From NCBI GenBank assembly GCA_010094025.1, contig ML991829.1, forward strand, positions 1 through 64,000: a stretch of 64,000 nucleotides of DNA, given 5' to 3'. Position 1 is the first letter of the stretch. Each line of letters begins with the position of its first letter. Positions 1 through 64,000 of this stretch are shown piece after piece. Source of the stretch: Viridothelium virens (taxonomy: Eukaryota > Ascomycota > Dothideomycetes > Trypetheliales > Trypetheliaceae). The notes under the pieces are model-generated. The model was not told the origin of the DNA. It ran no database searches and was given only the letters and a program-made list of their open reading frames with translations. The translations under genes were made by a program, and so were the position numbers.

Positions 1-139
1 TTTTGACTCTGTTGTCGAGATGTGGGCGATATAAGGAAGAAGTAGGACAAGTGGAATTGCTAGTTCCAGATTGGACGCTGAATGGAGGATAGCTGATATT
101 GGAGGGCTCGGAAGCCTGAGTTTTGGGTTTGGGAGGCAT
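1..139 (-). CDS. N-terminus of an unidentified protein, cut by the left window edge
   Basis: An ATG at 139 (minus) opens a frame of 46 codons that has no stop before the window ends. The peptide begins MPPKPKTQASEPSNIS and is rich in Ser, Thr and Pro, typical of a disordered fungal N-terminus. No domain is visible, so no function can be given. The frame could be chance, but its composition resembles the other genes here and the start follows a plausible upstream region containing a short degenerate repeat. The rest of the gene lies outside the window. Confidence 0.4.
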   Translation of the reverse strand, partial: MPPKPKTQASEPSNISYPPFSVQSGTSNSTCPTSSLYRPHLDNRVK

Positions 140-242
140 ATCAGTCGGTCTTGCTGCTTGATTGTGCCACGATGGTCCCAGTGCTGATTGGGAGTGCCTA
201 ATTGGAAACGTTAGTGCTTGGACAATACTATATGATTTGAGT

Positions 243-360
243 TAGAATAGTAGTACTTGAACGAAGATAGTAATGCTCGAATGGAAGTGGCAAAGATCGA
301 ACTTAAATGGCAGTACTCGAGCGGAAATGGAGGGTATTGAGAAGGTTAATGCTCGAGCAA
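243..360. repeat. Degenerate short tandem repeat
   Basis: Four to five loosely conserved copies of a 20-25 bp unit occur in a row. The shared core resembles AGTAMTCGARYGGAARTGG, seen around 250-270, 271-293, 294-313 and 314-333, with a weaker copy near 345-360. The spacing is irregular and the copies differ at several positions, so this is an old or relaxed array. It lies just upstream of the gene start at 139. A role in that promoter is possible but unsupported. Confidence 0.5.
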
Positions 361-1295
361 AGAAGTTGTATAGCTCTTACACGGAAAGCGGAGTAAACTG
401 GTTTTAATGTGGAGAAAGTGGTCACGCAGGCCCTGTGTGCATTTAATGGTGAATGAATTGTGTGATTAAAGTAACTTTGCATGTAGTGTTTCGCACCCAT
501 GGCAATCGCTCACGTTCCTCACCGCAAACACTTTCCCCTCCTTCAAGCAGGCATATTCGAAGAGCTATAGCATTCTTAGCATAGAGAAGGTAGGAAGATA
601 CGGCATGCTATCGATGGTGCTTATGGCAGGGATACACAATCTCATAGGAGGTGAAAAAGAGTTATCAGCTCTGGTCTGGGAAATCATGATGTAAATACCC
701 CATCGAAGAGACGTTTTTTTGATTGGAACACTGTGTACGGAATATGAAATGGCCAACGATGTTTCCTCGATTGTTTTAGTAAGCAACGCGATCTTTTGCC
801 ATTTCGCCACTTTCATAGTGTACCACCAGTAAACGCTCGATTGCTAGCATAAATGATCACGAATACTTTGACCACTGATCCCAGAAAAATGAGGCAACGA
901 GGGCCTTTCCCCGACCAAGTGAACCACAAAAATTTTTGAAAATAATTAGTTTCAGGCATGTTGTTCTTCAAGGAATCTGGGCTAGCCATCGAACGTGCCT
1001 TGACAGGGTAGCAAGAACCTGGGTGTGAGTGAACTAATGGAGGGGGTGGACCAACGCTTATCAGAAGCCACAATGAAAAATAGTAAGAATCACATGCTAA
1101 CTTTTTGAGCAAGAGTAAGAAAGTTATTGCTCCGGCCTTCCTTGCACGTAGACTGGACTATGGAAAGGTAATGAGTGATACCGACTGTCATGTCCAAAGG
1201 CGTAGTTCATCTGAATGATAGTACCAGTTTCATTTCTATTACCAAATTTTGTCCAAAAAAAACTCCAGTCTACGAATGAACCAGAATCGTAATTT
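361..1295. other. Intergenic region, no supported gene
   Basis: Only short frames are present. The minus-strand frames at 813-1112 and 1124-1360 lack motifs, and the latter overlaps the carbonic anhydrase 3' end in another frame. The stretch probably contains the carbonic anhydrase 3' UTR and part of the promoter of the left-edge gene. Confidence 0.6.
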
Positions 1296-2130
1296 TTACT
1301 CCAACCTAAAGGCATCGATTCTCGCTTTGGCCTCTTTTTCATCGGCCTCTTTGTCATCACCCTCGGACTTCAGAGTTGTGAGCTCTCCAGTTCCAACGTT
1401 GTAAATCAAGCCATGTAGGCGAAGGTCGCGGTCTTTGATGGCATCAATGACAACAGCATTCTGCTTCAGAACATCCAAAGACTGAGCGACGTTGAGCTGC
1501 GAAAGCCGGAATGTTCGTTCCGCCTGCGGCAACGCCTCCAATTCCTGGGCATGCTTCATTCGCAGTTGCCGCAATGGGAGGAGCCAAGTATCGATCATGC
1601 CTAATTTCTGATTGCCTAGCGCCGCGTTGACACCTCCGCAGCTTGTGTGCCCACAGACGATGATGTGCTTCACCTTCAGGTATTTGACGGCGAACTCGAT
1701 GACGGAGCCGGCGTTGATGTCGGCGCTATGCAGGATGTTCGCGATGTTGCGGTGGACGAAAACATCGCCGGGTTTTAGTCCGAGAATGGTCGTCTCCGGT
1801 ATCCGGCTATCGGCGCACCCTATCCACAGTATCTCGGGAGACTGTCCCGAGCCGAGCTTGGGAAAGAAGGAAGGGTCTTCGTGGGCGACTTTGTACGCCC
1901 AGGCCTTGTTCTGGGCAAGGGCAAGATCAAGGGTTTCTAGATTAGAGCTTGTCAGCAACGTGTCCGCTTATTGTTGTGAACAAGAACGCATTACTAGACC
2001 CTTGTTGGCCGGAGGCCATGCGTGATGGAGATAATCTTGAAACTGAAGGTTGGAATATTTTCGAGCCACAAATGAAAGTGGAGCGTTGAAAATGCCCCGA
2101 GAGCAATCGCACTCGCGTAATAAATAACAT
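1296..2130 (-). CDS. Beta-class carbonic anhydrase, probably with mitochondrial presequence
   Basis: Reversible hydration of CO2 to bicarbonate. Exons are 1995-2130 and 1296-1936. The 58-nt intron has donor GTAATG, branch GCTGAC and acceptor TCTAG, and joins MASGQQGS to KTLDLALAQ in frame. The beta-CA zinc and active-site signatures are visible: the CADSR motif (Cys and the Asp-Arg dyad) and the HTSCGG motif (His and Cys ligands). The first ATG at 2130 adds a 37-residue leader rich in Arg, Ser and hydrophobics with almost no acidic residues, as in mitochondrial presequences. A second in-frame ATG at 2019 would give the form without the leader. The protein is about 258 residues from the first Met. 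The long frame in exon 2 starts at a TTG inside the intron, so its apparent start is not real. Confidence 0.9.
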
Positions 2131-2776
2131 TGGGAAGTCTCACGTACCGTCCCCGCTCATATTCTCAAGGCGTTAGGAGGTCGTTACTCGGGTGCCGGTT
2201 GTACTTTGACGATGAATGGTCTCCTTTCGGCTGGAGTTTCGTAGCTCGTATTTTAACAATTGGATTTGTACAAAATCGCTTTCGGTCGATGAGGCGAAAT
2301 TGGGTCCAAAATCAAGGCGTCGAAGAGAATTGAGGCGAGGGAGAGGGTGGGCGTGAGGGTGAGCGTGATATCTTATGGCAGAAACATAATACGGTATGAC
2401 GGAGAGGCGGAGCCGGGGCCAAAAACTAGCACCGACACTGTGCTATACCTGTGCTATACCTGCTTCGTACCTCCGCAATTCCACGGAGAACGCAAACGCT
2501 TGGTCCGCGGCTTGGCTGACACTTTGGCCAAGCCCAAAACTCCATGTTTTGCTTTACTCCGCAAAGTTTATCTCAACCCTTGGGGTCTGTATTCCGTTGT
2601 TGATTGCTTACTTTGGCTCTGACGGTGTGTCAAGTGGCCGTCGTGTGATCGATGAATCCTTAACATATTGACGGGTCTGGGTATAGCATCAATCTAGGCA
2701 TACGTACAACATGATAGATATTAATTACATCTCGGAATCTCCGAAAATGAAGGGTCTCAATGACATACCCCTGTCA
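2131..2776. other. Intergenic region between carbonic anhydrase and DUF7053 gene
   Basis: This holds the carbonic anhydrase promoter and the 3' flank of the DUF7053 gene. Overlapping plus-strand frames (2130-2671) have no motif and biased composition. A small direct repeat (gtgctatacct, twice near 2440-2462) is the only structure seen. Confidence 0.6.
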
Positions 2777-3358
2777 TTAAGAATGTACCCCACCATGCCC
2801 ACCATCCATTAACTTCTCGAGGAACCTCTGGTGGAGGGTTCCATGGCTCTTCTGCATCGTACTCTGGATGAAAGGTCGCAGTAAAGAGTTGCAGGAGACG
2901 ACCGCTTGCTCCTCCAAGTAATGGTCCAAATCCCCGCTTCCTTCAGGCCCAGATCCTGGCTTGGAAGGGATCACTCTCCAAGATCCTCGTATTTCGACAC
3001 CCATAGGCGCTCGCACAAATGATCGTAGTCCATCTGAAGCGTTGGCAAACCAAGCCGTGTAGATGATCTTGCTGTCCCAGAGATGGGCCGGTAAATACGA
3101 TATCTGATCTGTGATGCTGTACTTGGCGCTCGCAGTGCTGGAACAGATGTCGTCTTGGTCAGAAGCTGTGGTCTCATCTTGCTGGAGACTCGGAGGTGGC
3201 GACGAGGGTCCTTGCATCTGCTCATGCTTGATCACGATGGGGTTTAGCGTGATCATCTCGGAATGATCGTGCAGGAGAGTGACAACATCCTCCTTTGTGA
3301 CGGATGCTGGGAGAGTTGTCTGTCTGCTGACTGTAAATGTTGACCGGAACAGTGACAT
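2777..3358 (-). CDS. DUF7053 domain protein
   Basis: A single-exon frame of 193 residues. Its order matches the fungal DUF7053 family. The N-terminus resembles RxTTLPxSVTKEDVVxLLHDH, then comes the HSEMITLNPIVI block, a Gln/Ser-rich loop (about 50-75), the SITDQISYLPAHLWDSKIIY core, the APMGVEIRGSWRV block, and a C-terminal region ending with a helix like LLRPFIQSTMQKSHGTLHQR. The family looks distantly related to START/SRPBCC-like lipid-binding folds (inference), and no reaction is established. The start at 3358 is the first Met and matches where family members begin. The acidic loop around residues 55-72 is probably a species-specific insertion. Confidence 0.8.
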   Translation of the reverse strand: MSLFRSTFTVSRQTTLPASVTKEDVVTLLHDHSEMITLNPIVIKHEQMQGPSSPPPSLQQDETTASDQDDICSSTASAKYSITDQISYLPAHLWDSKIIYTAWFANASDGLRSFVRAPMGVEIRGSWRVIPSKPGSGPEGSGDLDHYLEEQAVVSCNSLLRPFIQSTMQKSHGTLHQRFLEKLMDGGHGGVHS

Positions 3359-3880
3359 CTTATAAGTGGCCCCGAGTCTTGAAGAGCCTTCTCAAATTCA
3401 ATGGTTTTCGAACAAGTGCGGATTGGTGTTTGGTCCTAAAACTTATATGTCCTCGTGGCTTGTCTGCACAGCTCCACGGGCAAAGCTGATCCGGCGCCAC
3501 ACGAGCGGCAATGTGCAGGGTTTACCTCTCGGTATCAAGAGAATCCAGTGTATTTATAACTCCCCAAGCACATGGATTGATTTTCATGGTACGAAGCAGT
3601 TCATCCATTCATCACTTCGTGAATATTAGCATTACCCTAGAACAGTCTAAATCCGAGTGGCCTCCAAGTTACGGGGCGCAGCAATAGACCCATGCCAATA
3701 TGTCTTCTCGTCTTCCTCATTAAGCAGACAAACTTATCGACAGCGCTATACCTCATAACTCGAGGGAAAGAACAATGGCCTGAACGCTCAAATAAAGATC
3801 ATATCTGACGACTGGAGCGCTCCACATGCCCGGCAAAATGACTATGAACGACGTTTTTACCCAACCCAACCAGACCCATC
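3359..3880. other. Intergenic region, DUF7053 promoter and FWD-1 3' flank
   Basis: About 520 bp with no supported gene. The plus frame at 3366-3629 and the minus frame at 3799-4029 are out of frame with neighbours and carry no motif. Confidence 0.6.
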
Positions 3881-6824
3881 TTAGTCTTCTTCTGCGAAAA
3901 ACTGACTAGCATCGATGATATCCTTGTCGCCATTTGCGAAATCCCAACCGACAATACGTGGATCCTGAGAGCAGCATATGATCCGTCTAGAATCGAATTG
4001 AAGCTTGAAGACTCTTGAATTCGAGCCATGCTGGCCTATAGGCATCATCGCTGCTAGGCCAGGGTTGGCAGCGTGATGGCCGTGATGGTGGCCATGGTGA
4101 TGGTGGTGACCGTGGTGATGATGATGAGGAGCAGTTGCGGTAGATTGTTGCGCTGCAGACTGGCCTTGAGTACCAGTTTGACTCTGCTGTGCCTGATTTG
4201 CCGGCTGAGAAAGGGCAGTCGTGGAGTTGGCGATATGAGTAGGTAGTTGAGCAGCACTGGACCCTTCCCCGGTTTGACCTGTATGTGCAGTCATAGAGGA
4301 CGAAACTACAGTGACTCGTTGCACCGGGTTTGAAGGACCGACGGCTTGACTATCTGCTGCACCATCAAGTTGTGGCATAGGTGAATGGCTAGCAGGTTGG
4401 TGAGGCCCGGCGGTCACAGTAGCTATGTTCTGCCCAACAGTTGATGAAAGCTGTTGTACCGATTGGGCTTGCTGTTGTGGCGGCTGCTGCTGCTGCTGCA
4501 TCTGTTGTTGCATCGTATGCTGCTGCGGCTGTGGTGGGGCCATTCGTGGAGTAGCAGCGGTCGGTCGACGCAAACCACCAGCACGCCTCACTGCGTCCGC
4601 TTGCAATAGACGTCGTGCAATGACCCACTTCCCATCATGATCCCTCTTCCAGATGATGACCGTCTCGTCGTAGGATCCAGAGACAATTTTTCCCCATCGG
4701 CTACCGCCTCCACCAGGTGGCAATTTTGCGCCATAAGCAGTAATATCCTCAGGATTGCGGGATCCGGCGTTGCGGAATCTTCGTCGGGTGCCACTATCAG
4801 TTGTTGGAATAAGCCCTTGTCTCCGAGCTTCGAAAAACTTCTTGTCAATCTCTCGAGCTTCTGCCTCAAGATCATCTTCGTTGCCAGGCAGATCTCCAAA
4901 CCTGGCTTGTACAGTGCGCACAAGGTTTTGATGGCCTTGCAGACAGGCAACTTCAAGTCCTGTCGCTCGGTCAAAAATGCGGACTGTCTCGTCACTGCTG
5001 CCGCTCACGACCCGTCTGCCGTCAAATTGTACACAAGCAATGCCCTTCGAATGGCCAGTGAGCGTCATCTTGCAAATGCCTGTGCTCAGATCCCAGATCT
5101 TGACGGTTCGATCTCCAGAAGCAGAAACAATGTGCCCGTCCAAAATTTGAATCGCATTTACAGCAGCGCCGTGACCATCGAGGGTCATCGCAAGAGTATA
5201 CTCTTCAAGGAGGCGCCATGTGGATGGATTATCCGTATAACGCTCAGTATTAATTATATAGGTGGGAACCCCAGAGCCGTCCGATGCACCGGTGGATTGG
5301 CCCCTGATAAGCTCTCGTCGATTCCATACTTTTATTGATTTGTCTTTTGAACAAGTTATAAGAAAGCGTCGGTCGAAGCGTAAATTCAATACCGATTCGG
5401 TGTGGGCATGCTCCATCTTTTTCAGGATTTGTCCAGTAGAGAAACGCCACAAGATAACGTCGGCATCGCTACCTCCCGATATGACAATATCCTCTTGAGG
5501 ATTCTCGTCAAATTGGAGGCACAAAACAGATGCTTTGTGACCAACAAGAGGCGCGAGAACAAGTCTTTGGGTCTCCAAGTTCCAGATTCGGATTGACTTG
5601 TCTCTGCTCCCACTGACAAGAAAATTACCGGAATACTGTATGGTATAGACGCATTCCATGTGTGCTTCAAATGGATAGTCGGGATGAGGTAATTGGAAAT
5701 TGGTAAAATGGCCGGCGTTCCAGTTATCTTCCAATCGCCGTCGCTGTTTGTAAAGGTATTGCCAATTGACTTTTGGCTCCTCAGATGCCGTCGATATTAA
5801 GCATGGTGTTACTGGCGGGGTCAGTGGCATCGAAACAGGGCCAGTCTGATCACTGAGCTGCGTGTCGAATCCTCCACTGCTTTGCCGACGATTGATCTGA
5901 TTGATTTGACTTTTCATGGCCTCCATATAGGACTGCCGTCGCTCATTTTCCACTACAGGTGACTGGGGCGAGTGAAAATCGACTCCCTGCATATGCTCTG
6001 ACGAATCTGGACTCTCATCGGCCTCGACCACATCATGCTGCGCTACCCAGCTTTGAGACTGCTCGATTGCTCTGTCGGGGGAGGCCTGCGCCGGGACATG
6101 TTGTGTACCAGAACCAAAAAGTCCGCTCTCTCGCGCTCGCTTTTTGTTACTTTGTTGGCCTGTTTGAGTATCGGCTCGCCTCGCACGACTTTTAGGCTCT
6201 CTGGCTTTAGAAGCACGAGTTTTCTCCGCCTCTTCGAACAGTTTAACTTGCCGAGTGTTTGGATGCCAGCCTTCTGATCCAAACAAGACGCGCCACAGGC
6301 GACTGTCCAGAGCTCTCTGCCGCCAAGCTTTGGACGCGACTGACGCAGTCAGAAGTGAACGGGGCTCCAGATACGAGAAAATGTGAAATGTGATTTCTGG
6401 TGGTAAGTGCTGGAGAGGATCAAGGTGCAATAGAGGATTGAGTCTGTCTACGATGGCTGCGATTGACGAGGTCCGAAGTGAACGTAAAATGGAGTAGGCG
6501 AATTCTATCATGGACGCATTAGTTCTGCAAGCTGCGAGCTCTTGAGTTTGGTTGTTGATATTTACCGCTGCGATCAGCTTCACTCAGCCCAAGGACCCAT
6601 TCAGGAAGCGGACATATCGGGGAAGTTTCCTGGTCCACAAGCTCGCCATCTCGTGCATCAGACCGCATGGTTGCCTCGCTTCCATTCTGACTCCTTGTTT
6701 CTTCGGAATATCCTTCGTCAATTTTAAAGGGGGCGCTCATGGATGCGGCTGACTGGTAGGCAGCAATGTAGGACGGGTTGGGATACGCGACCGGACTACG
6801 GCTGCGAAGTTGGTGGTGAGACAT
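3881..6824 (-). CDS. fwd-1: F-box/WD40 protein, FWD-1 (beta-TrCP/Slimb) type
   Basis: Substrate receptor of an SCF ubiquitin ligase. Neurospora FWD-1, the probable orthologue, directs phosphorylated FRQ to degradation. Exons are 6566-6824 and 3881-6504, split by a 61-nt intron (GTAAAT, branch ACTAAT, GATAG) that joins LSEADRS to EFAYSILRSL; the product is about 960 residues. Before the F-box is the short helical region expected for dimerisation. The F-box lies near residues 117-160 (LPPEITFHIFSYL). WD40 repeats fill about 360-700, with repeated SGSxDxxxxIW signatures. A long insertion follows, rich in Gln and ending in a His/Gly tract near 890-910. The final WD-like blade ends in DPRIVGWDFANGD. 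That tail and the insertion separate it from Met30/SconB. The first ATG at 6824 lies in the upstream exon. Confidence 0.85.
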
Positions 6825-7552
6825 GTTGAGCGAAGAGAGTTGCCCGAAATATCATTCGTAGAATGTAGTGCTTCGCGAATGGTATGGTGGGAGGAAAAGG
6901 GAGGGAGATGAGCGCCACCAGTCTCCGATCGCAAATGCAGATGAAAACAGAGCCGCAGTACTTTTGAAGAGGAGAGCTGAGCAGCGGTGCCAACTCTGGC
7001 GACCAGTCTGGCGATCAATATTCCAAGGCAGCAGCGGTCGCGAAGCAAGGGCTTGCACTGATATTCCGTCTCCTTATCCCGTACTGAAGACAGCAGGGTG
7101 GCAGTTAGGCAGCTTGATGGCAGCCAGCAGCCCACCAGGCCTCAGCGGGTGGATGACTAAGCCGGGGTGTCCTGAGGCGCTGTCATCTATTCGCTTTGAG
7201 GGCCACGAGGCTCGGTGAGGGCTTCCCTGGGGCGAGGCAGCCACACCACCACGTACCTTTCGGTCAGCCTCTAGGACAAAGGGTCGTGGTCGCGTGTGTC
7301 GAGAGCGCTTTCCGGGTGCAAGCGGTTAACTTGCCTCCATTGCTCTTCTCTTCCCACTGCCATCTCTCCTTGTTCATGCCCTCCCCTCTACCTCTAGGTA
7401 GGTAGGGCCCCGAGCCGTTTCAGAATCATCGCCTCTGCCGATCCCCTATTCCCGCTCCAACACCCTGCTCCCTCCACGACATCTCAACTCGACCGACCTT
7501 CGCGCTCCCACTTGACCCTGTTCCACCCTCGCCGCCAGCTCGCTGCGTCCAG
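6825..7552. promoter_or_regulatory. Shared divergent promoter of the FWD-1-like and cdc24 genes
   Basis: The two genes are head to head with 728 bp between start codons. The right third (about 7330-7550) is strongly pyrimidine-rich on the plus strand, as is common in 5' leaders of highly transcribed filamentous fungal genes. It should hold the cdc24 transcription start. No clear TATA box was found. Frames in this stretch are short and uninformative. Confidence 0.55.
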
Positions 7553-10500
7553 ATGATGGAAGTTGCGACGCATGGCCCGCTGTCACGAACGTATACTGCA
7601 CCCTCCTCCATACATTCCAGGATGCAAAACCCGGGCGGCGCATCCCCTGTGATGCAATCCCAGAGCCACAGTAGCTCGCAATTCTCCGTCAACTCTCATC
7701 CCTCTCTACGATATTCCGACACCACCCAAGGCACTTCGCAATCCACGCTGTTTCCTCCACCTCCACCATTACCCCAGACACCAAGCAACGGCGGCCCAGT
7801 CGAAGCGACGGATAATGTACTCAACAAGGTTGCCGAAAAAGAGACGTCCTTGTTTCAGGCATGCTTAAATCTCCGATCACGATTAAGAGGTGTACCAGGC
7901 TTCGAGGACCAGCTACGCGCCTTAGAAGAGGAGGACGCAGAGGATACCGACCCCGTCACGCTGCTTTGGTGGACTTTCAGGAAAGGCTATCCGCTGCTGA
8001 TGATATACAATACTCTCAACCCTGCCCAGCCGTTGGACGTCGACCGGGTCCCTGAAAATAAGCGAGGGAAAGCCGCGACTTTTAAATTCCTACAGGCATG
8101 CTTTAATGAGCTCAAATTCGCACCCGAGGAGTGCTTCATCATCACAGATCTATATGGAGACGATACGACCGGGTTTGTGAAGGTAAGGTCTCCCCAATAG
8201 GTAGTCGCGTTGTCCTCCCCCCAGACTAACGACTTTACAGGTTGTGCGAGTAGTAAACCGTGTCCTCGACATTCTCGTCGAAGAACATCTGATCGACACA
8301 GTGTTAGCAGATGACAATTCGCTGTCATTAGAGTCCAGTAAAGACGTCAAACGGAGTCAAAGGCAGCATATTGTCGAGGAACTCGTCAAAACGGAAAGGA
8401 CATACGTGCAACATCTCGAGCTTCTGCAGTCTTTCAAGAAACTCGTCGAAGAGAAGGGCGTCATTCCTGGAGATGCTATCCATGACATTTTCTTGAACCT
8501 CAACGCGCTTCTTGACTTTCAACGGCGATTCCTCATCCGTGTAGAACAGACGAACGCATTACCAGAGTCACAACAAAATTGGGGCAAACTTTTCAAACTC
8601 TACAACGATGCCTTCAAAGTCTACGAGCCTTACATCGCAAACCAAAAGCGCTGTGAGGAAGTAACCACTCGTGAGTTTGACAAATTGAGGGAGGCTGGAG
8701 GCTCGAACGAAATGCGTCAGATGGTTGAAACTCCAGCTATACTATCCTCTTTTCTTATGAAGCCTTTTCAGCGTCTCGCGAAATACCCCTTGTTACTCAA
8801 GGTAAGAAACCAATAGGTCTGTGTATGCTCTGGATTTCTGACCTCCGTTAGGAATTGCGCGACAAAGGTGGTCTAGACCAGGCGAGAAAGGAAGACATCA
8901 CAATCGGCATAGAAGCAGCTTCCTCAGTCTTAGAGCGCACGAACGACGCGGTCAATCGAGAAGAACTCCTTGCAGCAGTCCAAGAATTGAAGGGCAGGGT
9001 GGAGGACTGGAAAGGACATCGAGTCGAGGCTTTTGGCAGTCTGCTGCTCGCAGGCACTTTCACGGTTCTGAAAGGTGACAATGCAAGTACAAAGGATTCC
9101 GAAAGAGAGGTCAGTCGCGACTTCTATATTTTCCAACTTGCAGACCATGATTCTCAACCTTTCGTAATGGACAGCCTTTGCTGACTTGCATCTCATGCTG
9201 AAAAGTACAAGGTCTACCTCTTCGAATCGATACTACTCTGTTGCAAAGAGATGAACCCGAATAAGCAGAAGAACAAATTGATGAACAAACCAGCCGTTGA
9301 TCGCAGAGGCAAGCCAAAACTCCAACTCAAAGGTCGGATTTTCATGCAAAATGTCACAGAGACGATATCTCTGGCAAAGCCAGGTTAGTTGCATGAGATT
9401 ATTACGCTACTGCGCTCTAGCGCGGCTAAACGTTGCTAATCACATCAAATATTCCAGGCTCATACACATGCCAAATATTTTGGAAAGGTGACCCTGGTAT
9501 CGAGAACTTTGTGATAAAATTTACCACCGAAGAACTCATGAAAAAGTGGGCCACGCAAGTCGACGCTCAGCGGAGAGTTTGGAGAGACAGAGCGCGAGTA
9601 AGCGATGGAAGATCGTATGGTACTTCGGAGACCGAGTTCACCTTCATGCAGAATCAAGGCGCATTGGAAAATCCATATCGATACGATGACGATGGCGAAG
9701 ACGACGACGAGGTGGCTACAGTTTACGGCAGACCGCCAGTATCCGAATTCTCCATGAGCAGTCGCAATGGATCGAGAACGAGCCTACGTTCGAGGTCAAC
9801 TACAGGAGAAAGCGGTCCATCTGTGTCCCAACCGCCTTCGCGAGTTCCACCACCGCGATTTCCCATGGGTACAAACGCACCTCCTCTGACATTACGCACT
9901 CAACAACTGGCCAATGCAGCGCCCTCCCCAAATGAACGTGGCGGTGACTCATACTTTTCACCCAGCGTTGAATCCCCAATATCCATACGGACGAGTTCAT
10001 CTTCGGGAATGTTCCCGTTTCCGCGCCAGCAGCCGCCTACCAGTGCTTATCATGGAGAAGAGAACAATCGCTTCACGGCGCCAGCAATCGGTCGAACAGT
10101 GTCGAGAGATGCGCAAGCTATGAATGGGTACCCGTCCAATAGCCGCTCTATGCGGCCGTCGGCGCCGCCAGGCACAACCTCTCAAAGCGCCCAAAACCGC
10201 TTCAGATCAGCGAGCAGTCCTAATATACAGAATACGCTTCCTCCGAATCGCCAATATGCGAACCAAGGTTCTCCAGTGCCTGACGTCCCCGTTCCACCAT
10301 TTCCTGTCCATTATGCCCACCATGCTGGAATCAACCGTAGTCAAAGTAATTCGCCAACGGGGGCTTCAGTGGGTCGAGTGCCATCGCAGTCCCCAGGAAC
10401 AGCGCAACGGGATCGATCAGCGCAAGCTCGCCTCGCGCAGGAAGCCAATTATCAAGATTACGATGACAACTCTACGCAGCAGAACGGACGTCCACCGGCT

Positions 10501-10881
10501 TTTCCGAGAAGTGCAACACAGCCACCCGCCGTGCAAGACAGTCGCCCTCTATCACCTGGATCGACTGATTACCAACCTTCTAGCCCCACGCAACTCAAAG
10601 TCAAGGTGTACTGTGAGTCCGCGGGCTGTACCTACACCTTGGTCGTTGCCATCAACATCAGCTACCAGTCGCTCAAGGATCGCATTGACGCCAAGCTTCA
10701 ACGATCTACGAATCTCTCGCTTAGTTCTGGTCAATTGAAATTGAAGTATTTGGACGACGACGATTACGTCAGTATACAATCTGACGAGGACGTCCAAATT
10801 GCCTTCGAGACCTGGAAGGAGCAGCACATGGACCAAATCGTCGCTGGTCAGCTCGGCGAGATTGAGTTGTACTGTCAATGA
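7553..10881 (+). CDS. cdc24: Cdc24-type guanine nucleotide exchange factor for Cdc42
   Basis: Activates Cdc42 to set polarity and hyphal growth. Five exons: 7553-8182, 8241-8801, 8852-9109, 9206-9383, 9458-10881. All phases agree, giving about 1016 residues. Order seen: a Ser/Pro-rich N-terminus, a calponin-homology-like region (about 95-215, with DPVTLLWWTFRKGYPL), a DH domain from about 253 (HIVEELVKTERTYVQHLELL through the PFQRLAKYPLLL helix, the GEF signature), and a PH domain from about 455 (YKVYLFESILLCCKE to SYTCQIFWKG). A long disordered Ser/Pro/Asn-rich linker follows, then a C-terminal PB1 domain (about 930-1016) with the acidic DDDDYVSIQSDEDVQ segment that pairs with Bem1. This is the canonical Cdc24/Scd1 layout. 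The start is the first ATG (MMEVATHGP), though a second Met follows at once. Confidence 0.95.
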
Positions 10882-12178
10882 AACTGCACTGCATTGCTTT
10901 GGCGATCTCTCTCTTTTCTGCACACTTTGGCGTCGGCGTCGATGCTCCCTAAGACACTGCCAAAGGTGACGGCAGCGGGCTATCTCATCTACTAGAGGAC
11001 ATGTTTCACGGGCGGCTATTGAATCAACATCTTTCGGACATTTCGGTCAGACTGGAGTTAACAAGATTTGGCGACGGTTCACGGAGTCACGTTCACGGCG
11101 TTTCCTCTCACACCAGCGGTTTGAGGGCTTGTTCATGCTCCTGCTGCTCCCATCCGGAGCAGGTCAGCTTTTTTTCTCTTCCTTCTCTGGGTCTTCATCA
11201 TTGTCAAGCTACATGATTGCCTTAGTCGATCGTGCCCCGCAGGCTTGCAAGCATTAGCCTAGAGGTTTGAATTCAAAGCACTACTTTGGTTTGGCATAGT
11301 TTGGTGGGGGAAGTCTGGCAAATTAGGGAGTCAGCCATGGAGTGGAGTCTTTCGATTTGTTATTATGGCCCTTTCGCACGTGATGGTGGCGGATGATTTG
11401 ACGATGGAATGAATTGACGGCGTGGGCTTTTATTGACACTTGTGTCAAATAAGACAAAATAAATGTTGCATGTGCACTTCAACTGTTCATGGTAGCGCTT
11501 TTTGTGTGGCGAAGCTGTGGATAAATGATGCATGGTTTGCCTGAGTTTGATATAAGTCGAGGACAAGAGACTGGCAATGACTTTCACTGCATAGTCGCCT
11601 TCAGTCTTTCAATTTTCTAGTATGCACTACAGCCCATTATGAAGCTGATAGTCTACAAAGCTGTTCCTTAACTTGACATAGACAACAGACTGGTGCCTCG
11701 CTACAGCAAGTCCCTGGTCACGGCATCCGAGATGCATGATACCGTAATGACAACAGGACTTTGACCCACAATCTCAATTACCCGGGACAGGATCACCAAT
11801 ATTGAGCTTTGTAAGCCTATGCTCCGCCGTCAGGTCTTATTGTCACCCCTAGTGCGATTCTCAATTGACTAAAAAATACTGTATAGCGGGGTTCACGTGA
11901 GAGTAGACCTCGGACTAGGGCGATGGATCGGAAGAAGTCGTAACCGTGAGTCGAAACATTGTTGTCGTATACCACCAACAATCCACCATGGACTTACACG
12001 CTGGTACCTCTTACTCTTCCAGAACTCTGTGCGTTTCAATTTGGCTCTCCTACTCTGCCATTTCAAATGCATCAAACCCATCCCCATCCGCAGATCGTCG
12101 TGGCGCCCGTCAGTTGCAGTCTTGGTCTTCACCACCTCAAAGCTCCTCCAAACTCTGCCACAGGCCTCAGTCGCCGAC
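10882..12178. other. Intergenic region, cdc24 3' flank and NRAMP promoter/leader
   Basis: About 1.3 kb without a supported gene. Frames at 11001-11216 and 11363-11587 have no motif. The frame open from 11897 toward the NRAMP start uses a non-ATG first codon, and the segment before 12179 is probably 5' leader. Several upstream ATGs fall in other frames (e.g. 11946, 11959). Confidence 0.6.
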
Positions 12179-14068
12179 ATGAGCTCGTCACTCGATGCAA
12201 TTCCTGGCGATGACGACATACATTCCCCTTCATCGAATGCAACGGGCGATGAGGGCAAGCAAAATACTCCGAGGAACTTCTCAGTCCTGAGAAGACGCAA
12301 TTCTACCTCTTCGGCTGCCAAGCGATCAGGACAATTAGCCATGCTCGAGGATAATCCTACTACTTCTACGGCAGCGATTAGTCGCGATCATTCAGTTCCA
12401 GAACAATTAGGTGTAGCAGATACAGTACAAGCGTCGAGAGCTTCATGTGGGGGGCCTTTATTTGCTATTCCTCGGCATGCCTTTGCTACTCGCATCAGCG
12501 GTAGCCTGTCAAAAGTCCGGGCCATACTTTGGAAGTACTCCAGATTTGTTGGCCCTGGTTTTATGATATCAGTCGCTTACATTGATCCTGGTGAGTAAAA
12601 CTTGCTACTCGCCCTTAGCTTTTGTCGTGGGAACTCCAATTGACATTTCCGACTCCAGGAAACTACGCTACGGACATTTCAGCCGGCGCCTCCTTCAAAT
12701 TCAGGCTTCTCTTCATGGTCCTACTCTCGAACTTGATTGCTATATTTCTACAATCTCTTTGCGTTAAGCTTGGATCCGTTACGGGCAAAAACCTTGCAGA
12801 AAACTGCAGGGCGCATCTACCAAGATGGTTAAACTACACCATATATTTCCTGGCCGAGTGTGCGATTATCGCCACGGATATTGCTGAGGTACGTTTCAGC
12901 GGGAGGTATTGGCGCGGCATTCCTGTGCTGATAGTCTTATGTGCAGGTCATTGGTACAGCAATAGCATTAAATTTGCTCCTGAAGATACCCCTTGTCGCT
13001 GGCTGCGCTATCGCAATTGTGGACGTAATATTCATTTTGTTTTTCTATAATCCTAATGGGTCTATGAAGGGACTACGCACCTTTGAATTAGGGGTTGGTC
13101 TGTTGGTAATTGGGGTCGTTGTATGCTTTTGCTTTCAACTTTCCTTGATAAATAAAGGCACCAGCGTCGGCGACGTCTTCCGCGGCTATTTGCCATCCTC
13201 TACGCTTGTGCAATCCGACGGGTACGTGTCACTATCGACAAGAGACTCCAGATACTAATCAGGCCGCAGGCTCTTTCAAGCTGCTGGTATCCTTGGTGCC
13301 ACTGTCATGCCGCATAGTCTCTACCTAGGTAGCGGAATCATTCAGTCAAGGCTCAGGGAGTTTGACGTCCAGAATGGCAATGCGGCACCCCCCAAGCCAG
13401 AGGGTGAGGTTGAGGAAGATGAAGAACCTTACCGCCCCTCCATCCTCGCCATTCGCTCGTGTCTCAAATACTCCATCGTAGAGCTCTCCATCTCATTGTT
13501 CACATTCGCCCTTTTCGTCAACAGTGCAATTCTCATTGTGGCAGGTGCCTCACTCTCGAATTCCCCTGGATCCCCCGACGCGGATCTCTTTGGCATTCAC
13601 GATCTTCTTTCTAAGTCTTTGGCTCCCGTCGCAGGCACAATGTTTGCCCTTGCCCTCCTTCTCTCTGGCATCTCAGCTGGCATCGTCTGCACAATCGCAG
13701 GGCAAATGGTCAGCGAAGGCTCTCTGAACTGGAAGATGAAGCCTTGGATGCGGCGTCTTTTCACCCGTTCGATCTCTATTACGCCTAGCATCATCATTGC
13801 CGGCGCTGTGGGTCGACATGGTCTATCGGCAGCTCTGCAGGGTTCCCAGGTGGCGCTGAGCGTGCTTTTACCTTTTCTCAGTGCGCCATTGGTTTACTTC
13901 ACATGTCTCAATCGATTTATGACCGTGCCTGGAGGGGAGGGGGAACATCCGAATGGAATTAAAATGCGCAACAACCTGATTACCGCTTTTTTGGCCATCC
14001 TTTTTTGGCTCCTTATTGTCGTCATCAATGGCGCACTTATAATTTTATTAATCATGGGGAAAAATTAG
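12179..14068 (+). CDS. NRAMP-family divalent metal transporter (Smf1/Smf2-like)
   Basis: Proton-coupled uptake of Mn2+/Fe2+-type metals. Exons are 12179-12590, 12659-12888, 12947-13221 and 13270-14068, giving about 571 residues with continuous phase. The first intron splits the codon before Asn of the DPGN motif in helix 1 (D136-P137-G138-N139), a metal-binding signature. The helix 6 MPHS motif is at about 319-322. About 11 membrane segments can be counted. The cytosolic N-terminus (about 125 residues) is Ser-rich and charged, suitable for phosphorylation or ubiquitin-dependent sorting. Yeast Smf1 is sorted by Rsp5, whose orthologue is also in this window, though nothing here links them directly. 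The ATG at 12179 is the first in frame. A hydrophilic loop with EVEEDEEP lies between helices 6 and 7. Confidence 0.93.
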
Positions 14069-14820
14069 GCATTTGACAGCGCGGAGTTAACGGAGGCTGG
14101 GCATATTCACCATGATACCATGCATGTACTGGGTAGCATTGGAGATGTGCATTATCAAAAGCGTTCTATCTGCATACCTCTTTGTTTGCCACCCAAACGT
14201 AGTTCGGTCGTATCAAAAGCGAAGAATGACACATCATCATCGATCTCCGAAAAACGTGCCTGTTCTCGCCCTTTCGGCGTAGACTAGATTAGAGAAGCTC
14301 CAATGTGTGATGTGGGTCTTACTATCCACCTGATGCACCTTCAATGCCGTCCTTGATGAGGAGAAAGTGTCCCTAGGGTAAGGTTGAGGAGCCGTGCCGT
14401 GGTTTTCTGCTAGTGTGTCCTGACGGCAAAGGCGCAAATCCGTCTACATTACCGAATTAGGATAGTTAGCCGTATGTAAGAGCAGACACTGCAGAGCACA
14501 TGTTCCACAGCATTCAATGTTTCACAAATTCGACCTTCAAATGACCTTCGTTAGAATTGCAAGATGCGGGAAAGATAAGAAATCGTCCGTCTCATTTACC
14601 CTTTTTAGGTAGTTAAACGGGGGTCTTTGGCATTGGCTTTCATTCCAGTACGTGATAGACCAATTCCAAGGTCATCTCGAGGTAGGATAAACGTATTTAT
14701 ATGAGACTATTGCTCCTGTCCTCATCTGAAACCCATCATCTGCTCTGGAAGCACCTCCAATCAAGATCTACATACCTCAACCAATCCAGATCGTGACCTC
14801 GATCCATCCACCCATCCACC
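14069..14820. other. Intergenic region before the P450 gene
   Basis: 750 bp without a supported gene. The minus frame at 14237-14437 has no motif. The last 80 bp hold a C-rich leader directly before the P450 start. Confidence 0.6.
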
Positions 14821-16460
14821 ATGCCGCTCCTCCCCCTCCCCCTGCTCCTCCTCCTCCTCCCCCTCTCCCTCCCCCTCCTCCTCCTCTCCAAACTCCTCCT
14901 CACCTACCTCCTCGACCCCCACCACCTCCGGCACCACCCCTCCATCCACCCCCTCGCACCCCTCACCAACCTCGGCTACATCCAGCACCTCCGCCGCCTC
15001 CCCACCTTCCTCCCCCGCACCTTCGCGCTCCACCGCGCCCACGCACACCACCCGATCCTCCGCCTCGGCCCCAACAGCCTCTCCTTCCGCGACCCGGACT
15101 CCATCCGCGATATCTACAGCCACAGCTCGCAATGTACGAAGGCCGACATGTACGAGACGGCGCGGGCGGGCGGGCATGCGAATCTGCTGAGTGCGACGGA
15201 CCGTGGCGAGCATGCGGTTAAGCGGAAGAGGCTGGCGGCGGCGTTTGCGGCGAGGCATTTGGCCGGGTGGGAGGAGAAGGTGAGGGATAAGTGTGAGAGG
15301 TTGGTAAGGGAGTTGGATGCACGGTGTGCAGGTGGGAAGGGGGGCTTTGGGGAATCTGAGAAAGGGGATGGGCGAGAGGTTGGAGGCTGGGTCGATTTCA
15401 GGTTGTGGTTTAATCTGTTTACGATCGAGGCGATTGCGGATATTGCGTTGAGCGAGCGGCTGGGAGTGATCGAGGCGGGAGACGACGTTGTGGAGGTGTG
15501 GGATGAGAAGGGAACGATGCGGAAGGTGAAGTACATCGACGCTGTCCATGGCATTGGTAGGGCGATAGCTCCGATCGTCTGGTCCAAGGATGGATACGCT
15601 GTACTGAAATGGCTGTCCAAGTGGTTTGAAGGTCCGAGGCAGCAGTGGGCTAATTTCGCGAACTTTGGAGACATGCTCCAACACCTCGTGCGTAAACGAC
15701 TGCGCAGATATGAGGCCGGAGAAGACTGCGACGACTTTGTCAAGTGTCTACTTGAGGACAAAGAAGGTCAACCACTCAGTTTGAGTACTGGCGAGATAGC
15801 TGCAGAGGTATCTGTCTTCTGTAAGTTTTCCGCTTGAGGCCAGAGACCCCAAAAAACTGATCGGCAACAGTGGATGCTGGCTCCGATACTACTGCCATTG
15901 CTCTGACTCATGTTCTTTATCTTCTGCTTAAGAACCCCGAGAAGCTTGCGCGATTGAGAGAGTCCCTCAAGGCTTGTGGACAATTGGATATTCCATGGTA
16001 TGACGCGGTGAAGCAGAATGCATACTTGCGCGCTTGCTTGGACGAGTCGCTTCGTCTCCTACCTCCCGTCTCTGCGGGTCTACAGCGCAAGACACCTCCG
16101 GGTGGATCTTCAGTGGGCGGCAAATGGATTGCTGGCAACACGCTAGTCTCGACTTCGGCGTATATCGCGCATCGCAATCCCGAAGTCTTTCCAGATCCAG
16201 AAGCCTTCCTTCCAGAGCGCTGGCTGAAAGACGATGCAAAGGAGATGCAGAAGTACTTCATCGCTTTCAGTGCCGGGGCGCGAGGCTGCATTGGTCGCAA
16301 CCTGACGTACTTGGAGCAGACTGTGCTGCTCGCAACACTTGTTCGGCGCTATGATTTCGCATTACCAGACCCTAACTGGGAGATGCGATGGGAAGAGATG
16401 TTTAATTTCTGGCCGCACTCATTGCCTGTCATAATTTGTCGCAGGAGCGTGAATATGTAG
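14821..16460 (+). CDS. Cytochrome P450 monooxygenase
   Basis: Membrane-anchored haem-thiolate oxygenase; the substrate is unknown. Exons are 14821-15820 and 15871-16460, with a 50-nt intron (GTAAGT, CAACAG) that restores the I-helix; about 529 residues. Motifs: hydrophobic Leu-rich N-terminal anchor (1-27), I-helix AGSDTT at 336-341, K-helix ESLR at 392-395, PERW near 448-451, and the haem loop FSAGARGCIGR with Cys about 473. The C-terminal part resembles the benzoate 4-monooxygenase/pisatin demethylase-like fungal P450s, but the CYP family cannot be fixed by eye. The first 280 bp are extremely C-rich on the plus strand, after which the coding strand becomes G-rich. The gene is followed by a convergent Zn2Cys6 regulator and, further on, two oxidoreductases, suggesting a shared pathway. 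Confidence 0.92.
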
Positions 16461-16619
16461 TAAAACACTTATCACCTATGGTATGGTCAGCTATTGACCA
16501 GATCAAAAATCGGGGAGGTCTTAGATCTACTATAGTAGTGCATGCTTACAGATATTCGCAAATTCAATCTTAATTGCAGGAGTACGCCATGGCTCTCCCC
16601 ATAGAGATCCTTCACCACT

Positions 16620-18413
16620 TCATGCTGTGCGATTGATATGTGTCTGTAGCGTTCTGACCTTGCTTTGCGTATGGAAGCCCGTCCTGAGCTCCGTATCTTG
16701 GAGAAGTTCGATTGCCTGTTTGATTTTCGCTTGCGACAAAACTTGCTTTGCCGCTACAATGCAATGATCAGCTGGAAACGTTGAAAGCACAGACCAATCG
16801 TACCTGGAAGCAGAGCTTGTGTTGCATGCACCAAAGCGGCATCCGAAAGACCTGATAACGCTATATCAATGACTGCGTGCGTATTCTCTTGAGTTACCTG
16901 CTGCTCATTAGCATTGCTTTCTCAGATAGCTTCGTCAGTGAGAACTATTTACCTTGAACAGGTCGTGGTCTAGATGCAACTTTGGTGGATGCTCGTGCGG
17001 TCTATGCAAGAGCAGTAACATCTTGGCCACATGGTAGGTCTGCATTGCGATCGCTGCACGGACTTTCAATTAGTGGGGTATTCTGATATAGACTCTAGGA
17101 ATGATGAAAGAGCTCTTCCGTACCTGCAGCGTCACTTGGAAACCAATAGCGAAAACTAGTCTCAGGCTCCGATATGCAACAAGTCATGGCGGTGAAATCG
17201 ATCGTCCTATTATCGTACCAGTGATCAATCTCACTGTTAATAAAGTTCCACCTTCTTGGGAAAGATTGCTGCCTGTTGGGGTCATGATCGCCATGGACAA
17301 GACATAAAACTTTAGCAAGAAGCCTCAGCATCTCGTTGCCAAGCAAATCCTCTGATTTCTCAGCAAAGTCCTGGGACAAATCGAGCACAGGCCAAATATC
17401 CGGATCCATAAGTGTCGGAGACTCATTGCAGAGAGCAGCACCCACGTCGTGTCGGGCGTAAATCCAAAATGAAGCCAGCAATAGACCAGATTGAGCCTTG
17501 TGAGCCGAGAATGATTCTATAAGCGACCTTGTCCCTTGGAAGTGCCGCACATAATCTTTCCCGGGGCAAGCGAGCAACTCATAACTGGCGAGAAGCACAG
17601 AGGTTGCTAATGTCACATCGACCTGAGCCTTTGACTGACCGAGAGCGTTCCGGAGAAGGCTCAAGCTTTGACCATAATGAGCTTCTGCAACAGTAGTCCA
17701 ATACGGCGACGTCTTAACGATGCTTAGCTGCTGGGCAGCTAAAGCGCAGACTGAGTGAAGAAGCAAGCGTGATTTGGGGACGAGTCTTGTAAGTTCGCGC
17801 TGGTAGGTGGCATTACAATCAAAAAGGTCCAACCAAATCCCGATTCCATTTTGGTAAGCTTGCAATAAGTCGATCGTCTCCACACTTATTTTGAGATCTC
17901 CTAAGCTTGTCTCGTTTGATACTGAGATCGAAGTTGTATCATCTTCACGAAATTCCGCGCCAGACTCAAAGTGTCTATTCACGACTTCCGAACTGTTCTG
18001 GGAGTCTAAAGCAATCCTCGTTTGAGGCTCAAAGGAAGCTGGTGTGCCATTGGTACTCTGCTCCCTGACAGACACGATGGATTGCGGAGTTGCCGCAGAG
18101 AATAATGGGGATTGACACCAGCTCGAAGGCACGATCAGTGCTGGAAACTGGCACACCAGACCGGACCTGCTGCAATTTTGGCACACAGGTCTCTGCTCAT
18201 CACATTTGGTATGGCGTTTTCGGCAGCCGAAACTGTTTGATCTCAACCAAAGAGTCGTGAAATTTCTGTATCGAAACCTTACCAACCTATAAATTACTGT
18301 TGGTTCGTTCTTGGGGATTGTTAGGGAAGCTGGGCCATACCTGTGCGCTTTCTGGCCCCTCTGCGACGAGTGGCACCCAGCGCTCCTCCAAGTGTTCCAC
18401 TTGTCGCAGCCAT
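16620..18413 (-). CDS. Zn2Cys6 transcription factor with a 4-nt microexon
   Basis: Six exons (minus): 18341-18413, 18283-18286, 17124-18232, 16954-17053 region (16953-17053), 16804-16900 and 16620-16753; about 505 residues with consistent phase throughout. The zinc cluster is C26-x2-C29-x6-C36-x6-C43-x2-C46-x6-C53, the canonical Zn2Cys6 spacing. The first Cys and the Gly before it are only formed if a 4-nt exon (GTTG) is spliced in. A middle homology region follows (about 140-400, typical of fungal-specific transcription factor domains), and the C-terminus reads AIAMQTYHVAKMLLLLHRP, a common end block of this family. Introns are 50-70 nt. The frame visible without splicing would end at 17095, missing about 110 residues. 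It lies between the P450 and aldo-keto reductase genes, so it may regulate them (inference). Confidence 0.85.
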
Positions 18414-19709
18414 TTGGAGCTTTTTAAAGTATGTGGCGCAACGGCCCGCAGGGTTCAGTCTGGTGAAGTACGGACCGCATGCGGACTATGACGGATTGCG
18501 ACGGATTACTCCGTATTGGCTTAGAGTGTGGCCCAAATGTCGATTCATGAGTAAGATGTGCCCCACTAATCTCTACGAACCGATTGTACTCCGCCAAGCT
18601 TCGAGGATTGTACGCAAAGTCTTTGAAGCAAAGAATTGGCTTGCGATCTTTAACATGATTTCGCTGTGAGCCAGAAGCATGGTTCGTGAGGACGATCTTC
18701 ATACCTCTATTCCAAAGAATTCTCTTTCACTACCGGTCCCACTCAGCTCATCTTCGAATCCACCTCCCATTGCGAACTCGAGTAAGCTTATTGTTCATCT
18801 CGACCTTCCTTAGGCTTCCAGCTCCAGCTCCAGCTCCAGCTCCAGTCTTGCTCCGCCTTCGCTCTCTATCCCTCCTAATCGACTTATCCCCTCAACTCCA
18901 CCTCACGGTACTTACCGTCATCATACTCCCTGCGCGGCTTCTCCCGCGTTCGAGGCATATGCACGCCGTGATACGACGCGCAGTGATTCTGTTGCATCAT
19001 GGGTTGAAACTGCGCAGACCGCGGCTGCTGCTTCTCGAACCGCTAGAGTCCAGAACTGGAAGGGTAATTGGAGCAAATACCGGTAGCTTCGTGGAGGAAG
19101 AAGGCACGAACTACGATAAGATAAGTGCAATGCCCTGAGAACAAGTGATGTGAAGTAGGCGTGAGGACGATGTCGACTGTTTGTAAGATCAGTATGCTCG
19201 TAAAGAGGACAGTGGTGACTTGTCGAGTTGATTATCAATATTCTGGTCCAAGACCGAGAATTATGGACGATCTTAAGGGGTGCTCGAGCGACGAAATAAG
19301 AAAATACAAAGTCTTCAAACTATGCTCTTTGCCTCGATGGCCACGGTACAAGGTTTACATGGGATGCGACGGACGCCAGTAGCAAGTCACAGCGGACATA
19401 CCTTACGGATTTAACCTAAACACGAGTCCGCAGTTGAAGCTTCACATTTTTCATCCGTCCCTAAAATCCGAGCTTTCATAAGGATAAATGATCGATCCCG
19501 CTGTTGGTGACTCTCAATTGAACAGCCTCCGCTGTGTTTCCTTCCCTCCCTTTCTGTAAATCCTGGATTTCCCGTTGAAATCGTACTCTCTAGAGATACA
19601 TTCATACGAAAAAAGTGTCCGCACGTTGGTACGGGAAAATTGGTGGGGGTTGCCCGAACACTTTTCTGTTAGTGCTGTAGTACTAACCGAAGCAAGAACA
19701 AACATCATC
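18414..19709. other. Region with unresolved coding-like segments on both strands
   Basis: On the plus strand an ATG at 18679 opens a natural-looking frame (MVREDDLHTSIPKNSLSLPV...) closed by one TAG at 18811. The same frame then continues to 19086 with protein-like composition. On the minus strand a segment around 18905-19045 reads MMQQNHCASYHGVHMPRTRE and ends at a strong GTAAGT donor near 18910. A possible acceptor follows, leading to a short acidic C-terminus. Neither gives a complete gene. The rest holds the Zn2Cys6 promoter (left) and aldo-keto reductase promoter (right). A (CAGCTC)n tract lies inside. Confidence 0.4.
18816..18845. repeat. (CCAGCT)n hexanucleotide tract
   Basis: About five tandem copies of a CCAGCT-type hexamer, each containing a potential CAG acceptor on the plus strand. 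In the plus frame starting at 18814 it encodes a Ser run; on the minus strand it encodes alternating Leu-Glu. Confidence 0.8.
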
Positions 19710-20873
19710 ATGGCCGCGCAGAAAATTGCCTACAATAATCTTGGCCGCTCAGGTCTCAAAATATCCAAGGTGATCTTGGGTACTATGTCCTATGGCGCCT
19801 CAAGCTGGCAAGATTGGGTACTAGACGAAAAAGAATCGCTTCCGTTGCTCAAGCACGCTTACGACGTTGGTATTAACACCTGGGACACCGCAGATGTCTA
19901 CTCGAACGGGGTAAGCGAGCAGCTTGTGGGCAAAGCATTGAAAGAATATAACATACCCCGCGAAAAAGTCGTCATCCTGTCAAAATGCTATTTCGGCGTC
20001 GCCCAAGATGGCAAACAGCTCTCAATCTCCGAAGTCTCGACCAACGACAATGACTGGGTCAACCAGGTCGGACTAAGTCGGAAGCATATTATGGATGCTG
20101 TAGACAATAGCGTTCGCCGACTCGGTACCTACATTGACGTCCTCCAAATCCATCGGCTGGATCGCAGTACACCGCGCGAGGAGATCATGAAAGCGTTGAA
20201 TGACGTTGTCGAGTCGGGCAAAGTACGGTGAGTCGCGTCCTATATCTCCAAGACCAAGCGATCCACGAAAAATTGGACGCTGACCTGCGCGTAAAGCTAT
20301 ATTGGTGCATCGTCAATGTACGCGTGGGAATTCCAGACCCTCCAGAATATCGCCGAGAGACACGGGTGGCATAAGTTCATATCGATGCAGAATTTCTACA
20401 ACCTCATCTATCGCGAGGAGGAGCGCGAGATGATCCCATACTGCAAAGACACCGGCGTAGCGCTGATTCCGTGGTCGCCCGTCGCGAGAGGTAGACTGAC
20501 TCGGCCTTGGGGTCAACGAGACACGACACGTGAGAATACTGGTAAGCTACATACCTCCGGGGTCATCCCATTGGCACGAAGATGGATCTAATGCCTTCAT
20601 CCAGACTGGTTCCTGCGTATGATGAAAACACGCGAGAACGAAGTCGACCAGGCGATCGTGGATCGGGTGGAAGAGGTCGCGAAGAAGAATGGTATCTCAA
20701 TGACAGGTGTGGCGACTGCGTGGTGTATCTCGAAAGGCACGAACCCGATCATTGGCCTGTCGAGTAAGGAGCGCATTGATCAGGCGGTGGAAAATAGCAA
20801 GATCACGCTGAGTAATGAAGATATCGAGTACCTCGAGGAACCGTACTTGCCCAAGCAAATCCAAGGACACTAG
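19710..20873 (+). CDS. Aldo-keto reductase (potassium-channel beta/YakC-like branch)
   Basis: NADPH-dependent reduction of aldehydes or ketones; the substrate is unknown. Exons are 19710-20227, 20297-20541 and 20605-20873, giving about 343 residues. The first intron (GTGAGT...AAAG) joins SGKVR to YIGASSM, and the second (GTAAGC...TCCAG) joins ENT to DWFLRM. The catalytic tetrad can be placed at D59, Y64 (WDTADVYSNG), K92 (LSKCY) and H148 (LQIHRLD). The N-terminal block YNNLGRSGLKISKVILGTMSYG and the C-terminal IIGLSSKERIDQAVEN cofactor block fit AKRs close to yeast YPR127W/Ypl088w-type alcohol dehydrogenases. The ATG follows CATCATC and is the start expected for the family. A GTAAGC after ENT and a second in-frame continuation make the second intron certain. 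Confidence 0.92.
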
Positions 20874-21552
20874 GAACTGCATTCAAGAAACGCACGTCGC
20901 TCTCTCGTGAAGAAGACGGGCTTTGGTGCTACTTGCTAGGCATGCGGTTGACAGAAAAAGTCCCACACCCAGACTGGGAGTTGTCTCATTACATACAACC
21001 AGCAGAACCAGTAGACTGCCTCCACAAGCCAATTCAATGAGATAACCAGTATAGACTTCATGCCTAGCAAACATAGAAAACCATGATTGAAACAACCGAC
21101 TATTTAATATGGATAAGAATATGCAAGGAAAATTTGCATCAGACGAGCTTTAAGTGCTATGGGCTTCCCCTGGTAGCTTACAATAGTCTATCCGAAGGTT
21201 TAGCAGCTGTTTAATTATTTGTGAATAGTAGTGTCCACTGGGAAAAGTCGGCTCCAAAGGTATCAATGATATACCTAATAGTTTATTCTGCATTTGATAC
21301 GGAAATTATTGGTACCTAGTAGCTTTTACTCGTGTTGAATGTGGGGAAGGAGGTGGGGTTCTCCGCATACCGGGCAGATGACTTCTTACGTCGTGCTTAC
21401 CAGGGAGTGCATTAAGAAATACCTTATCAGTGCTACAGTATTTGCGGCAGCTAATATTTTACCCTTCTATACTTCAGTAAAATATAGGGACTCCTGAATA
21501 GATTATTCATTAGAACATTGAGTTGATACAATACTCATTCAGGAATGCAAGA
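20874..21552. other. Intergenic region between the two oxidoreductase genes
   Basis: About 680 bp, AT-rich from 21100 on, no supported gene. The minus frame 20883-21095 has no motif. Confidence 0.6.
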
Positions 21553-23302
21553 ATGCTAGGTTCAAAGGAAATGCGCGCAGTAAGATATTATGGGAAAGAA
21601 GACATCCGGATCGAAAAGATCCCGGAGCCAGAATGTAGAGATGGCATGGTCAAGGTATGAAAACATATGATGTCCGATGAGAGGGTTATTGTTGCTTCGA
21701 TGATGCTTTGTGACGCTGCTTGTTCGAGGCTGCAGAGCTAACGTGTATCTGGGTTGGTAGATTGCTCCAGCATTCGTCGGTATATGCGGGACAGGTTCGT
21801 TGCTCACGTGTTTAACTCGGTAAATGTAGCGAACGACTGATATCTTGTCAGATCTTCATGAATACCAAGGTAATTGATTCTAATGACGTGACGCAACTGG
21901 TGTATCTCATAACTGGACTGTTCTGACCATACCAAAGGTGGACCAAATTTTGCGCCTAAACATAAGCCCCATCCAGTCACGGGAGAGACAGTGCCTATTA
22001 CAATCGGGCATGAGTTCTCGGGGACAGTGAAGGAAATTGGAAGGGGAGTTCAAGATCTGGCGATAGGCCAGAAAGTAAGCAATCCACATTAATACTGAAG
22101 CTATACGAGCGGTTTTGTGCCATGACTGAAGGACTGTTTCTAGGTCGCTATACAACCCAGCATCTTCTGTGGTGAATGCGGAGCATGTAAGAACAATGTT
22201 GAGAACGCCTGTCCAAACGGTGGGTTCATAGGATTAAGTGGTAAGTTGCTTGAGTTCTTAAAGCCCGAGAAACACATTGCATCTTAACAGAGCTTTCTGA
22301 TAGGAGGTGGGGGAGGCTTGAGTGACTCCGTCGTCGTGCCAGCTAGGGCTGTACTTCCGTGAGTCTTCTTCTCGAGTCAGTTTCGTGTGGTTACATTAAT
22401 GAAACAGGCAGGCTTCCCCCGAATGTTACGTTACAAGTCGGAGGTAAGCATGCCCCGTCCATTAGACAACAGTTGGGGTTTGGATTGACGGATATAGCCC
22501 TCGTTGAGCCGCTTTCTGTAGCCTGGCACGCAATCTCAGCATCACCTTTGACTCCATCATCTATTGTGCTCGTTTTGGGTGGGGGGCCTATCGGTCTCGC
22601 CATTGTTCAGTGCCTTCGTGCTCGTGGTGTTGGGAAGGTCATCGTATCCGAGGTTTCGGTGGCTAGACAAGCCTTTGCCAGAGATTTTGGTGCAGGTCTG
22701 GCCGCATATCATCAACTGAGCAATAAGACAGTGGCTAACAGATGGAGACCACGTGCTTGACCCTCGAAACCATGATCTCGTGGCGACAAGTCAGGAACTA
22801 AGCAACGGAGAAGGCCCGGATATTGTGTTCGATTGCGCTGGGGTTCCGGCAAGCATCAATACGGCATGTCTATCCGTGAAGCCAAGAGGGACTGTGGTGA
22901 ACGTAGCAATGTAAGGTTTTTATATTATTTTTATGTTCAAGTGGTCACTTCGTGGCTGACTGTACTCAATCTTGAAGATGGGAAAAGGAGATTCCTTTCC
23001 AGCCAAACATGCTTGTCTTCCGAGAAGCCAAGTATCTGGCTGTGTTGGGATATCAGAAGATTGATTTTGAAGAAGTTATCAACGCATTAGGATCCGGTAC
23101 GTCCTGGATGCCCGGAAGAGCTCCGTCGGCTAAATCTACAGTCGGATTTGCTAATTTTAGTCTATGGTCCATAGGAGCTTTGAAACCTTCGAAGATGATC
23201 ACGCAATGCGTATTGCTGGAGAATGTTGTCGAAGGCGGTATCAAAACGTTGATCGCTGAGAAGGATAAGCATGTGAAGATTCTGGTGGAAGTGGCCTCTT
23301 GA
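21553..23302 (+). CDS. Zinc-dependent medium-chain dehydrogenase (butanediol/polyol dehydrogenase type)
   Basis: NAD-linked oxidation of a vicinal diol or polyol (inferred from family). It is broken up by ten introns, so only fragments show as open frames. Exons: 21553-21654, 21761-21794, 21852-21869, 21938-22074, 22144-22240, 22304-22358, 22412-22443, 22498-22695, 22742-22910, 22978-23096, 23175-23302; phases agree and give 362 residues. Catalytic zinc ligands are C43 (GICGTD), H76 and E77 (IGHEF). The structural zinc loop has C106, C109, C112 and C120. The Rossmann motif is GGGPIG, followed by SEVSVARQAFARDFGA, where the acidic residue favours NAD. Exon 3 is only 18 nt. The exon 8/9 donor (GTCTGG) is weak, but the join gives FGADGDHVLDPRNHDLV, as expected. 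It resembles yeast Bdh1/Bdh2. It is third in the P450-regulator-AKR group. Confidence 0.88.
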
Positions 23303-23637
23303 TTACAGTAGTCTGCTTTCGCTCGCACACGGTATCTCTCTTAGTTTGCCACTCTTCAATACGCCTCCTTCGCAAAAATTTATCGATAAGTTGCTCCAAT
23401 GTTGGAGTCCCGTCATAGATTGGATATGCTAGATCTTAGGTGAGACGAAAAGCTCGCTTATAGCACGTGAGTATCCACTCCGACGCGTAGCATGGTATGC
23501 GATGATGCATCAGAGACGAACCGATGGAACCTGGTGAGATGTGTCATCGGCTCAAGTACCTGAGCAGGCACAAAGCACGGCCAATTGCTAGGATAGCCAG
23601 ACACCATGAGAGGAAATTGCTAATGAGAAGGCATTGA
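23303..23637. other. Convergent intergenic spacer
   Basis: 335 bp between the ends of the dehydrogenase and Gpi18 genes. It should hold both 3' UTRs. Nothing else is seen. Confidence 0.6.
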
Positions 23638-25191
23638 TCAGGCCGGGGGCAGGAAGCATGAAAATAAACCAGCGTGTATGATCGCGTACATCACCATGCC
23701 TCGCACAATGATCTGAGATTGCGATCCAGAGGGCCTTTTTGCGGATGGATTAGTCCTCCTTTGGGTCGGCACGAATACCGAATGGTCTTCTACTAATTGA
23801 GAGGCGACCCAAAGGTACCAAAGTGGGTAGCCTGAAGAAAGGCGGTTGATGATTTGGACATGAAAATATGTCAGAGCCAAGACTGAGACGAGCAACTGAG
23901 GTAGAGCAAGTCGAAGTAGGATATTTTTGCGCGGAGCTTTCGTATTGGATGACACAGATCTTGAGTCGGATTTCTGACTCATGACGATATCCTCATTATG
24001 TGTATTGGATCGTGTATGCCTGTAATCAGCGGGTCTCGCCACCGATGTCAATATCTCGAGCGCAGAGACAATCAAAAAATAGAGCATAGGGCTGCTCAGG
24101 ATAAAAAGTGGTATATTGGATATTTTCCAATACTTCAAAAAGCCCGTACCCCTTTAGAAGCGTCAGCATGCCGTTTGGCGACTCAAGCGTTGCATCATAC
24201 CAATAATGTTTTTGGACCCACGTGTAAATGCTCGGTGTAAAGCTACCGTTACACCATGTCCTTGGGTAGCTGCTATGTGGACTGCTCCTGCAGATCTCAA
24301 AGAATGCGATGGCTTGCGGCCCAACGAAGCCGGCGGCGAGGAGAATTCCCGCTGCTCCGAGGGAAATGAACCTTCGCCATATAGGAAAGGACGTTATGTC
24401 CTGTACAAGCTCGCAGGATTCATGTATAAACTCAAAGGCAACCATCAAGCCATTGAAAAGACCATTGCTGCGCACAGTTGTGGCCAGGCCAAATAGCGTC
24501 CCGGCAACCAAAATAAACAAGTCCTGCGAAAATTTCCGCTGATCCTGAGCATTGCATGTGCTGTGAAGGAACAGCCATGTCCCGGCAAAGCTTAAGAAGC
24601 TGAATAACGATTCTGAGAATGGGGCCGAAAGGAAAAGGCCGGCCGGTGAGACGATATGTAGGACCGCAGCAACAAAAGCCGTCTTTTTGTCTACGCTTAG
24701 TGGATGCAATTTTTGGACAAGTGAATGTAGGACAAGCACGGAAGCGAAATGGGATAGATGAGAGATGACAATCCCGGCCCAGACATGAGCCTCGACCGTG
24801 GTACACGAGGAGGAACACGCTACCACACTTCGTTAGCGCATCAGCTTTTCGGTTTCTGACCAGCGGGATGACGTGAAGGAGCACCTTTGGCGATTAGCGA
24901 AAGTAATCTCGTGAAGCCCCAGCCAAACGCCCACTCTTGTTCGTAGACGTAACCACGTTCAGATATTTTGGCATAAAAAATGCCATCCCATCGAGTAAGT
25001 CGCATGAGGAGCGGAGAGAATGAGCCGCCGACATCCGGTCCGAGAGCATCACGCGCCAGAAGGAGGGTAGAGGAGGTATCGTATCCGAAGCCAGGACTGA
25101 TGCGGGCAACGGCCATCAACAAGGCCTTCCACAAAACAAAACAGATCGTGAGGGACGCGATTGGCCGTCGTGCTGGCGTAAAATCGGTCAT
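23638..25191 (-). CDS. gpi18: GPI mannosyltransferase 2 (Gpi18/PIG-V)
   Basis: Adds the second mannose to the GPI anchor precursor in the ER membrane. Exons are 24861-25191, 24201-24819 and 23638-24151, giving about 487 residues. The first intron uses donor GTCAGA and branch CGCTAAC; the second uses GTATGA. The second join yields QKHYWGTGFLKYWKISNIP, matching the conserved HYW-x-GFLKYW region of PIG-V proteins. The lumenal LTRWDGIFYAKISERGYVYEQEWAFGWGF block near residues 63-92 contains the conserved Asp of GT-C enzymes. Multiple membrane helices follow (about 8-10). The apparent upstream start at 25200 is TTG; the first ATG is 25191 (MTDFTPARR). The hydrophilic segment near SVARPADYRHTRSNTHNED is a loop that could hide an in-frame intron, but the frame is open. 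Confidence 0.9.
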
Positions 25192-26177
25192 GTTAGTCAA
25201 GCTGACTGATAGCCTCAGGCTGTTCTTTTTAGCTGGTCAGAAGCAACGTGGTTGTTGGTACGGTAGGTACAAGACGTGCAAAACGTGACCCAACCGAATC
25301 TCACCTCATCAAAAGATGAAAAGGCGCACGAGTTGAGATATTGTTGGCGACGTTGGAGGTGGCGCATGCCAATAGTCATCCACGAGCCGTGGCTAGGGTA
25401 TTCACACGGTCAAGGCGCCAGTCAGAGCTGCTGGAGTAGTCGACTGTGAAAGGTGTTGTCGAACAGGGGAACGACGCTCGCTATGGGTTAGCTAGGCGAA
25501 GAGAGCATTCAGCTGCACGAGGGACCTCTCACACCTAGATGCGTCGTGTGAGCCCCGTGAAGAGCTGTACAAGGATTGGGACACGGCGGACTATCTGATT
25601 CGTCGGGTCGCGTGTTTCGGCGGTCGGGATGACGCTCGAGCCGGCAGATTTAGATTGATCAACGGCGCTGGCTGCGGGCTGGCGGGCTGCGGAACGCGAT
25701 TCTTTCTCCGTTCGAAGAGTCCTACGGATCCCCGTGTTGTTCGTTCGCAGCGTTGCACCTTTGAAGGCTGCCTTGGGGGCCGTACAAAGAACATGTCGTG
25801 CCCACGACTAGTAGACTTCGACTCTCTTTTGTACCCGTCTGCTATTTACCCCCAAACTCCCTGCTCTCTCTCCTCTGTGCCCCTCTTTGAAACAGACTCT
25901 CGCCCCAACTGCGAGACTTGCTTTTCCTCTCATTTACGACAGGCTGTGTTTGACCGTGCCAGGCGAAAGCATTCCTTCCATCCAGACTTGATATGTGTTC
26001 AGAGTTTCCCTGACTCCCATCTCTGCTGCTACCCCCTCAGCGCCGATAGCCCCGCTTTGAGTAACCACATAAAGTGCTGTTTGGGAGACCCGATTGAAGT
26101 TTGACATCTTTTCTTGATCACGGATTTCATTGCTCCAAGCCAATACGACATCTGACGGAAAACCATTGGCGAAGCGG
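25192..26177. other. Divergent promoter region, gpi18 and the 594-residue gene
   Basis: Nearly 1 kb. A plus frame (25655-26104) is Cys-rich with no motif and is likely chance in a long leader. Pyrimidine-rich sequence at 25800-25930 probably belongs to the leader of the plus-strand gene. Confidence 0.55.
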
Positions 26178-27959
26178 ATGACCGCTACCTTGCCATGTAC
26201 TTGTTCCATGACCACCTTCCTTAGGTTTCAGCAAACACCAGTGCTTTTGCTAGACAAGAGCACAATGCGATCGGAGAACTTTAAGGGCACAACTGTTCAA
26301 AAAACTGTTGAGTTGACGATGGACGATCAGGGTAGTCCGCTTTATGAAGTGCCACCTATCTTAAGACAAGCAAGCAGTGAAGCTTTCAGAAAGGAAAGGA
26401 CAAAACGGCCAAAGACTACGTATAGTCTCGCGCACCCGCCCCCTGGCGGGAAAATACCGCTACGCCCCAAGGTTCTTTTGCAATTACAAAAAGTTGCACC
26501 TAACACACGGTCTGTGCCGGCATTTGAGGTGCTCTCTGTGGCGGCGTTTACTTTCAAAACTGGTCGAGCTATCAAGTCTCTGTGGTCTGGAAAAAGTCGT
26601 ATCCGGCCCGAAGATCTCGTGGTATTGCAAGGCCAAGACTACTCGAACAACGGATCCGCCCCAACGGAGCCAAAGAGAGGTAGCTCAAGACATGTGGTTG
26701 GCGTTATTTGCAGACGGAAAGGGGCAGGCAAGGGAGCAACCTCACGGACGGAAATATGTCTTGAAGATGGATCTGTGTGGGATGCAACCGCCATGTCCAA
26801 TGGAGGCTATGAGTTCAATTCTCAACAGGAGCATGGCCTGACGTCCAGTGCTCGATGGGTCCGCAGACATCCCGCTAAACCAATTGAGAAATCACCGACA
26901 CCCAATATTGGTGTCCCGGAACAAAAAGTCGAAGACCGGTCATTCATGTTCACAAAGATCACGCCCAACATGCGTCAGCATCCTATCGTCGGATGCATGA
27001 ATCGCACGAAACTTGAAGTCTACGATCAGTACAGTGTCCCAAGTGCATCAAACACAGATCGTATCCCCGGGACCACACGCCCTAAACGACTCGCGCGCCA
27101 AAAGAGCTCGAGCTCATTCTCCATCCTGGAAGGTGGTGAAGGGGTCGTGCCTGTCACAACGGAGAGCTCTTTACGTGATCTGATTCTTGTCAGTGGAATT
27201 TTGGTCGCCTTTCGAGAAGGATGGTCAAGCATGGTCAAATTCGAAGAAGAGCGTGATCATTGCTCGCGCCCCTCGTCACCACCGCATACACGAACTCACC
27301 GTCGATGTCCGTCAGATCAAACGCTCTCTACATCAAGCGAAAGTGGTGCTCCTCAAGCTCCACCAAATGATACGGGAGTTAAAAATGGCGTCAAGAGAAG
27401 GCTAATGCGAACTGGATCAAAGATTTGGAATCGCTCTTCGAGTTCTGGAGTGCCAGGCCCAAACACTCCTACCAAGGATACGACTCCATTACCTCCTCCC
27501 CCGAGTTCGACTTCCACAGGCGTAGCTTTTATCAGAAAAGTTAATCGCAGCGACCCGAACGGGATTACCCCAGCATCCAACCCTCACATCTCCAATTCAT
27601 TCCATTCGTCCCAAATCGGGTTAGGCATCGAAGGAAATGAGGCCATCGCCTCGCCCGCGTTTTATGCTATCCTTCCTCAATCGGCCTCTGAAAACCCGCG
27701 CTCCATATCTTCTGAATATGAGACCCGTCTCGAAGCACCCAACGAGGATATCGAGGATGCGGCGAATGATAATTCGAATCTGAACGAAGACGCTACTTGT
27801 GGACCGCAAACGGGACAAGAAGTCGAAAATGACGACGGTTTGGTGTCAAGTACTGAGACAAGTACCGCGAGGAAAGAGCCGGAATCGGAGACCAGTTATC
27901 TGTACAAACCCTTGAAAGACATACTTAATGCATTTAAGAAAAGTAGTGGACTCGCATGA
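26178..27959 (+). CDS. Uncharacterised disordered protein, possibly conserved in Pezizomycotina
   Basis: One long frame; about 593 residues from the ATG at 26178, or 564 from the Met at 26265 (MRSENFKG). The start is uncertain, and an acceptor-like CCTTAG just before 26226 allows an upstream exon. The N-terminal third looks folded and basic (KTTYSLAHPPPGGKIPLRPKVLLQLQ, then SVPAFEVLSVAAFTFKTGRAIKSLW). Next comes a segment with regular strands around RHVVGVICRRKGAGKGA and SLRDLILVSGILVAFREGWS. The C-terminal half is Ser/Pro/Thr-rich and disordered, with a short terminal helix (SYLYKPLKDILNAFKKS). I do not recognise the family. It is followed in tandem by the GBD/FH3 gene, 415 bp downstream. 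Confidence 0.75.
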   Translation: MTATLPCTCSMTTFLRFQQTPVLLLDKSTMRSENFKGTTVQKTVELTMDDQGSPLYEVPPILRQASSEAFRKERTKRPKTTYSLAHPPPGGKIPLRPKVLLQLQKVAPNTRSVPAFEVLSVAAFTFKTGRAIKSLWSGKSRIRPEDLVVLQGQDYSNNGSAPTEPKRGSSRHVVGVICRRKGAGKGATSRTEICLEDGSVWDATAMSNGGYEFNSQQEHGLTSSARWVRRHPAKPIEKSPTPNIGVPEQKVEDRSFMFTKITPNMRQHPIVGCMNRTKLEVYDQYSVPSASNTDRIPGTTRPKRLARQKSSSSFSILEGGEGVVPVTTESSLRDLILVSGILVAFREGWSSMVKFEEERDHCSRPSSPPHTRTHRRCPSDQTLSTSSESGAPQAPPNDTGVKNGVKRRLMRTGSKIWNRSSSSGVPGPNTPTKDTTPLPPPPSSTSTGVAFIRKVNRSDPNGITPASNPHISNSFHSSQIGLGIEGNEAIASPAFYAILPQSASENPRSISSEYETRLEAPNEDIEDAANDNSNLNEDATCGPQTGQEVENDDGLVSSTETSTARKEPESETSYLYKPLKDILNAFKKSSGLA

Positions 27960-28374
27960 TGTCCACATTTAGCGATGTATAACTAGCGCAGAGAATCAAT
28001 CAATAAGATACCAGCAAAACTTTTCACAATAGCAGCACTTACTATGAGAAGACTTCTCCCCTGTGAATCCAGCACTTCGGTACGTATTCCGCGTTTAGCC
28101 TTTCTCAATGACCTTAAGATGTTATCGATGCCAAGAAGATCCGCTATTGGTAAGTCCACATCCATGTCCATGTCTATGGCGGATGTCGCGCAAGGGTCCA
28201 GTGCGTTGCCCCGCAACCCTAGTACCACAACAATCGCGGGACCGAAAGTGGCGGGGAGCATGCCACGTCAAGTTACAGGCATCGTACAGAAACAAGAATA
28301 TCTCCTCAAGAATGTTTTATCCGCCAAGCACTATCTTCAAAGCATGAATTAAGAAAAACAGAGACTTTGACAAC
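27960..28374 (+). other. Spacer with a 102-codon open frame of doubtful status
   Basis: Between two tandem genes lies an ATG-started frame at 28044-28352 (MRRLLPCESSTSVRIPRLAF...). It contains a Ser-Met repeat and a GTAAGT donor-like site near 28150. It could be a small gene, an upstream ORF or a 5' exon of the next gene, but no evidence decides. Confidence 0.3.
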
Positions 28375-31059
28375 ATGGAATATCCTGCCGCGCAGGAACG
28401 GCCCCCCCACCGGAGGGCTAAATCTTCGGTTTTGAAGTCAATCATGGTCACCAGAAGCCACAAAAAGACCCCATCCGAAGGTGCAATCGATCCACCGCCC
28501 ATAAACAGCTCGATCGAGACGGACCCGGTTTATTCACGAGATATCATCTCTTCTACGTCGAATCCCGAACCTGTCCACAACCCCTTAGGTGAAATCCAAC
28601 CAAATGCAAACAGACACGCTCCTTCACCGAAGAAAGAGAAAGGATACAAGAGCTCAAAATCTCCCCACAAGTCGAAGAGCTCGATGTCAGTCAAAGGTTT
28701 ATTTGACGGTTCCCACGGACCGGAAGGTGGTCGGAAATCATCCGAGCGAAGTCGCAAGAAAGAAAATGCCTCCCCAGAAAAGCCAAAGAAGTCGAAGTCG
28801 TCCACGAGTCTGTCTTCCGTGTTCATGAAAGCAAATAAATCGTCAAAAGGTTCACAGAATGCCTGGCGGGGTAAAGAGAAGGAAAATACGACACCACCAA
28901 CATCTGCCGTCTCCGATGCCCAGACTCCTATCTGGGCCCAGTTTGCTAAGGGAGGGCTTGAAGATTGTAGCAGCACTTTATTTTCTCCACCAAAGTCTCA
29001 CGATGCGGCTTTGGAATTGAAGTCGCCATATTCTCCCATAGATTATACAACTGCAGAGCAAGGCCATAGCAAAGGCCACAGTGAGCAAACTCCACGGCAG
29101 CTCCGTGTGGAGTCGGCACAGGTGAATCCAGGCTTTGGAACAAAAATTCCTGATGAACAGAGAGGTGAAAGGAGAGCTCGAAGCCATTCGCGTCCAGATT
29201 GCGAGAAACGAAATTCCCGGGTCATGGCAGCGATTGCCGCCCTCACTGGAAATGGCAAGATTCTGGAGGCTGACACGAGTGATGCAAGCTTCAAGATCCA
29301 AGGGAAAGAGCTTGATGCCGCTTTTGAGGCTGTACTCAATGAACGCAACGTCCCTGAAAATATGAGGACAGGAATGAGAGGTTTGACGGCCAGAGTGAAG
29401 ATAGATTTCATCATGAATAGTCGTCAAGCACCACCGGGAGCAGTAGAAAACAGGGCAATCAAGTCAGAAGAAAAAACCAGCAACAGAAGAGGTCGGTCCA
29501 AAGCTCCAACGTCAGCAGGCTCGGACGGCTCCAAGACGGAAGTGCGAACATCAGAAGCGCAGGAGAACTCAGCCGCAGGCACGAATAAGCATCAGAGGTC
29601 ACGAAGCAAGACGTTCATGTTTAACAAGGATTCCCTTTCCCCAACGAAGAAGCGAAAGGATTCACAAGAAATCGACTCCTCGCAGCTTGAGTCTGTGAGC
29701 ATGCATAAGTCTTCATCGTCCAAGTCTCTGGCTTCGATGGGGAGTCAGAGCAACGGGTATACATCTATTGACCGCAAAACACCAAAGTCACCGGAGCCGG
29801 AAGAGTTTGTGAGCTATCTGCGCAAGGTCCAAAGACCAGAGGTTGTAGAAGTTGGAAAGCTACATAAATTGCGCCTGCTACTACGAAACGAGACGGTAAG
29901 TTGGGTGGATAACTTCATACAGCAAGGTGGGATGGCAGAGATTACTGGATTGCTACACCGAATCATACAAGTGGAGTGGAGAGAAGAACATGAGGATCAA
30001 CTTCTCCATGAAGTGTTGCTTTGCTTGAAGGGCCTTTGCACAACTGATCTGGCGTTAAGGAAACTTTGCGAAATACAGAGCACTCTTTTCCCCGCTCTTT
30101 TAAAGATGATCTTTGATGAGGAAAAGAAAGGCCCGAGCGAGTTCACGACGAGGGGAATAGTGATCAATTTGCTTTGTAAGTTTACACATGCATCAATCAG
30201 ATATGCAGATTGGATGATGTTCTTTGGATGCAACACTAACTCGCCCTCAGTCACGCATCTAGCTGCTGCGATTCCAGCAGGGATCGAAGAACGAACGAGT
30301 ACAATACTCTCGTACCTTCGTGATCCTCAACCCTCTGAAGATAGTCGACCGTTGAACTTCATAATGGAGATGCATCAATCACGGCCATACCGCGTATGGT
30401 GCAAGGAGATTGTCAGTGTCACCAAAGAGGTGTTCTGGATTTTTTTGCACCATCATAATGTCATCCCATTGGGCCAATGCTCCCCTGAGGGAGACACAAC
30501 GAAGCAGCCTTACGACATGGGGGAGGAAAAGAAAATCGGAGAGCCATCCAAGGGAGGAACCTACATGTCGAAACATTTCCCGAAGGCTCGGGCACCCGTA
30601 CCAGCCGCTCCCTACATCGGTGGTGTGGAGTGGGATGCAACCAACTACATCGCCGCGCACCTAGATCTTATGAATGGTCTCATTGCATCCCTTCCTACAG
30701 TTCAGGATCGGAACGAGCTGCGCAGTGAGCTGCGGGCTTCGGGCTTTGAAAAGTGCATGGGCCTTTCGCTTCGTACGTGTAAAGAGAAGTTCTACGGGGC
30801 CGTGCATGACTGCTTGAGGACATGGATTACGGCGGCGGCAGAGGATGGATGGGCGATCGAAGATGTGAGATTTGGTCCCAAGAAGGAAGACGTGAGTCCT
30901 AAGAAGAGTCCGGCAAAGAGCAGAGGGAGTCCTTTGAAGAAGGACCAAGGCTTAGACGCGCTCAAGCTGGACGTGGGAACGCCAAAGCTAGAGCTCGGAT
31001 TAGGTCTTGATGGTGCAGGAGTTCACAACCTGGCCGATGACGGGTTGGGATGGTTATGA
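28375..31059 (+). CDS. Stand-alone GBD/FH3 (formin regulatory domain) protein
   Basis: About 869 residues after removing a 75-nt in-frame intron (30176-30250; GTAAGT, branch CACTAAC, CCTCAG). The join VINLLFTHLAAAIP fits the FH3 armadillo helices, while the unspliced reading inserts 25 odd residues. The N-terminal 270 residues are basic, Ser/Lys-rich and disordered. Around 275-345 is a conserved helical region (RVMAAIAALTGNGKIL, then LDAAFEAVLNERNVPENMRTGMRGL), which looks like the Rho-GTPase-binding part. From about 475 the FH3-like armadillo region runs (PEEFVSYLRKVQRPEVVEVGKLHKLRLLLRNETVSWVDNFIQQGG). The C-terminus ends with Lys/Pro-rich sequence. There is no FH1 proline tract and no FH2 domain, so it cannot nucleate actin itself. 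It may be a Rho effector or scaffold. Confidence 0.85.
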   Translation: MEYPAAQERPPHRRAKSSVLKSIMVTRSHKKTPSEGAIDPPPINSSIETDPVYSRDIISSTSNPEPVHNPLGEIQPNANRHAPSPKKEKGYKSSKSPHKSKSSMSVKGLFDGSHGPEGGRKSSERSRKKENASPEKPKKSKSSTSLSSVFMKANKSSKGSQNAWRGKEKENTTPPTSAVSDAQTPIWAQFAKGGLEDCSSTLFSPPKSHDAALELKSPYSPIDYTTAEQGHSKGHSEQTPRQLRVESAQVNPGFGTKIPDEQRGERRARSHSRPDCEKRNSRVMAAIAALTGNGKILEADTSDASFKIQGKELDAAFEAVLNERNVPENMRTGMRGLTARVKIDFIMNSRQAPPGAVENRAIKSEEKTSNRRGRSKAPTSAGSDGSKTEVRTSEAQENSAAGTNKHQRSRSKTFMFNKDSLSPTKKRKDSQEIDSSQLESVSMHKSSSSKSLASMGSQSNGYTSIDRKTPKSPEPEEFVSYLRKVQRPEVVEVGKLHKLRLLLRNETVSWVDNFIQQGGMAEITGLLHRIIQVEWREEHEDQLLHEVLLCLKGLCTTDLALRKLCEIQSTLFPALLKMIFDEEKKGPSEFTTRGIVINLLCKFTHASIRYADWMMFFGCNTNSPSVTHLAAAIPAGIEERTSTILSYLRDPQPSEDSRPLNFIMEMHQSRPYRVWCKEIVSVTKEVFWIFLHHHNVIPLGQCSPEGDTTKQPYDMGEEKKIGEPSKGGTYMSKHFPKARAPVPAAPYIGGVEWDATNYIAAHLDLMNGLIASLPTVQDRNELRSELRASGFEKCMGLSLRTCKEKFYGAVHDCLRTWITAAAEDGWAIEDVRFGPKKEDVSPKKSPAKSRGSPLKKDQGLDALKLDVGTPKLELGLGLDGAGVHNLADDGLGWL

Positions 31060-31476
31060 GCAACGAATCTATTTTTCTGGTCTGGTACTTCTACATTGCA
31101 TGGCGTTCCCGTTTTTGTCGGCGCATGACTCACAAATTGCATTATGCTCGAAGGAATTCTTTGGATAGGAGACAGACTGATAGCATATTTACGCAGGTGT
31201 GACTCCAAGCATTTGAAACTTGAGTGACTAAATAATAATGTCCTCGCTTTGAGATCTCACGCTTGAGGTGAGTACCTACCTTAAGGTACCAAGCACGAGC
31301 TCCTCGCGCTCCTCGGCGCTAATGTGATAATTGCCTATCTCGGAGATGATCGGCGGTGTTGCACCTAAGCACGCCAAGGTGCAAACGTCGACGCCGCACA
31401 ACCCTTGGCTCACTGTTACTCAAATCACCCGCCTCACTTCTTAGGTAGGCTCGACTGCTGAATTACTATGTGAGAA
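31060..31476. other. Intergenic region before the YTH gene
   Basis: 417 bp without a supported gene; holds the promoter of the YTH gene. A short palindromic-looking cluster (gctcctcgcgctcctcggcgct) lies at 31300-31322. Confidence 0.6.
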
Positions 31477-33869
31477 ATGGCTTGGACCTTCGACTATGGT
31501 GACGGTTTCGTGCCATTTCTGCAGGATGAAAACCCTGGCGGTCCTGGAAACGATGGAGGCACAACTACTCCGAGATCAAAATTAGCTGAACTCAGGGCCA
31601 AACTCATTGCACGAAGGAATGCAGGCTCCATTACGCCTGTGAACGGGACTTCGTCTCACCATTCTGAGGACGCTCTCACGACAGTCAAGCCAGACGCAAT
31701 GGAATCAACTGCTGCGCCTGTTGTCTCCGAAGTGGACGCGAGCTTGGATATCAACGCCCTTCTTGCAGAGGGTCGTGCCGCCGCGGATGCTAAATCCAAA
31801 CCTAAGAAATCGATTCATCAGCGCAAAGAAGATACGCAGAGTCAACATGGTAGCTCGAACTCCGTCCTACCGAACCAATCTACCGTGCCAAACCAGCAAC
31901 AACCACTTTCTGGTGCAAAGCCGGGCAGTCGCCAACAGCATAGGTTAATCGAATCCGCCGATACTGGGAAGGTTCGCGAGGGCGTCGCAGAGACGTCTCC
32001 AATCAATGTGAATGCAGACGAGAAAGTCGAAACGCGAACAAGCCTTCGCTCGAGGCCGGCGGCTAGAGATGCAGCCCCACAAAATTGCAATTCACCAGCA
32101 CCGGTAAGTGATCTTCCAATTACTAGTTGAGTTCGCGGTTTCATCCCAGGAAATGGGCCATTGCATTAGATAGTGCCATAAGAACTGTCGACGAGCTACA
32201 CCAGCCTTCAATTTGACAACCTCCGACTTGAAAATCTAGAGGAGCCCTATCAGATGTATAAAGTCAAGATAGGATATCAGGCAGAAGTCTTCTAAAGAAA
32301 CTTCCTCGATATCTTATTTGGCGCTTTTTCTGACCTCGTGCAAGGATTCACTGGGGAAGCCTCCCATACCTATGCAGGTTAACAACTTGGTCACGTCTGA
32401 TAGCACCAACATTACTTGTCTCGCTCCCTGGTGGTCGCTAACATTTAGACAGCAGACAACGCCGGCCATGGATGGCCAGATCCCGGATCACCTTTACGAA
32501 TGGCTAGAAATGACTGGCTGGTTTGATGAGCATTATCGCGAAAGGGCTTTAAATCGTCATAGAAGGCGCAAGAAATTGAGCCACGAGTTGGCTAAACTCG
32601 CCCAAGAGGACGAAGCTGACAGAGGCTTCTTGGCGCAAGCTCGATCCGCAAGTGTGGCAGAAATATGCAACCCCTCTATGAAGCCAACGCCCTTGGATGA
32701 TCAGCCTCGTACACTGACTGAGGCTTCGTCGCCTCTTCTCGAAAAAGATGCGCAGAGAGGCAGGAAGCGATCTTTTTCGACAGCGCAACGTAATCGCGAG
32801 TCGCAAGGATCAGTCCAGAAATTCGCGCGCAATGATCATGCGGATCGACCTCGACATGTATCAGACTCGCGAGTAAAGAATCACAATGAGCATCCAGGTT
32901 ATCGCGTTAAGGGAGCTGTAGGTGATTCCATTGCTCAACGTCGCCGGACATCCCGCGTTGAAAGTGGCATGAACGGAAGTCCAAATCTACAATCGAAAGG
33001 TACGAGTCCTCGCATCGTGGCCAAACGTGCTGCAGATGGACGACTAATTTGCTCGTAGAGCTCTTTGATCGTCGACTATCCGATCGTATCGATCGATGCA
33101 ATGACAGCTGCTCGATCAACTACGAAGGCCAACACTCTTACGACGGACAACATGACGCTGGACCCGCTACCAGATGGAATGAACGAAGCATAACTGCTAA
33201 CTCAAGGCAAACGCAGGACTACAAACTCTCCCCGCGTGATAAAATGCACTTCTCTCCAAGACTCTTCAAATCGGATCCCCGGTTCAACCATACTAGTACT
33301 AATACCGAGAGCGACGCAGTATCCTTGGAACTTGACAAAGGCGGTCAGTCAAGAGACTCTTCACCCCAAGCGACACATTCAAATTAAGTACGTTGCTGAT
33401 CTCTCAAACTTTAGGAGTTCGATACTTTATGATCAAATCATGGAACCACGACAATGTGTCAATAGCTCAACATGACAGCACCTGGGCAACTCAGGAGAAG
33501 AACAGCAGCCTATTTGAGGAAGCCTTCAATAACTCTCGACACGTTATACTCTTCTTTTCTGTTAACAAGAGCATGGCATTCCAGGGCTATGCACGCATGG
33601 AATCGCGACCAGGTACAGCAGAGCCTCCACCATGGACAAAAGATTTGAAGTGGAATACCTCCCCGCCCTTTAGTATTCGCTGGATCACAATTGCAACTAC
33701 ACACTTTCGACTGGTGGGCCATCTGAAAAACTCATATAATGAAGGACAGGCTGTTTTGGTGGGGCGCGATGGACAGGAAATTGAAGCAGAATGCGGCGCG
33801 GAACTTTGCAGGATAATTGATGAGGAGAGTCAAGCTAATCGAACCTGGCACTACCGAAATGGCCACTGA
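31477..33869 (+). CDS. YTH-domain m6A reader of the YTHDC1 type
   Basis: Binds N6-methyladenosine in RNA (family knowledge). Supported exons: 31477-32103, a frame open from about 32273 to 32999, 33059-33343 and 33415-33869. The last two introns (GTACGA/CTAAT/CGTAG and GTCAGT/TTTAG) are clear. The YTH domain starts at VRYFMIKSWNHDNVSIAQ and ends near GRDGQEIEAECGAELC. Cage Trp residues can be placed in the STWAT and FSIRWITI positions, corresponding to W377 and W428 of human YTHDC1. The GRDGQEIE block is characteristic of the DC1 rather than the DF branch. Upstream is a helical block (HLYEWLEMTGWFDEHYRERALNRHRRRKK). The stretch 32104-32470 is unresolved. If exon 2 starts at 32273 the protein has about 697 residues, but other readings exist. 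Confidence 0.85.
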
Positions 33870-34416
33870 GAGAATGCTAGACTAAACCAAAACGAACCAG
33901 GAAGAGGAAACACAGCAGCCAAAGACAAAATAACCAGAAAGAAAGGGGGTGAAGGAGTACTCAACTATCGATGATATTGAGGATGCTACCCAAAAAAAAA
34001 AAAAAAACACAACGGATGGAACTAACTCGGGAATGATCTCCTTGATTTTTGCTTATTCTTGCTCAATCTTGCTACAACTTGCTTAAATGGACATTTACCC
34101 CAAGATAACCCTGTATACCTAAGTAGCAACCAAATCAGAATCTATTGCAGTCCTCTCTATCCGTCAACCTCGTCCATCTATCTATCTAAATGTCTATCGT
34201 ACGAGAATCCAACGATATATCATCTTCCTTTCCCAGTTCTCACTCCATCACAGCGCAGCATCGAGGAATTGCGCTGATCTGTCCTCCGTCCATACATACC
34301 AAGCACAACAAAACCTTCACTACAATACCTCCCCAAAAAGAGCCACTCACCCAGCCCCCCTCAACCCTCAACCCCCCTTCCCCTTCCCCTTCCCCGTCTC
34401 CCCATCCCTTCCCCCC
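33870..34416. other. Convergent spacer, YTH and Mdp1-like 3' flanks
   Basis: About 550 bp including a 16-nt A run (33992-34007) 122 bp after the YTH stop, and a very C-rich stretch at 34340-34415 that ends at the Mdp1-like stop. No gene is supported. Confidence 0.6.
33992..34007 (+). repeat. A16 homopolymer
   Basis: Sixteen consecutive A on the plus strand in the YTH 3' flank. Homopolymer length is prone to sequencing error. It has no visible target-site duplication that would indicate a retroposed tail. Confidence 0.9.
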
Positions 34417-35241
34417 TTAGCCACCATCCCTCCCCGTCCGCGCCCGCCAACTCCGTACCCCACGATCCACCTCCGCCCGCGTCACCCCGTCCCGCACCAA
34501 GCACATGACGACGCCCAGCTTCTCGACCTCGCGGTTGCGGCTCTCGTCGTCGAAGAACAGCATCTCGGCGTACGGAATGCCCGTCGCAGCGTGCAGGCGC
34601 GCGAAATGCGTCATCTTGCTGCCGGGGTAGATCTCGAGGTGGGCGAAAGTGGAGAGGGCTTTGGGGCTGGGGCTGCTCGTGGTGCTGCTGGTGGTGGGGC
34701 TTGAGTGCTTGGATGGTGGTAGTGGTGGTGGAGAGTTAGCTGGAGTGGTGGTGGTGGTGGGGGTGTCGGAAGTGATAGCGGATGTTGATGGCGAGGCGGG
34801 CAGAGGGGAGGAGTCGGCGGCGGGGGAGCATGGGAGTCGGAGGAGGCGCAGCATCTGCCGGGCGAGATCCGGAGTGTGGGTTCGGGATGCGGCGGCGATG
34901 GGGATGCCTTTGGCTTTGGCGGCGTCGAGGATGGAGGTGACGTCTGGGTAGAAGCCGTAGGAGTCGCCGTAGGCGTCGCTGACGGTCAGACCGTCGGAGC
35001 TGGCTTTGAGGGGCGGAGAGACGTGGGTGTCGACCTGGTAACGGTTAGAATCTTGATGGCTATAGGGAGGGGAGGAGAGAAAGAGAGATACCCAGAATGG
35101 CCAAAGCGTGTAGTCGAGATCGAAGACAAGGAGTTTAGGGAGAGGACCGCCATCGGTGAAGGTAGATGGCTGGGAAATGGTACCGGATGGTGACGTGGTG
35201 GGGGTGGTGGTAGCTTGGTTGAGGTTTTTGGTACGGGGCAT
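34417..35241 (-). CDS. Magnesium-dependent phosphatase-1-like HAD phosphatase
   Basis: HAD-superfamily acid phosphatase. Exons are 35092-35241 and 34417-35034; the 57-nt intron is in frame (GTATCT, branch TCTAAC, TACCAG), and splicing restores the invariant LWPFWVDTHV sequence. About 255 residues. The catalytic DxDxT motif is D41-L-D43-Y-T45. The second motif region is [16 protein letters not shown], and the third is [18 protein letters not shown] with the metal-binding DD. Between motifs II and III is a Ser/Thr/Pro-rich insertion of about 60 residues (roughly 130-190), absent from typical Mdp1. The long frame appears to start at 35388, but that codon is TTG; ATG 35241 (MPRTKNLNQ) is the plausible start. 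Confidence 0.88.
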
Positions 35242-36323
35242 GATCGATACGATATCGCGGAAAGTTACGGAGGGTAAGTTTGAAAGATAGAGAAGGAGAA
35301 GGAGTAGGCTGGACGTTAAGAAGGATTTACTCAGATTGAAGTTTGCCACCTTGTAGGCTTCTGCCCAAGACAGAGACGGCGCCCACAATAGTGAAAATCA
35401 GAATGCCAAGGAAAGCCTAAAAGAAGCATTACATTACGAGGAATCTTAGACAAAATCTTAGACAAAAAGGCAATAATGCCGCCCTGCTGAACCTTCAAAG
35501 AAGAGGGTTTGGCGAGATATACCTAAAGTGCTTGTATTGGGTAGGAATCCCTAGCCTAGCGGATGCAAAGTTGGCAGAAAATTTGGCCGCACTGACTCCT
35601 GCCTCGGGCGTTTCTCAGGACTATTAAACAGACCACTACAGACATATACCTTTGTTCAGATTGTTGACTAGTTGATGGCAGGAAACTGTACTAGCGTTAG
35701 AGATAGGCATATGGACGGTAAATTTCGACTTGTGCTATATGATTTTTTGTACCCTACGGTATTTCTCTATTGGAGATCTATATACTTGAGCTCCTCCCTC
35801 TGATTCGGTCCTGTTTCCCTACAAAGCGTGAAGGAAAGAGCAGTAGAACAAAATGCCAGAGGATATGTGTATAGGAAAAAATTGGGTTGAACGACCAGTT
35901 GATGTCTGGGCAAAGACCTCCAAGCGCAGGAGAAAATCATTACATGGTTCCCAGAGCTCTTCGACCAACCACGCACCATCGCCGAACACGCACAACGATG
36001 AGCTTGTCTAGAGGAGGGAGGATCGAACCGAAACAGCGGCGCTACCGGAAACGAAATAAAACTGGAGGAAGGCAGCAGCCCATCCGTTCTCTCCCGGGCT
36101 TGCAAATTTGTGAATAGAAACATATGATGTAATGTGAAGGAGAGCGCTCACTTTGCCGAACCATCCTCAGCCTCCCCAATGTTAAATAACCCGGAAATCG
36201 ACATATGGAAAAATACCCCGAGGACAGAGTTGGTATCGTAACAACGCCAATGCCATGCTCGCTGGAATATTTTCGATCATAAGGCCATCCATGGACAAAA
36301 AAAAAAAAAAAAGAGATTTCGAC
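35242..36323. other. Intergenic region between the Mdp1-like and fusion transporter genes
   Basis: 1.08 kb with no supported gene. Frames at 35767-36123 and 35887-36117 are motif-free. An A16 run lies at 36297-36312, next to the end of the fusion gene. Confidence 0.6.
36297..36312 (+). repeat. A16 homopolymer
   Basis: Second 16-nt A run of the window (T run in the sense of the adjacent minus-strand gene), 12 bp beyond its stop codon. Confidence 0.9.
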
Positions 36324-39134
36324 TTAGCCGTCTCTTCTGACCGGCCTCCCCTCGATGTGTTCCACCATATTCCTCTCTCCACCATCACTCCCGCTCTTCC
36401 AACTGCACCTCTTTATCTTATCACTCCACCGTTTCACCTTCTTGTCAGATGCACGGCAGTAATCTTCAAAACTGGAAATTGCACTATGTCCTTCATTATG
36501 CCGTGTATGTCGTCCTAGGACGCGCTCTTCCTTAGAGTGATCAACTTGTCGACGCGCTCTCCCATCCCCATTGATCCAAAGCGGGAGTAGCACGCCCGCT
36601 GCAAAAGCAGCAACGACGATGCAGAAGGAATACTGCGCGCCCCGACTCTTCGACACCGCATACATGATCGGCGGGAACACCGCACCTCCAGAGATCGCTG
36701 CAGTCAAGAGCGCGGACGCATCTTTGGTGCGAGCACCCATACCTCGCAGACCGGTGGTGAAGATGAGGGAGAACAGAGGCCCTTCGAAGAGATACACGAT
36801 AATGATCAGTGCGGCAGGAGTAGCGCCGGAGAAATTCATACACAACGCTGTGAAGAGGACAGCACCAGCGTAGCAGAAAAGTAATATCCAGCGCGGCTTC
36901 ATGAAGAAACCCGCGAACGCAGCGAGGAATCGACCGACGGCGAAGGCCGTGTGACCGATGGCTTGGTGGTTGATGGTATTTAGGCTAGGGTTAACTTGGC
37001 TCATGTACGACGAGAAGGAGGTGCTGACGGATTCCTGGCCACCGACGTAGCAGAATTGGGAGAAGACGGCAAGCGCGAAAGTGATGTATAGGACCTTGAC
37101 TGTCAAGGGGGATGACCCGGGTCGCCAAAGCTCGAAGGTGGCATCGTTTGCATAGTCTGACCGTTCCGCGATATCAGCGAGTTCGGCATCGGTAGCCTCG
37201 GGAAGTGGGAGATAGTGGTAAGCGAACGCAAGAAGAGCCATGAATAGAGCGATGCTGAGGTATGTCCACTGTACGTCGATCAAAGAAGGCGCATTGAAGA
37301 CGTTGCGGAAAAGGACCTTGTTTGCCAGCAGAGGCGCAAAGATGGTGCCAGTGGCTTGCACCCCTTGCGAGAAATTGAGTCTGATTTCTCCATATTGCTG
37401 TGGGCCACAGAGCGCAATGAAGGGATTAGCAGCAATTTCTAAGGTGGATAGACCAAGTCCGACGATGAAGTTCGACACAAGAAAGGCGGGAAATGATGTG
37501 AGGACTGAAGCCGGCCAGAAAACCAGTGTCCCAATTGCGTAGATGACAAGTCCAACAGTGTAACAGGCTTTGAAACCCCAGTATCTCAAGACAAGGCGAC
37601 CAAAGGTCAGTGGAGCAACTAGGTAACCAGCGTAATAAGCACTATGGAGGCCGACTGTCATGCCCGGCGACATTCTAGCCACCAGTTGGAACTGAGAGTT
37701 CAAGACGTCTAAGAGACCATAGGCAAACCCCCAAATCAAGAAGAGGAAGGTGACCATAAGTACAGGGAACAGAGATTCTTTGTTCGTCATATACACCATG
37801 CTCTTCTTACGCTTCATGTTCACAAAATCAAAGAAATTCGGGGTGGCCGGTGCTGTATACCCGGTTGTATTCGTCATCGCGGTTTCACTTCTCTGAAAGT
37901 GGTGGACTTCGGGAAGCTCAGTCATATCAGGCGTCGTCAAGAAGTCCATTATGGCCACAGGCTCATCACTTTGCGAAGCAGTCGCATTTGGCGGAGTCCT
38001 TCTCGCCTGGATAGATGGAGTCGACACTGAAGGAATGCGTTGGGAAGCCGTGAAGTCTAAGGCTTCTATCCCAGTAGTTGTTGAGCTCTTCCTGGATGTT
38101 TCCCCGGGATCCCGTAATAAATGTGGCAGGAATCTGGAGACCAGAGGTTTCAAGCCCGGCACGCAACCGCACATGATTCCTAGGTTTACTTCCACGGCCG
38201 ACCACATGTAAGAAAGAGAGGCATACCACGAAAAATCATCTTCTTCGGAGTTGCGTGAGGATGATTGGTGCTGCGTAACTTCTGTAAAGCGGGAGAGCGC
38301 TGCATTCTCCAAGTACGCAATGCGGACAACATCGATGGCAGCGACAAAGATACCGAAGCCAAATGTAACGATGAGGATGATCTTTTGCTTCTTAGGTAGC
38401 TGCATTGCGGTCAAGATTGGCATTGGCAGGAACAGAATGGCCAAATCCGTGCTGATATTTACTGGGGACGAAGACAGATACACTCCTATAATGTCTACGC
38501 AATGTGCTGAGGAGGGAGGCGCTGCATCAAAAGCAGCACCGACTGGTCGACATTGGAAAACATTTAAAAACGTGAGGGCAATGCCGGCGAGGTTCACCAC
38601 GAGGAGCGTACCAATCGTGAACCACCGAAAGACCTTTTGAACCTTTGAGAGTGAAAGGTAAAAGACCAAGATTGACGTCTTTGTGGCCATCAACGCGGGA
38701 TTCTAAAAGCATGTGAGCCTACGATGATGAAACGACAATGCGACAAAACACTAACATAGATTACAGAAAAGGCATATTCCGACTTCTGTAGTGGTCGTCG
38801 CGAGGACTCCGGCACATCGATTTCATGCTTCCCCAGGCCTACAGAAGTTCCATAGCAGATGGAGAAGGAAAGTCCAAAGGCAAGGATCTGAAGACCCAGA
38901 ATTAGTAAACAATTCTGTTGACCACCAGGAAGTTCGCTTTGCTTCTTCCACACAACGTACCCACGCCAGAACCATAAAATAGTCATCCCAAGATACTCGA
39001 TGAACAATTCCAATACGCGAGACCATCCGCAGAGACACGAAGACGAAGGAGCAGGCAACCATCGCCGTCGTGACCGCGAGTACAACATCAGTCCGCGACG
39101 CGACTGGACCGGAGTCCAGTGGTCCTCCAGCCAT
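36324..39134 (-). CDS. Fusion of a PTH11-type 7TM rhodopsin domain with a FucP-like MFS transporter
   Basis: Exons are 38961-39134, 38756-38887 and 36324-38702, giving about 894 residues. Introns at 38888-38960 and 38703-38755 have good signals, and the joins read VLAWILAFGLSF and VIYNPALMATKTS, both typical of fungal rhodopsin-domain (PTH11-like) proteins. Seven helices can be followed to about residue 280, including SWDDYFMVLAW, NVFQCRPV, LPMPIL and the YMWSAVEVNLGIMCGC block. The usual cytosolic tail follows, with FFDFVNMKRKKSM. Without any stop, a second 12-helix unit then begins (ESLFPVLMVTFLFLIWGFAYGLLDVLN). It carries the FucP-family LEIAANPFIALCGP and RLNFSQGVQATG signatures. The C-terminus is long and charged. 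The arrangement suggests one polypeptide coupling sensing to sugar transport, but two genes read together cannot be fully excluded. Confidence 0.85.
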
Positions 39135-40055
39135 GGTTGCAAAGACAGCGGTAAAGCTATGGTGGTTTCCCTGTTGTTATCTTCGGAGACATGGTTCGAA
39201 GGCGTGACGTAGCAATAGACTTGGAACCCCCCTCAACGCGTCTGCAGGTTCAGATCCATCGTCGTCCGAGAGCCCCACGACGTCCGCAAGGTGACGGGCA
39301 GAGGCGAGGGATATAAGTTTGGGGAAGCACTAAGAGCGGAGTGCGAAAAAGGTTGGGGTAGAAAGAGCTTGCAGCCCGACACGCCATCCATCATGGTGGA
39401 TGGTTGTGCCGTCCCTCGTGGGCACCGCGCGGGTGGCGTGCAAGTGGAGACTCAAACGAGGTGCTTGAGGGTCTCTCTCGGCCGCTGGAGGGATCTTCCT
39501 GGGCCTCACCCATCTGTGCTGGGTGGACTCGAGCCCCTTGGCGATGACGAAAGGGTATCATCCGGAGTCGTCCCCGGCGCCGGTAACCCGGTTGTCCCAA
39601 ACGTGGAGCAGAAACCCCGCGGGATCCAGCCATCCGATTGGTTCGGAGCTGATGCTTCTATGCTCAATATGTGCTAGATTGGGAGTGGCTGTCCTCAACA
39701 GCGATATCCCTGCGAAACTCAATTGAGTCCGTAAGCAGAATCACCGATAAATATTGAAATTGGAGATCTGCACGGGAACGATCCTTTCTTCGGATGCTTA
39801 CCGAAATGAGAGGCTGGATGTGATAAAATTAATACTCGAAACCATTTATTGAAACAGTAGTAAGTGCTCATCATTCGATTGGAGATGGATCGATTCTTGT
39901 TTTGGGGTTTAAAATCTGGAGCTACTTCTGTTCGCCGCATCGCTATTAGACACTAGTAAACCAGATCACACGCCCTCAAATGCTTGCAATTTGCCAAACA
40001 ATTATGCACAGATGCCAATCACTTCCTACTCAACTAAGAGAGAAAACCGTGGCTT
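39135..40055. other. Intergenic region upstream of the fusion gene
   Basis: 920 bp. The GC-rich part (39250-39650) contains a plus frame (39291-39677) without motif; the rest is AT-rich. It should contain the promoter of the fusion gene and the 3' flank of the CFEM-like gene. Confidence 0.6.
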
Positions 40056-40950
40056 TCAAAACAAGCCAAAGATGCCAAGGACAATGGCCAAAGCGCTTCC
40101 AGCTGGAACCACCAGAGCATCAGCAGCGGCACTTGAAGATGTCATAGCAGTACCAGAGGCTGAGCTGGAAGCGCTTGAAGAGCCGCTGGAGCCAGCGCTA
40201 GTCGCTGTGGCGGACGTAGAGCCAGACGAGGTAGAGTTGCCAGTAGCTGACGCCGCATGGGTAGAAGTCGAGGCAAACCTAACAATTTTCAAGTCAGAAT
40301 TTCTTGCTTTCCATAACTCGTGACCATCCTCTTCCAATCTGCTCGACGCAGACAAAGATGTGTGGAAACATGCGATTGTTGATGGCTGAGATTACTTACT
40401 GGCTTGCAGCTTGGCAGTACTGCTGCACCTGCTGCTGGACCTGCATGATCTGTAAGCAAAGAGCATCGATCGTGCATGAACCGCAAAACTCACCGAAACG
40501 CCTGCCTGGTCACCTGGGCAGTTGTTGTAGCATCTGTAGATCCATGTCAGACCTCATCTAAAAATTACACACGCGCCTGGGATGAGGCGTAGAGGACAAG
40601 GCGGTGGAGTACGTACGTCTGAAGGTTCTGGGCGTTTGTGCACCTGGCATCATCATTAGCAAGAGTCTCGGAGCTTTGGCCAAGGTATACTCAACGTACA
40701 AGCAGCTCCAGTCGTTTCCGGCACACGCGTTCAGTCGTGGCTGGAACTGGCTAACGCAAACGTCGAGAGTGCTGGGATATGTTAGCAAAGAGGGCCCCAG
40801 AGGCTCAGCGAGACTCAAAATGCAAGCCACGCATGGATGTACGTACGTCTGAGCCGCACACGAAGAGGATCCAGAAGACGCGCTCGAGGTCGTGGTCTGA
40901 GCGGCGGCGAAGCCAGCAGTAGCAAGGATCAGAGCGGTTGAGAAATGCAT
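40056..40950 (-). CDS. Small GPI-anchored Ser/Thr-rich protein with CFEM-like 8-cysteine domain
   Basis: Six exons: 40847-40950, 40700-40771, 40617-40643, 40494-40533, 40400-40449, 40056-40278; 171 residues. Signal peptide 1-17 (MHFSTALILATAGFAAA). Cysteines fall at 31, 40, 51, 58, 60, 69, 73 and 93. The order C-x10-C-x3-D-x2-C-x-C, then C-x3-C and a final Cys, is close to the CFEM pattern, though the first gap (8) and last gap (19) are longer than the published consensus. A Ser/Thr/Ala stretch (about 98-150) and a C-terminal hydrophobic tail (VVPAGSALAIVLGIFGLF) indicate GPI anchoring to the plasma membrane or wall. Exon 3 is only 27 nt. CFEM proteins bind haem or serve in wall stability and host interaction; which applies here is unknown. 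Confidence 0.85.
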
Positions 40951-42029
40951 TTTGATTAAGATGTGTATGATAAACAGCTTGCTTGGAAACGGGTAGAAAT
41001 TCTGTATAGGTAGAATGCTTTGCTTAAGATCAAGAATTCGGTGAATGAAAAGTCCCAGAACGAGTGATGGGCGCTTGATAAAGGATGGATGTTTGGATGT
41101 TGGGCAAAAAGGAGAATTTTAAGGGAGGCGCCATATATATGAGGCAGGCGAACCCCAGATTGAGCCCAGACCCTGCTTCTCGATCTGGCGGAGCGAAACA
41201 TGAGCTAGACCTGCTTAGAGTAAAGCGTCATGAACATCGTGTTTTTGAATCCCTTCATTGGCTTTTGCTGCACTGTGCTACCCAGCTCCGGTATGGTCTC
41301 CCGATCAAGGCGGAGACTTCTTACGGTTCCCCCCTCCATAACCCGTTCGTGCCGTGACCTGCAGAATGTATAAGCCCGACGCGCGTCTTGGTTGGAGAGG
41401 GATGGGAGCAATGATAATTCTGTTCGGCGGTCTACGGGTTGCAATGCCTCATTTGCCGCTTGTTTATCTTTTGGGAAACTTTGAGTTGGGTGCGCTGGCG
41501 TGGCTGGGCCGGAGCGTTTTCATTGTTGAGACACGTTGATCGACTGATACTCCGTAATGTGAGAATGAATCGTGCATCTTCAGAGTGATTACCTAGTTGT
41601 TTGTTTCGGCTGTAAGAATTCGGCTCCAATAGAACAATGAAAACATGAACAGAGCTCCCTGCTGACCATCCCCAGATAGAGCTCAGCATTGGAGCACCCT
41701 CCTAATGTTCCGACGCTGATCTCTGCTTTTTCCAATAGTCACATCCGACACGCCCAATAAGTGACCCGCAAGCTGTCGTCAACCGCAAGCACTTCCCGAT
41801 TGCATGCCACACTCGAGACTCTGCAAGTTGTTGGAAATGAGAACATTCTTGGCCAGTGCGACTACTGCTGGACTCGATTCTGTTGCTCGCATCCCTATGT
41901 ATTCATGCCAAGTGTATGTAATACAGCAAGTGAAAGCGCCATTTACCGTAGAAACCTTCGCCTGCCGCCCACTGATCCCACTTAGCCCTGTGCCGACTTG
42001 GACCGTTGATTGGTTCAGTCGCTTATCGT
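40951..42029. other. Intergenic region, promoter of the CFEM-like gene and Rsp5 3' flank
   Basis: 1.08 kb without a supported gene. The plus frames at 41085-41357 and 41761-42127 have no motif and atypical composition. Confidence 0.6.
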
Positions 42030-44955
<2,926 letters not shown>

Positions 44956-45924
44956 AGCTGCAAAGTGCACGTCGCTCGCAAAAGGTACGTCTCTTCAGGA
45001 TAGGACACTTGGAATTAGGAGGAAAGCTACGCTTGGGCTGGAAAGTCAGATGCCAGTAAACGCAAAGTCGTCACGAAGCTTTGTTATCCAGCCCGCCGCG
45101 GGGGGGCTGTGCACATCCAGGCGGCGGCTAACGCTCTGGTGCAGGGATCCAAATGGTGCCGAATGAGATGCAATATCACCAAGCAGAAACGAACGATGCT
45201 TCAAAACGAAGACGATATGTTAAAAGGCTAGATTGGAAAGGTACGGGCGTTGTTGGAGGTCGAGGGCTGAAGTCACTGAGAGCCCCGCGCGAGAAGCGGC
45301 CTAGGTGAGACATCCACTTGCCCAGCGACGTCTACATATTAACAACACTTTGCACCGTCCGTACCTGCTTGCACAAGGCGTCACTCTTACGCTCGGTTCA
45401 CCCATGTGAGAGGTCACCGACACTCGCTTTCGCCCATTTTGCTCTTCTGCGGAAGAGCCTACCATTGCCACAGGACTTATTTCCTTGGCTCTTCTCTGGA
45501 GCTAGTCAACAGAAAGAGATTGATAGCGAGAGTAGGAGCCCATGCCTTGAGCAATCATTGGATTCCATTACTACCTACCGTACCTAGCTTTGAAAGATAG
45601 GGTTCCTTCCAATCTAGTCCGCGATAGTGGAAAGCGGCGATTTTGTACGCCCAAACTATAGAGTCTGCCAGTTCAAGTAACAACATGAAGACGGCTTTGC
45701 ACATGTCGACGATTTTGAGACCAGTGCAAGCTAATAGCCGTTCCATTGATTCCATTTGAGGATTCGAGTCTACTGTTCTCCTGTCTTACCTTCCCCTCCC
45801 ACCTCAGAATTGAATTATATAATACATCACAACCTCGAAGGGAATCTCGCCACTCGCCTCGAACACCTCGTGAAAAAGTTCAGTTGCTGATCGATGGAGG
45901 GCTCTCTGAAGGCGATCTCATCCG
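44956..45924. other. Intergenic region, Rsp5 promoter and Pab2 3' flank
   Basis: About 970 bp without a supported gene. Plus frames at 45318-45600 and the minus frame at 45555-45755 are motif-free. A G7 run lies near 45100. Confidence 0.6.
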
Positions 45925-46911
45925 CTAGTAGGGCGCATATCCTCCGCGACCGCGTCCACGATAACCGCCACGATACCTGTATGGAGTGTTAGCCATTGCT
46001 AAAAATTGAAAGCGAATGGAACATGATATCACGATGCACTCACCCTCCACGAGGTGGATATGATGGAGCTCCATAGCCAAATCCTCCGCCACGACCGCCG
46101 TAAGGAGAGCCGTAGCCACCACGACCACCTCTAGGCGCACCGCGTCCACCCCCGCGACCACCCCGCGTCATGCCTGGCAGATTCGTGCGCTTAGGAACTA
46201 CCTGAAGTGTATGTTAGTCATGAAAAAGGGAGGATTGAACTGGGATCGATCCACCTTGAGGTTGCGACCTCGAAAGACACTCTCGTTAAGAACGAGGGCT
46301 TGAGCAACGAGACTTGGTTCTGTGAACTCCACATACGCATACCTGCATACGCCCGATTAGCGTTCCGTCTCTTACTGCCAAACTCTTGCCAGGTAGCGAA
46401 GGTTTTTCAACAGTAGAGGCATGCTACAAATGAACAATGACTCCAACTCTTAAATACTGACCCCTTTGGATGCCCAGTAAACTTATCCAGCAGTATCGTC
46501 ACTCGGTTGATGGAACCACAGCTCTGGAAGTGAGCCTGAATCTCCTCCGGCGACGCGCCGTAATCAACGTTGCCCACAAATATGCTCCGCGCATCCACAT
46601 CTTCTTTGTTCTCACGTAGATCGTTTGACTGCTGGTCAAGGCTCGCCTGCATTTCGCGCAATTTCGCTGCTTCTGCCTCCATCTCTTCGACGCGCTTCTT
46701 CATTGCTGAAATTTCCTCCTGCGAAGAAGAAGTGTCAGTGTCGGTGGCAGAGAAGGTAGAAGTGAAGTAAAGTAGCAGAGGGGCGGGTTCGGTGACAGTC
46801 ACACACCGAAGGTGTGAGCTGCGCACCTGGGATTAGTCATACTTCATCATGGTTCTCTTCGTCCTGAATGTCCAGATTGTCGTCCGGGTGACGGACCTCC
46901 GTCTCTGCCAT
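45925..46911 (-). CDS. pab2: Nuclear poly(A)-binding protein Pab2/PABPN1 type
   Basis: Binds nascent poly(A) tails and takes part in nuclear RNA processing and decay. Five exons: 46843-46911, 46462-46718, 46255-46342, 46044-46201, 45925-45976; 207 residues. An acidic N-terminus ([20 protein letters not shown]) is followed by a coiled-coil segment ([28 protein letters not shown]), then one RRM with RNP2 IFVGNV and RNP1 KGYAYVEF, and a C-terminal RGG/RGY-rich tail ending GGYAPY, a target for arginine methylation in this family. The single RRM preceded by a coiled coil distinguishes it from cytoplasmic Pab1. All intron joins fall in conserved family positions, for example [14 protein letters not shown]. 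Confidence 0.93.
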
Positions 46912-48582
46912 TTTTGATTGTGAAGGCGATGATCTCTGCGCGCAGGCTGATACCGGGGTGATTAGAAGAAGAGCCTCTGTCGAGCTCGTGCGAAGTGGCA
47001 CTCTGCAAGCTCGGCTGTAAGGGTATCAGAAAGAGCGACGAGCCAGAGAAATCTCCAGCGCAAGTGGTGTTAGGATGTTTTCAGTGCAAGCTGCAGTCAA
47101 GATTGGACGGTGATCGGCCGCGGAAAGATCTCCAGCAGTGGACCACCTTACCTAAGCCGCTGAGGTTAGGTACCTTTAGCGTAACCAGAAATCGGTAGGT
47201 TCAGATCAGAGTGAGATAACCACTAAGAATCGCGCAATGTCAAAGTCAGGATGCAACCGTACAGCTGACCGTCCAATTCCTTGATCAGTACAATACAAAT
47301 TGGAGAAGGCGACCAAGTCTATGCGTACGCCTATAAAGCATTTGTTACGAGGCGTTCTGGAATCGATGCTGCCGGATCAGGTCTAGTCCGGATGCATCGG
47401 TTTTTGCATAAGCTAAGTTCTAACACGCTTAATGTAGCTAGGGTACGCCGACCCCAAGCTTCAAAAAACAGATGTATGCTGCCAAGACCTGTCATGGAGT
47501 TAGCACACCTCCATTTCACTTCCACCTCACTTCCACCTCCTCTGAAACTTGCCAGCATTGCCAATTATTGTGTCATCTACAATAAATTGTCTGCCACTCA
47601 TATAACACGGTGTTTCACCGCCTCAAGCTCTGCTAAAAGCTACCTAACTTATATATGGTTTGCAGTCCATCTCCTTATAAAGCAAATTCATAATGCGAAA
47701 CTCCAAGGACATAAACAAAGCATGAGATGGTGTCTGTAGCATGTGCAGATTTTTCGGTTTTCGCGCAAGATAATCTACAATATTGTAGTTTTGTGGCCGT
47801 CTTAAGCTTCATGTAGTTTTTAATTTGTCTGTCTTCTGTCCTTAAGGTATAGACTGGACAGATGTGCATATGATTCTGGAACTCGGAGCAATATATTGAC
47901 TGTATACTAGATTTCCTGCTTCGGTTGCATCATCATGGGCAAGCGAGTAACAAAAAGTATTGCCTCTGGTGTGGAACCTGACGATAGGCTCAATTACGGA
48001 GTACATGTTTGGCGGTGCTTTATTGTACTCGCAAGCATCACGCGTTGCATATCGGAAACTAGCTTCTTCAATTCATACAGTCTTACTGGTGCTGCGATGG
48101 CACTGATTAAATTAAGTAAAGAGCAGAAGTCGCCAAATTAGCAGCTACTCGTCTTATCTCGCGTGGTACCATATCTTCGGAACGTCCAGGAGCTGGTAGC
48201 TTAATTGACTCCGTGTTACTCCTTCCTGCATGCTGAACTGCTATCCAAAACCTCGAATTCCCAACACAATCATGACAAAGCCCACAGGAAATACAATCAT
48301 CGACACTGCATGTCCTGTTTCTGGCTTTGCCTAACGAACCTGCTCACGATGGTGATGTTGCGGCGTCGTGTGAGCAATCAGCATGCCTGAGACTATGTGC
48401 CCGAGCTTCTCATCGTGAATCTCTTTGCTAGGGGCGAGAAAATTGTAGCCTACCAAGAATGAATTGAATTGAGATAGTAAAACAGGGTATCTTGAAACTA
48501 TCAGCGTAGACCATATCGCATCTATAAAGGTCCCTCAGAGGCTCAGACAGAGACTCCACACCTTTGATTCATCTCACGCTTT
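46912..48582. other. Gene-poor, AT-rich stretch of 1.67 kb
   Basis: No gene is supported. The longest plus frame (47281-47739, 152 codons) has no motif and starts with a non-canonical context. Composition becomes AT-rich from 47,200, with many stops in all frames. No terminal repeats, transposase motif or tRNA cloverleaf were recognised. The left end should hold the pab2 promoter and the right end the mic12 3' flank. Confidence 0.55.
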
Positions 48583-48951
48583 TCATTTTGCACTATTGAT
48601 TTCGGGCGGACTCGGAGCCTCTTCCCTCGCCTTCTTAAATGCCCTCGCCCATAATGCAGCAGCACCATCCTCAAGCCCATCTCTTACCCCGTTCCAATCC
48701 ACCGCGTAGAGCCTCCTTACCGCATTCTCGAGTTCCGCATTCCATCGATCCTTCCAAGCCTCACTCCAATTCAAGCGCGCTTCCCATGTAGTGGGTAGAG
48801 ATGGCAGAGGGGCAGGCTCGACAAAGTTGTTAAGGGTTGCGGCCTGGTGTCGGAGGAGCGTGGATTGTGCGGCGCGATTACGTTGGTGAATAGCGATGCT
48901 GAGATAGAGTAGAGAGGTCGTGAGAGTGACGCCTCCGATCTGAGGGCTCAT
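48583..48951 (-). CDS. mic12: MICOS complex subunit Mic12 (Aim5)
   Basis: Small inner-membrane protein of the mitochondrial contact site and cristae organising system. A single exon of 122 residues. The N-terminal membrane helix carries the GGVTLTTSLLYLSIAIHQRNR sequence typical of fungal Mic12, followed by RxxQSTLLRHQAATLNN, then the family's AWKDRWNAELENAVRRLYAVDWNGVRDGLEDGAAALWARA block. Length and architecture fit. The start is the ATG at 48951, directly before the helix. The family is poorly conserved, so the assignment rests on these blocks. Confidence 0.82.
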   Translation of the reverse strand: MSPQIGGVTLTTSLLYLSIAIHQRNRAAQSTLLRHQAATLNNFVEPAPLPSLPTTWEARLNWSEAWKDRWNAELENAVRRLYAVDWNGVRDGLEDGAAALWARAFKKAREEAPSPPEINSAK

Positions 48952-49408
48952 AGTCAGAAAGATTGTTATTTAGATGAATCCTGGGAGGTTATACAAAGCC
49001 TGTGGTGAAGCCCATTGCAAGCGCCAATTTGTTGACTTTCAGAGAGTGAATATTTGGAAGCAAGATCCCCGCAGGCTTTTTAAAGTTGACTGGGTACCTT
49101 CAATCCAATGAGAATTCAGGTATCCATGCGTGCCATGTTGTCGAAGCAAAATTCCCAATCCGAGATGAGCATGTGTCGTTCGGAGGTCGGGACGGGAGGT
49201 GGAAACTTTGCGGCCAAAATTGAAGGCTGTCTCCACCAATCTATATTTCCGTATCAAGCAAGTACCCTCTACTAAAACAAGCAATATCGTGGCTTTCTCT
49301 GTCAAAGGAGAACCATACTAGAGACCTATCCACTTGACTCTGCAGTAGTCCAATATCTGCGACCACGTGTGAGATTACCGATCCCTCAACTGAGAACCTT
49401 TCCCCATC
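48952..49408. promoter_or_regulatory. Divergent promoter of mic12 and the bL17m gene
   Basis: 457 bp between the start codons of two nuclear genes for mitochondrial proteins. No clear element was identified by eye. The arrangement would permit co-regulation. Confidence 0.45.
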
Positions 49409-50088
49409 ATGGCCGGCGGACACATGAAATATCGGACGTTGTCACGGAAGTCATCACACAGACAAGCATTGCTCAAAAATCTCGTCACATCACTTTTCGA
49501 GCACGAGTCGATATGCACAACGTGGCACAAAGCAAAGGAAGCTCAGCGTCTAGCCGAGAAGCTCATCACGTTGGGTAAGAGGAACACAGAAGCTAGCAAG
49601 AGGAGTGCGCATTCAAAAGTGTTTGTAAGTCTTCAAGCCACGATGCTATTCAAAAAGCATTCTCAGCAATCTATCTGTTCAAAAATAGTGACTTCAATGC
49701 ACAGAGACCTCTACAAACTGTCCCAAGACTCTTCGGGCCGCTTAGAGAACGCTATGCCGACAGAGCCGGAGGCTATACCCGTGTTTCGCTCTTAGAACCA
49801 GTCAAAGAAGACCAAGCACGTTCGGCATTACTGGAGCTGGTGGATGGGCCTAGGGATATGCGGTTTGCTATGACAGCGAGGACATTGGCTAGGCTAAGGG
49901 AAAAGGGGCAAGAGATCAACGATATTACTGCCAACAACATCCGCAAGGTCACACGTTTCCGGGAAGACGGTGAGAATGCACTGGAAGAAATGGTCCAGAA
50001 ATTTGAGAAGCTGGCAGCGGAGGGAGACAAAGGAGCGACGAAGGTCGAGCAGAAAAAGGTGTACCCAGAATCCACATTAGGAAGATAA
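49409..50088 (+). CDS. mrpl8: Mitochondrial ribosomal large-subunit protein bL17m (Mrpl8)
   Basis: Structural protein of the mitochondrial 54S subunit. Exons are 49409-49624 and 49705-50088, 199 residues. The 80-nt intron (GTAAGT to GCACAG) joins SAHSKVF to [17 protein letters not shown], giving the same spacing as other L17 proteins. Other AGs in this intron break the phase. Conserved blocks: [54 protein letters not shown] and the C-terminal fungal extension with [14 protein letters not shown]. The ATG follows CCATC and matches the bacterial-type start MxHxxxxRxLxR. No long presequence is present, as in other L17m proteins. Confidence 0.93.
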
Positions 50089-50375
50089 TACTCTCGCTTC
50101 AGTGAATATGGCTTGCAAGTTCAGGTATATGTGCTATGTGTTCCGCTTGCCTTAAAAAGGCCCCATTATTTTGAAGGGATGGTGTCGCATGGACCGCGCG
50201 TCCTGGCTGCTGTTGCTTTCGGTGTACCATGGTTCATAGGGAGGACATTAATGATAGGAAATATTCCTATCTCTACTAACGCCAGCTCACTCTTTTTTTT
50301 CTCTCGGACTATAACGGGCTCACTTACAGCCTTATTGCTGACATCCTTTACAACCACGCTAGGTCATCCATCAAG

Positions 50376-51200
50376 ATGCATATTTACTTCGATGACAACG
50401 GCTATGTCATCGATCACGAGGACGTCTTGGCACAGTCGCCAGAACAAGGCCGCTCGATACAATCTGAGAAATCATCCCCGACAGCCTTCTACTACGAGCA
50501 AAAATTCAAACAATTGCGCAAACAGTCTCAGCATCATCAGACACGGACTGAATCGAGAAATGAGGGATCGAGCCATACGAAGACATTGTCATGTACTGCT
50601 TCAACCTCCGCTTTTGATGTCTCGAATTTAAGACCCTCAGGGCGTTCGAGGTCTCCTTCTCCTGATTCGACCTACACCGTCGCAAGCGAACTAGCCGACC
50701 CAGGCTCCCCATCCACTGCGTCAACCCGTACCATCGTAGGCGATCCATGCTCTCCATCCACTAGATCGACCCAGACCGATGTAAGCGACCTGGTCGACAC
50801 AGATTCCCAATTTATTCCGTCCATCAATACTTTTGGTGGCGATACCATTTCCAATGCAGACATGGAGTCCTTCAGTTCGGCTGAAGAAGACCTGCTGGAC
50901 GAGCAAACCTTTGCGGCCGAGATTGAGTTAGCGATCGAACCAATCGCCACACGTGAGGAGGGCCGAATGAATCAAACAGTCCCAATTGGCGAAGGAAACT
51001 TCATGGGTGCAGAGGCAGACGAAGTGTTCAGTAATATGATCCAGGAAGATGTTGCTGAGGCTGTTCGGCATCTGCGACAACTTGAAGACTTCGTTGATTT
51101 CCAGCCATGGGTTCCTCTCCCTACGCCTGATCCTCTGACGGAATTGGAGTATCTGATGGCTCATCGCCGACCTAAATGGCGCGGATCGCCAAGTTCTTGA
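50376..51200 (+). CDS. Unrecognised Ser/Thr-rich acidic protein
   Basis: A single frame of 274 residues from the ATG at 50376 (MHIYFDDNGYVIDHEDVLAQ). The first 20 residues and the C-terminal part (about 215-270, DVAEAVRHLRQLEDFVDFQP and LTELEYLMAHRRPKW) look structured. The middle (80-160) is disordered and holds two or three loose copies of a DPGSPSTxSTRT-type repeat. No known domain is seen. No intron is needed. It lies 288 bp downstream of and parallel to the bL17m gene. A function cannot be proposed. Confidence 0.7.
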   Translation: MHIYFDDNGYVIDHEDVLAQSPEQGRSIQSEKSSPTAFYYEQKFKQLRKQSQHHQTRTESRNEGSSHTKTLSCTASTSAFDVSNLRPSGRSRSPSPDSTYTVASELADPGSPSTASTRTIVGDPCSPSTRSTQTDVSDLVDTDSQFIPSINTFGGDTISNADMESFSSAEEDLLDEQTFAAEIELAIEPIATREEGRMNQTVPIGEGNFMGAEADEVFSNMIQEDVAEAVRHLRQLEDFVDFQPWVPLPTPDPLTELEYLMAHRRPKWRGSPSS

Positions 51201-51941
51201 ACAGACGCCAAAGCCTTTAATAGACACCTCGCGCAGGGGGTCCGCCCGCATCATTCCCATCATCGAGCGCACGCTTTGACAATTAGCTGGAGTATACGCA
51301 TGCGGTAGTGATCAGGGATCTCGATGGTCTCACCTCTGTCCTTTCTTCACTACCCTCGTTGGCTAGGCTTCATGGATGAAGCTGGTCAACCTGGTTGATG
51401 TCGGAAGTGAGCGTGGTTTAAGCATCCAAACTTTCATGAATGGCCGGCAGGACACGAGGTTCTTATCATCTGAAGTCATGCCGCGTCAATAATCAAAAAT
51501 ATGAAGAGTGAGTGTAAGTTATTGTTTACACTCGCTGTGAGAGTCTTTTAACAACACACATATCACAACAAACAGCACCCCACCCTGCTCTGCCACTCCA
51601 TCGCAAGAAACTTAAAGGCTACCCACATCTTCTTGGTCTAATATTTACTTCTTAACCAAGGAGGCTCTATTTTCTCGTGCATACGCCATCTACCACCGTC
51701 GACCACCGACATAAGTTCTGTACCTCGCCCAGAGAGCTGGGCACCCTTTTCGCAATCTTGGATCTCGACATTGTCAAACGTCAGCGAAAGTCTTGTAAGG
51801 CTTCAAGCGTTCAGACTATAACGATCTGTTACCACCACATCAAGAGACAGCGACCAATTTTCAAGCACGTCTATTGAATCTCAGGGCTCCCCTGGTCCAT
51901 CAACGCGGATCACTATATTGGATTAACTCTCTCAAGCGATT
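51201..51941. other. Intergenic region before the GC-rich gene
   Basis: 740 bp, no supported gene. The frame at 51677-51877 is motif-free, and the last 200 bp are probably 5' leader. Confidence 0.6.
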
Positions 51942-53180
51942 ATGTGCCTCCGGACGAACTACACTTTCACTTGCGCTCACAACCTCATCCTCACCACCCA
52001 GCGCTGCCCCTCCCAACTACACCCTCGCAAGCCACCCATCCCTTGCCAGTGGTTCAACATCCAAGAGGAGGCTATCTCCGGTTTGTGCCCAGGCTGCATC
52101 GTAATAGCCAAGGCAGCCGAAGCAGAAGCCGCCGCATCGAGTCTACACACCACCACCCAGACCGAGATTCCCCCTCTTCCTACGACCAACTACAGCATCC
52201 CTGTAACCACCGACCACATCGCCGAAGCCCACGCCCTTTCGGCCCGCCACGCCGCCGAGCTACACCATCTCTCAACCCAGCAAGCCGCCGAGCTGCAGCG
52301 CCTCGCCATGCAGCACGCCTCCGCACACGCCCATCCCGCTCCTTCACTCCCACTCTCGCCACCATCGCCACCTCGACAACAACAACAACCACCGTCACTA
52401 TCACTGCCACTGCCACTCCCACCACCACCAACACCAACCGACTCCCTCCACCTGCACCCCACGGCTCCCACCCCTTCCCCCTACGAACAAGAGATCCTCG
52501 CCCGCGCCAACGCCCGCGCAGCGCAAGAGCAGCGCTGGCGCACCTTCGGACGCCCGCTCGTCTGGCCCCTCGAGCGCATCTGGTGGAGCTGGGAGCACCA
52601 GGCGGGCGCGGGCGTACGCGTGGTCGAGGAGAGCGTGGCGCAGTACGTGGGCCGGTTTGGCGGGGTGGTGCCGGCGTGGGCGGTGCCGAGGCGCGAGGTC
52701 GGGCGGTGGTGGGATGGGCGGGAGAAGGGGAGGGAGAGGCTGGAGGAGAAGGTCCGGGTGGATTTTTTGGCGCGGTGGGGGCGGGTGAAGGAGGGGGTGG
52801 TGGAGAAGGGGAGGGGAGGGGATGGGAGTTTTTTTGAGGGAGGGGAGGTGGGTGGGGGGGTTGTTTTGGAAGGAGGGGAGGAAGCGGGGACGGAGGATGT
52901 GGGTGGGACAGATGGGGTTGGTGAGGTCGGCGTACAGGAGAGTGGGAATTTGACTGGATTGGGCTTAGGGAGTTTGTCGTTGGGCGTGGAGGAGGTGGGG
53001 GGAAAGGTGGGAAACTCTGGGACAAGTGATGGGGCAGTCGATGGAGGGAGTCATGAGAAGAGTGTCAAGAAGCGGCTTGTCAACAAGCGTCTGAGCGGTG
53101 AGTACGCAAAAGATGCAGAGTGTACGGAACAGAAGCCTGGGAAGAAGAAAACGGTCTGGATGCGCCTGAGGACGGGCTAA
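51942..53180 (+). CDS. Unrecognised low-complexity protein with N-terminal Cys/His motif
   Basis: A single frame of 412 residues from the ATG at 51942. The N-terminus MCLRTNYTFTCAHNLILTTQRC with a later CxxC (LCPGC) resembles the short Cys/His-rich start found in many fungal proteins of unknown function (MCxxxxxxFxCxH). It may bind zinc. A His/Ala/Gln helix (about 92-130) and a Pro-rich stretch follow, then an EQEILARANARAAQEQRWRTF region, a Trp-rich segment (WWSWEH) and a Gly/Glu-rich tail with a basic end. The coding strand is C-rich up to about 52,590 and G-rich after it, and the opposite strand carries a 281-codon shadow frame. The plus-strand frame is preferred because of its Cys motif and ATG. 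Confidence 0.65.
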   Translation: MCLRTNYTFTCAHNLILTTQRCPSQLHPRKPPIPCQWFNIQEEAISGLCPGCIVIAKAAEAEAAASSLHTTTQTEIPPLPTTNYSIPVTTDHIAEAHALSARHAAELHHLSTQQAAELQRLAMQHASAHAHPAPSLPLSPPSPPRQQQQPPSLSLPLPLPPPPTPTDSLHLHPTAPTPSPYEQEILARANARAAQEQRWRTFGRPLVWPLERIWWSWEHQAGAGVRVVEESVAQYVGRFGGVVPAWAVPRREVGRWWDGREKGRERLEEKVRVDFLARWGRVKEGVVEKGRGGDGSFFEGGEVGGGVVLEGGEEAGTEDVGGTDGVGEVGVQESGNLTGLGLGSLSLGVEEVGGKVGNSGTSDGAVDGGSHEKSVKKRLVNKRLSGEYAKDAECTEQKPGKKKTVWMRLRTG

Positions 53181-53452
53181 ACGATGCTGAACTCACCAAG
53201 AACAATGGGTCTCCTAGTTACTGTCACATGGGTACCAGAGGTGTGGCATCGAAGAGAGGATTAGTTGATTTATCCCTCACTACTATAAATACAAGATTGA
53301 GGAAGATTCTATACATAATCATTAAACCAATTCCTGCATTGATTGGGAAAATGGGTATCGTTCCTCAAAAAGGGGACATAAATAATACACTGGAGCGGGA
53401 AAGTCCTCATTGCTCATCATATGCAATTCCAAACCTGCCGTGTCCACAAAGC
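53181..53452. other. Convergent spacer
   Basis: 272 bp between two 3' ends, AT-rich, nothing recognised. The frame at 53120-53467 is a shadow. Confidence 0.5.
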
Positions 53453-56440
53453 TCAAGTCGGGTATAAGGTTTCCATGAGTGAAGTAGGTTGCGGTGGGCC
53501 ATTTTGTAACGTGCCCACTAGGCTGGCAATATCTGATCCTATAGATTCTTGTGTGTTTTGATTTTTTTGCCACTGGTCACCCTCAGTAGGCCCTCTCCCA
53601 TCAAAGAAAGAACCCGCGTCCAGAAGGTTCCGGTCTTCGTCGCTGTATGTTGTTCCCTGCGCACGATCGAGAGTGCTGAACAATTTCTGTCTATCCTTGA
53701 CATACTTGAGGTTTTTTAGAGTATGACCGTTCATCTTGAACCCACTTGTACCCATGCGAAGCAACACACCAAACAGTCCGTTTACGTCATGAGCCGTCTT
53801 ATAACTACACGTGAGGGTATTCCAAGTCACCACATCAGGTCTCACTCCGCGCTCATGCATGATTTCTAATGTTCTCTCGGCTGCTGCTGTCTGTCCATGT
53901 CGCGAGAAGTATAACAAGAGGATATTCCAGGAAATCTCATCTGGATGAGCAGGTCGGATGGGTTGTCCAAAATGCGGAGCAATTGCGGTGTCAGGCAGGG
54001 GCGCCGCCATATCCTTCATGATGTCAAGGCAACTAGTGAGGTGATCTGACGTTTGAGCAAATGCGTAGAGAAATGCATTTGGGACATAGGTGAATTCAAC
54101 CAATGGCGCCACTAGTTCATGTCCTGATTCAACAAGCCTTCGAAAGACGCGGTATGTCTTTTCTAGTATGAATAGACTAGGATTCTGCTTTCTTATCTGA
54201 GCACGCACAAAGGCAGCCAGAACCACCCCGACCGCAAACGACGTTGCCTTCCTCATCCCTGGGCTTACATTGAATAATCGAAGAGGTAAGATTCCAAGGT
54301 CGGCAAGCGGTGCCGGATCCCAGATCTGGCAGAAAAGTTTGACAAGCTCATGGAATGCTGCCGTATCTCGAGTTTTATGCTCCCGGAGAAGGAAAGCATC
54401 CAATGTGACAAGTAGGCCCCCCGCAATATAATCGTTCGACAACATCCCCGAGTCCAAAATATCTCGATGGACCATTCGGAACGTATCGATATTGAGGCTG
54501 GACGAACAGCTCTTTAGCATGGCGCTGTAAACCCAAGGATGCGTGATCGGCCCATTTTCCTTGAGAAGATTGTAGGTGCGCAGTGCCGTCGAATGATCTT
54601 CAGCTTCAACTGCATTGAGAATGACCACAGTATAATGTTGCATGTTGATGGGAATGCCGAGATTAAGCATTGTGGCTATGATGGAGGGGTTGTCGTGATA
54701 ACCATTTGGGGAGAGCATGCTTCGACGTAGCGTTAAAGTGGAAATTGACTGGAAATCCTTACCCTTGGGATCCCCACCACAGGAAATTGCCTGTTCCATA
54801 ACCTCAAATGCCCGTCTATATTGCCCATTGAGACCAAAGGAATATGCAAAGTGTAGCTGAGCAGCTTGACTAAGTGGAACGCTTTTGGATAGAAATATAT
54901 CGTAAAGACTGGCCATCTGTTCTTGGCTGCAGTTTCTCCTAAGAGCATATGACGTCAAATTGTTTATCGCTCGAGATCCTTTCTTGGAGGTGGAGAGAGC
55001 CTTCATGACCTCAGAATGGATCTCATCAAAGGCCGCAGAGCCCCCAGAGCCGGTTTGATGATAGTATGCTGCGATAAGATCCAAAGCGTCCGCCAGATAC
55101 TTTTCCGGAAACTGATCCCACGTAGGTGGATGTCCCGATAGTTGCAATGTGTCTATGCGATCATAAAACGAAGACGCACAACTAGAGAGAAGTGCATGAA
55201 GAGCTTTTGAAGGAGAGTCTTGTAAAAGGCATAGTAGGAACGGTACTGTATGTGGAGCAAGCTCCACGCAGGACTGCCAAAACTGGAAGATTGATGCGAA
55301 GCATTTTTTACCATCGAACAGCAAAAGATACTTTCCTAGGCGGCTTGCTTTTTCCAGCATATCATCGGACATCATTTCTAGAGGTCTCCGGGTATCTGAT
55401 TCAACCTCATTGGCAACTTGAAGCAATTTGTTGGCCCACGTGAGCCCGAAGTAGTCGAGTTTACTAGAGCTGAAAGCGTCCTCAGCAAGTTGTTGCAACT
55501 TATCTCGAGGTCCTTGTGGAAATAGCTGCTCCACTTGCTCATCTAGAGTATGAGGATATGCCCCTCGCAACTGGGTATAACTTTGTGTTGAAGACGTAGA
55601 GAAATCTGTGCGAGATGATCCAGAGGAATGAGATGGTTCCTCAAGATGGAAAGCCTCCCCAGAACTTGCTATGGACGTGTAGGGTCCAGATGGAGATACA
55701 GTCTCTTCCGAAGAATTCAGTGCCTCCTTGGCATTTGGGGTGCGAGCGATGGGCATGTACGTTCCAAATGAAGATTCAGTTTCTCCCGAGGAATCCAGTA
55801 TCTCCTTCGTATCTGTTGTACTAGTGATGGGGGTGTATTCTCCGAATGAGTTTTCAGTTTCTCCCAAAGGATCAGTCGTCTGCTCATTGTGTGACACGCT
55901 TGTGATGGAATTCCTCGTTCCGAATGAGTCTTCGGTTTCTCCAAAAGGACTAGGTATCCGCTCATTATTTGATGTGCCTGTAACGGGCGTATGCGACTCG
56001 AATGGACGAGTGGTTGCCCCAAAATCAAACTTGTTTTCCTGCGGTTTATTGCTCATGATTGGCAAGTACGTCGTAGTTGCAACTTCGGCTTCACCCAAGG
56101 ACTGAGAGGCCTGTTCGCTAGCTACTGCACTGTCGATGTAGGTATGCATCTTTTGCTGAGCTTTGTCTTTGCGAAAGGTTTCGGCAAAGTCCTCCACATA
56201 AGTGCCCGGTAGAGAAGATTCATATTCTCTTTGGTCGGCAGTACCATCGTTCCTTTCTTCTTCGAAGCCAGCCGGGGCTAGCTGTGAATGGGAGTATTCT
56301 CGAATCGGTCCAATTTTCAAGTATCGACGGGACTGCAAAGAGGTAGGCCATTCTAGGAACACTCGGGGCGCGAGGAATGGTAAAATTGGCAACTCTAAAG
56401 GATTGATATTCCGCAACGAAGAAAGGCATGCACGTTGCAT
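53453..56440 (-). CDS. Mitochondrial pentatricopeptide-repeat protein with tandem 26-residue repeat
   Basis: A single frame of 995 residues. The N-terminus (MQRACLSSLRNINPLELPIL, then RRYLKIGPIREYS) is basic and suits mitochondrial import. Residues about 127-255 consist of five tandem copies of a 26-residue unit with the core PITSTxxxKExxxSxGETExSFGTY. Helical repeats start near 295. Clear PPR motifs are in the C-terminal part, e.g. ISWNILLLYFSRHGQTAAAERTLEIMHERGVRPDVVTWNTLTCSYKTAHDVNGLFGVLLRMG, followed by the family's GFKMNGHTLKNL. Such proteins bind organellar RNA and act in its processing or translation; the target is unknown. Its closest type may be the fungal PPR translational activators, but orthology is not settled. 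It is divergent from cwf18 with 247 bp between starts. Confidence 0.85.
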   Translation of the reverse strand: MQRACLSSLRNINPLELPILPFLAPRVFLEWPTSLQSRRYLKIGPIREYSHSQLAPAGFEEERNDGTADQREYESSLPGTYVEDFAETFRKDKAQQKMHTYIDSAVASEQASQSLGEAEVATTTYLPIMSNKPQENKFDFGATTRPFESHTPVTGTSNNERIPSPFGETEDSFGTRNSITSVSHNEQTTDPLGETENSFGEYTPITSTTDTKEILDSSGETESSFGTYMPIARTPNAKEALNSSEETVSPSGPYTSIASSGEAFHLEEPSHSSGSSRTDFSTSSTQSYTQLRGAYPHTLDEQVEQLFPQGPRDKLQQLAEDAFSSSKLDYFGLTWANKLLQVANEVESDTRRPLEMMSDDMLEKASRLGKYLLLFDGKKCFASIFQFWQSCVELAPHTVPFLLCLLQDSPSKALHALLSSCASSFYDRIDTLQLSGHPPTWDQFPEKYLADALDLIAAYYHQTGSGGSAAFDEIHSEVMKALSTSKKGSRAINNLTSYALRRNCSQEQMASLYDIFLSKSVPLSQAAQLHFAYSFGLNGQYRRAFEVMEQAISCGGDPKGKDFQSISTLTLRRSMLSPNGYHDNPSIIATMLNLGIPINMQHYTVVILNAVEAEDHSTALRTYNLLKENGPITHPWVYSAMLKSCSSSLNIDTFRMVHRDILDSGMLSNDYIAGGLLVTLDAFLLREHKTRDTAAFHELVKLFCQIWDPAPLADLGILPLRLFNVSPGMRKATSFAVGVVLAAFVRAQIRKQNPSLFILEKTYRVFRRLVESGHELVAPLVEFTYVPNAFLYAFAQTSDHLTSCLDIMKDMAAPLPDTAIAPHFGQPIRPAHPDEISWNILLLYFSRHGQTAAAERTLEIMHERGVRPDVVTWNTLTCSYKTAHDVNGLFGVLLRMGTSGFKMNGHTLKNLKYVKDRQKLFSTLDRAQGTTYSDEDRNLLDAGSFFDGRGPTEGDQWQKNQNTQESIGSDIASLVGTLQNGPPQPTSLMETLYPT
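55676..56062 (-). repeat. Five tandem 78-bp coding repeats in the PPR gene
   Basis: Units begin at residues 127, 152, 178, 204 and 230 of the PPR protein; the last four are exactly 26 residues apart. The units share GETExSFG and PITST-like cores but differ at many positions, so the array is diverged, not a recent slippage. Confidence 0.8.
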
Positions 56441-56687
56441 CAGGCGCGGGAAAGAAAGACGACATTGGAGTACCTTTTAATCGGGGAAAACGGGGATGAG
56501 ATTTGAGAAAAGTCGCATCCGGCTGTGTGGCTTGTGCTTGCATGCGCCACACTTCAAAGGTCGAAAAAGATCACCTCCGGAATCCCTACATATCTATAAC
56601 CTTCTACCCTTCCCTCTCGAACAGACTAAGCTCCACCAAAATACTCCCAACCTGAACACAGCTATCCCTCACACATATCAAGCAGGA
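56441..56687. promoter_or_regulatory. Short divergent promoter, PPR gene and cwf18
   Basis: 247 bp separate the two start codons. An apparent extension of the cwf18 frame upstream to 56496 has no better start and is read as leader. Confidence 0.5.
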
Positions 56688-57302
56688 ATGGCTTCTCAAA
56701 CCTCGCTGGAAGTGGCGGCTCAGCAACGGAAAGAACGGCTCGCCAAGCTCAAATCTCTCAAACGAAAAGAGCCAGACTCTGCTCAAGACGACCTCAATGG
56801 AGAAAGCGCGTCGCCCACTCCCCAATCTGCGAGTACCTTTGTCAGCGGCCGCAACTACGACCTGGAGACCCGTGGCCCTAAGCTCGGCTTCGAAACTGCT
56901 CCAGACGCGAATGTGGAGACTCTAGAAGCCAAAGCCGAAGCACTAGCAGCAGAGGTGAAGAAGAAAGCTGAGGAAGATGCCAAGGATGACAAGGAGCTTG
57001 ATCTATTCAAATTGCAGCCTAAAAAGCCGAATTGGGACTTGAAGAGAGATGTAGACAAGAGGATGGAGAGACTAAATACAAGGACGAATAATGCAATTAG
57101 TCGGCTCGTGAGGGATCGCATAGAGCAGCAGCAAAAGGCAAAGCAGAACGGAAGCGAGGCTGTGGATGGAGAGGCTGTCGGTATGGAGGGAGGTGAGCTG
57201 GTGGAGGCTATGCATGTTAGGGAAAAGGAGGAAGAGGAGGAAGCGAGAAGGGAGAGGGAGATCGAAGAGGAGGAGCAGGAAGAGGAAGAGGAGGGGGACT
57301 GA
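56688..57302 (+). CDS. cwf18: Splicing factor Cwf18 (CCDC12 family)
   Basis: Component of the activated spliceosome (NineTeen/Prp19-associated). 204 residues from the ATG at 56688 (MASQTSLEVAAQQRKERLAKLKSLKRK). The Cwf18 domain is evident: the N-terminal coiled coil, the FVSGRNYDLETRGPKLGF block, the VETLEAKAEALAAEV helix, and the conserved DLFKLQPKKPNWDLKRDVDKRMERLNTRTNNAISRLVRDRI. The C-terminal 40 residues are almost entirely Glu/Arg. The frame is open upstream to 56496, but the Met at 56688 matches the family start. Confidence 0.93.
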   Translation: MASQTSLEVAAQQRKERLAKLKSLKRKEPDSAQDDLNGESASPTPQSASTFVSGRNYDLETRGPKLGFETAPDANVETLEAKAEALAAEVKKKAEEDAKDDKELDLFKLQPKKPNWDLKRDVDKRMERLNTRTNNAISRLVRDRIEQQQKAKQNGSEAVDGEAVGMEGGELVEAMHVREKEEEEEARREREIEEEEQEEEEEGD

Positions 57303-57638
57303 AGCCACACATCCATACGCTAAGGTGCTTCAACTGGAAGCATGAGCTGCGAAGATTATGAGTACAGCTATCAACTCTACTGGAGCGAAGCGGGCGCTCT
57401 TCGCCCTCATCTATCTAGCAGAGGTTACACAGATGAGCGTATGAGCGCACTCCTTCCGAGGCGAAAAGGCTTGCCAGGTACAGAGGTCAACCACCACTGC
57501 CTGAGTTATATGGCCGGATCTTGACGATGGATGAGATAGGGCACGTTGAGTTTGAAATTAAATCTCCGTCGGGGAGACGTCTTAGATAACGAATTGAGAT
57601 TTTCAAGTAATATCTCTTATAGATCCGTCGTATGACTG
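57303..57638. other. Convergent spacer between cwf18 and mpp10
   Basis: 336 bp; both 3' UTRs. The plus frame 57342-57524 has no motif. Confidence 0.55.
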
Positions 57639-59849
57639 CTATAATTTATATGCTCCACCAGTCTTCGTTTGCTGCCCTTTGACTCGGTTACCCTCAACAT
57701 CAACAATGTCTCCCTTCTTCCCAATCACTTTCACGCCTCCTCGCTTCAAATCTCCAAGTACTGCCTTCTTTTCTCTTGTCTTCTCGCTTTCCTTCACCTC
57801 CTCCTGTGCACCAGCTTTCCTTGTTCTTTCCTTCTTTCTTCTTCGCCTTCGAGTCTTCTCTTCTCTGCTCATCTCCTCCCTACTGACTGGCATCCCGCCC
57901 TTTGTTGCCACAACATCATCTCCCACATGAGCCTCCCCTGCTGCGTACACCTCTTGAGGAGCCAACATGCTTGCACCGCCGACGTCGCCTCCGACCGCCG
58001 GTTGAGCATCTTCCATCATAACCGTCGGCATATCGACTCGGACTTCCAGATTTGGAGCTGCTGGTTTCGGTTTATAGTGCCAATTGGTCAGCGCATCCAG
58101 CCTTGCGCTAACGTCCTTCCACAATGATTCAATCTCCTGATGTTCCTTCTTCAACTTTTCATCCCTCGCATCTACATAATCTGGATCTGTGCGGCGCAAA
58201 TGCTCTTGCTCATACTCCTCTGCCAGCCCCTGAACCGGTTTCGTGTCGTCAAGCTCGACTCGTTGTCGGCCTCGCCGAGCATCAGGGCCGGTAACCAGAT
58301 CATCAGGACGGCGGCGAATGACCTCGTCGAAATCTTGGGCGAGGATGCGGCGCTTGATGAGGGCCTCGATATCCTCGCTGACCTCCTGGGTGATCACAGG
58401 GACCGGTTTGCCGGCCCGCTCGAAGTCTAGGTCTTCTTCCAGAAGGGAGTTTATTGGACGATCGGCTGCCCGGGCTTCACCAGAGAGTGTCCACTCGCGT
58501 TTAGCAACGTTTGCAGCTTCGAGTCGACGTATTTCCTCGGCAATCTTTGCTTGGCGGCGCTCGTGATTAGAGCGCCGAGATTTTGGGTCACCTGGATCAG
58601 CGTCGCTGAGAAGATCTTCGGACTCGTTCTCAGAAAGTGCGTCATCGAAGAGATCATGGTGGACAGACGACATCGTGCGCTCTACTTCGTCTTCCTGCCC
58701 ATCAAGTCTCTGTTGATCTTTTTGCGTATCTTTCTCTGGGAAGTTATGTGGATTCGGTCGACCGCGTTTCTTTTTACTGGCTTTGCGCGCTGGTGGGGCG
58801 AAGAAGTCGGCGTATAAGATGTCATTTGTGTTTCCCATTGCTCCCACGTCTTGACTGTCCTCTTCCAAGAAAGCCATTTCCTCATCCTCATCCTGATCAC
58901 TAGATCCGGCTGAATCACCAAAGGTTGGACCCTCGTCATCATCGTCACTATTTTCATCCTCGTTGTCGCGTGTGTTGCCATGCACTTTGGCAATGTCGGC
59001 ATTTCCGAAAAGTGGATTAGTGCTCCAATCGATATCCTCTTCATCACTTGCTGCTCCATCGTTCGGATCACCTCGTACGTCTTGTTGCTCCAGGAACTCG
59101 GAGTTCCTATTGAAGTCGTCGATTGAAAAGAACCCATCATTGAGTCCGTTAAGGTCAGCAACAAAGGTGCTAGAATCTCCATTCGCGACTTCACTACCGT
59201 CACTAAGATCGTCGTGGTCGATGCGCTCGAGGTCATCTAGACCCTCAGACGACCTTTCATTGTCTGGCGTGTCCCTGTGCAAACGCTGCACCTCGTTTCC
59301 ATCTTCCAACTCTTCGCCCACACTTATATCGTCACCGTCATATTCCCAATCAACACCCTCTTCTCCTAGACTGCTTTCATCTGAAGAATTAGCTTCTGAA
59401 GGGTTATCTTCAAAACGCACAAGCTTAGTGCCACCAGTAGTCGACTTTTGCTCCTTCCTTTCGGCGCCAGTGTCCAGATTGCCATTCTCAAGGGACTGAG
59501 TTGTTGCTTCAAGCTCAGGTATCGCTCTTGCTAGCTCATGCCTTGTAGCGCTTAAAATTTTTTTCGCCTGTTCGAAAACCTGGTCTATCCCAAACCCTTC
59601 GACGTGGATTTGTTTAAGCTGTAATGGCCTTGAAACATTTCCCTCTTCTCCGCGTTTACGTTTTCTACGCGACTCCTGGTACTCAAATTGCTGCTTTGCG
59701 CTTACGTTCGATGCGACAGGATCCAAGTATCGTTTGGTTAGAACAAGCGCTGCATTATGTAAATCGTTTGTGGGTTGTAGGAAGTCATGGGGTGACTGCG
59801 CGAGCACTTCGAGCAAGTTTGAAGGCCCATGATTATTTTGAAGTATCAT
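57639..59849 (-). CDS. mpp10: U3 snoRNP protein Mpp10
   Basis: Component of the small-subunit processome needed for 18S rRNA maturation in the nucleolus. A single exon of about 736 residues from the ATG at 59849 (MILQNNHGPSNLLEVLAQ). The N-terminal helical block DFLQPTNDLHNAALVLTKRYLDPVA is typical. It is followed by a basic KRKR region, QIHVEGFGIDQVFEQ, and several long Asp/Glu-rich tracts between 180 and 390. Then come FFAPPARKASKKKRGRPN and the C-terminal Mpp10 core (LEAANVAKREWTLSGEARAADRPINSLLEEDLDFERAGKPVP, then EEYEQEHLRRTDPDY). The protein ends in a basic tail finishing KGQQTKTGGAYKL. The frame extends to 59927, but its first codon is TTG. An upstream mini-exon cannot be excluded. Confidence 0.94.
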   Translation of the reverse strand: MILQNNHGPSNLLEVLAQSPHDFLQPTNDLHNAALVLTKRYLDPVASNVSAKQQFEYQESRRKRKRGEEGNVSRPLQLKQIHVEGFGIDQVFEQAKKILSATRHELARAIPELEATTQSLENGNLDTGAERKEQKSTTGGTKLVRFEDNPSEANSSDESSLGEEGVDWEYDGDDISVGEELEDGNEVQRLHRDTPDNERSSEGLDDLERIDHDDLSDGSEVANGDSSTFVADLNGLNDGFFSIDDFNRNSEFLEQQDVRGDPNDGAASDEEDIDWSTNPLFGNADIAKVHGNTRDNEDENSDDDDEGPTFGDSAGSSDQDEDEEMAFLEEDSQDVGAMGNTNDILYADFFAPPARKASKKKRGRPNPHNFPEKDTQKDQQRLDGQEDEVERTMSSVHHDLFDDALSENESEDLLSDADPGDPKSRRSNHERRQAKIAEEIRRLEAANVAKREWTLSGEARAADRPINSLLEEDLDFERAGKPVPVITQEVSEDIEALIKRRILAQDFDEVIRRRPDDLVTGPDARRGRQRVELDDTKPVQGLAEEYEQEHLRRTDPDYVDARDEKLKKEHQEIESLWKDVSARLDALTNWHYKPKPAAPNLEVRVDMPTVMMEDAQPAVGGDVGGASMLAPQEVYAAGEAHVGDDVVATKGGMPVSREEMSREEKTRRRRRKKERTRKAGAQEEVKESEKTREKKAVLGDLKRGGVKVIGKKGDIVDVEGNRVKGQQTKTGGAYKL

Positions 59850-62219
59850 GTCACTCCGTTTCTGTCCCTCGACCGGTAAGAGTGCGAGTTTTTGATGTTC
59901 AGAAAAAGTACGATGTGGGCATATCAAGCTTTTCTACAAATATCCCTACCTAAAATTCATAGTCCCTGCACAGTACCCCGCCAGCCCGCTCCGCCGCACC
60001 CCGCTCCACCTACTACTATCCCAATGGGGCATGACGCACAGACTTACAGTCGCTCAACTTTCTCGTCCAGCCAAAAAACCAGAATCTGACTTTAGACGCA
60101 AATAAATCAATGCACAGAGCCGATAATCAAGCGCTCGATCCGGCATTCGATAGTACTGACACGCGGAGCTTTGGCGCTACCAGAATATGCCCAAAACAAG
60201 AAGGGACTGTAGAGATATTCGAGCTGAAAGCAAAAGTCTCATACAAAATCTGGTTTCAAAGAGCGTTTTCGGACATTCCAGCTTTCGTAAACCGGTCAAA
60301 ATTTTTTATCGAATTTTAGGATAAAAGCTGGTGCATTCGAAAGCGCATAAATTCTAGGCTTCGCCTTCGTATTATAAGTGCTTGCCATCATGTGGTTAAC
60401 CCGTTGTGTTTGTTGAAAGGGAGAAAGGGGGTTGGTTTGTATAATGTGGGTCGACCACACGGAGTTGGAATTTACACCAAAAATCAAAGTTTTGAATTTT
60501 CAATTGATTCCAGTATCATTGGAAAGAGAATAGCTCAGTGTATTGTTCTTCGTAGTTTCTGTGCATTTGGAGTTGAGAGCAATAAGTCATCTTGATCGAA
60601 AGAGGTGAAGGGGTTTAGATTCATAGGCCAGAGGTGGATTTTTCACCAAAAAATGAAGATCGGAACTGCGGAGAAAATTGGATACCGTTAAATAGGCAAT
60701 GAGACGCTGACTTCACCTTCGCGCTTGCAGAGGACAAGAAGTTTGTGTCGTGGAGCTAAGGGCGACGGAAGGTGGAGAAAGGAGGGAGTTGTATGAACTT
60801 CCCAGCGGAGGCGGAGAGCCCGCAACATCTCCACTCGCTACTTCTAGAAAAAACGGCCCTGGGTGCCCGGTGGTTGATCTGATTGGTGTAAAATAGTGAT
60901 GAATCCAGTACGGAATCTTGCATCAGTCATGGCTTGAACTCGAGTTGATAGAAATTGTTCTCTAGACTAATAGACACGCCCATATTACACCTTGAGATTC
61001 CATTTTTCGCTGATAGCTATGCGATCAGGGGTTAGGATGGGGTCTGAAGATGATCTACTGCACTAATGTGTACTATCCCTAGCGCTCAATCCTCGCTGCT
61101 TGAACGCATGCAACCGCATCGATTGGCGATTCTATCCTACCTGCAGAAGACGTTGAGAACGCTAACGCCTGATATCTCTCAAGGTAAAGCGACCCACAAA
61201 TCTGGATCAGTCTGCATAGTGTCTCTGTATGATCTGCATCCTTCACCATTACCATCATGGCCCATTTCAAGGATTCTCCTTGAGGCTAGCCAATACTCAA
61301 CTACCGACAGCACTTCCCCAATGTGATTTTAGTGAACCAAAGCATCATCACATTAAAGGTCTGAGATATAGTGATGTTCCTCGGCGAAATGGAAGTAGTT
61401 CGAAGCGGTCGGATGAGCTCCACAGAAAAGTGGAATGACTTGCGAAGCTATGGGTCAAGATAATGGCGAAAAACTGCTCTCGTCCAAGGATCCTCAGGAC
61501 TCGCCCCGAGGTTTACTCTCTTCCGGTGGCATCTGACCTTGATTCACGGGTAGCCAAGAGGCAATGATCGTTGTTTTAGGTTGTTTGACACCCAGCCTAG
61601 ATACCTCTAAAGCGGCGATACATCAATAGCTGCGTTGCAATGGGCCCATCTGCCCTCTTGCAGGTTGTTGTAATCTTTTTCCCGGAAGGCGAACGAGCCC
61701 CGCCCCGGAGCTCTGCCATTCGATTAGTCGTATGCGCTGCTATCAGTGTATCCCTGTCAGCGTGAAGAAAAACCGTTGAAGCCAATGGCATCGGGATGAG
61801 CTGATTGGACAATCGCGTTTCTTAGCCTCGGGCATTCTGCCGACCCGTACATAATCACGGCTTTTTCGAGTCCAATCCTCATCGAACCATTGACATTATC
61901 ACTGCTTCACGCATAATCTTCTGTACTAAGCCTCCCATTTCCTCCCATAGCTTGCTTCCGAGCTCCATTAGCTCGGTCGAGGTGTCGCGTGCTCACTTCC
62001 CTAACATGATGTCTTCCTCAAGGCCGGTCTTGCCCTTCTCACATCCCACTCCTCACACATGAAATCGCCTGTACTCACGACAACGAAAGCTTGATAGACA
62101 GCAATTTTGTTCTATTAGTAACGATATCCAGAGAGATATATTATATTCTTGTACATTGTCATTCTGATTGCACCTTTTCTTGCAATTGCAAAGCAAATTT
62201 TCTATGAGCATCAGGGACT
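59850..62219. other. Gene-poor region of 2.4 kb
   Basis: No supported gene. Frames (60110-60319, 60392-60595, 61066-61326, 61229-61438) are short, AT-biased and motif-free. Two similar A/T-rich phrases (aaaaatcaaag/ttttgaatttt and accaaaaaatgaag) occur near 60477 and 60645. It must include the mpp10 promoter and the SPX gene promoter. No transposon ends, RNA gene or CRISPR-like repeat could be recognised. Confidence 0.5.
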
Positions 62220-64000
62220 ATGAAGTACGGACAAACGCTCCACCAGAGATCAATACCCGAATGGAGCCATTGTAAGACTGTTCATATTCGTCATTGACCG
62301 TATCAGATAGCAATCGCTAACAGCGCTAGACAATGTCGACTACGATGATATCAAACGCATGATCAAAATGCACACCACGCCGGATAGCGGAGGGGCAGTC
62401 TCCATTCCAGGTCAAGGTGGCGGAATTGAGAGAAGTTTCGAAGATGCCTTGTATGGCATTTTGCTTGAGCAGCATCAGCTTATCGATCTATTCGTACGGA
62501 GCAAGATCGGTGAAATCCAAAGACGATTAGGTGAGCTTCTCGATGTGTGATCTTCGCATTGCGCCGCTGACGGCTGGTGCACAGGAAGCCTCGAGAAACA
62601 GATAAGACAAATGAATGACCGTCTTCGTGCTACCAGGGTCATCAAGATCACGGCAAAGCGACTCGAACGATATGCTAGATTGGAGAACGACATTCTAAGG
62701 TACGTTGTATAGAGAAAAGAATGGTGGAGCGCATAGCTGAAAAGCTATGAACAGAGCTGGAAATGAGTTACGTTCGCTCTCAAGATATATTGGAGCCCAG
62801 CGACTTGCCTTCTCTAAGCTTCTTAAGAAGTACAAGAAATGGACACACTCCGAAGTGCTTGTGCAACGCTTCAAAACAGATCTTAACAAATCTGGAAGTT
62901 TTTCCACCATTGACCTTGCGCCTCTTTTGGCAAAGTGGGCAGAAGCTCTACAAGACGTTCGGGCTCCTTTCGAGCCAGCATTTTACAGGAAGAGTGCGGA
63001 CCACAACGACGTAAATTTACGGGTTCCGAGTCAACCGCAGCTCACCATTTCCACTACGCAGAAGTTTAATGAGTCTCAGGCGACCAATTCTCAGCAACCA
63101 AGACTTAGAAGCCCGTCTACTACCGTGATTGATACCGCTTTTGCCACAACACCAAGAGACATCTGGAGGAGAGTTGCATCCTACTGGGTCCACTATGACA
63201 ATATTGTTGAGCTGCAGGTGCTGTTGTTACATCATATGCGACTGCTTCTCTCTTCAAATAGCGATAATCTAACATCTCAATCCTCTTCCACTCAGTTCCG
63301 AGGAAAATCGGCGACTGCTTCCCAGCCCCCGTCACCATTGGACAGCGAAGATGATCTTAATACCATTGTCATTGAGGACCCCCATTACTTATCTGAGGAG
63401 CAGAACAGCAGGTATTCCAGTGTGGATGCACCGCCTTTGGTTCGACTGAGTGTTAGGTATAATAGTAGCAGTGAGGCTACTGTATCTCTTCAGCCAAAAG
63501 CCGATTGCGCTCTCGATGGCATTATATCAAGCAAATTAAAAGTAAAGTATTTAGCGTCTTTTTTGGATACTCAAATCCCCTTTCGACGCAGCTCATCAGT
63601 ACCTGGAACTCCGATCTCGGAAATGCCCATCTTCGACTTCGGCCCTACTGATGATGCAATACGGGATTGGATTAGAGATAATCCACATGTCAAACCGCTT
63701 GTGGGCATTTGCAGCAAGCGGACGCACTTCACGGGCTTGGAGCGGGACTCGGCTAAATCTGTATGGGCTGTTCTTGATAGAAACATTTCTTTATCCAGGA
63801 TGAAGTCAGAAGACCTATCAAACTACAGTAGCATGTCGAATCTACGTCTAAACTCTAAGCCGTTTCCTCATGCAGTTCTCCACATCAGGCAAATGAGCGA
63901 AGGCGCTGATGCCATTATCCAAGAATTAGACCAGAGTCATTTAGTCGAGCGAATTCCAGGGTTCTCAATCGAAACACATGCTCTGTGGGATTGCTGTAGG
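62220..64000 (+). CDS. SPX-domain protein, VTC5-like (3' end beyond window)
   Basis: Exons are 62220-62271, 62330-62530, 62585-62699 and 62755 to beyond 64000, all in phase and open at the right edge (at least 537 residues). The N-terminus MKYGQTLHQRSIPEWSHYNVDYDDIKRMIK is a typical SPX start, which binds inositol pyrophosphates and reports phosphate status. Later SPX helices follow: LEQHQLIDLFVRSKIGEIQRRLGSLEKQI, then LRSLSRYIGAQRLAFSKLLKKYKKWT. From about residue 440 a VTC-like region appears (MPIFDFGPTDDAIRDWI, then SKRTHFTGLERDSAKSVWAVLDRNISLSR). The order suggests a relative of yeast Vtc5, a regulator of the vacuolar polyphosphate polymerase. Whether the catalytic tunnel residues exist cannot be judged here. 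Confidence 0.82.

Follow-up and report, generated by a model that had tools for sequence, protein, structure and literature searches.

Does a single gene join a receptor to a sugar transporter in one membrane protein, or do two products share a reading frame by circumstance or by error? The question is raised by a locus at positions 36324-39134 (minus strand) of a Viridothelium virens contig window, where a PTH11-type seven-transmembrane (7TM) receptor domain is followed in the same frame by a twelve-helix transporter unit. The window, that is, the whole stretch of DNA analysed here, comprises bases 1-64000 (64,000 nucleotides) of contig C59 in a 175-contig, 30.7-Mb assembly. A reading of this sequence alone had proposed a receptor-transporter fusion at the same coordinates, which our analysis reproduces, and a fusion is also the most likely reading of the results described below. 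A receptor-transporter fusion could link nutrient sensing to nutrient uptake, and its importance would rise if the arrangement proved conserved.

Gene structure and the two domains

The gene model consists of three exons on the minus strand. Exon 1 (38961-39134) starts with the ATG at 39134 and encodes residues 1-58, which comprise the N-terminus, TM1 and the start of TM2; it is followed by the donor GTACGT. Intron 1 (38888-38960; 73 nt, phase 0, GTACGT...CTTCAG) includes a branch-like CTAAT, and exon 2 (38756-38887; residues 59-102) covers receptor TM2 up to the loop preceding TM3. Beyond intron 2 (38703-38755; 53 nt, phase 0, GTTAGT...TTTTAG), exon 3 (36324-38702) contains TM3-TM7, the linker, the transporter and the C-terminal tail. 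It counts 792 codons plus the stop codon (36326-36324), the same 793 codons free of internal stops that had been read earlier. The spliced frame is uninterrupted over 894 codons, and the 894-residue product has a calculated mass of 98.1 kDa, so that the earlier figure of about 97 kDa was roughly right. Just past the stop, the plus strand has a run of 16 A (36297-36312), which is a T run on the strand of the gene.

Many combinations of splice sites leave the frame open, and the combination given here was chosen because it uses consensus splice sites and completes the receptor domain. Removal of intron 1 yields the full-length Fung_rhodopsin match, and with the two short introns spliced out the match extends over profile positions 1-237 of 237, as the sequence-only reading had anticipated. 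A scan of the whole gene for introns gave four candidates. The scan relied on a table of 20 donor hexamers that was drawn up after both accepted introns were known, and their top rank in it is therefore not independent. The candidate at 38226-38180 was rejected as it would cut TM7, and that at 38611-38543 as it lies inside the receptor core. Receptor paralogues in the same genome support the second intron, since the matching stretch starts at residues 96-99 in 5 of 17 loci, close to the start of exon 3 at residue 103. Several other paralogue loci match straight across the intron 2 site, and this intron is thus not universal in the family.

The receptor domain is complete. Residues 35-292 match the Pfam family Fung_rhodopsin (PF20684) along the entire profile with 204.7 bits (cut-off 27, E = 2.1e-60), the portion of the domain encoded in exon 3 occupying 38142-38702 (residues 103-289), and simple hydropathy places seven hydrophobic peaks ahead of the linker. 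The N-terminus ahead of the first peak has only 16 residues and is thus too short to hold the CFEM domain found at this end of some Pth11-like receptors, which is reported for 3 of 11 such receptors in D. coniospora (PMC4859500).

The second domain is likewise complete. It is a FucP-type (FHS) 12-TM major facilitator unit at 36570-37784 (residues 409-813), with twelve hydrophobic peaks after the linker and a significant MFS_1 match in Pfam at residues 419-752. In a phmmer search of PDB, residues 411-792 align with positions 23-411 of the 438 residues of E. coli FucP (3o7q, E = 7.6e-34); apart from this entry and the FucP entry 3o7p (E = 1.4e-33), no distinct PDB sequence was found at E ≤ 0.1. 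The best NCBIfam model is TIGR00885 (fucP), and the score of 136.2 bits is well below its equivalog cut-off of 280.4, so the transporter half is FucP-related rather than FucP proper; a true FucP orthologue with L-fucose specificity was rejected on the same ground. In the alignment FucP Asp46, Glu135 and Gln159 fall on identical residues, Asp46 corresponding to Asp434 and Glu135 to Glu524. These two carboxylates, which we take to be central to proton and sugar transport, are kept, whereas Asn43, Asn162 and Thr275 differ, and L-fucose therefore cannot be assumed as the substrate. The chain ends in a basic tail (36327-36569; residues 814-894; codon score 0.071, see below) that is predicted to be cytosolic.

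Hydropathy thus counts 19 peaks in the chain, seven before the linker and twelve after it, in line with the approximately 19 membrane helices estimated before. The distribution of charges agrees with an N-terminus on the outside: with this orientation the short inside loops contain 18 Lys+Arg in 116 residues, compared with 13 in 211 for the outside loops. A further 13 Lys+Arg are found in the linker and 20 in the C-terminal tail (the last 82 residues), a distribution that favours a cytosolic linker in accordance with the positive-inside rule. Because the C-terminus of a 7TM receptor and the N-terminus of an MFS transporter both face the cytosol, a linker on that side would join the two halves without flipping either.

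Coding signal across the linker

Whether the two domains belong to one product depends on the 119-residue segment between them (37785-38141; residues 290-408). This linker is rich in Ser, Thr and Pro, which together make up 34% of its residues compared to 20% in the whole protein, and it is predicted to be cytosolic. It contains no in-frame stop, and both other forward frames carry stops. A pair of genes divided by a stop codon was accordingly rejected, as was an overlooked consensus intron within the linker, since none of the four candidates from the scan starts or ends inside it.

The coding character of the linker was assessed with a codon score trained on 33 long open frames (13,760 codons) from the window and the loci examined. 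The linker as a whole scores 0.081, a value that 142 of 230 coding windows do not exceed and that only 3 of 117 off-frame open windows reach. For comparison, the transporter scores 0.095 (2 of 117 off-frame windows) and the receptor part of exon 3 scores 0.052 (10 of 117), the latter count showing that the score is of limited power even for the receptor itself. The two halves of the linker behave differently. The second half has a score of 0.144, reached by 0 of 117 off-frame windows, while 26 of 117 score at least as high as the first half, which has 0.016; these counts are rough, because half-linkers of 59 and 60 codons were set against windows as long as 119 codons, and because the table had been trained on the sequences of the off-frame windows. 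In sliding windows over approximately 38150-37971 another forward frame attains 0.19 to 0.29 against -0.06 to 0.08 for the coding frame, and one antisense frame (with one stop), taken over the complete linker, scores 0.076 against 0.079 for the coding frame. The linker overall behaves as coding sequence; its first half is ambiguous, and codon use does not secure it. With this qualification, the frame, the profiles, the predicted topology and the codon statistics of the whole linker all bear out the single open frame with two complete domains that had been described at this locus.

The weak signal in the first half of the linker, together with the higher score of another frame there, would fit a joint that is erroneous or arose by accident very recently, whether because a stop codon was lost or misread, through a small indel, or because the assembly merged two neighbours on the same strand. 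We regard this explanation as unlikely. A DNA search with the 301 bases spanning the joint found a single place in the assembly, the linker extends over 119 stop-free codons whose second half is coding-like, and a chance join should be uncommon: when the 357-nt linker was subjected to 2000 dinucleotide shuffles, only 12 of the resulting sequences were stop-free in one frame, and this is before the same strand and the same frame are required.

A different alternative accepts the shared frame and questions how it is used. An in-frame ATG within the linker (Met354, 37947-37949, minus strand) lies in a good start context, CCATAATGG, so that a transporter-only product may arise from this codon besides, or even instead of, the fusion. 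According to this alternative the fusion may exist, and the working transporter would come mainly from an internal promoter and Met354, with the receptor little used or produced from a shorter alternative transcript. The stronger coding signal in the second half of the linker and the ambiguity of the first fit such a start, as do two FucP-type paralogues elsewhere in the genome (on C32 and C33), which have only a few tens of residues in frame ahead of their first transporter helix. Against it, the receptor has no in-frame stop of its own ahead of the transporter and the linker offers no intron candidate that could make one; lacking an ending of its own, the receptor is most simply understood as part of a fusion. 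On balance we consider a predominantly internal start unlikely, and translation of the full frame into a single product remains the reading that we prefer.

The stretch ending FFDFVNMKRKKSM had been taken for the cytosolic tail of the receptor itself. This assignment could not be confirmed. A search with the linker by itself gave no further match anywhere in the same genome, and the stretch may equally be the N-terminus of the transporter.

Relatives in the genome and comparable proteins

If one chain serves both functions here, it is of interest whether related genes in the same genome are built in the same way. Further matches to the transporter half were limited to the near full-length ones on C32 and C33 and a fragmentary one on C52, the last in one search only. 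No receptor was found near these loci at E ≤ 1 in the 7.5, 7.5 and 5.5 kb read around C32, C33 and C52, respectively, in a search that recovered a receptor locus on C28 as a control. Conversely, none of the 17 receptor paralogue loci had a match to the transporter half better than E = 0.48 in its surroundings. A fusion that is general in this genome was therefore rejected, and since the remaining FucP-type loci lack a receptor in their vicinity, a transporter of this type evidently needs none. The C52 locus (24261-27470) matches the transporter only in separated pieces corresponding to its first ~80 and last ~70 residues, and looks partial or decayed. Among prokaryotic contigs, 17 stretches matched the search pattern and 0 encoded a relative of the transporter half; the viral contigs contained 0 such stretches.

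The receptor half, by comparison, belongs to an abundant family. At least 158 Fung_rhodopsin stretches, counted exon by exon, are present in the 30.7 Mb of this genome (224 candidates, 150 scored). The longest receptor-carrying open frame among the matches listed is that of the fusion gene (792 aa), followed, as judged by eye, by one of 539 aa on C39. To our knowledge, PTH11-type receptors are a very large class in filamentous ascomycetes, and nearly all of them are without known ligands.

The abundance of the family permits a variant of the fusion reading, overlapping with the one that we favour, in which the halves do not communicate: a copy from such a large family could easily have been captured, the receptor would serve only in targeting or for stability, and the function would be transport alone, which the conserved FucP carboxylates are consistent with. 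The match to the whole receptor profile at 204.7 bits speaks against this variant in that it suggests a receptor fold that is still maintained in the fusion, and we hold a mute receptor to be a minority possibility, rather less probable than a receptor in use.

The receptor half resembles PTH11-type receptors (PF20684) in its whole-profile match, its seven helices and its large family in the genome, and differs from them in continuing into a twelve-helix transporter. The transporter half resembles the FHS family, and E. coli FucP in particular, in matching along nearly all of FucP and in keeping the two carboxylates; it is distinguished by the added N-terminal 7TM receptor and by its position below the FucP equivalog cut-off. 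FHS proteins move sugars together with protons, domains of the FucP type occur widely among fungi, and RhtA of A. niger, which imports L-rhamnose, is according to its authors the first validated eukaryotic member (PMC5161314). Our likening of the transporter half to RhtA follows the family description.

As an analogy, animal LYCHOS/GPR155 comes closest: it sets a precedent for a hybrid of transporter and receptor, with the two modules in the opposite order. It is described as a chain of 17 helices in which a PIN-like 10-helix transporter is followed by a 7TM domain and a DEP domain, acts in cholesterol sensing, and is reported to be absent outside holozoans (PMC12716839). Both proteins unite the fold of a transporter with that of a 7TM receptor in one chain, that of LYCHOS serving nutrient sensing, whereas in the fusion the receptor comes first, the transporter is a twelve-helix MFS unit, and Pfam finds no DEP match. 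Because the order of the modules, the transporter family and the kingdom all differ, the fusion is not a member of the LYCHOS family.

The oomycete GPCR-bigrams (GPCR-PIPK, -AC, -PDE, -INPP and -TKL) have an N-terminal 7TM receptor and a C-terminal effector (PMC6033456, PMC5784254). The predicted fusion would be similar in placing a second domain behind an N-terminal 7TM receptor, its frame being continuous and its linker coding-like overall, and is dissimilar in its partner, a transporter, the accessory domains described in those texts being enzymes with no transporter type named. The bigram survey, as described there, was restricted to proteins with 5-9 helices and excluded transporters; a protein of 19 helices would thus have been missed. 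Transceptors such as CDT-1/CDT-2 of Neurospora combine transport and sensing in one protein (PMC12892961); in these, sensing is attributed to the fold of the transporter itself, whereas the fusion has a separate receptor domain attached.

For N. crassa, cellulose phenotypes are described in three Pth11-class mutants (PMC12892961). The transporter table of a Trichoderma cellulose study labels an MFS gene as a fucose permease, and the passages of that study that mention PTH11 receptors do so separately (PMC3998047). Receptor and transporter are on different genes in the relevant passages of PMC13116585, PMC4782317 and PMC5372324, fucose permeases are mentioned in PMC2330156 in a passage that names no receptor, and one legend in PMC4859500 names both domains without saying that they share a gene. 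No fungal PTH11-transporter or other receptor-transporter fusion appeared among the matches listed from open-licence PMC text. The architecture may already be present in protein databases, without comment.

A putative sensor-importer and its surroundings

These results lead us to propose that the gene, whose receptor family points to an ascomycete, probably encodes a PTH11-type receptor, a cytosolic linker and an FHS symporter in one chain, most likely a sensor physically linked to an importer. The N-terminal seven-helix receptor would have its N-terminus outside and its C-terminus inside the cell, the Ser/Thr/Pro-rich linker of about 120 residues would lie in the cytosol, and the C-terminal twelve-helix unit, with both ends inside, would act as a FucP-like sugar:proton symporter. 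On this model the receptor half would respond to a cue from outside, which may be the plant-derived sugar that the transporter takes up or a related one, and would signal via the cytosol, possibly through a G protein. The linker would couple receptor and transporter one-to-one at the fungal surface, presumably in the plasma membrane, and uptake and signalling would therefore take place at the same spot and could influence each other. Such mutual influence would resemble that of a transceptor, which achieves it within one domain. The built-in nutrient sensor suggested earlier is thus plausible, by analogy with the precedents described above.

Counting against a sensor tied to an importer are the ambiguous first half of the linker, the context of Met354, the FucP-type loci without a receptor, and the lack of a sugar-use cluster around the gene (see below). 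If the proposal is nonetheless true, it names a candidate ligand class for a PTH11-type receptor, which could be tested via the sugar of the transporter, and it adds a second, independent joining of a transporter and a 7TM domain in one chain to that of animal LYCHOS. A bolder extension, which we put forward tentatively and consider rather unlikely, is that there exists a fungal family of one-chain receptor-transporters whose halves regulate each other. These would be two-domain transceptors, independent of animal LYCHOS and with the modules reversed, and would report the arrival or flux of sugar via G-protein or tail-mediated signalling.

The neighbourhood was surveyed by comparing the 28 other long frames (≥ 170 aa) of the window with Pfam, a survey that short or strongly split genes could escape. 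None of these 28 frames stood out as a glycoside hydrolase or an enzyme of sugar use, in contrast to A. niger rhtA, which adjoins a rhamnosidase gene (PMC5161314). Downstream is an Acid_PPase gene (PF12689; 34420-35397, minus strand), and upstream lies a gene for a small Ser-rich, secreted-looking protein (approximately 40059-41118, minus strand) with a signal-like N-terminus; it has several cysteines and appears CFEM-like by eye, and has no Pfam match at E = 0.001. Other Pfam matches include an aldo/keto reductase (19560-20228), 18 kb from the fusion gene, a Zn2Cys6 regulator (17098-18423), an Nramp-type transporter (13259-14065), a carbonic anhydrase (1299-1967), a gene with a Diaphanous GTPase-binding domain (28348-31056), a protein with three WW domains (43200-44432) and Mpp10 (57642-59933). 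Two frames at 14797-16457 jointly cover most of the cytochrome P450 profile (PF00067), and consecutive plus-strand frames at 7406-10878 carry the CDC24 calponin, RhoGEF, PH and PB1 domains of an intron-split Cdc24-type exchange factor.
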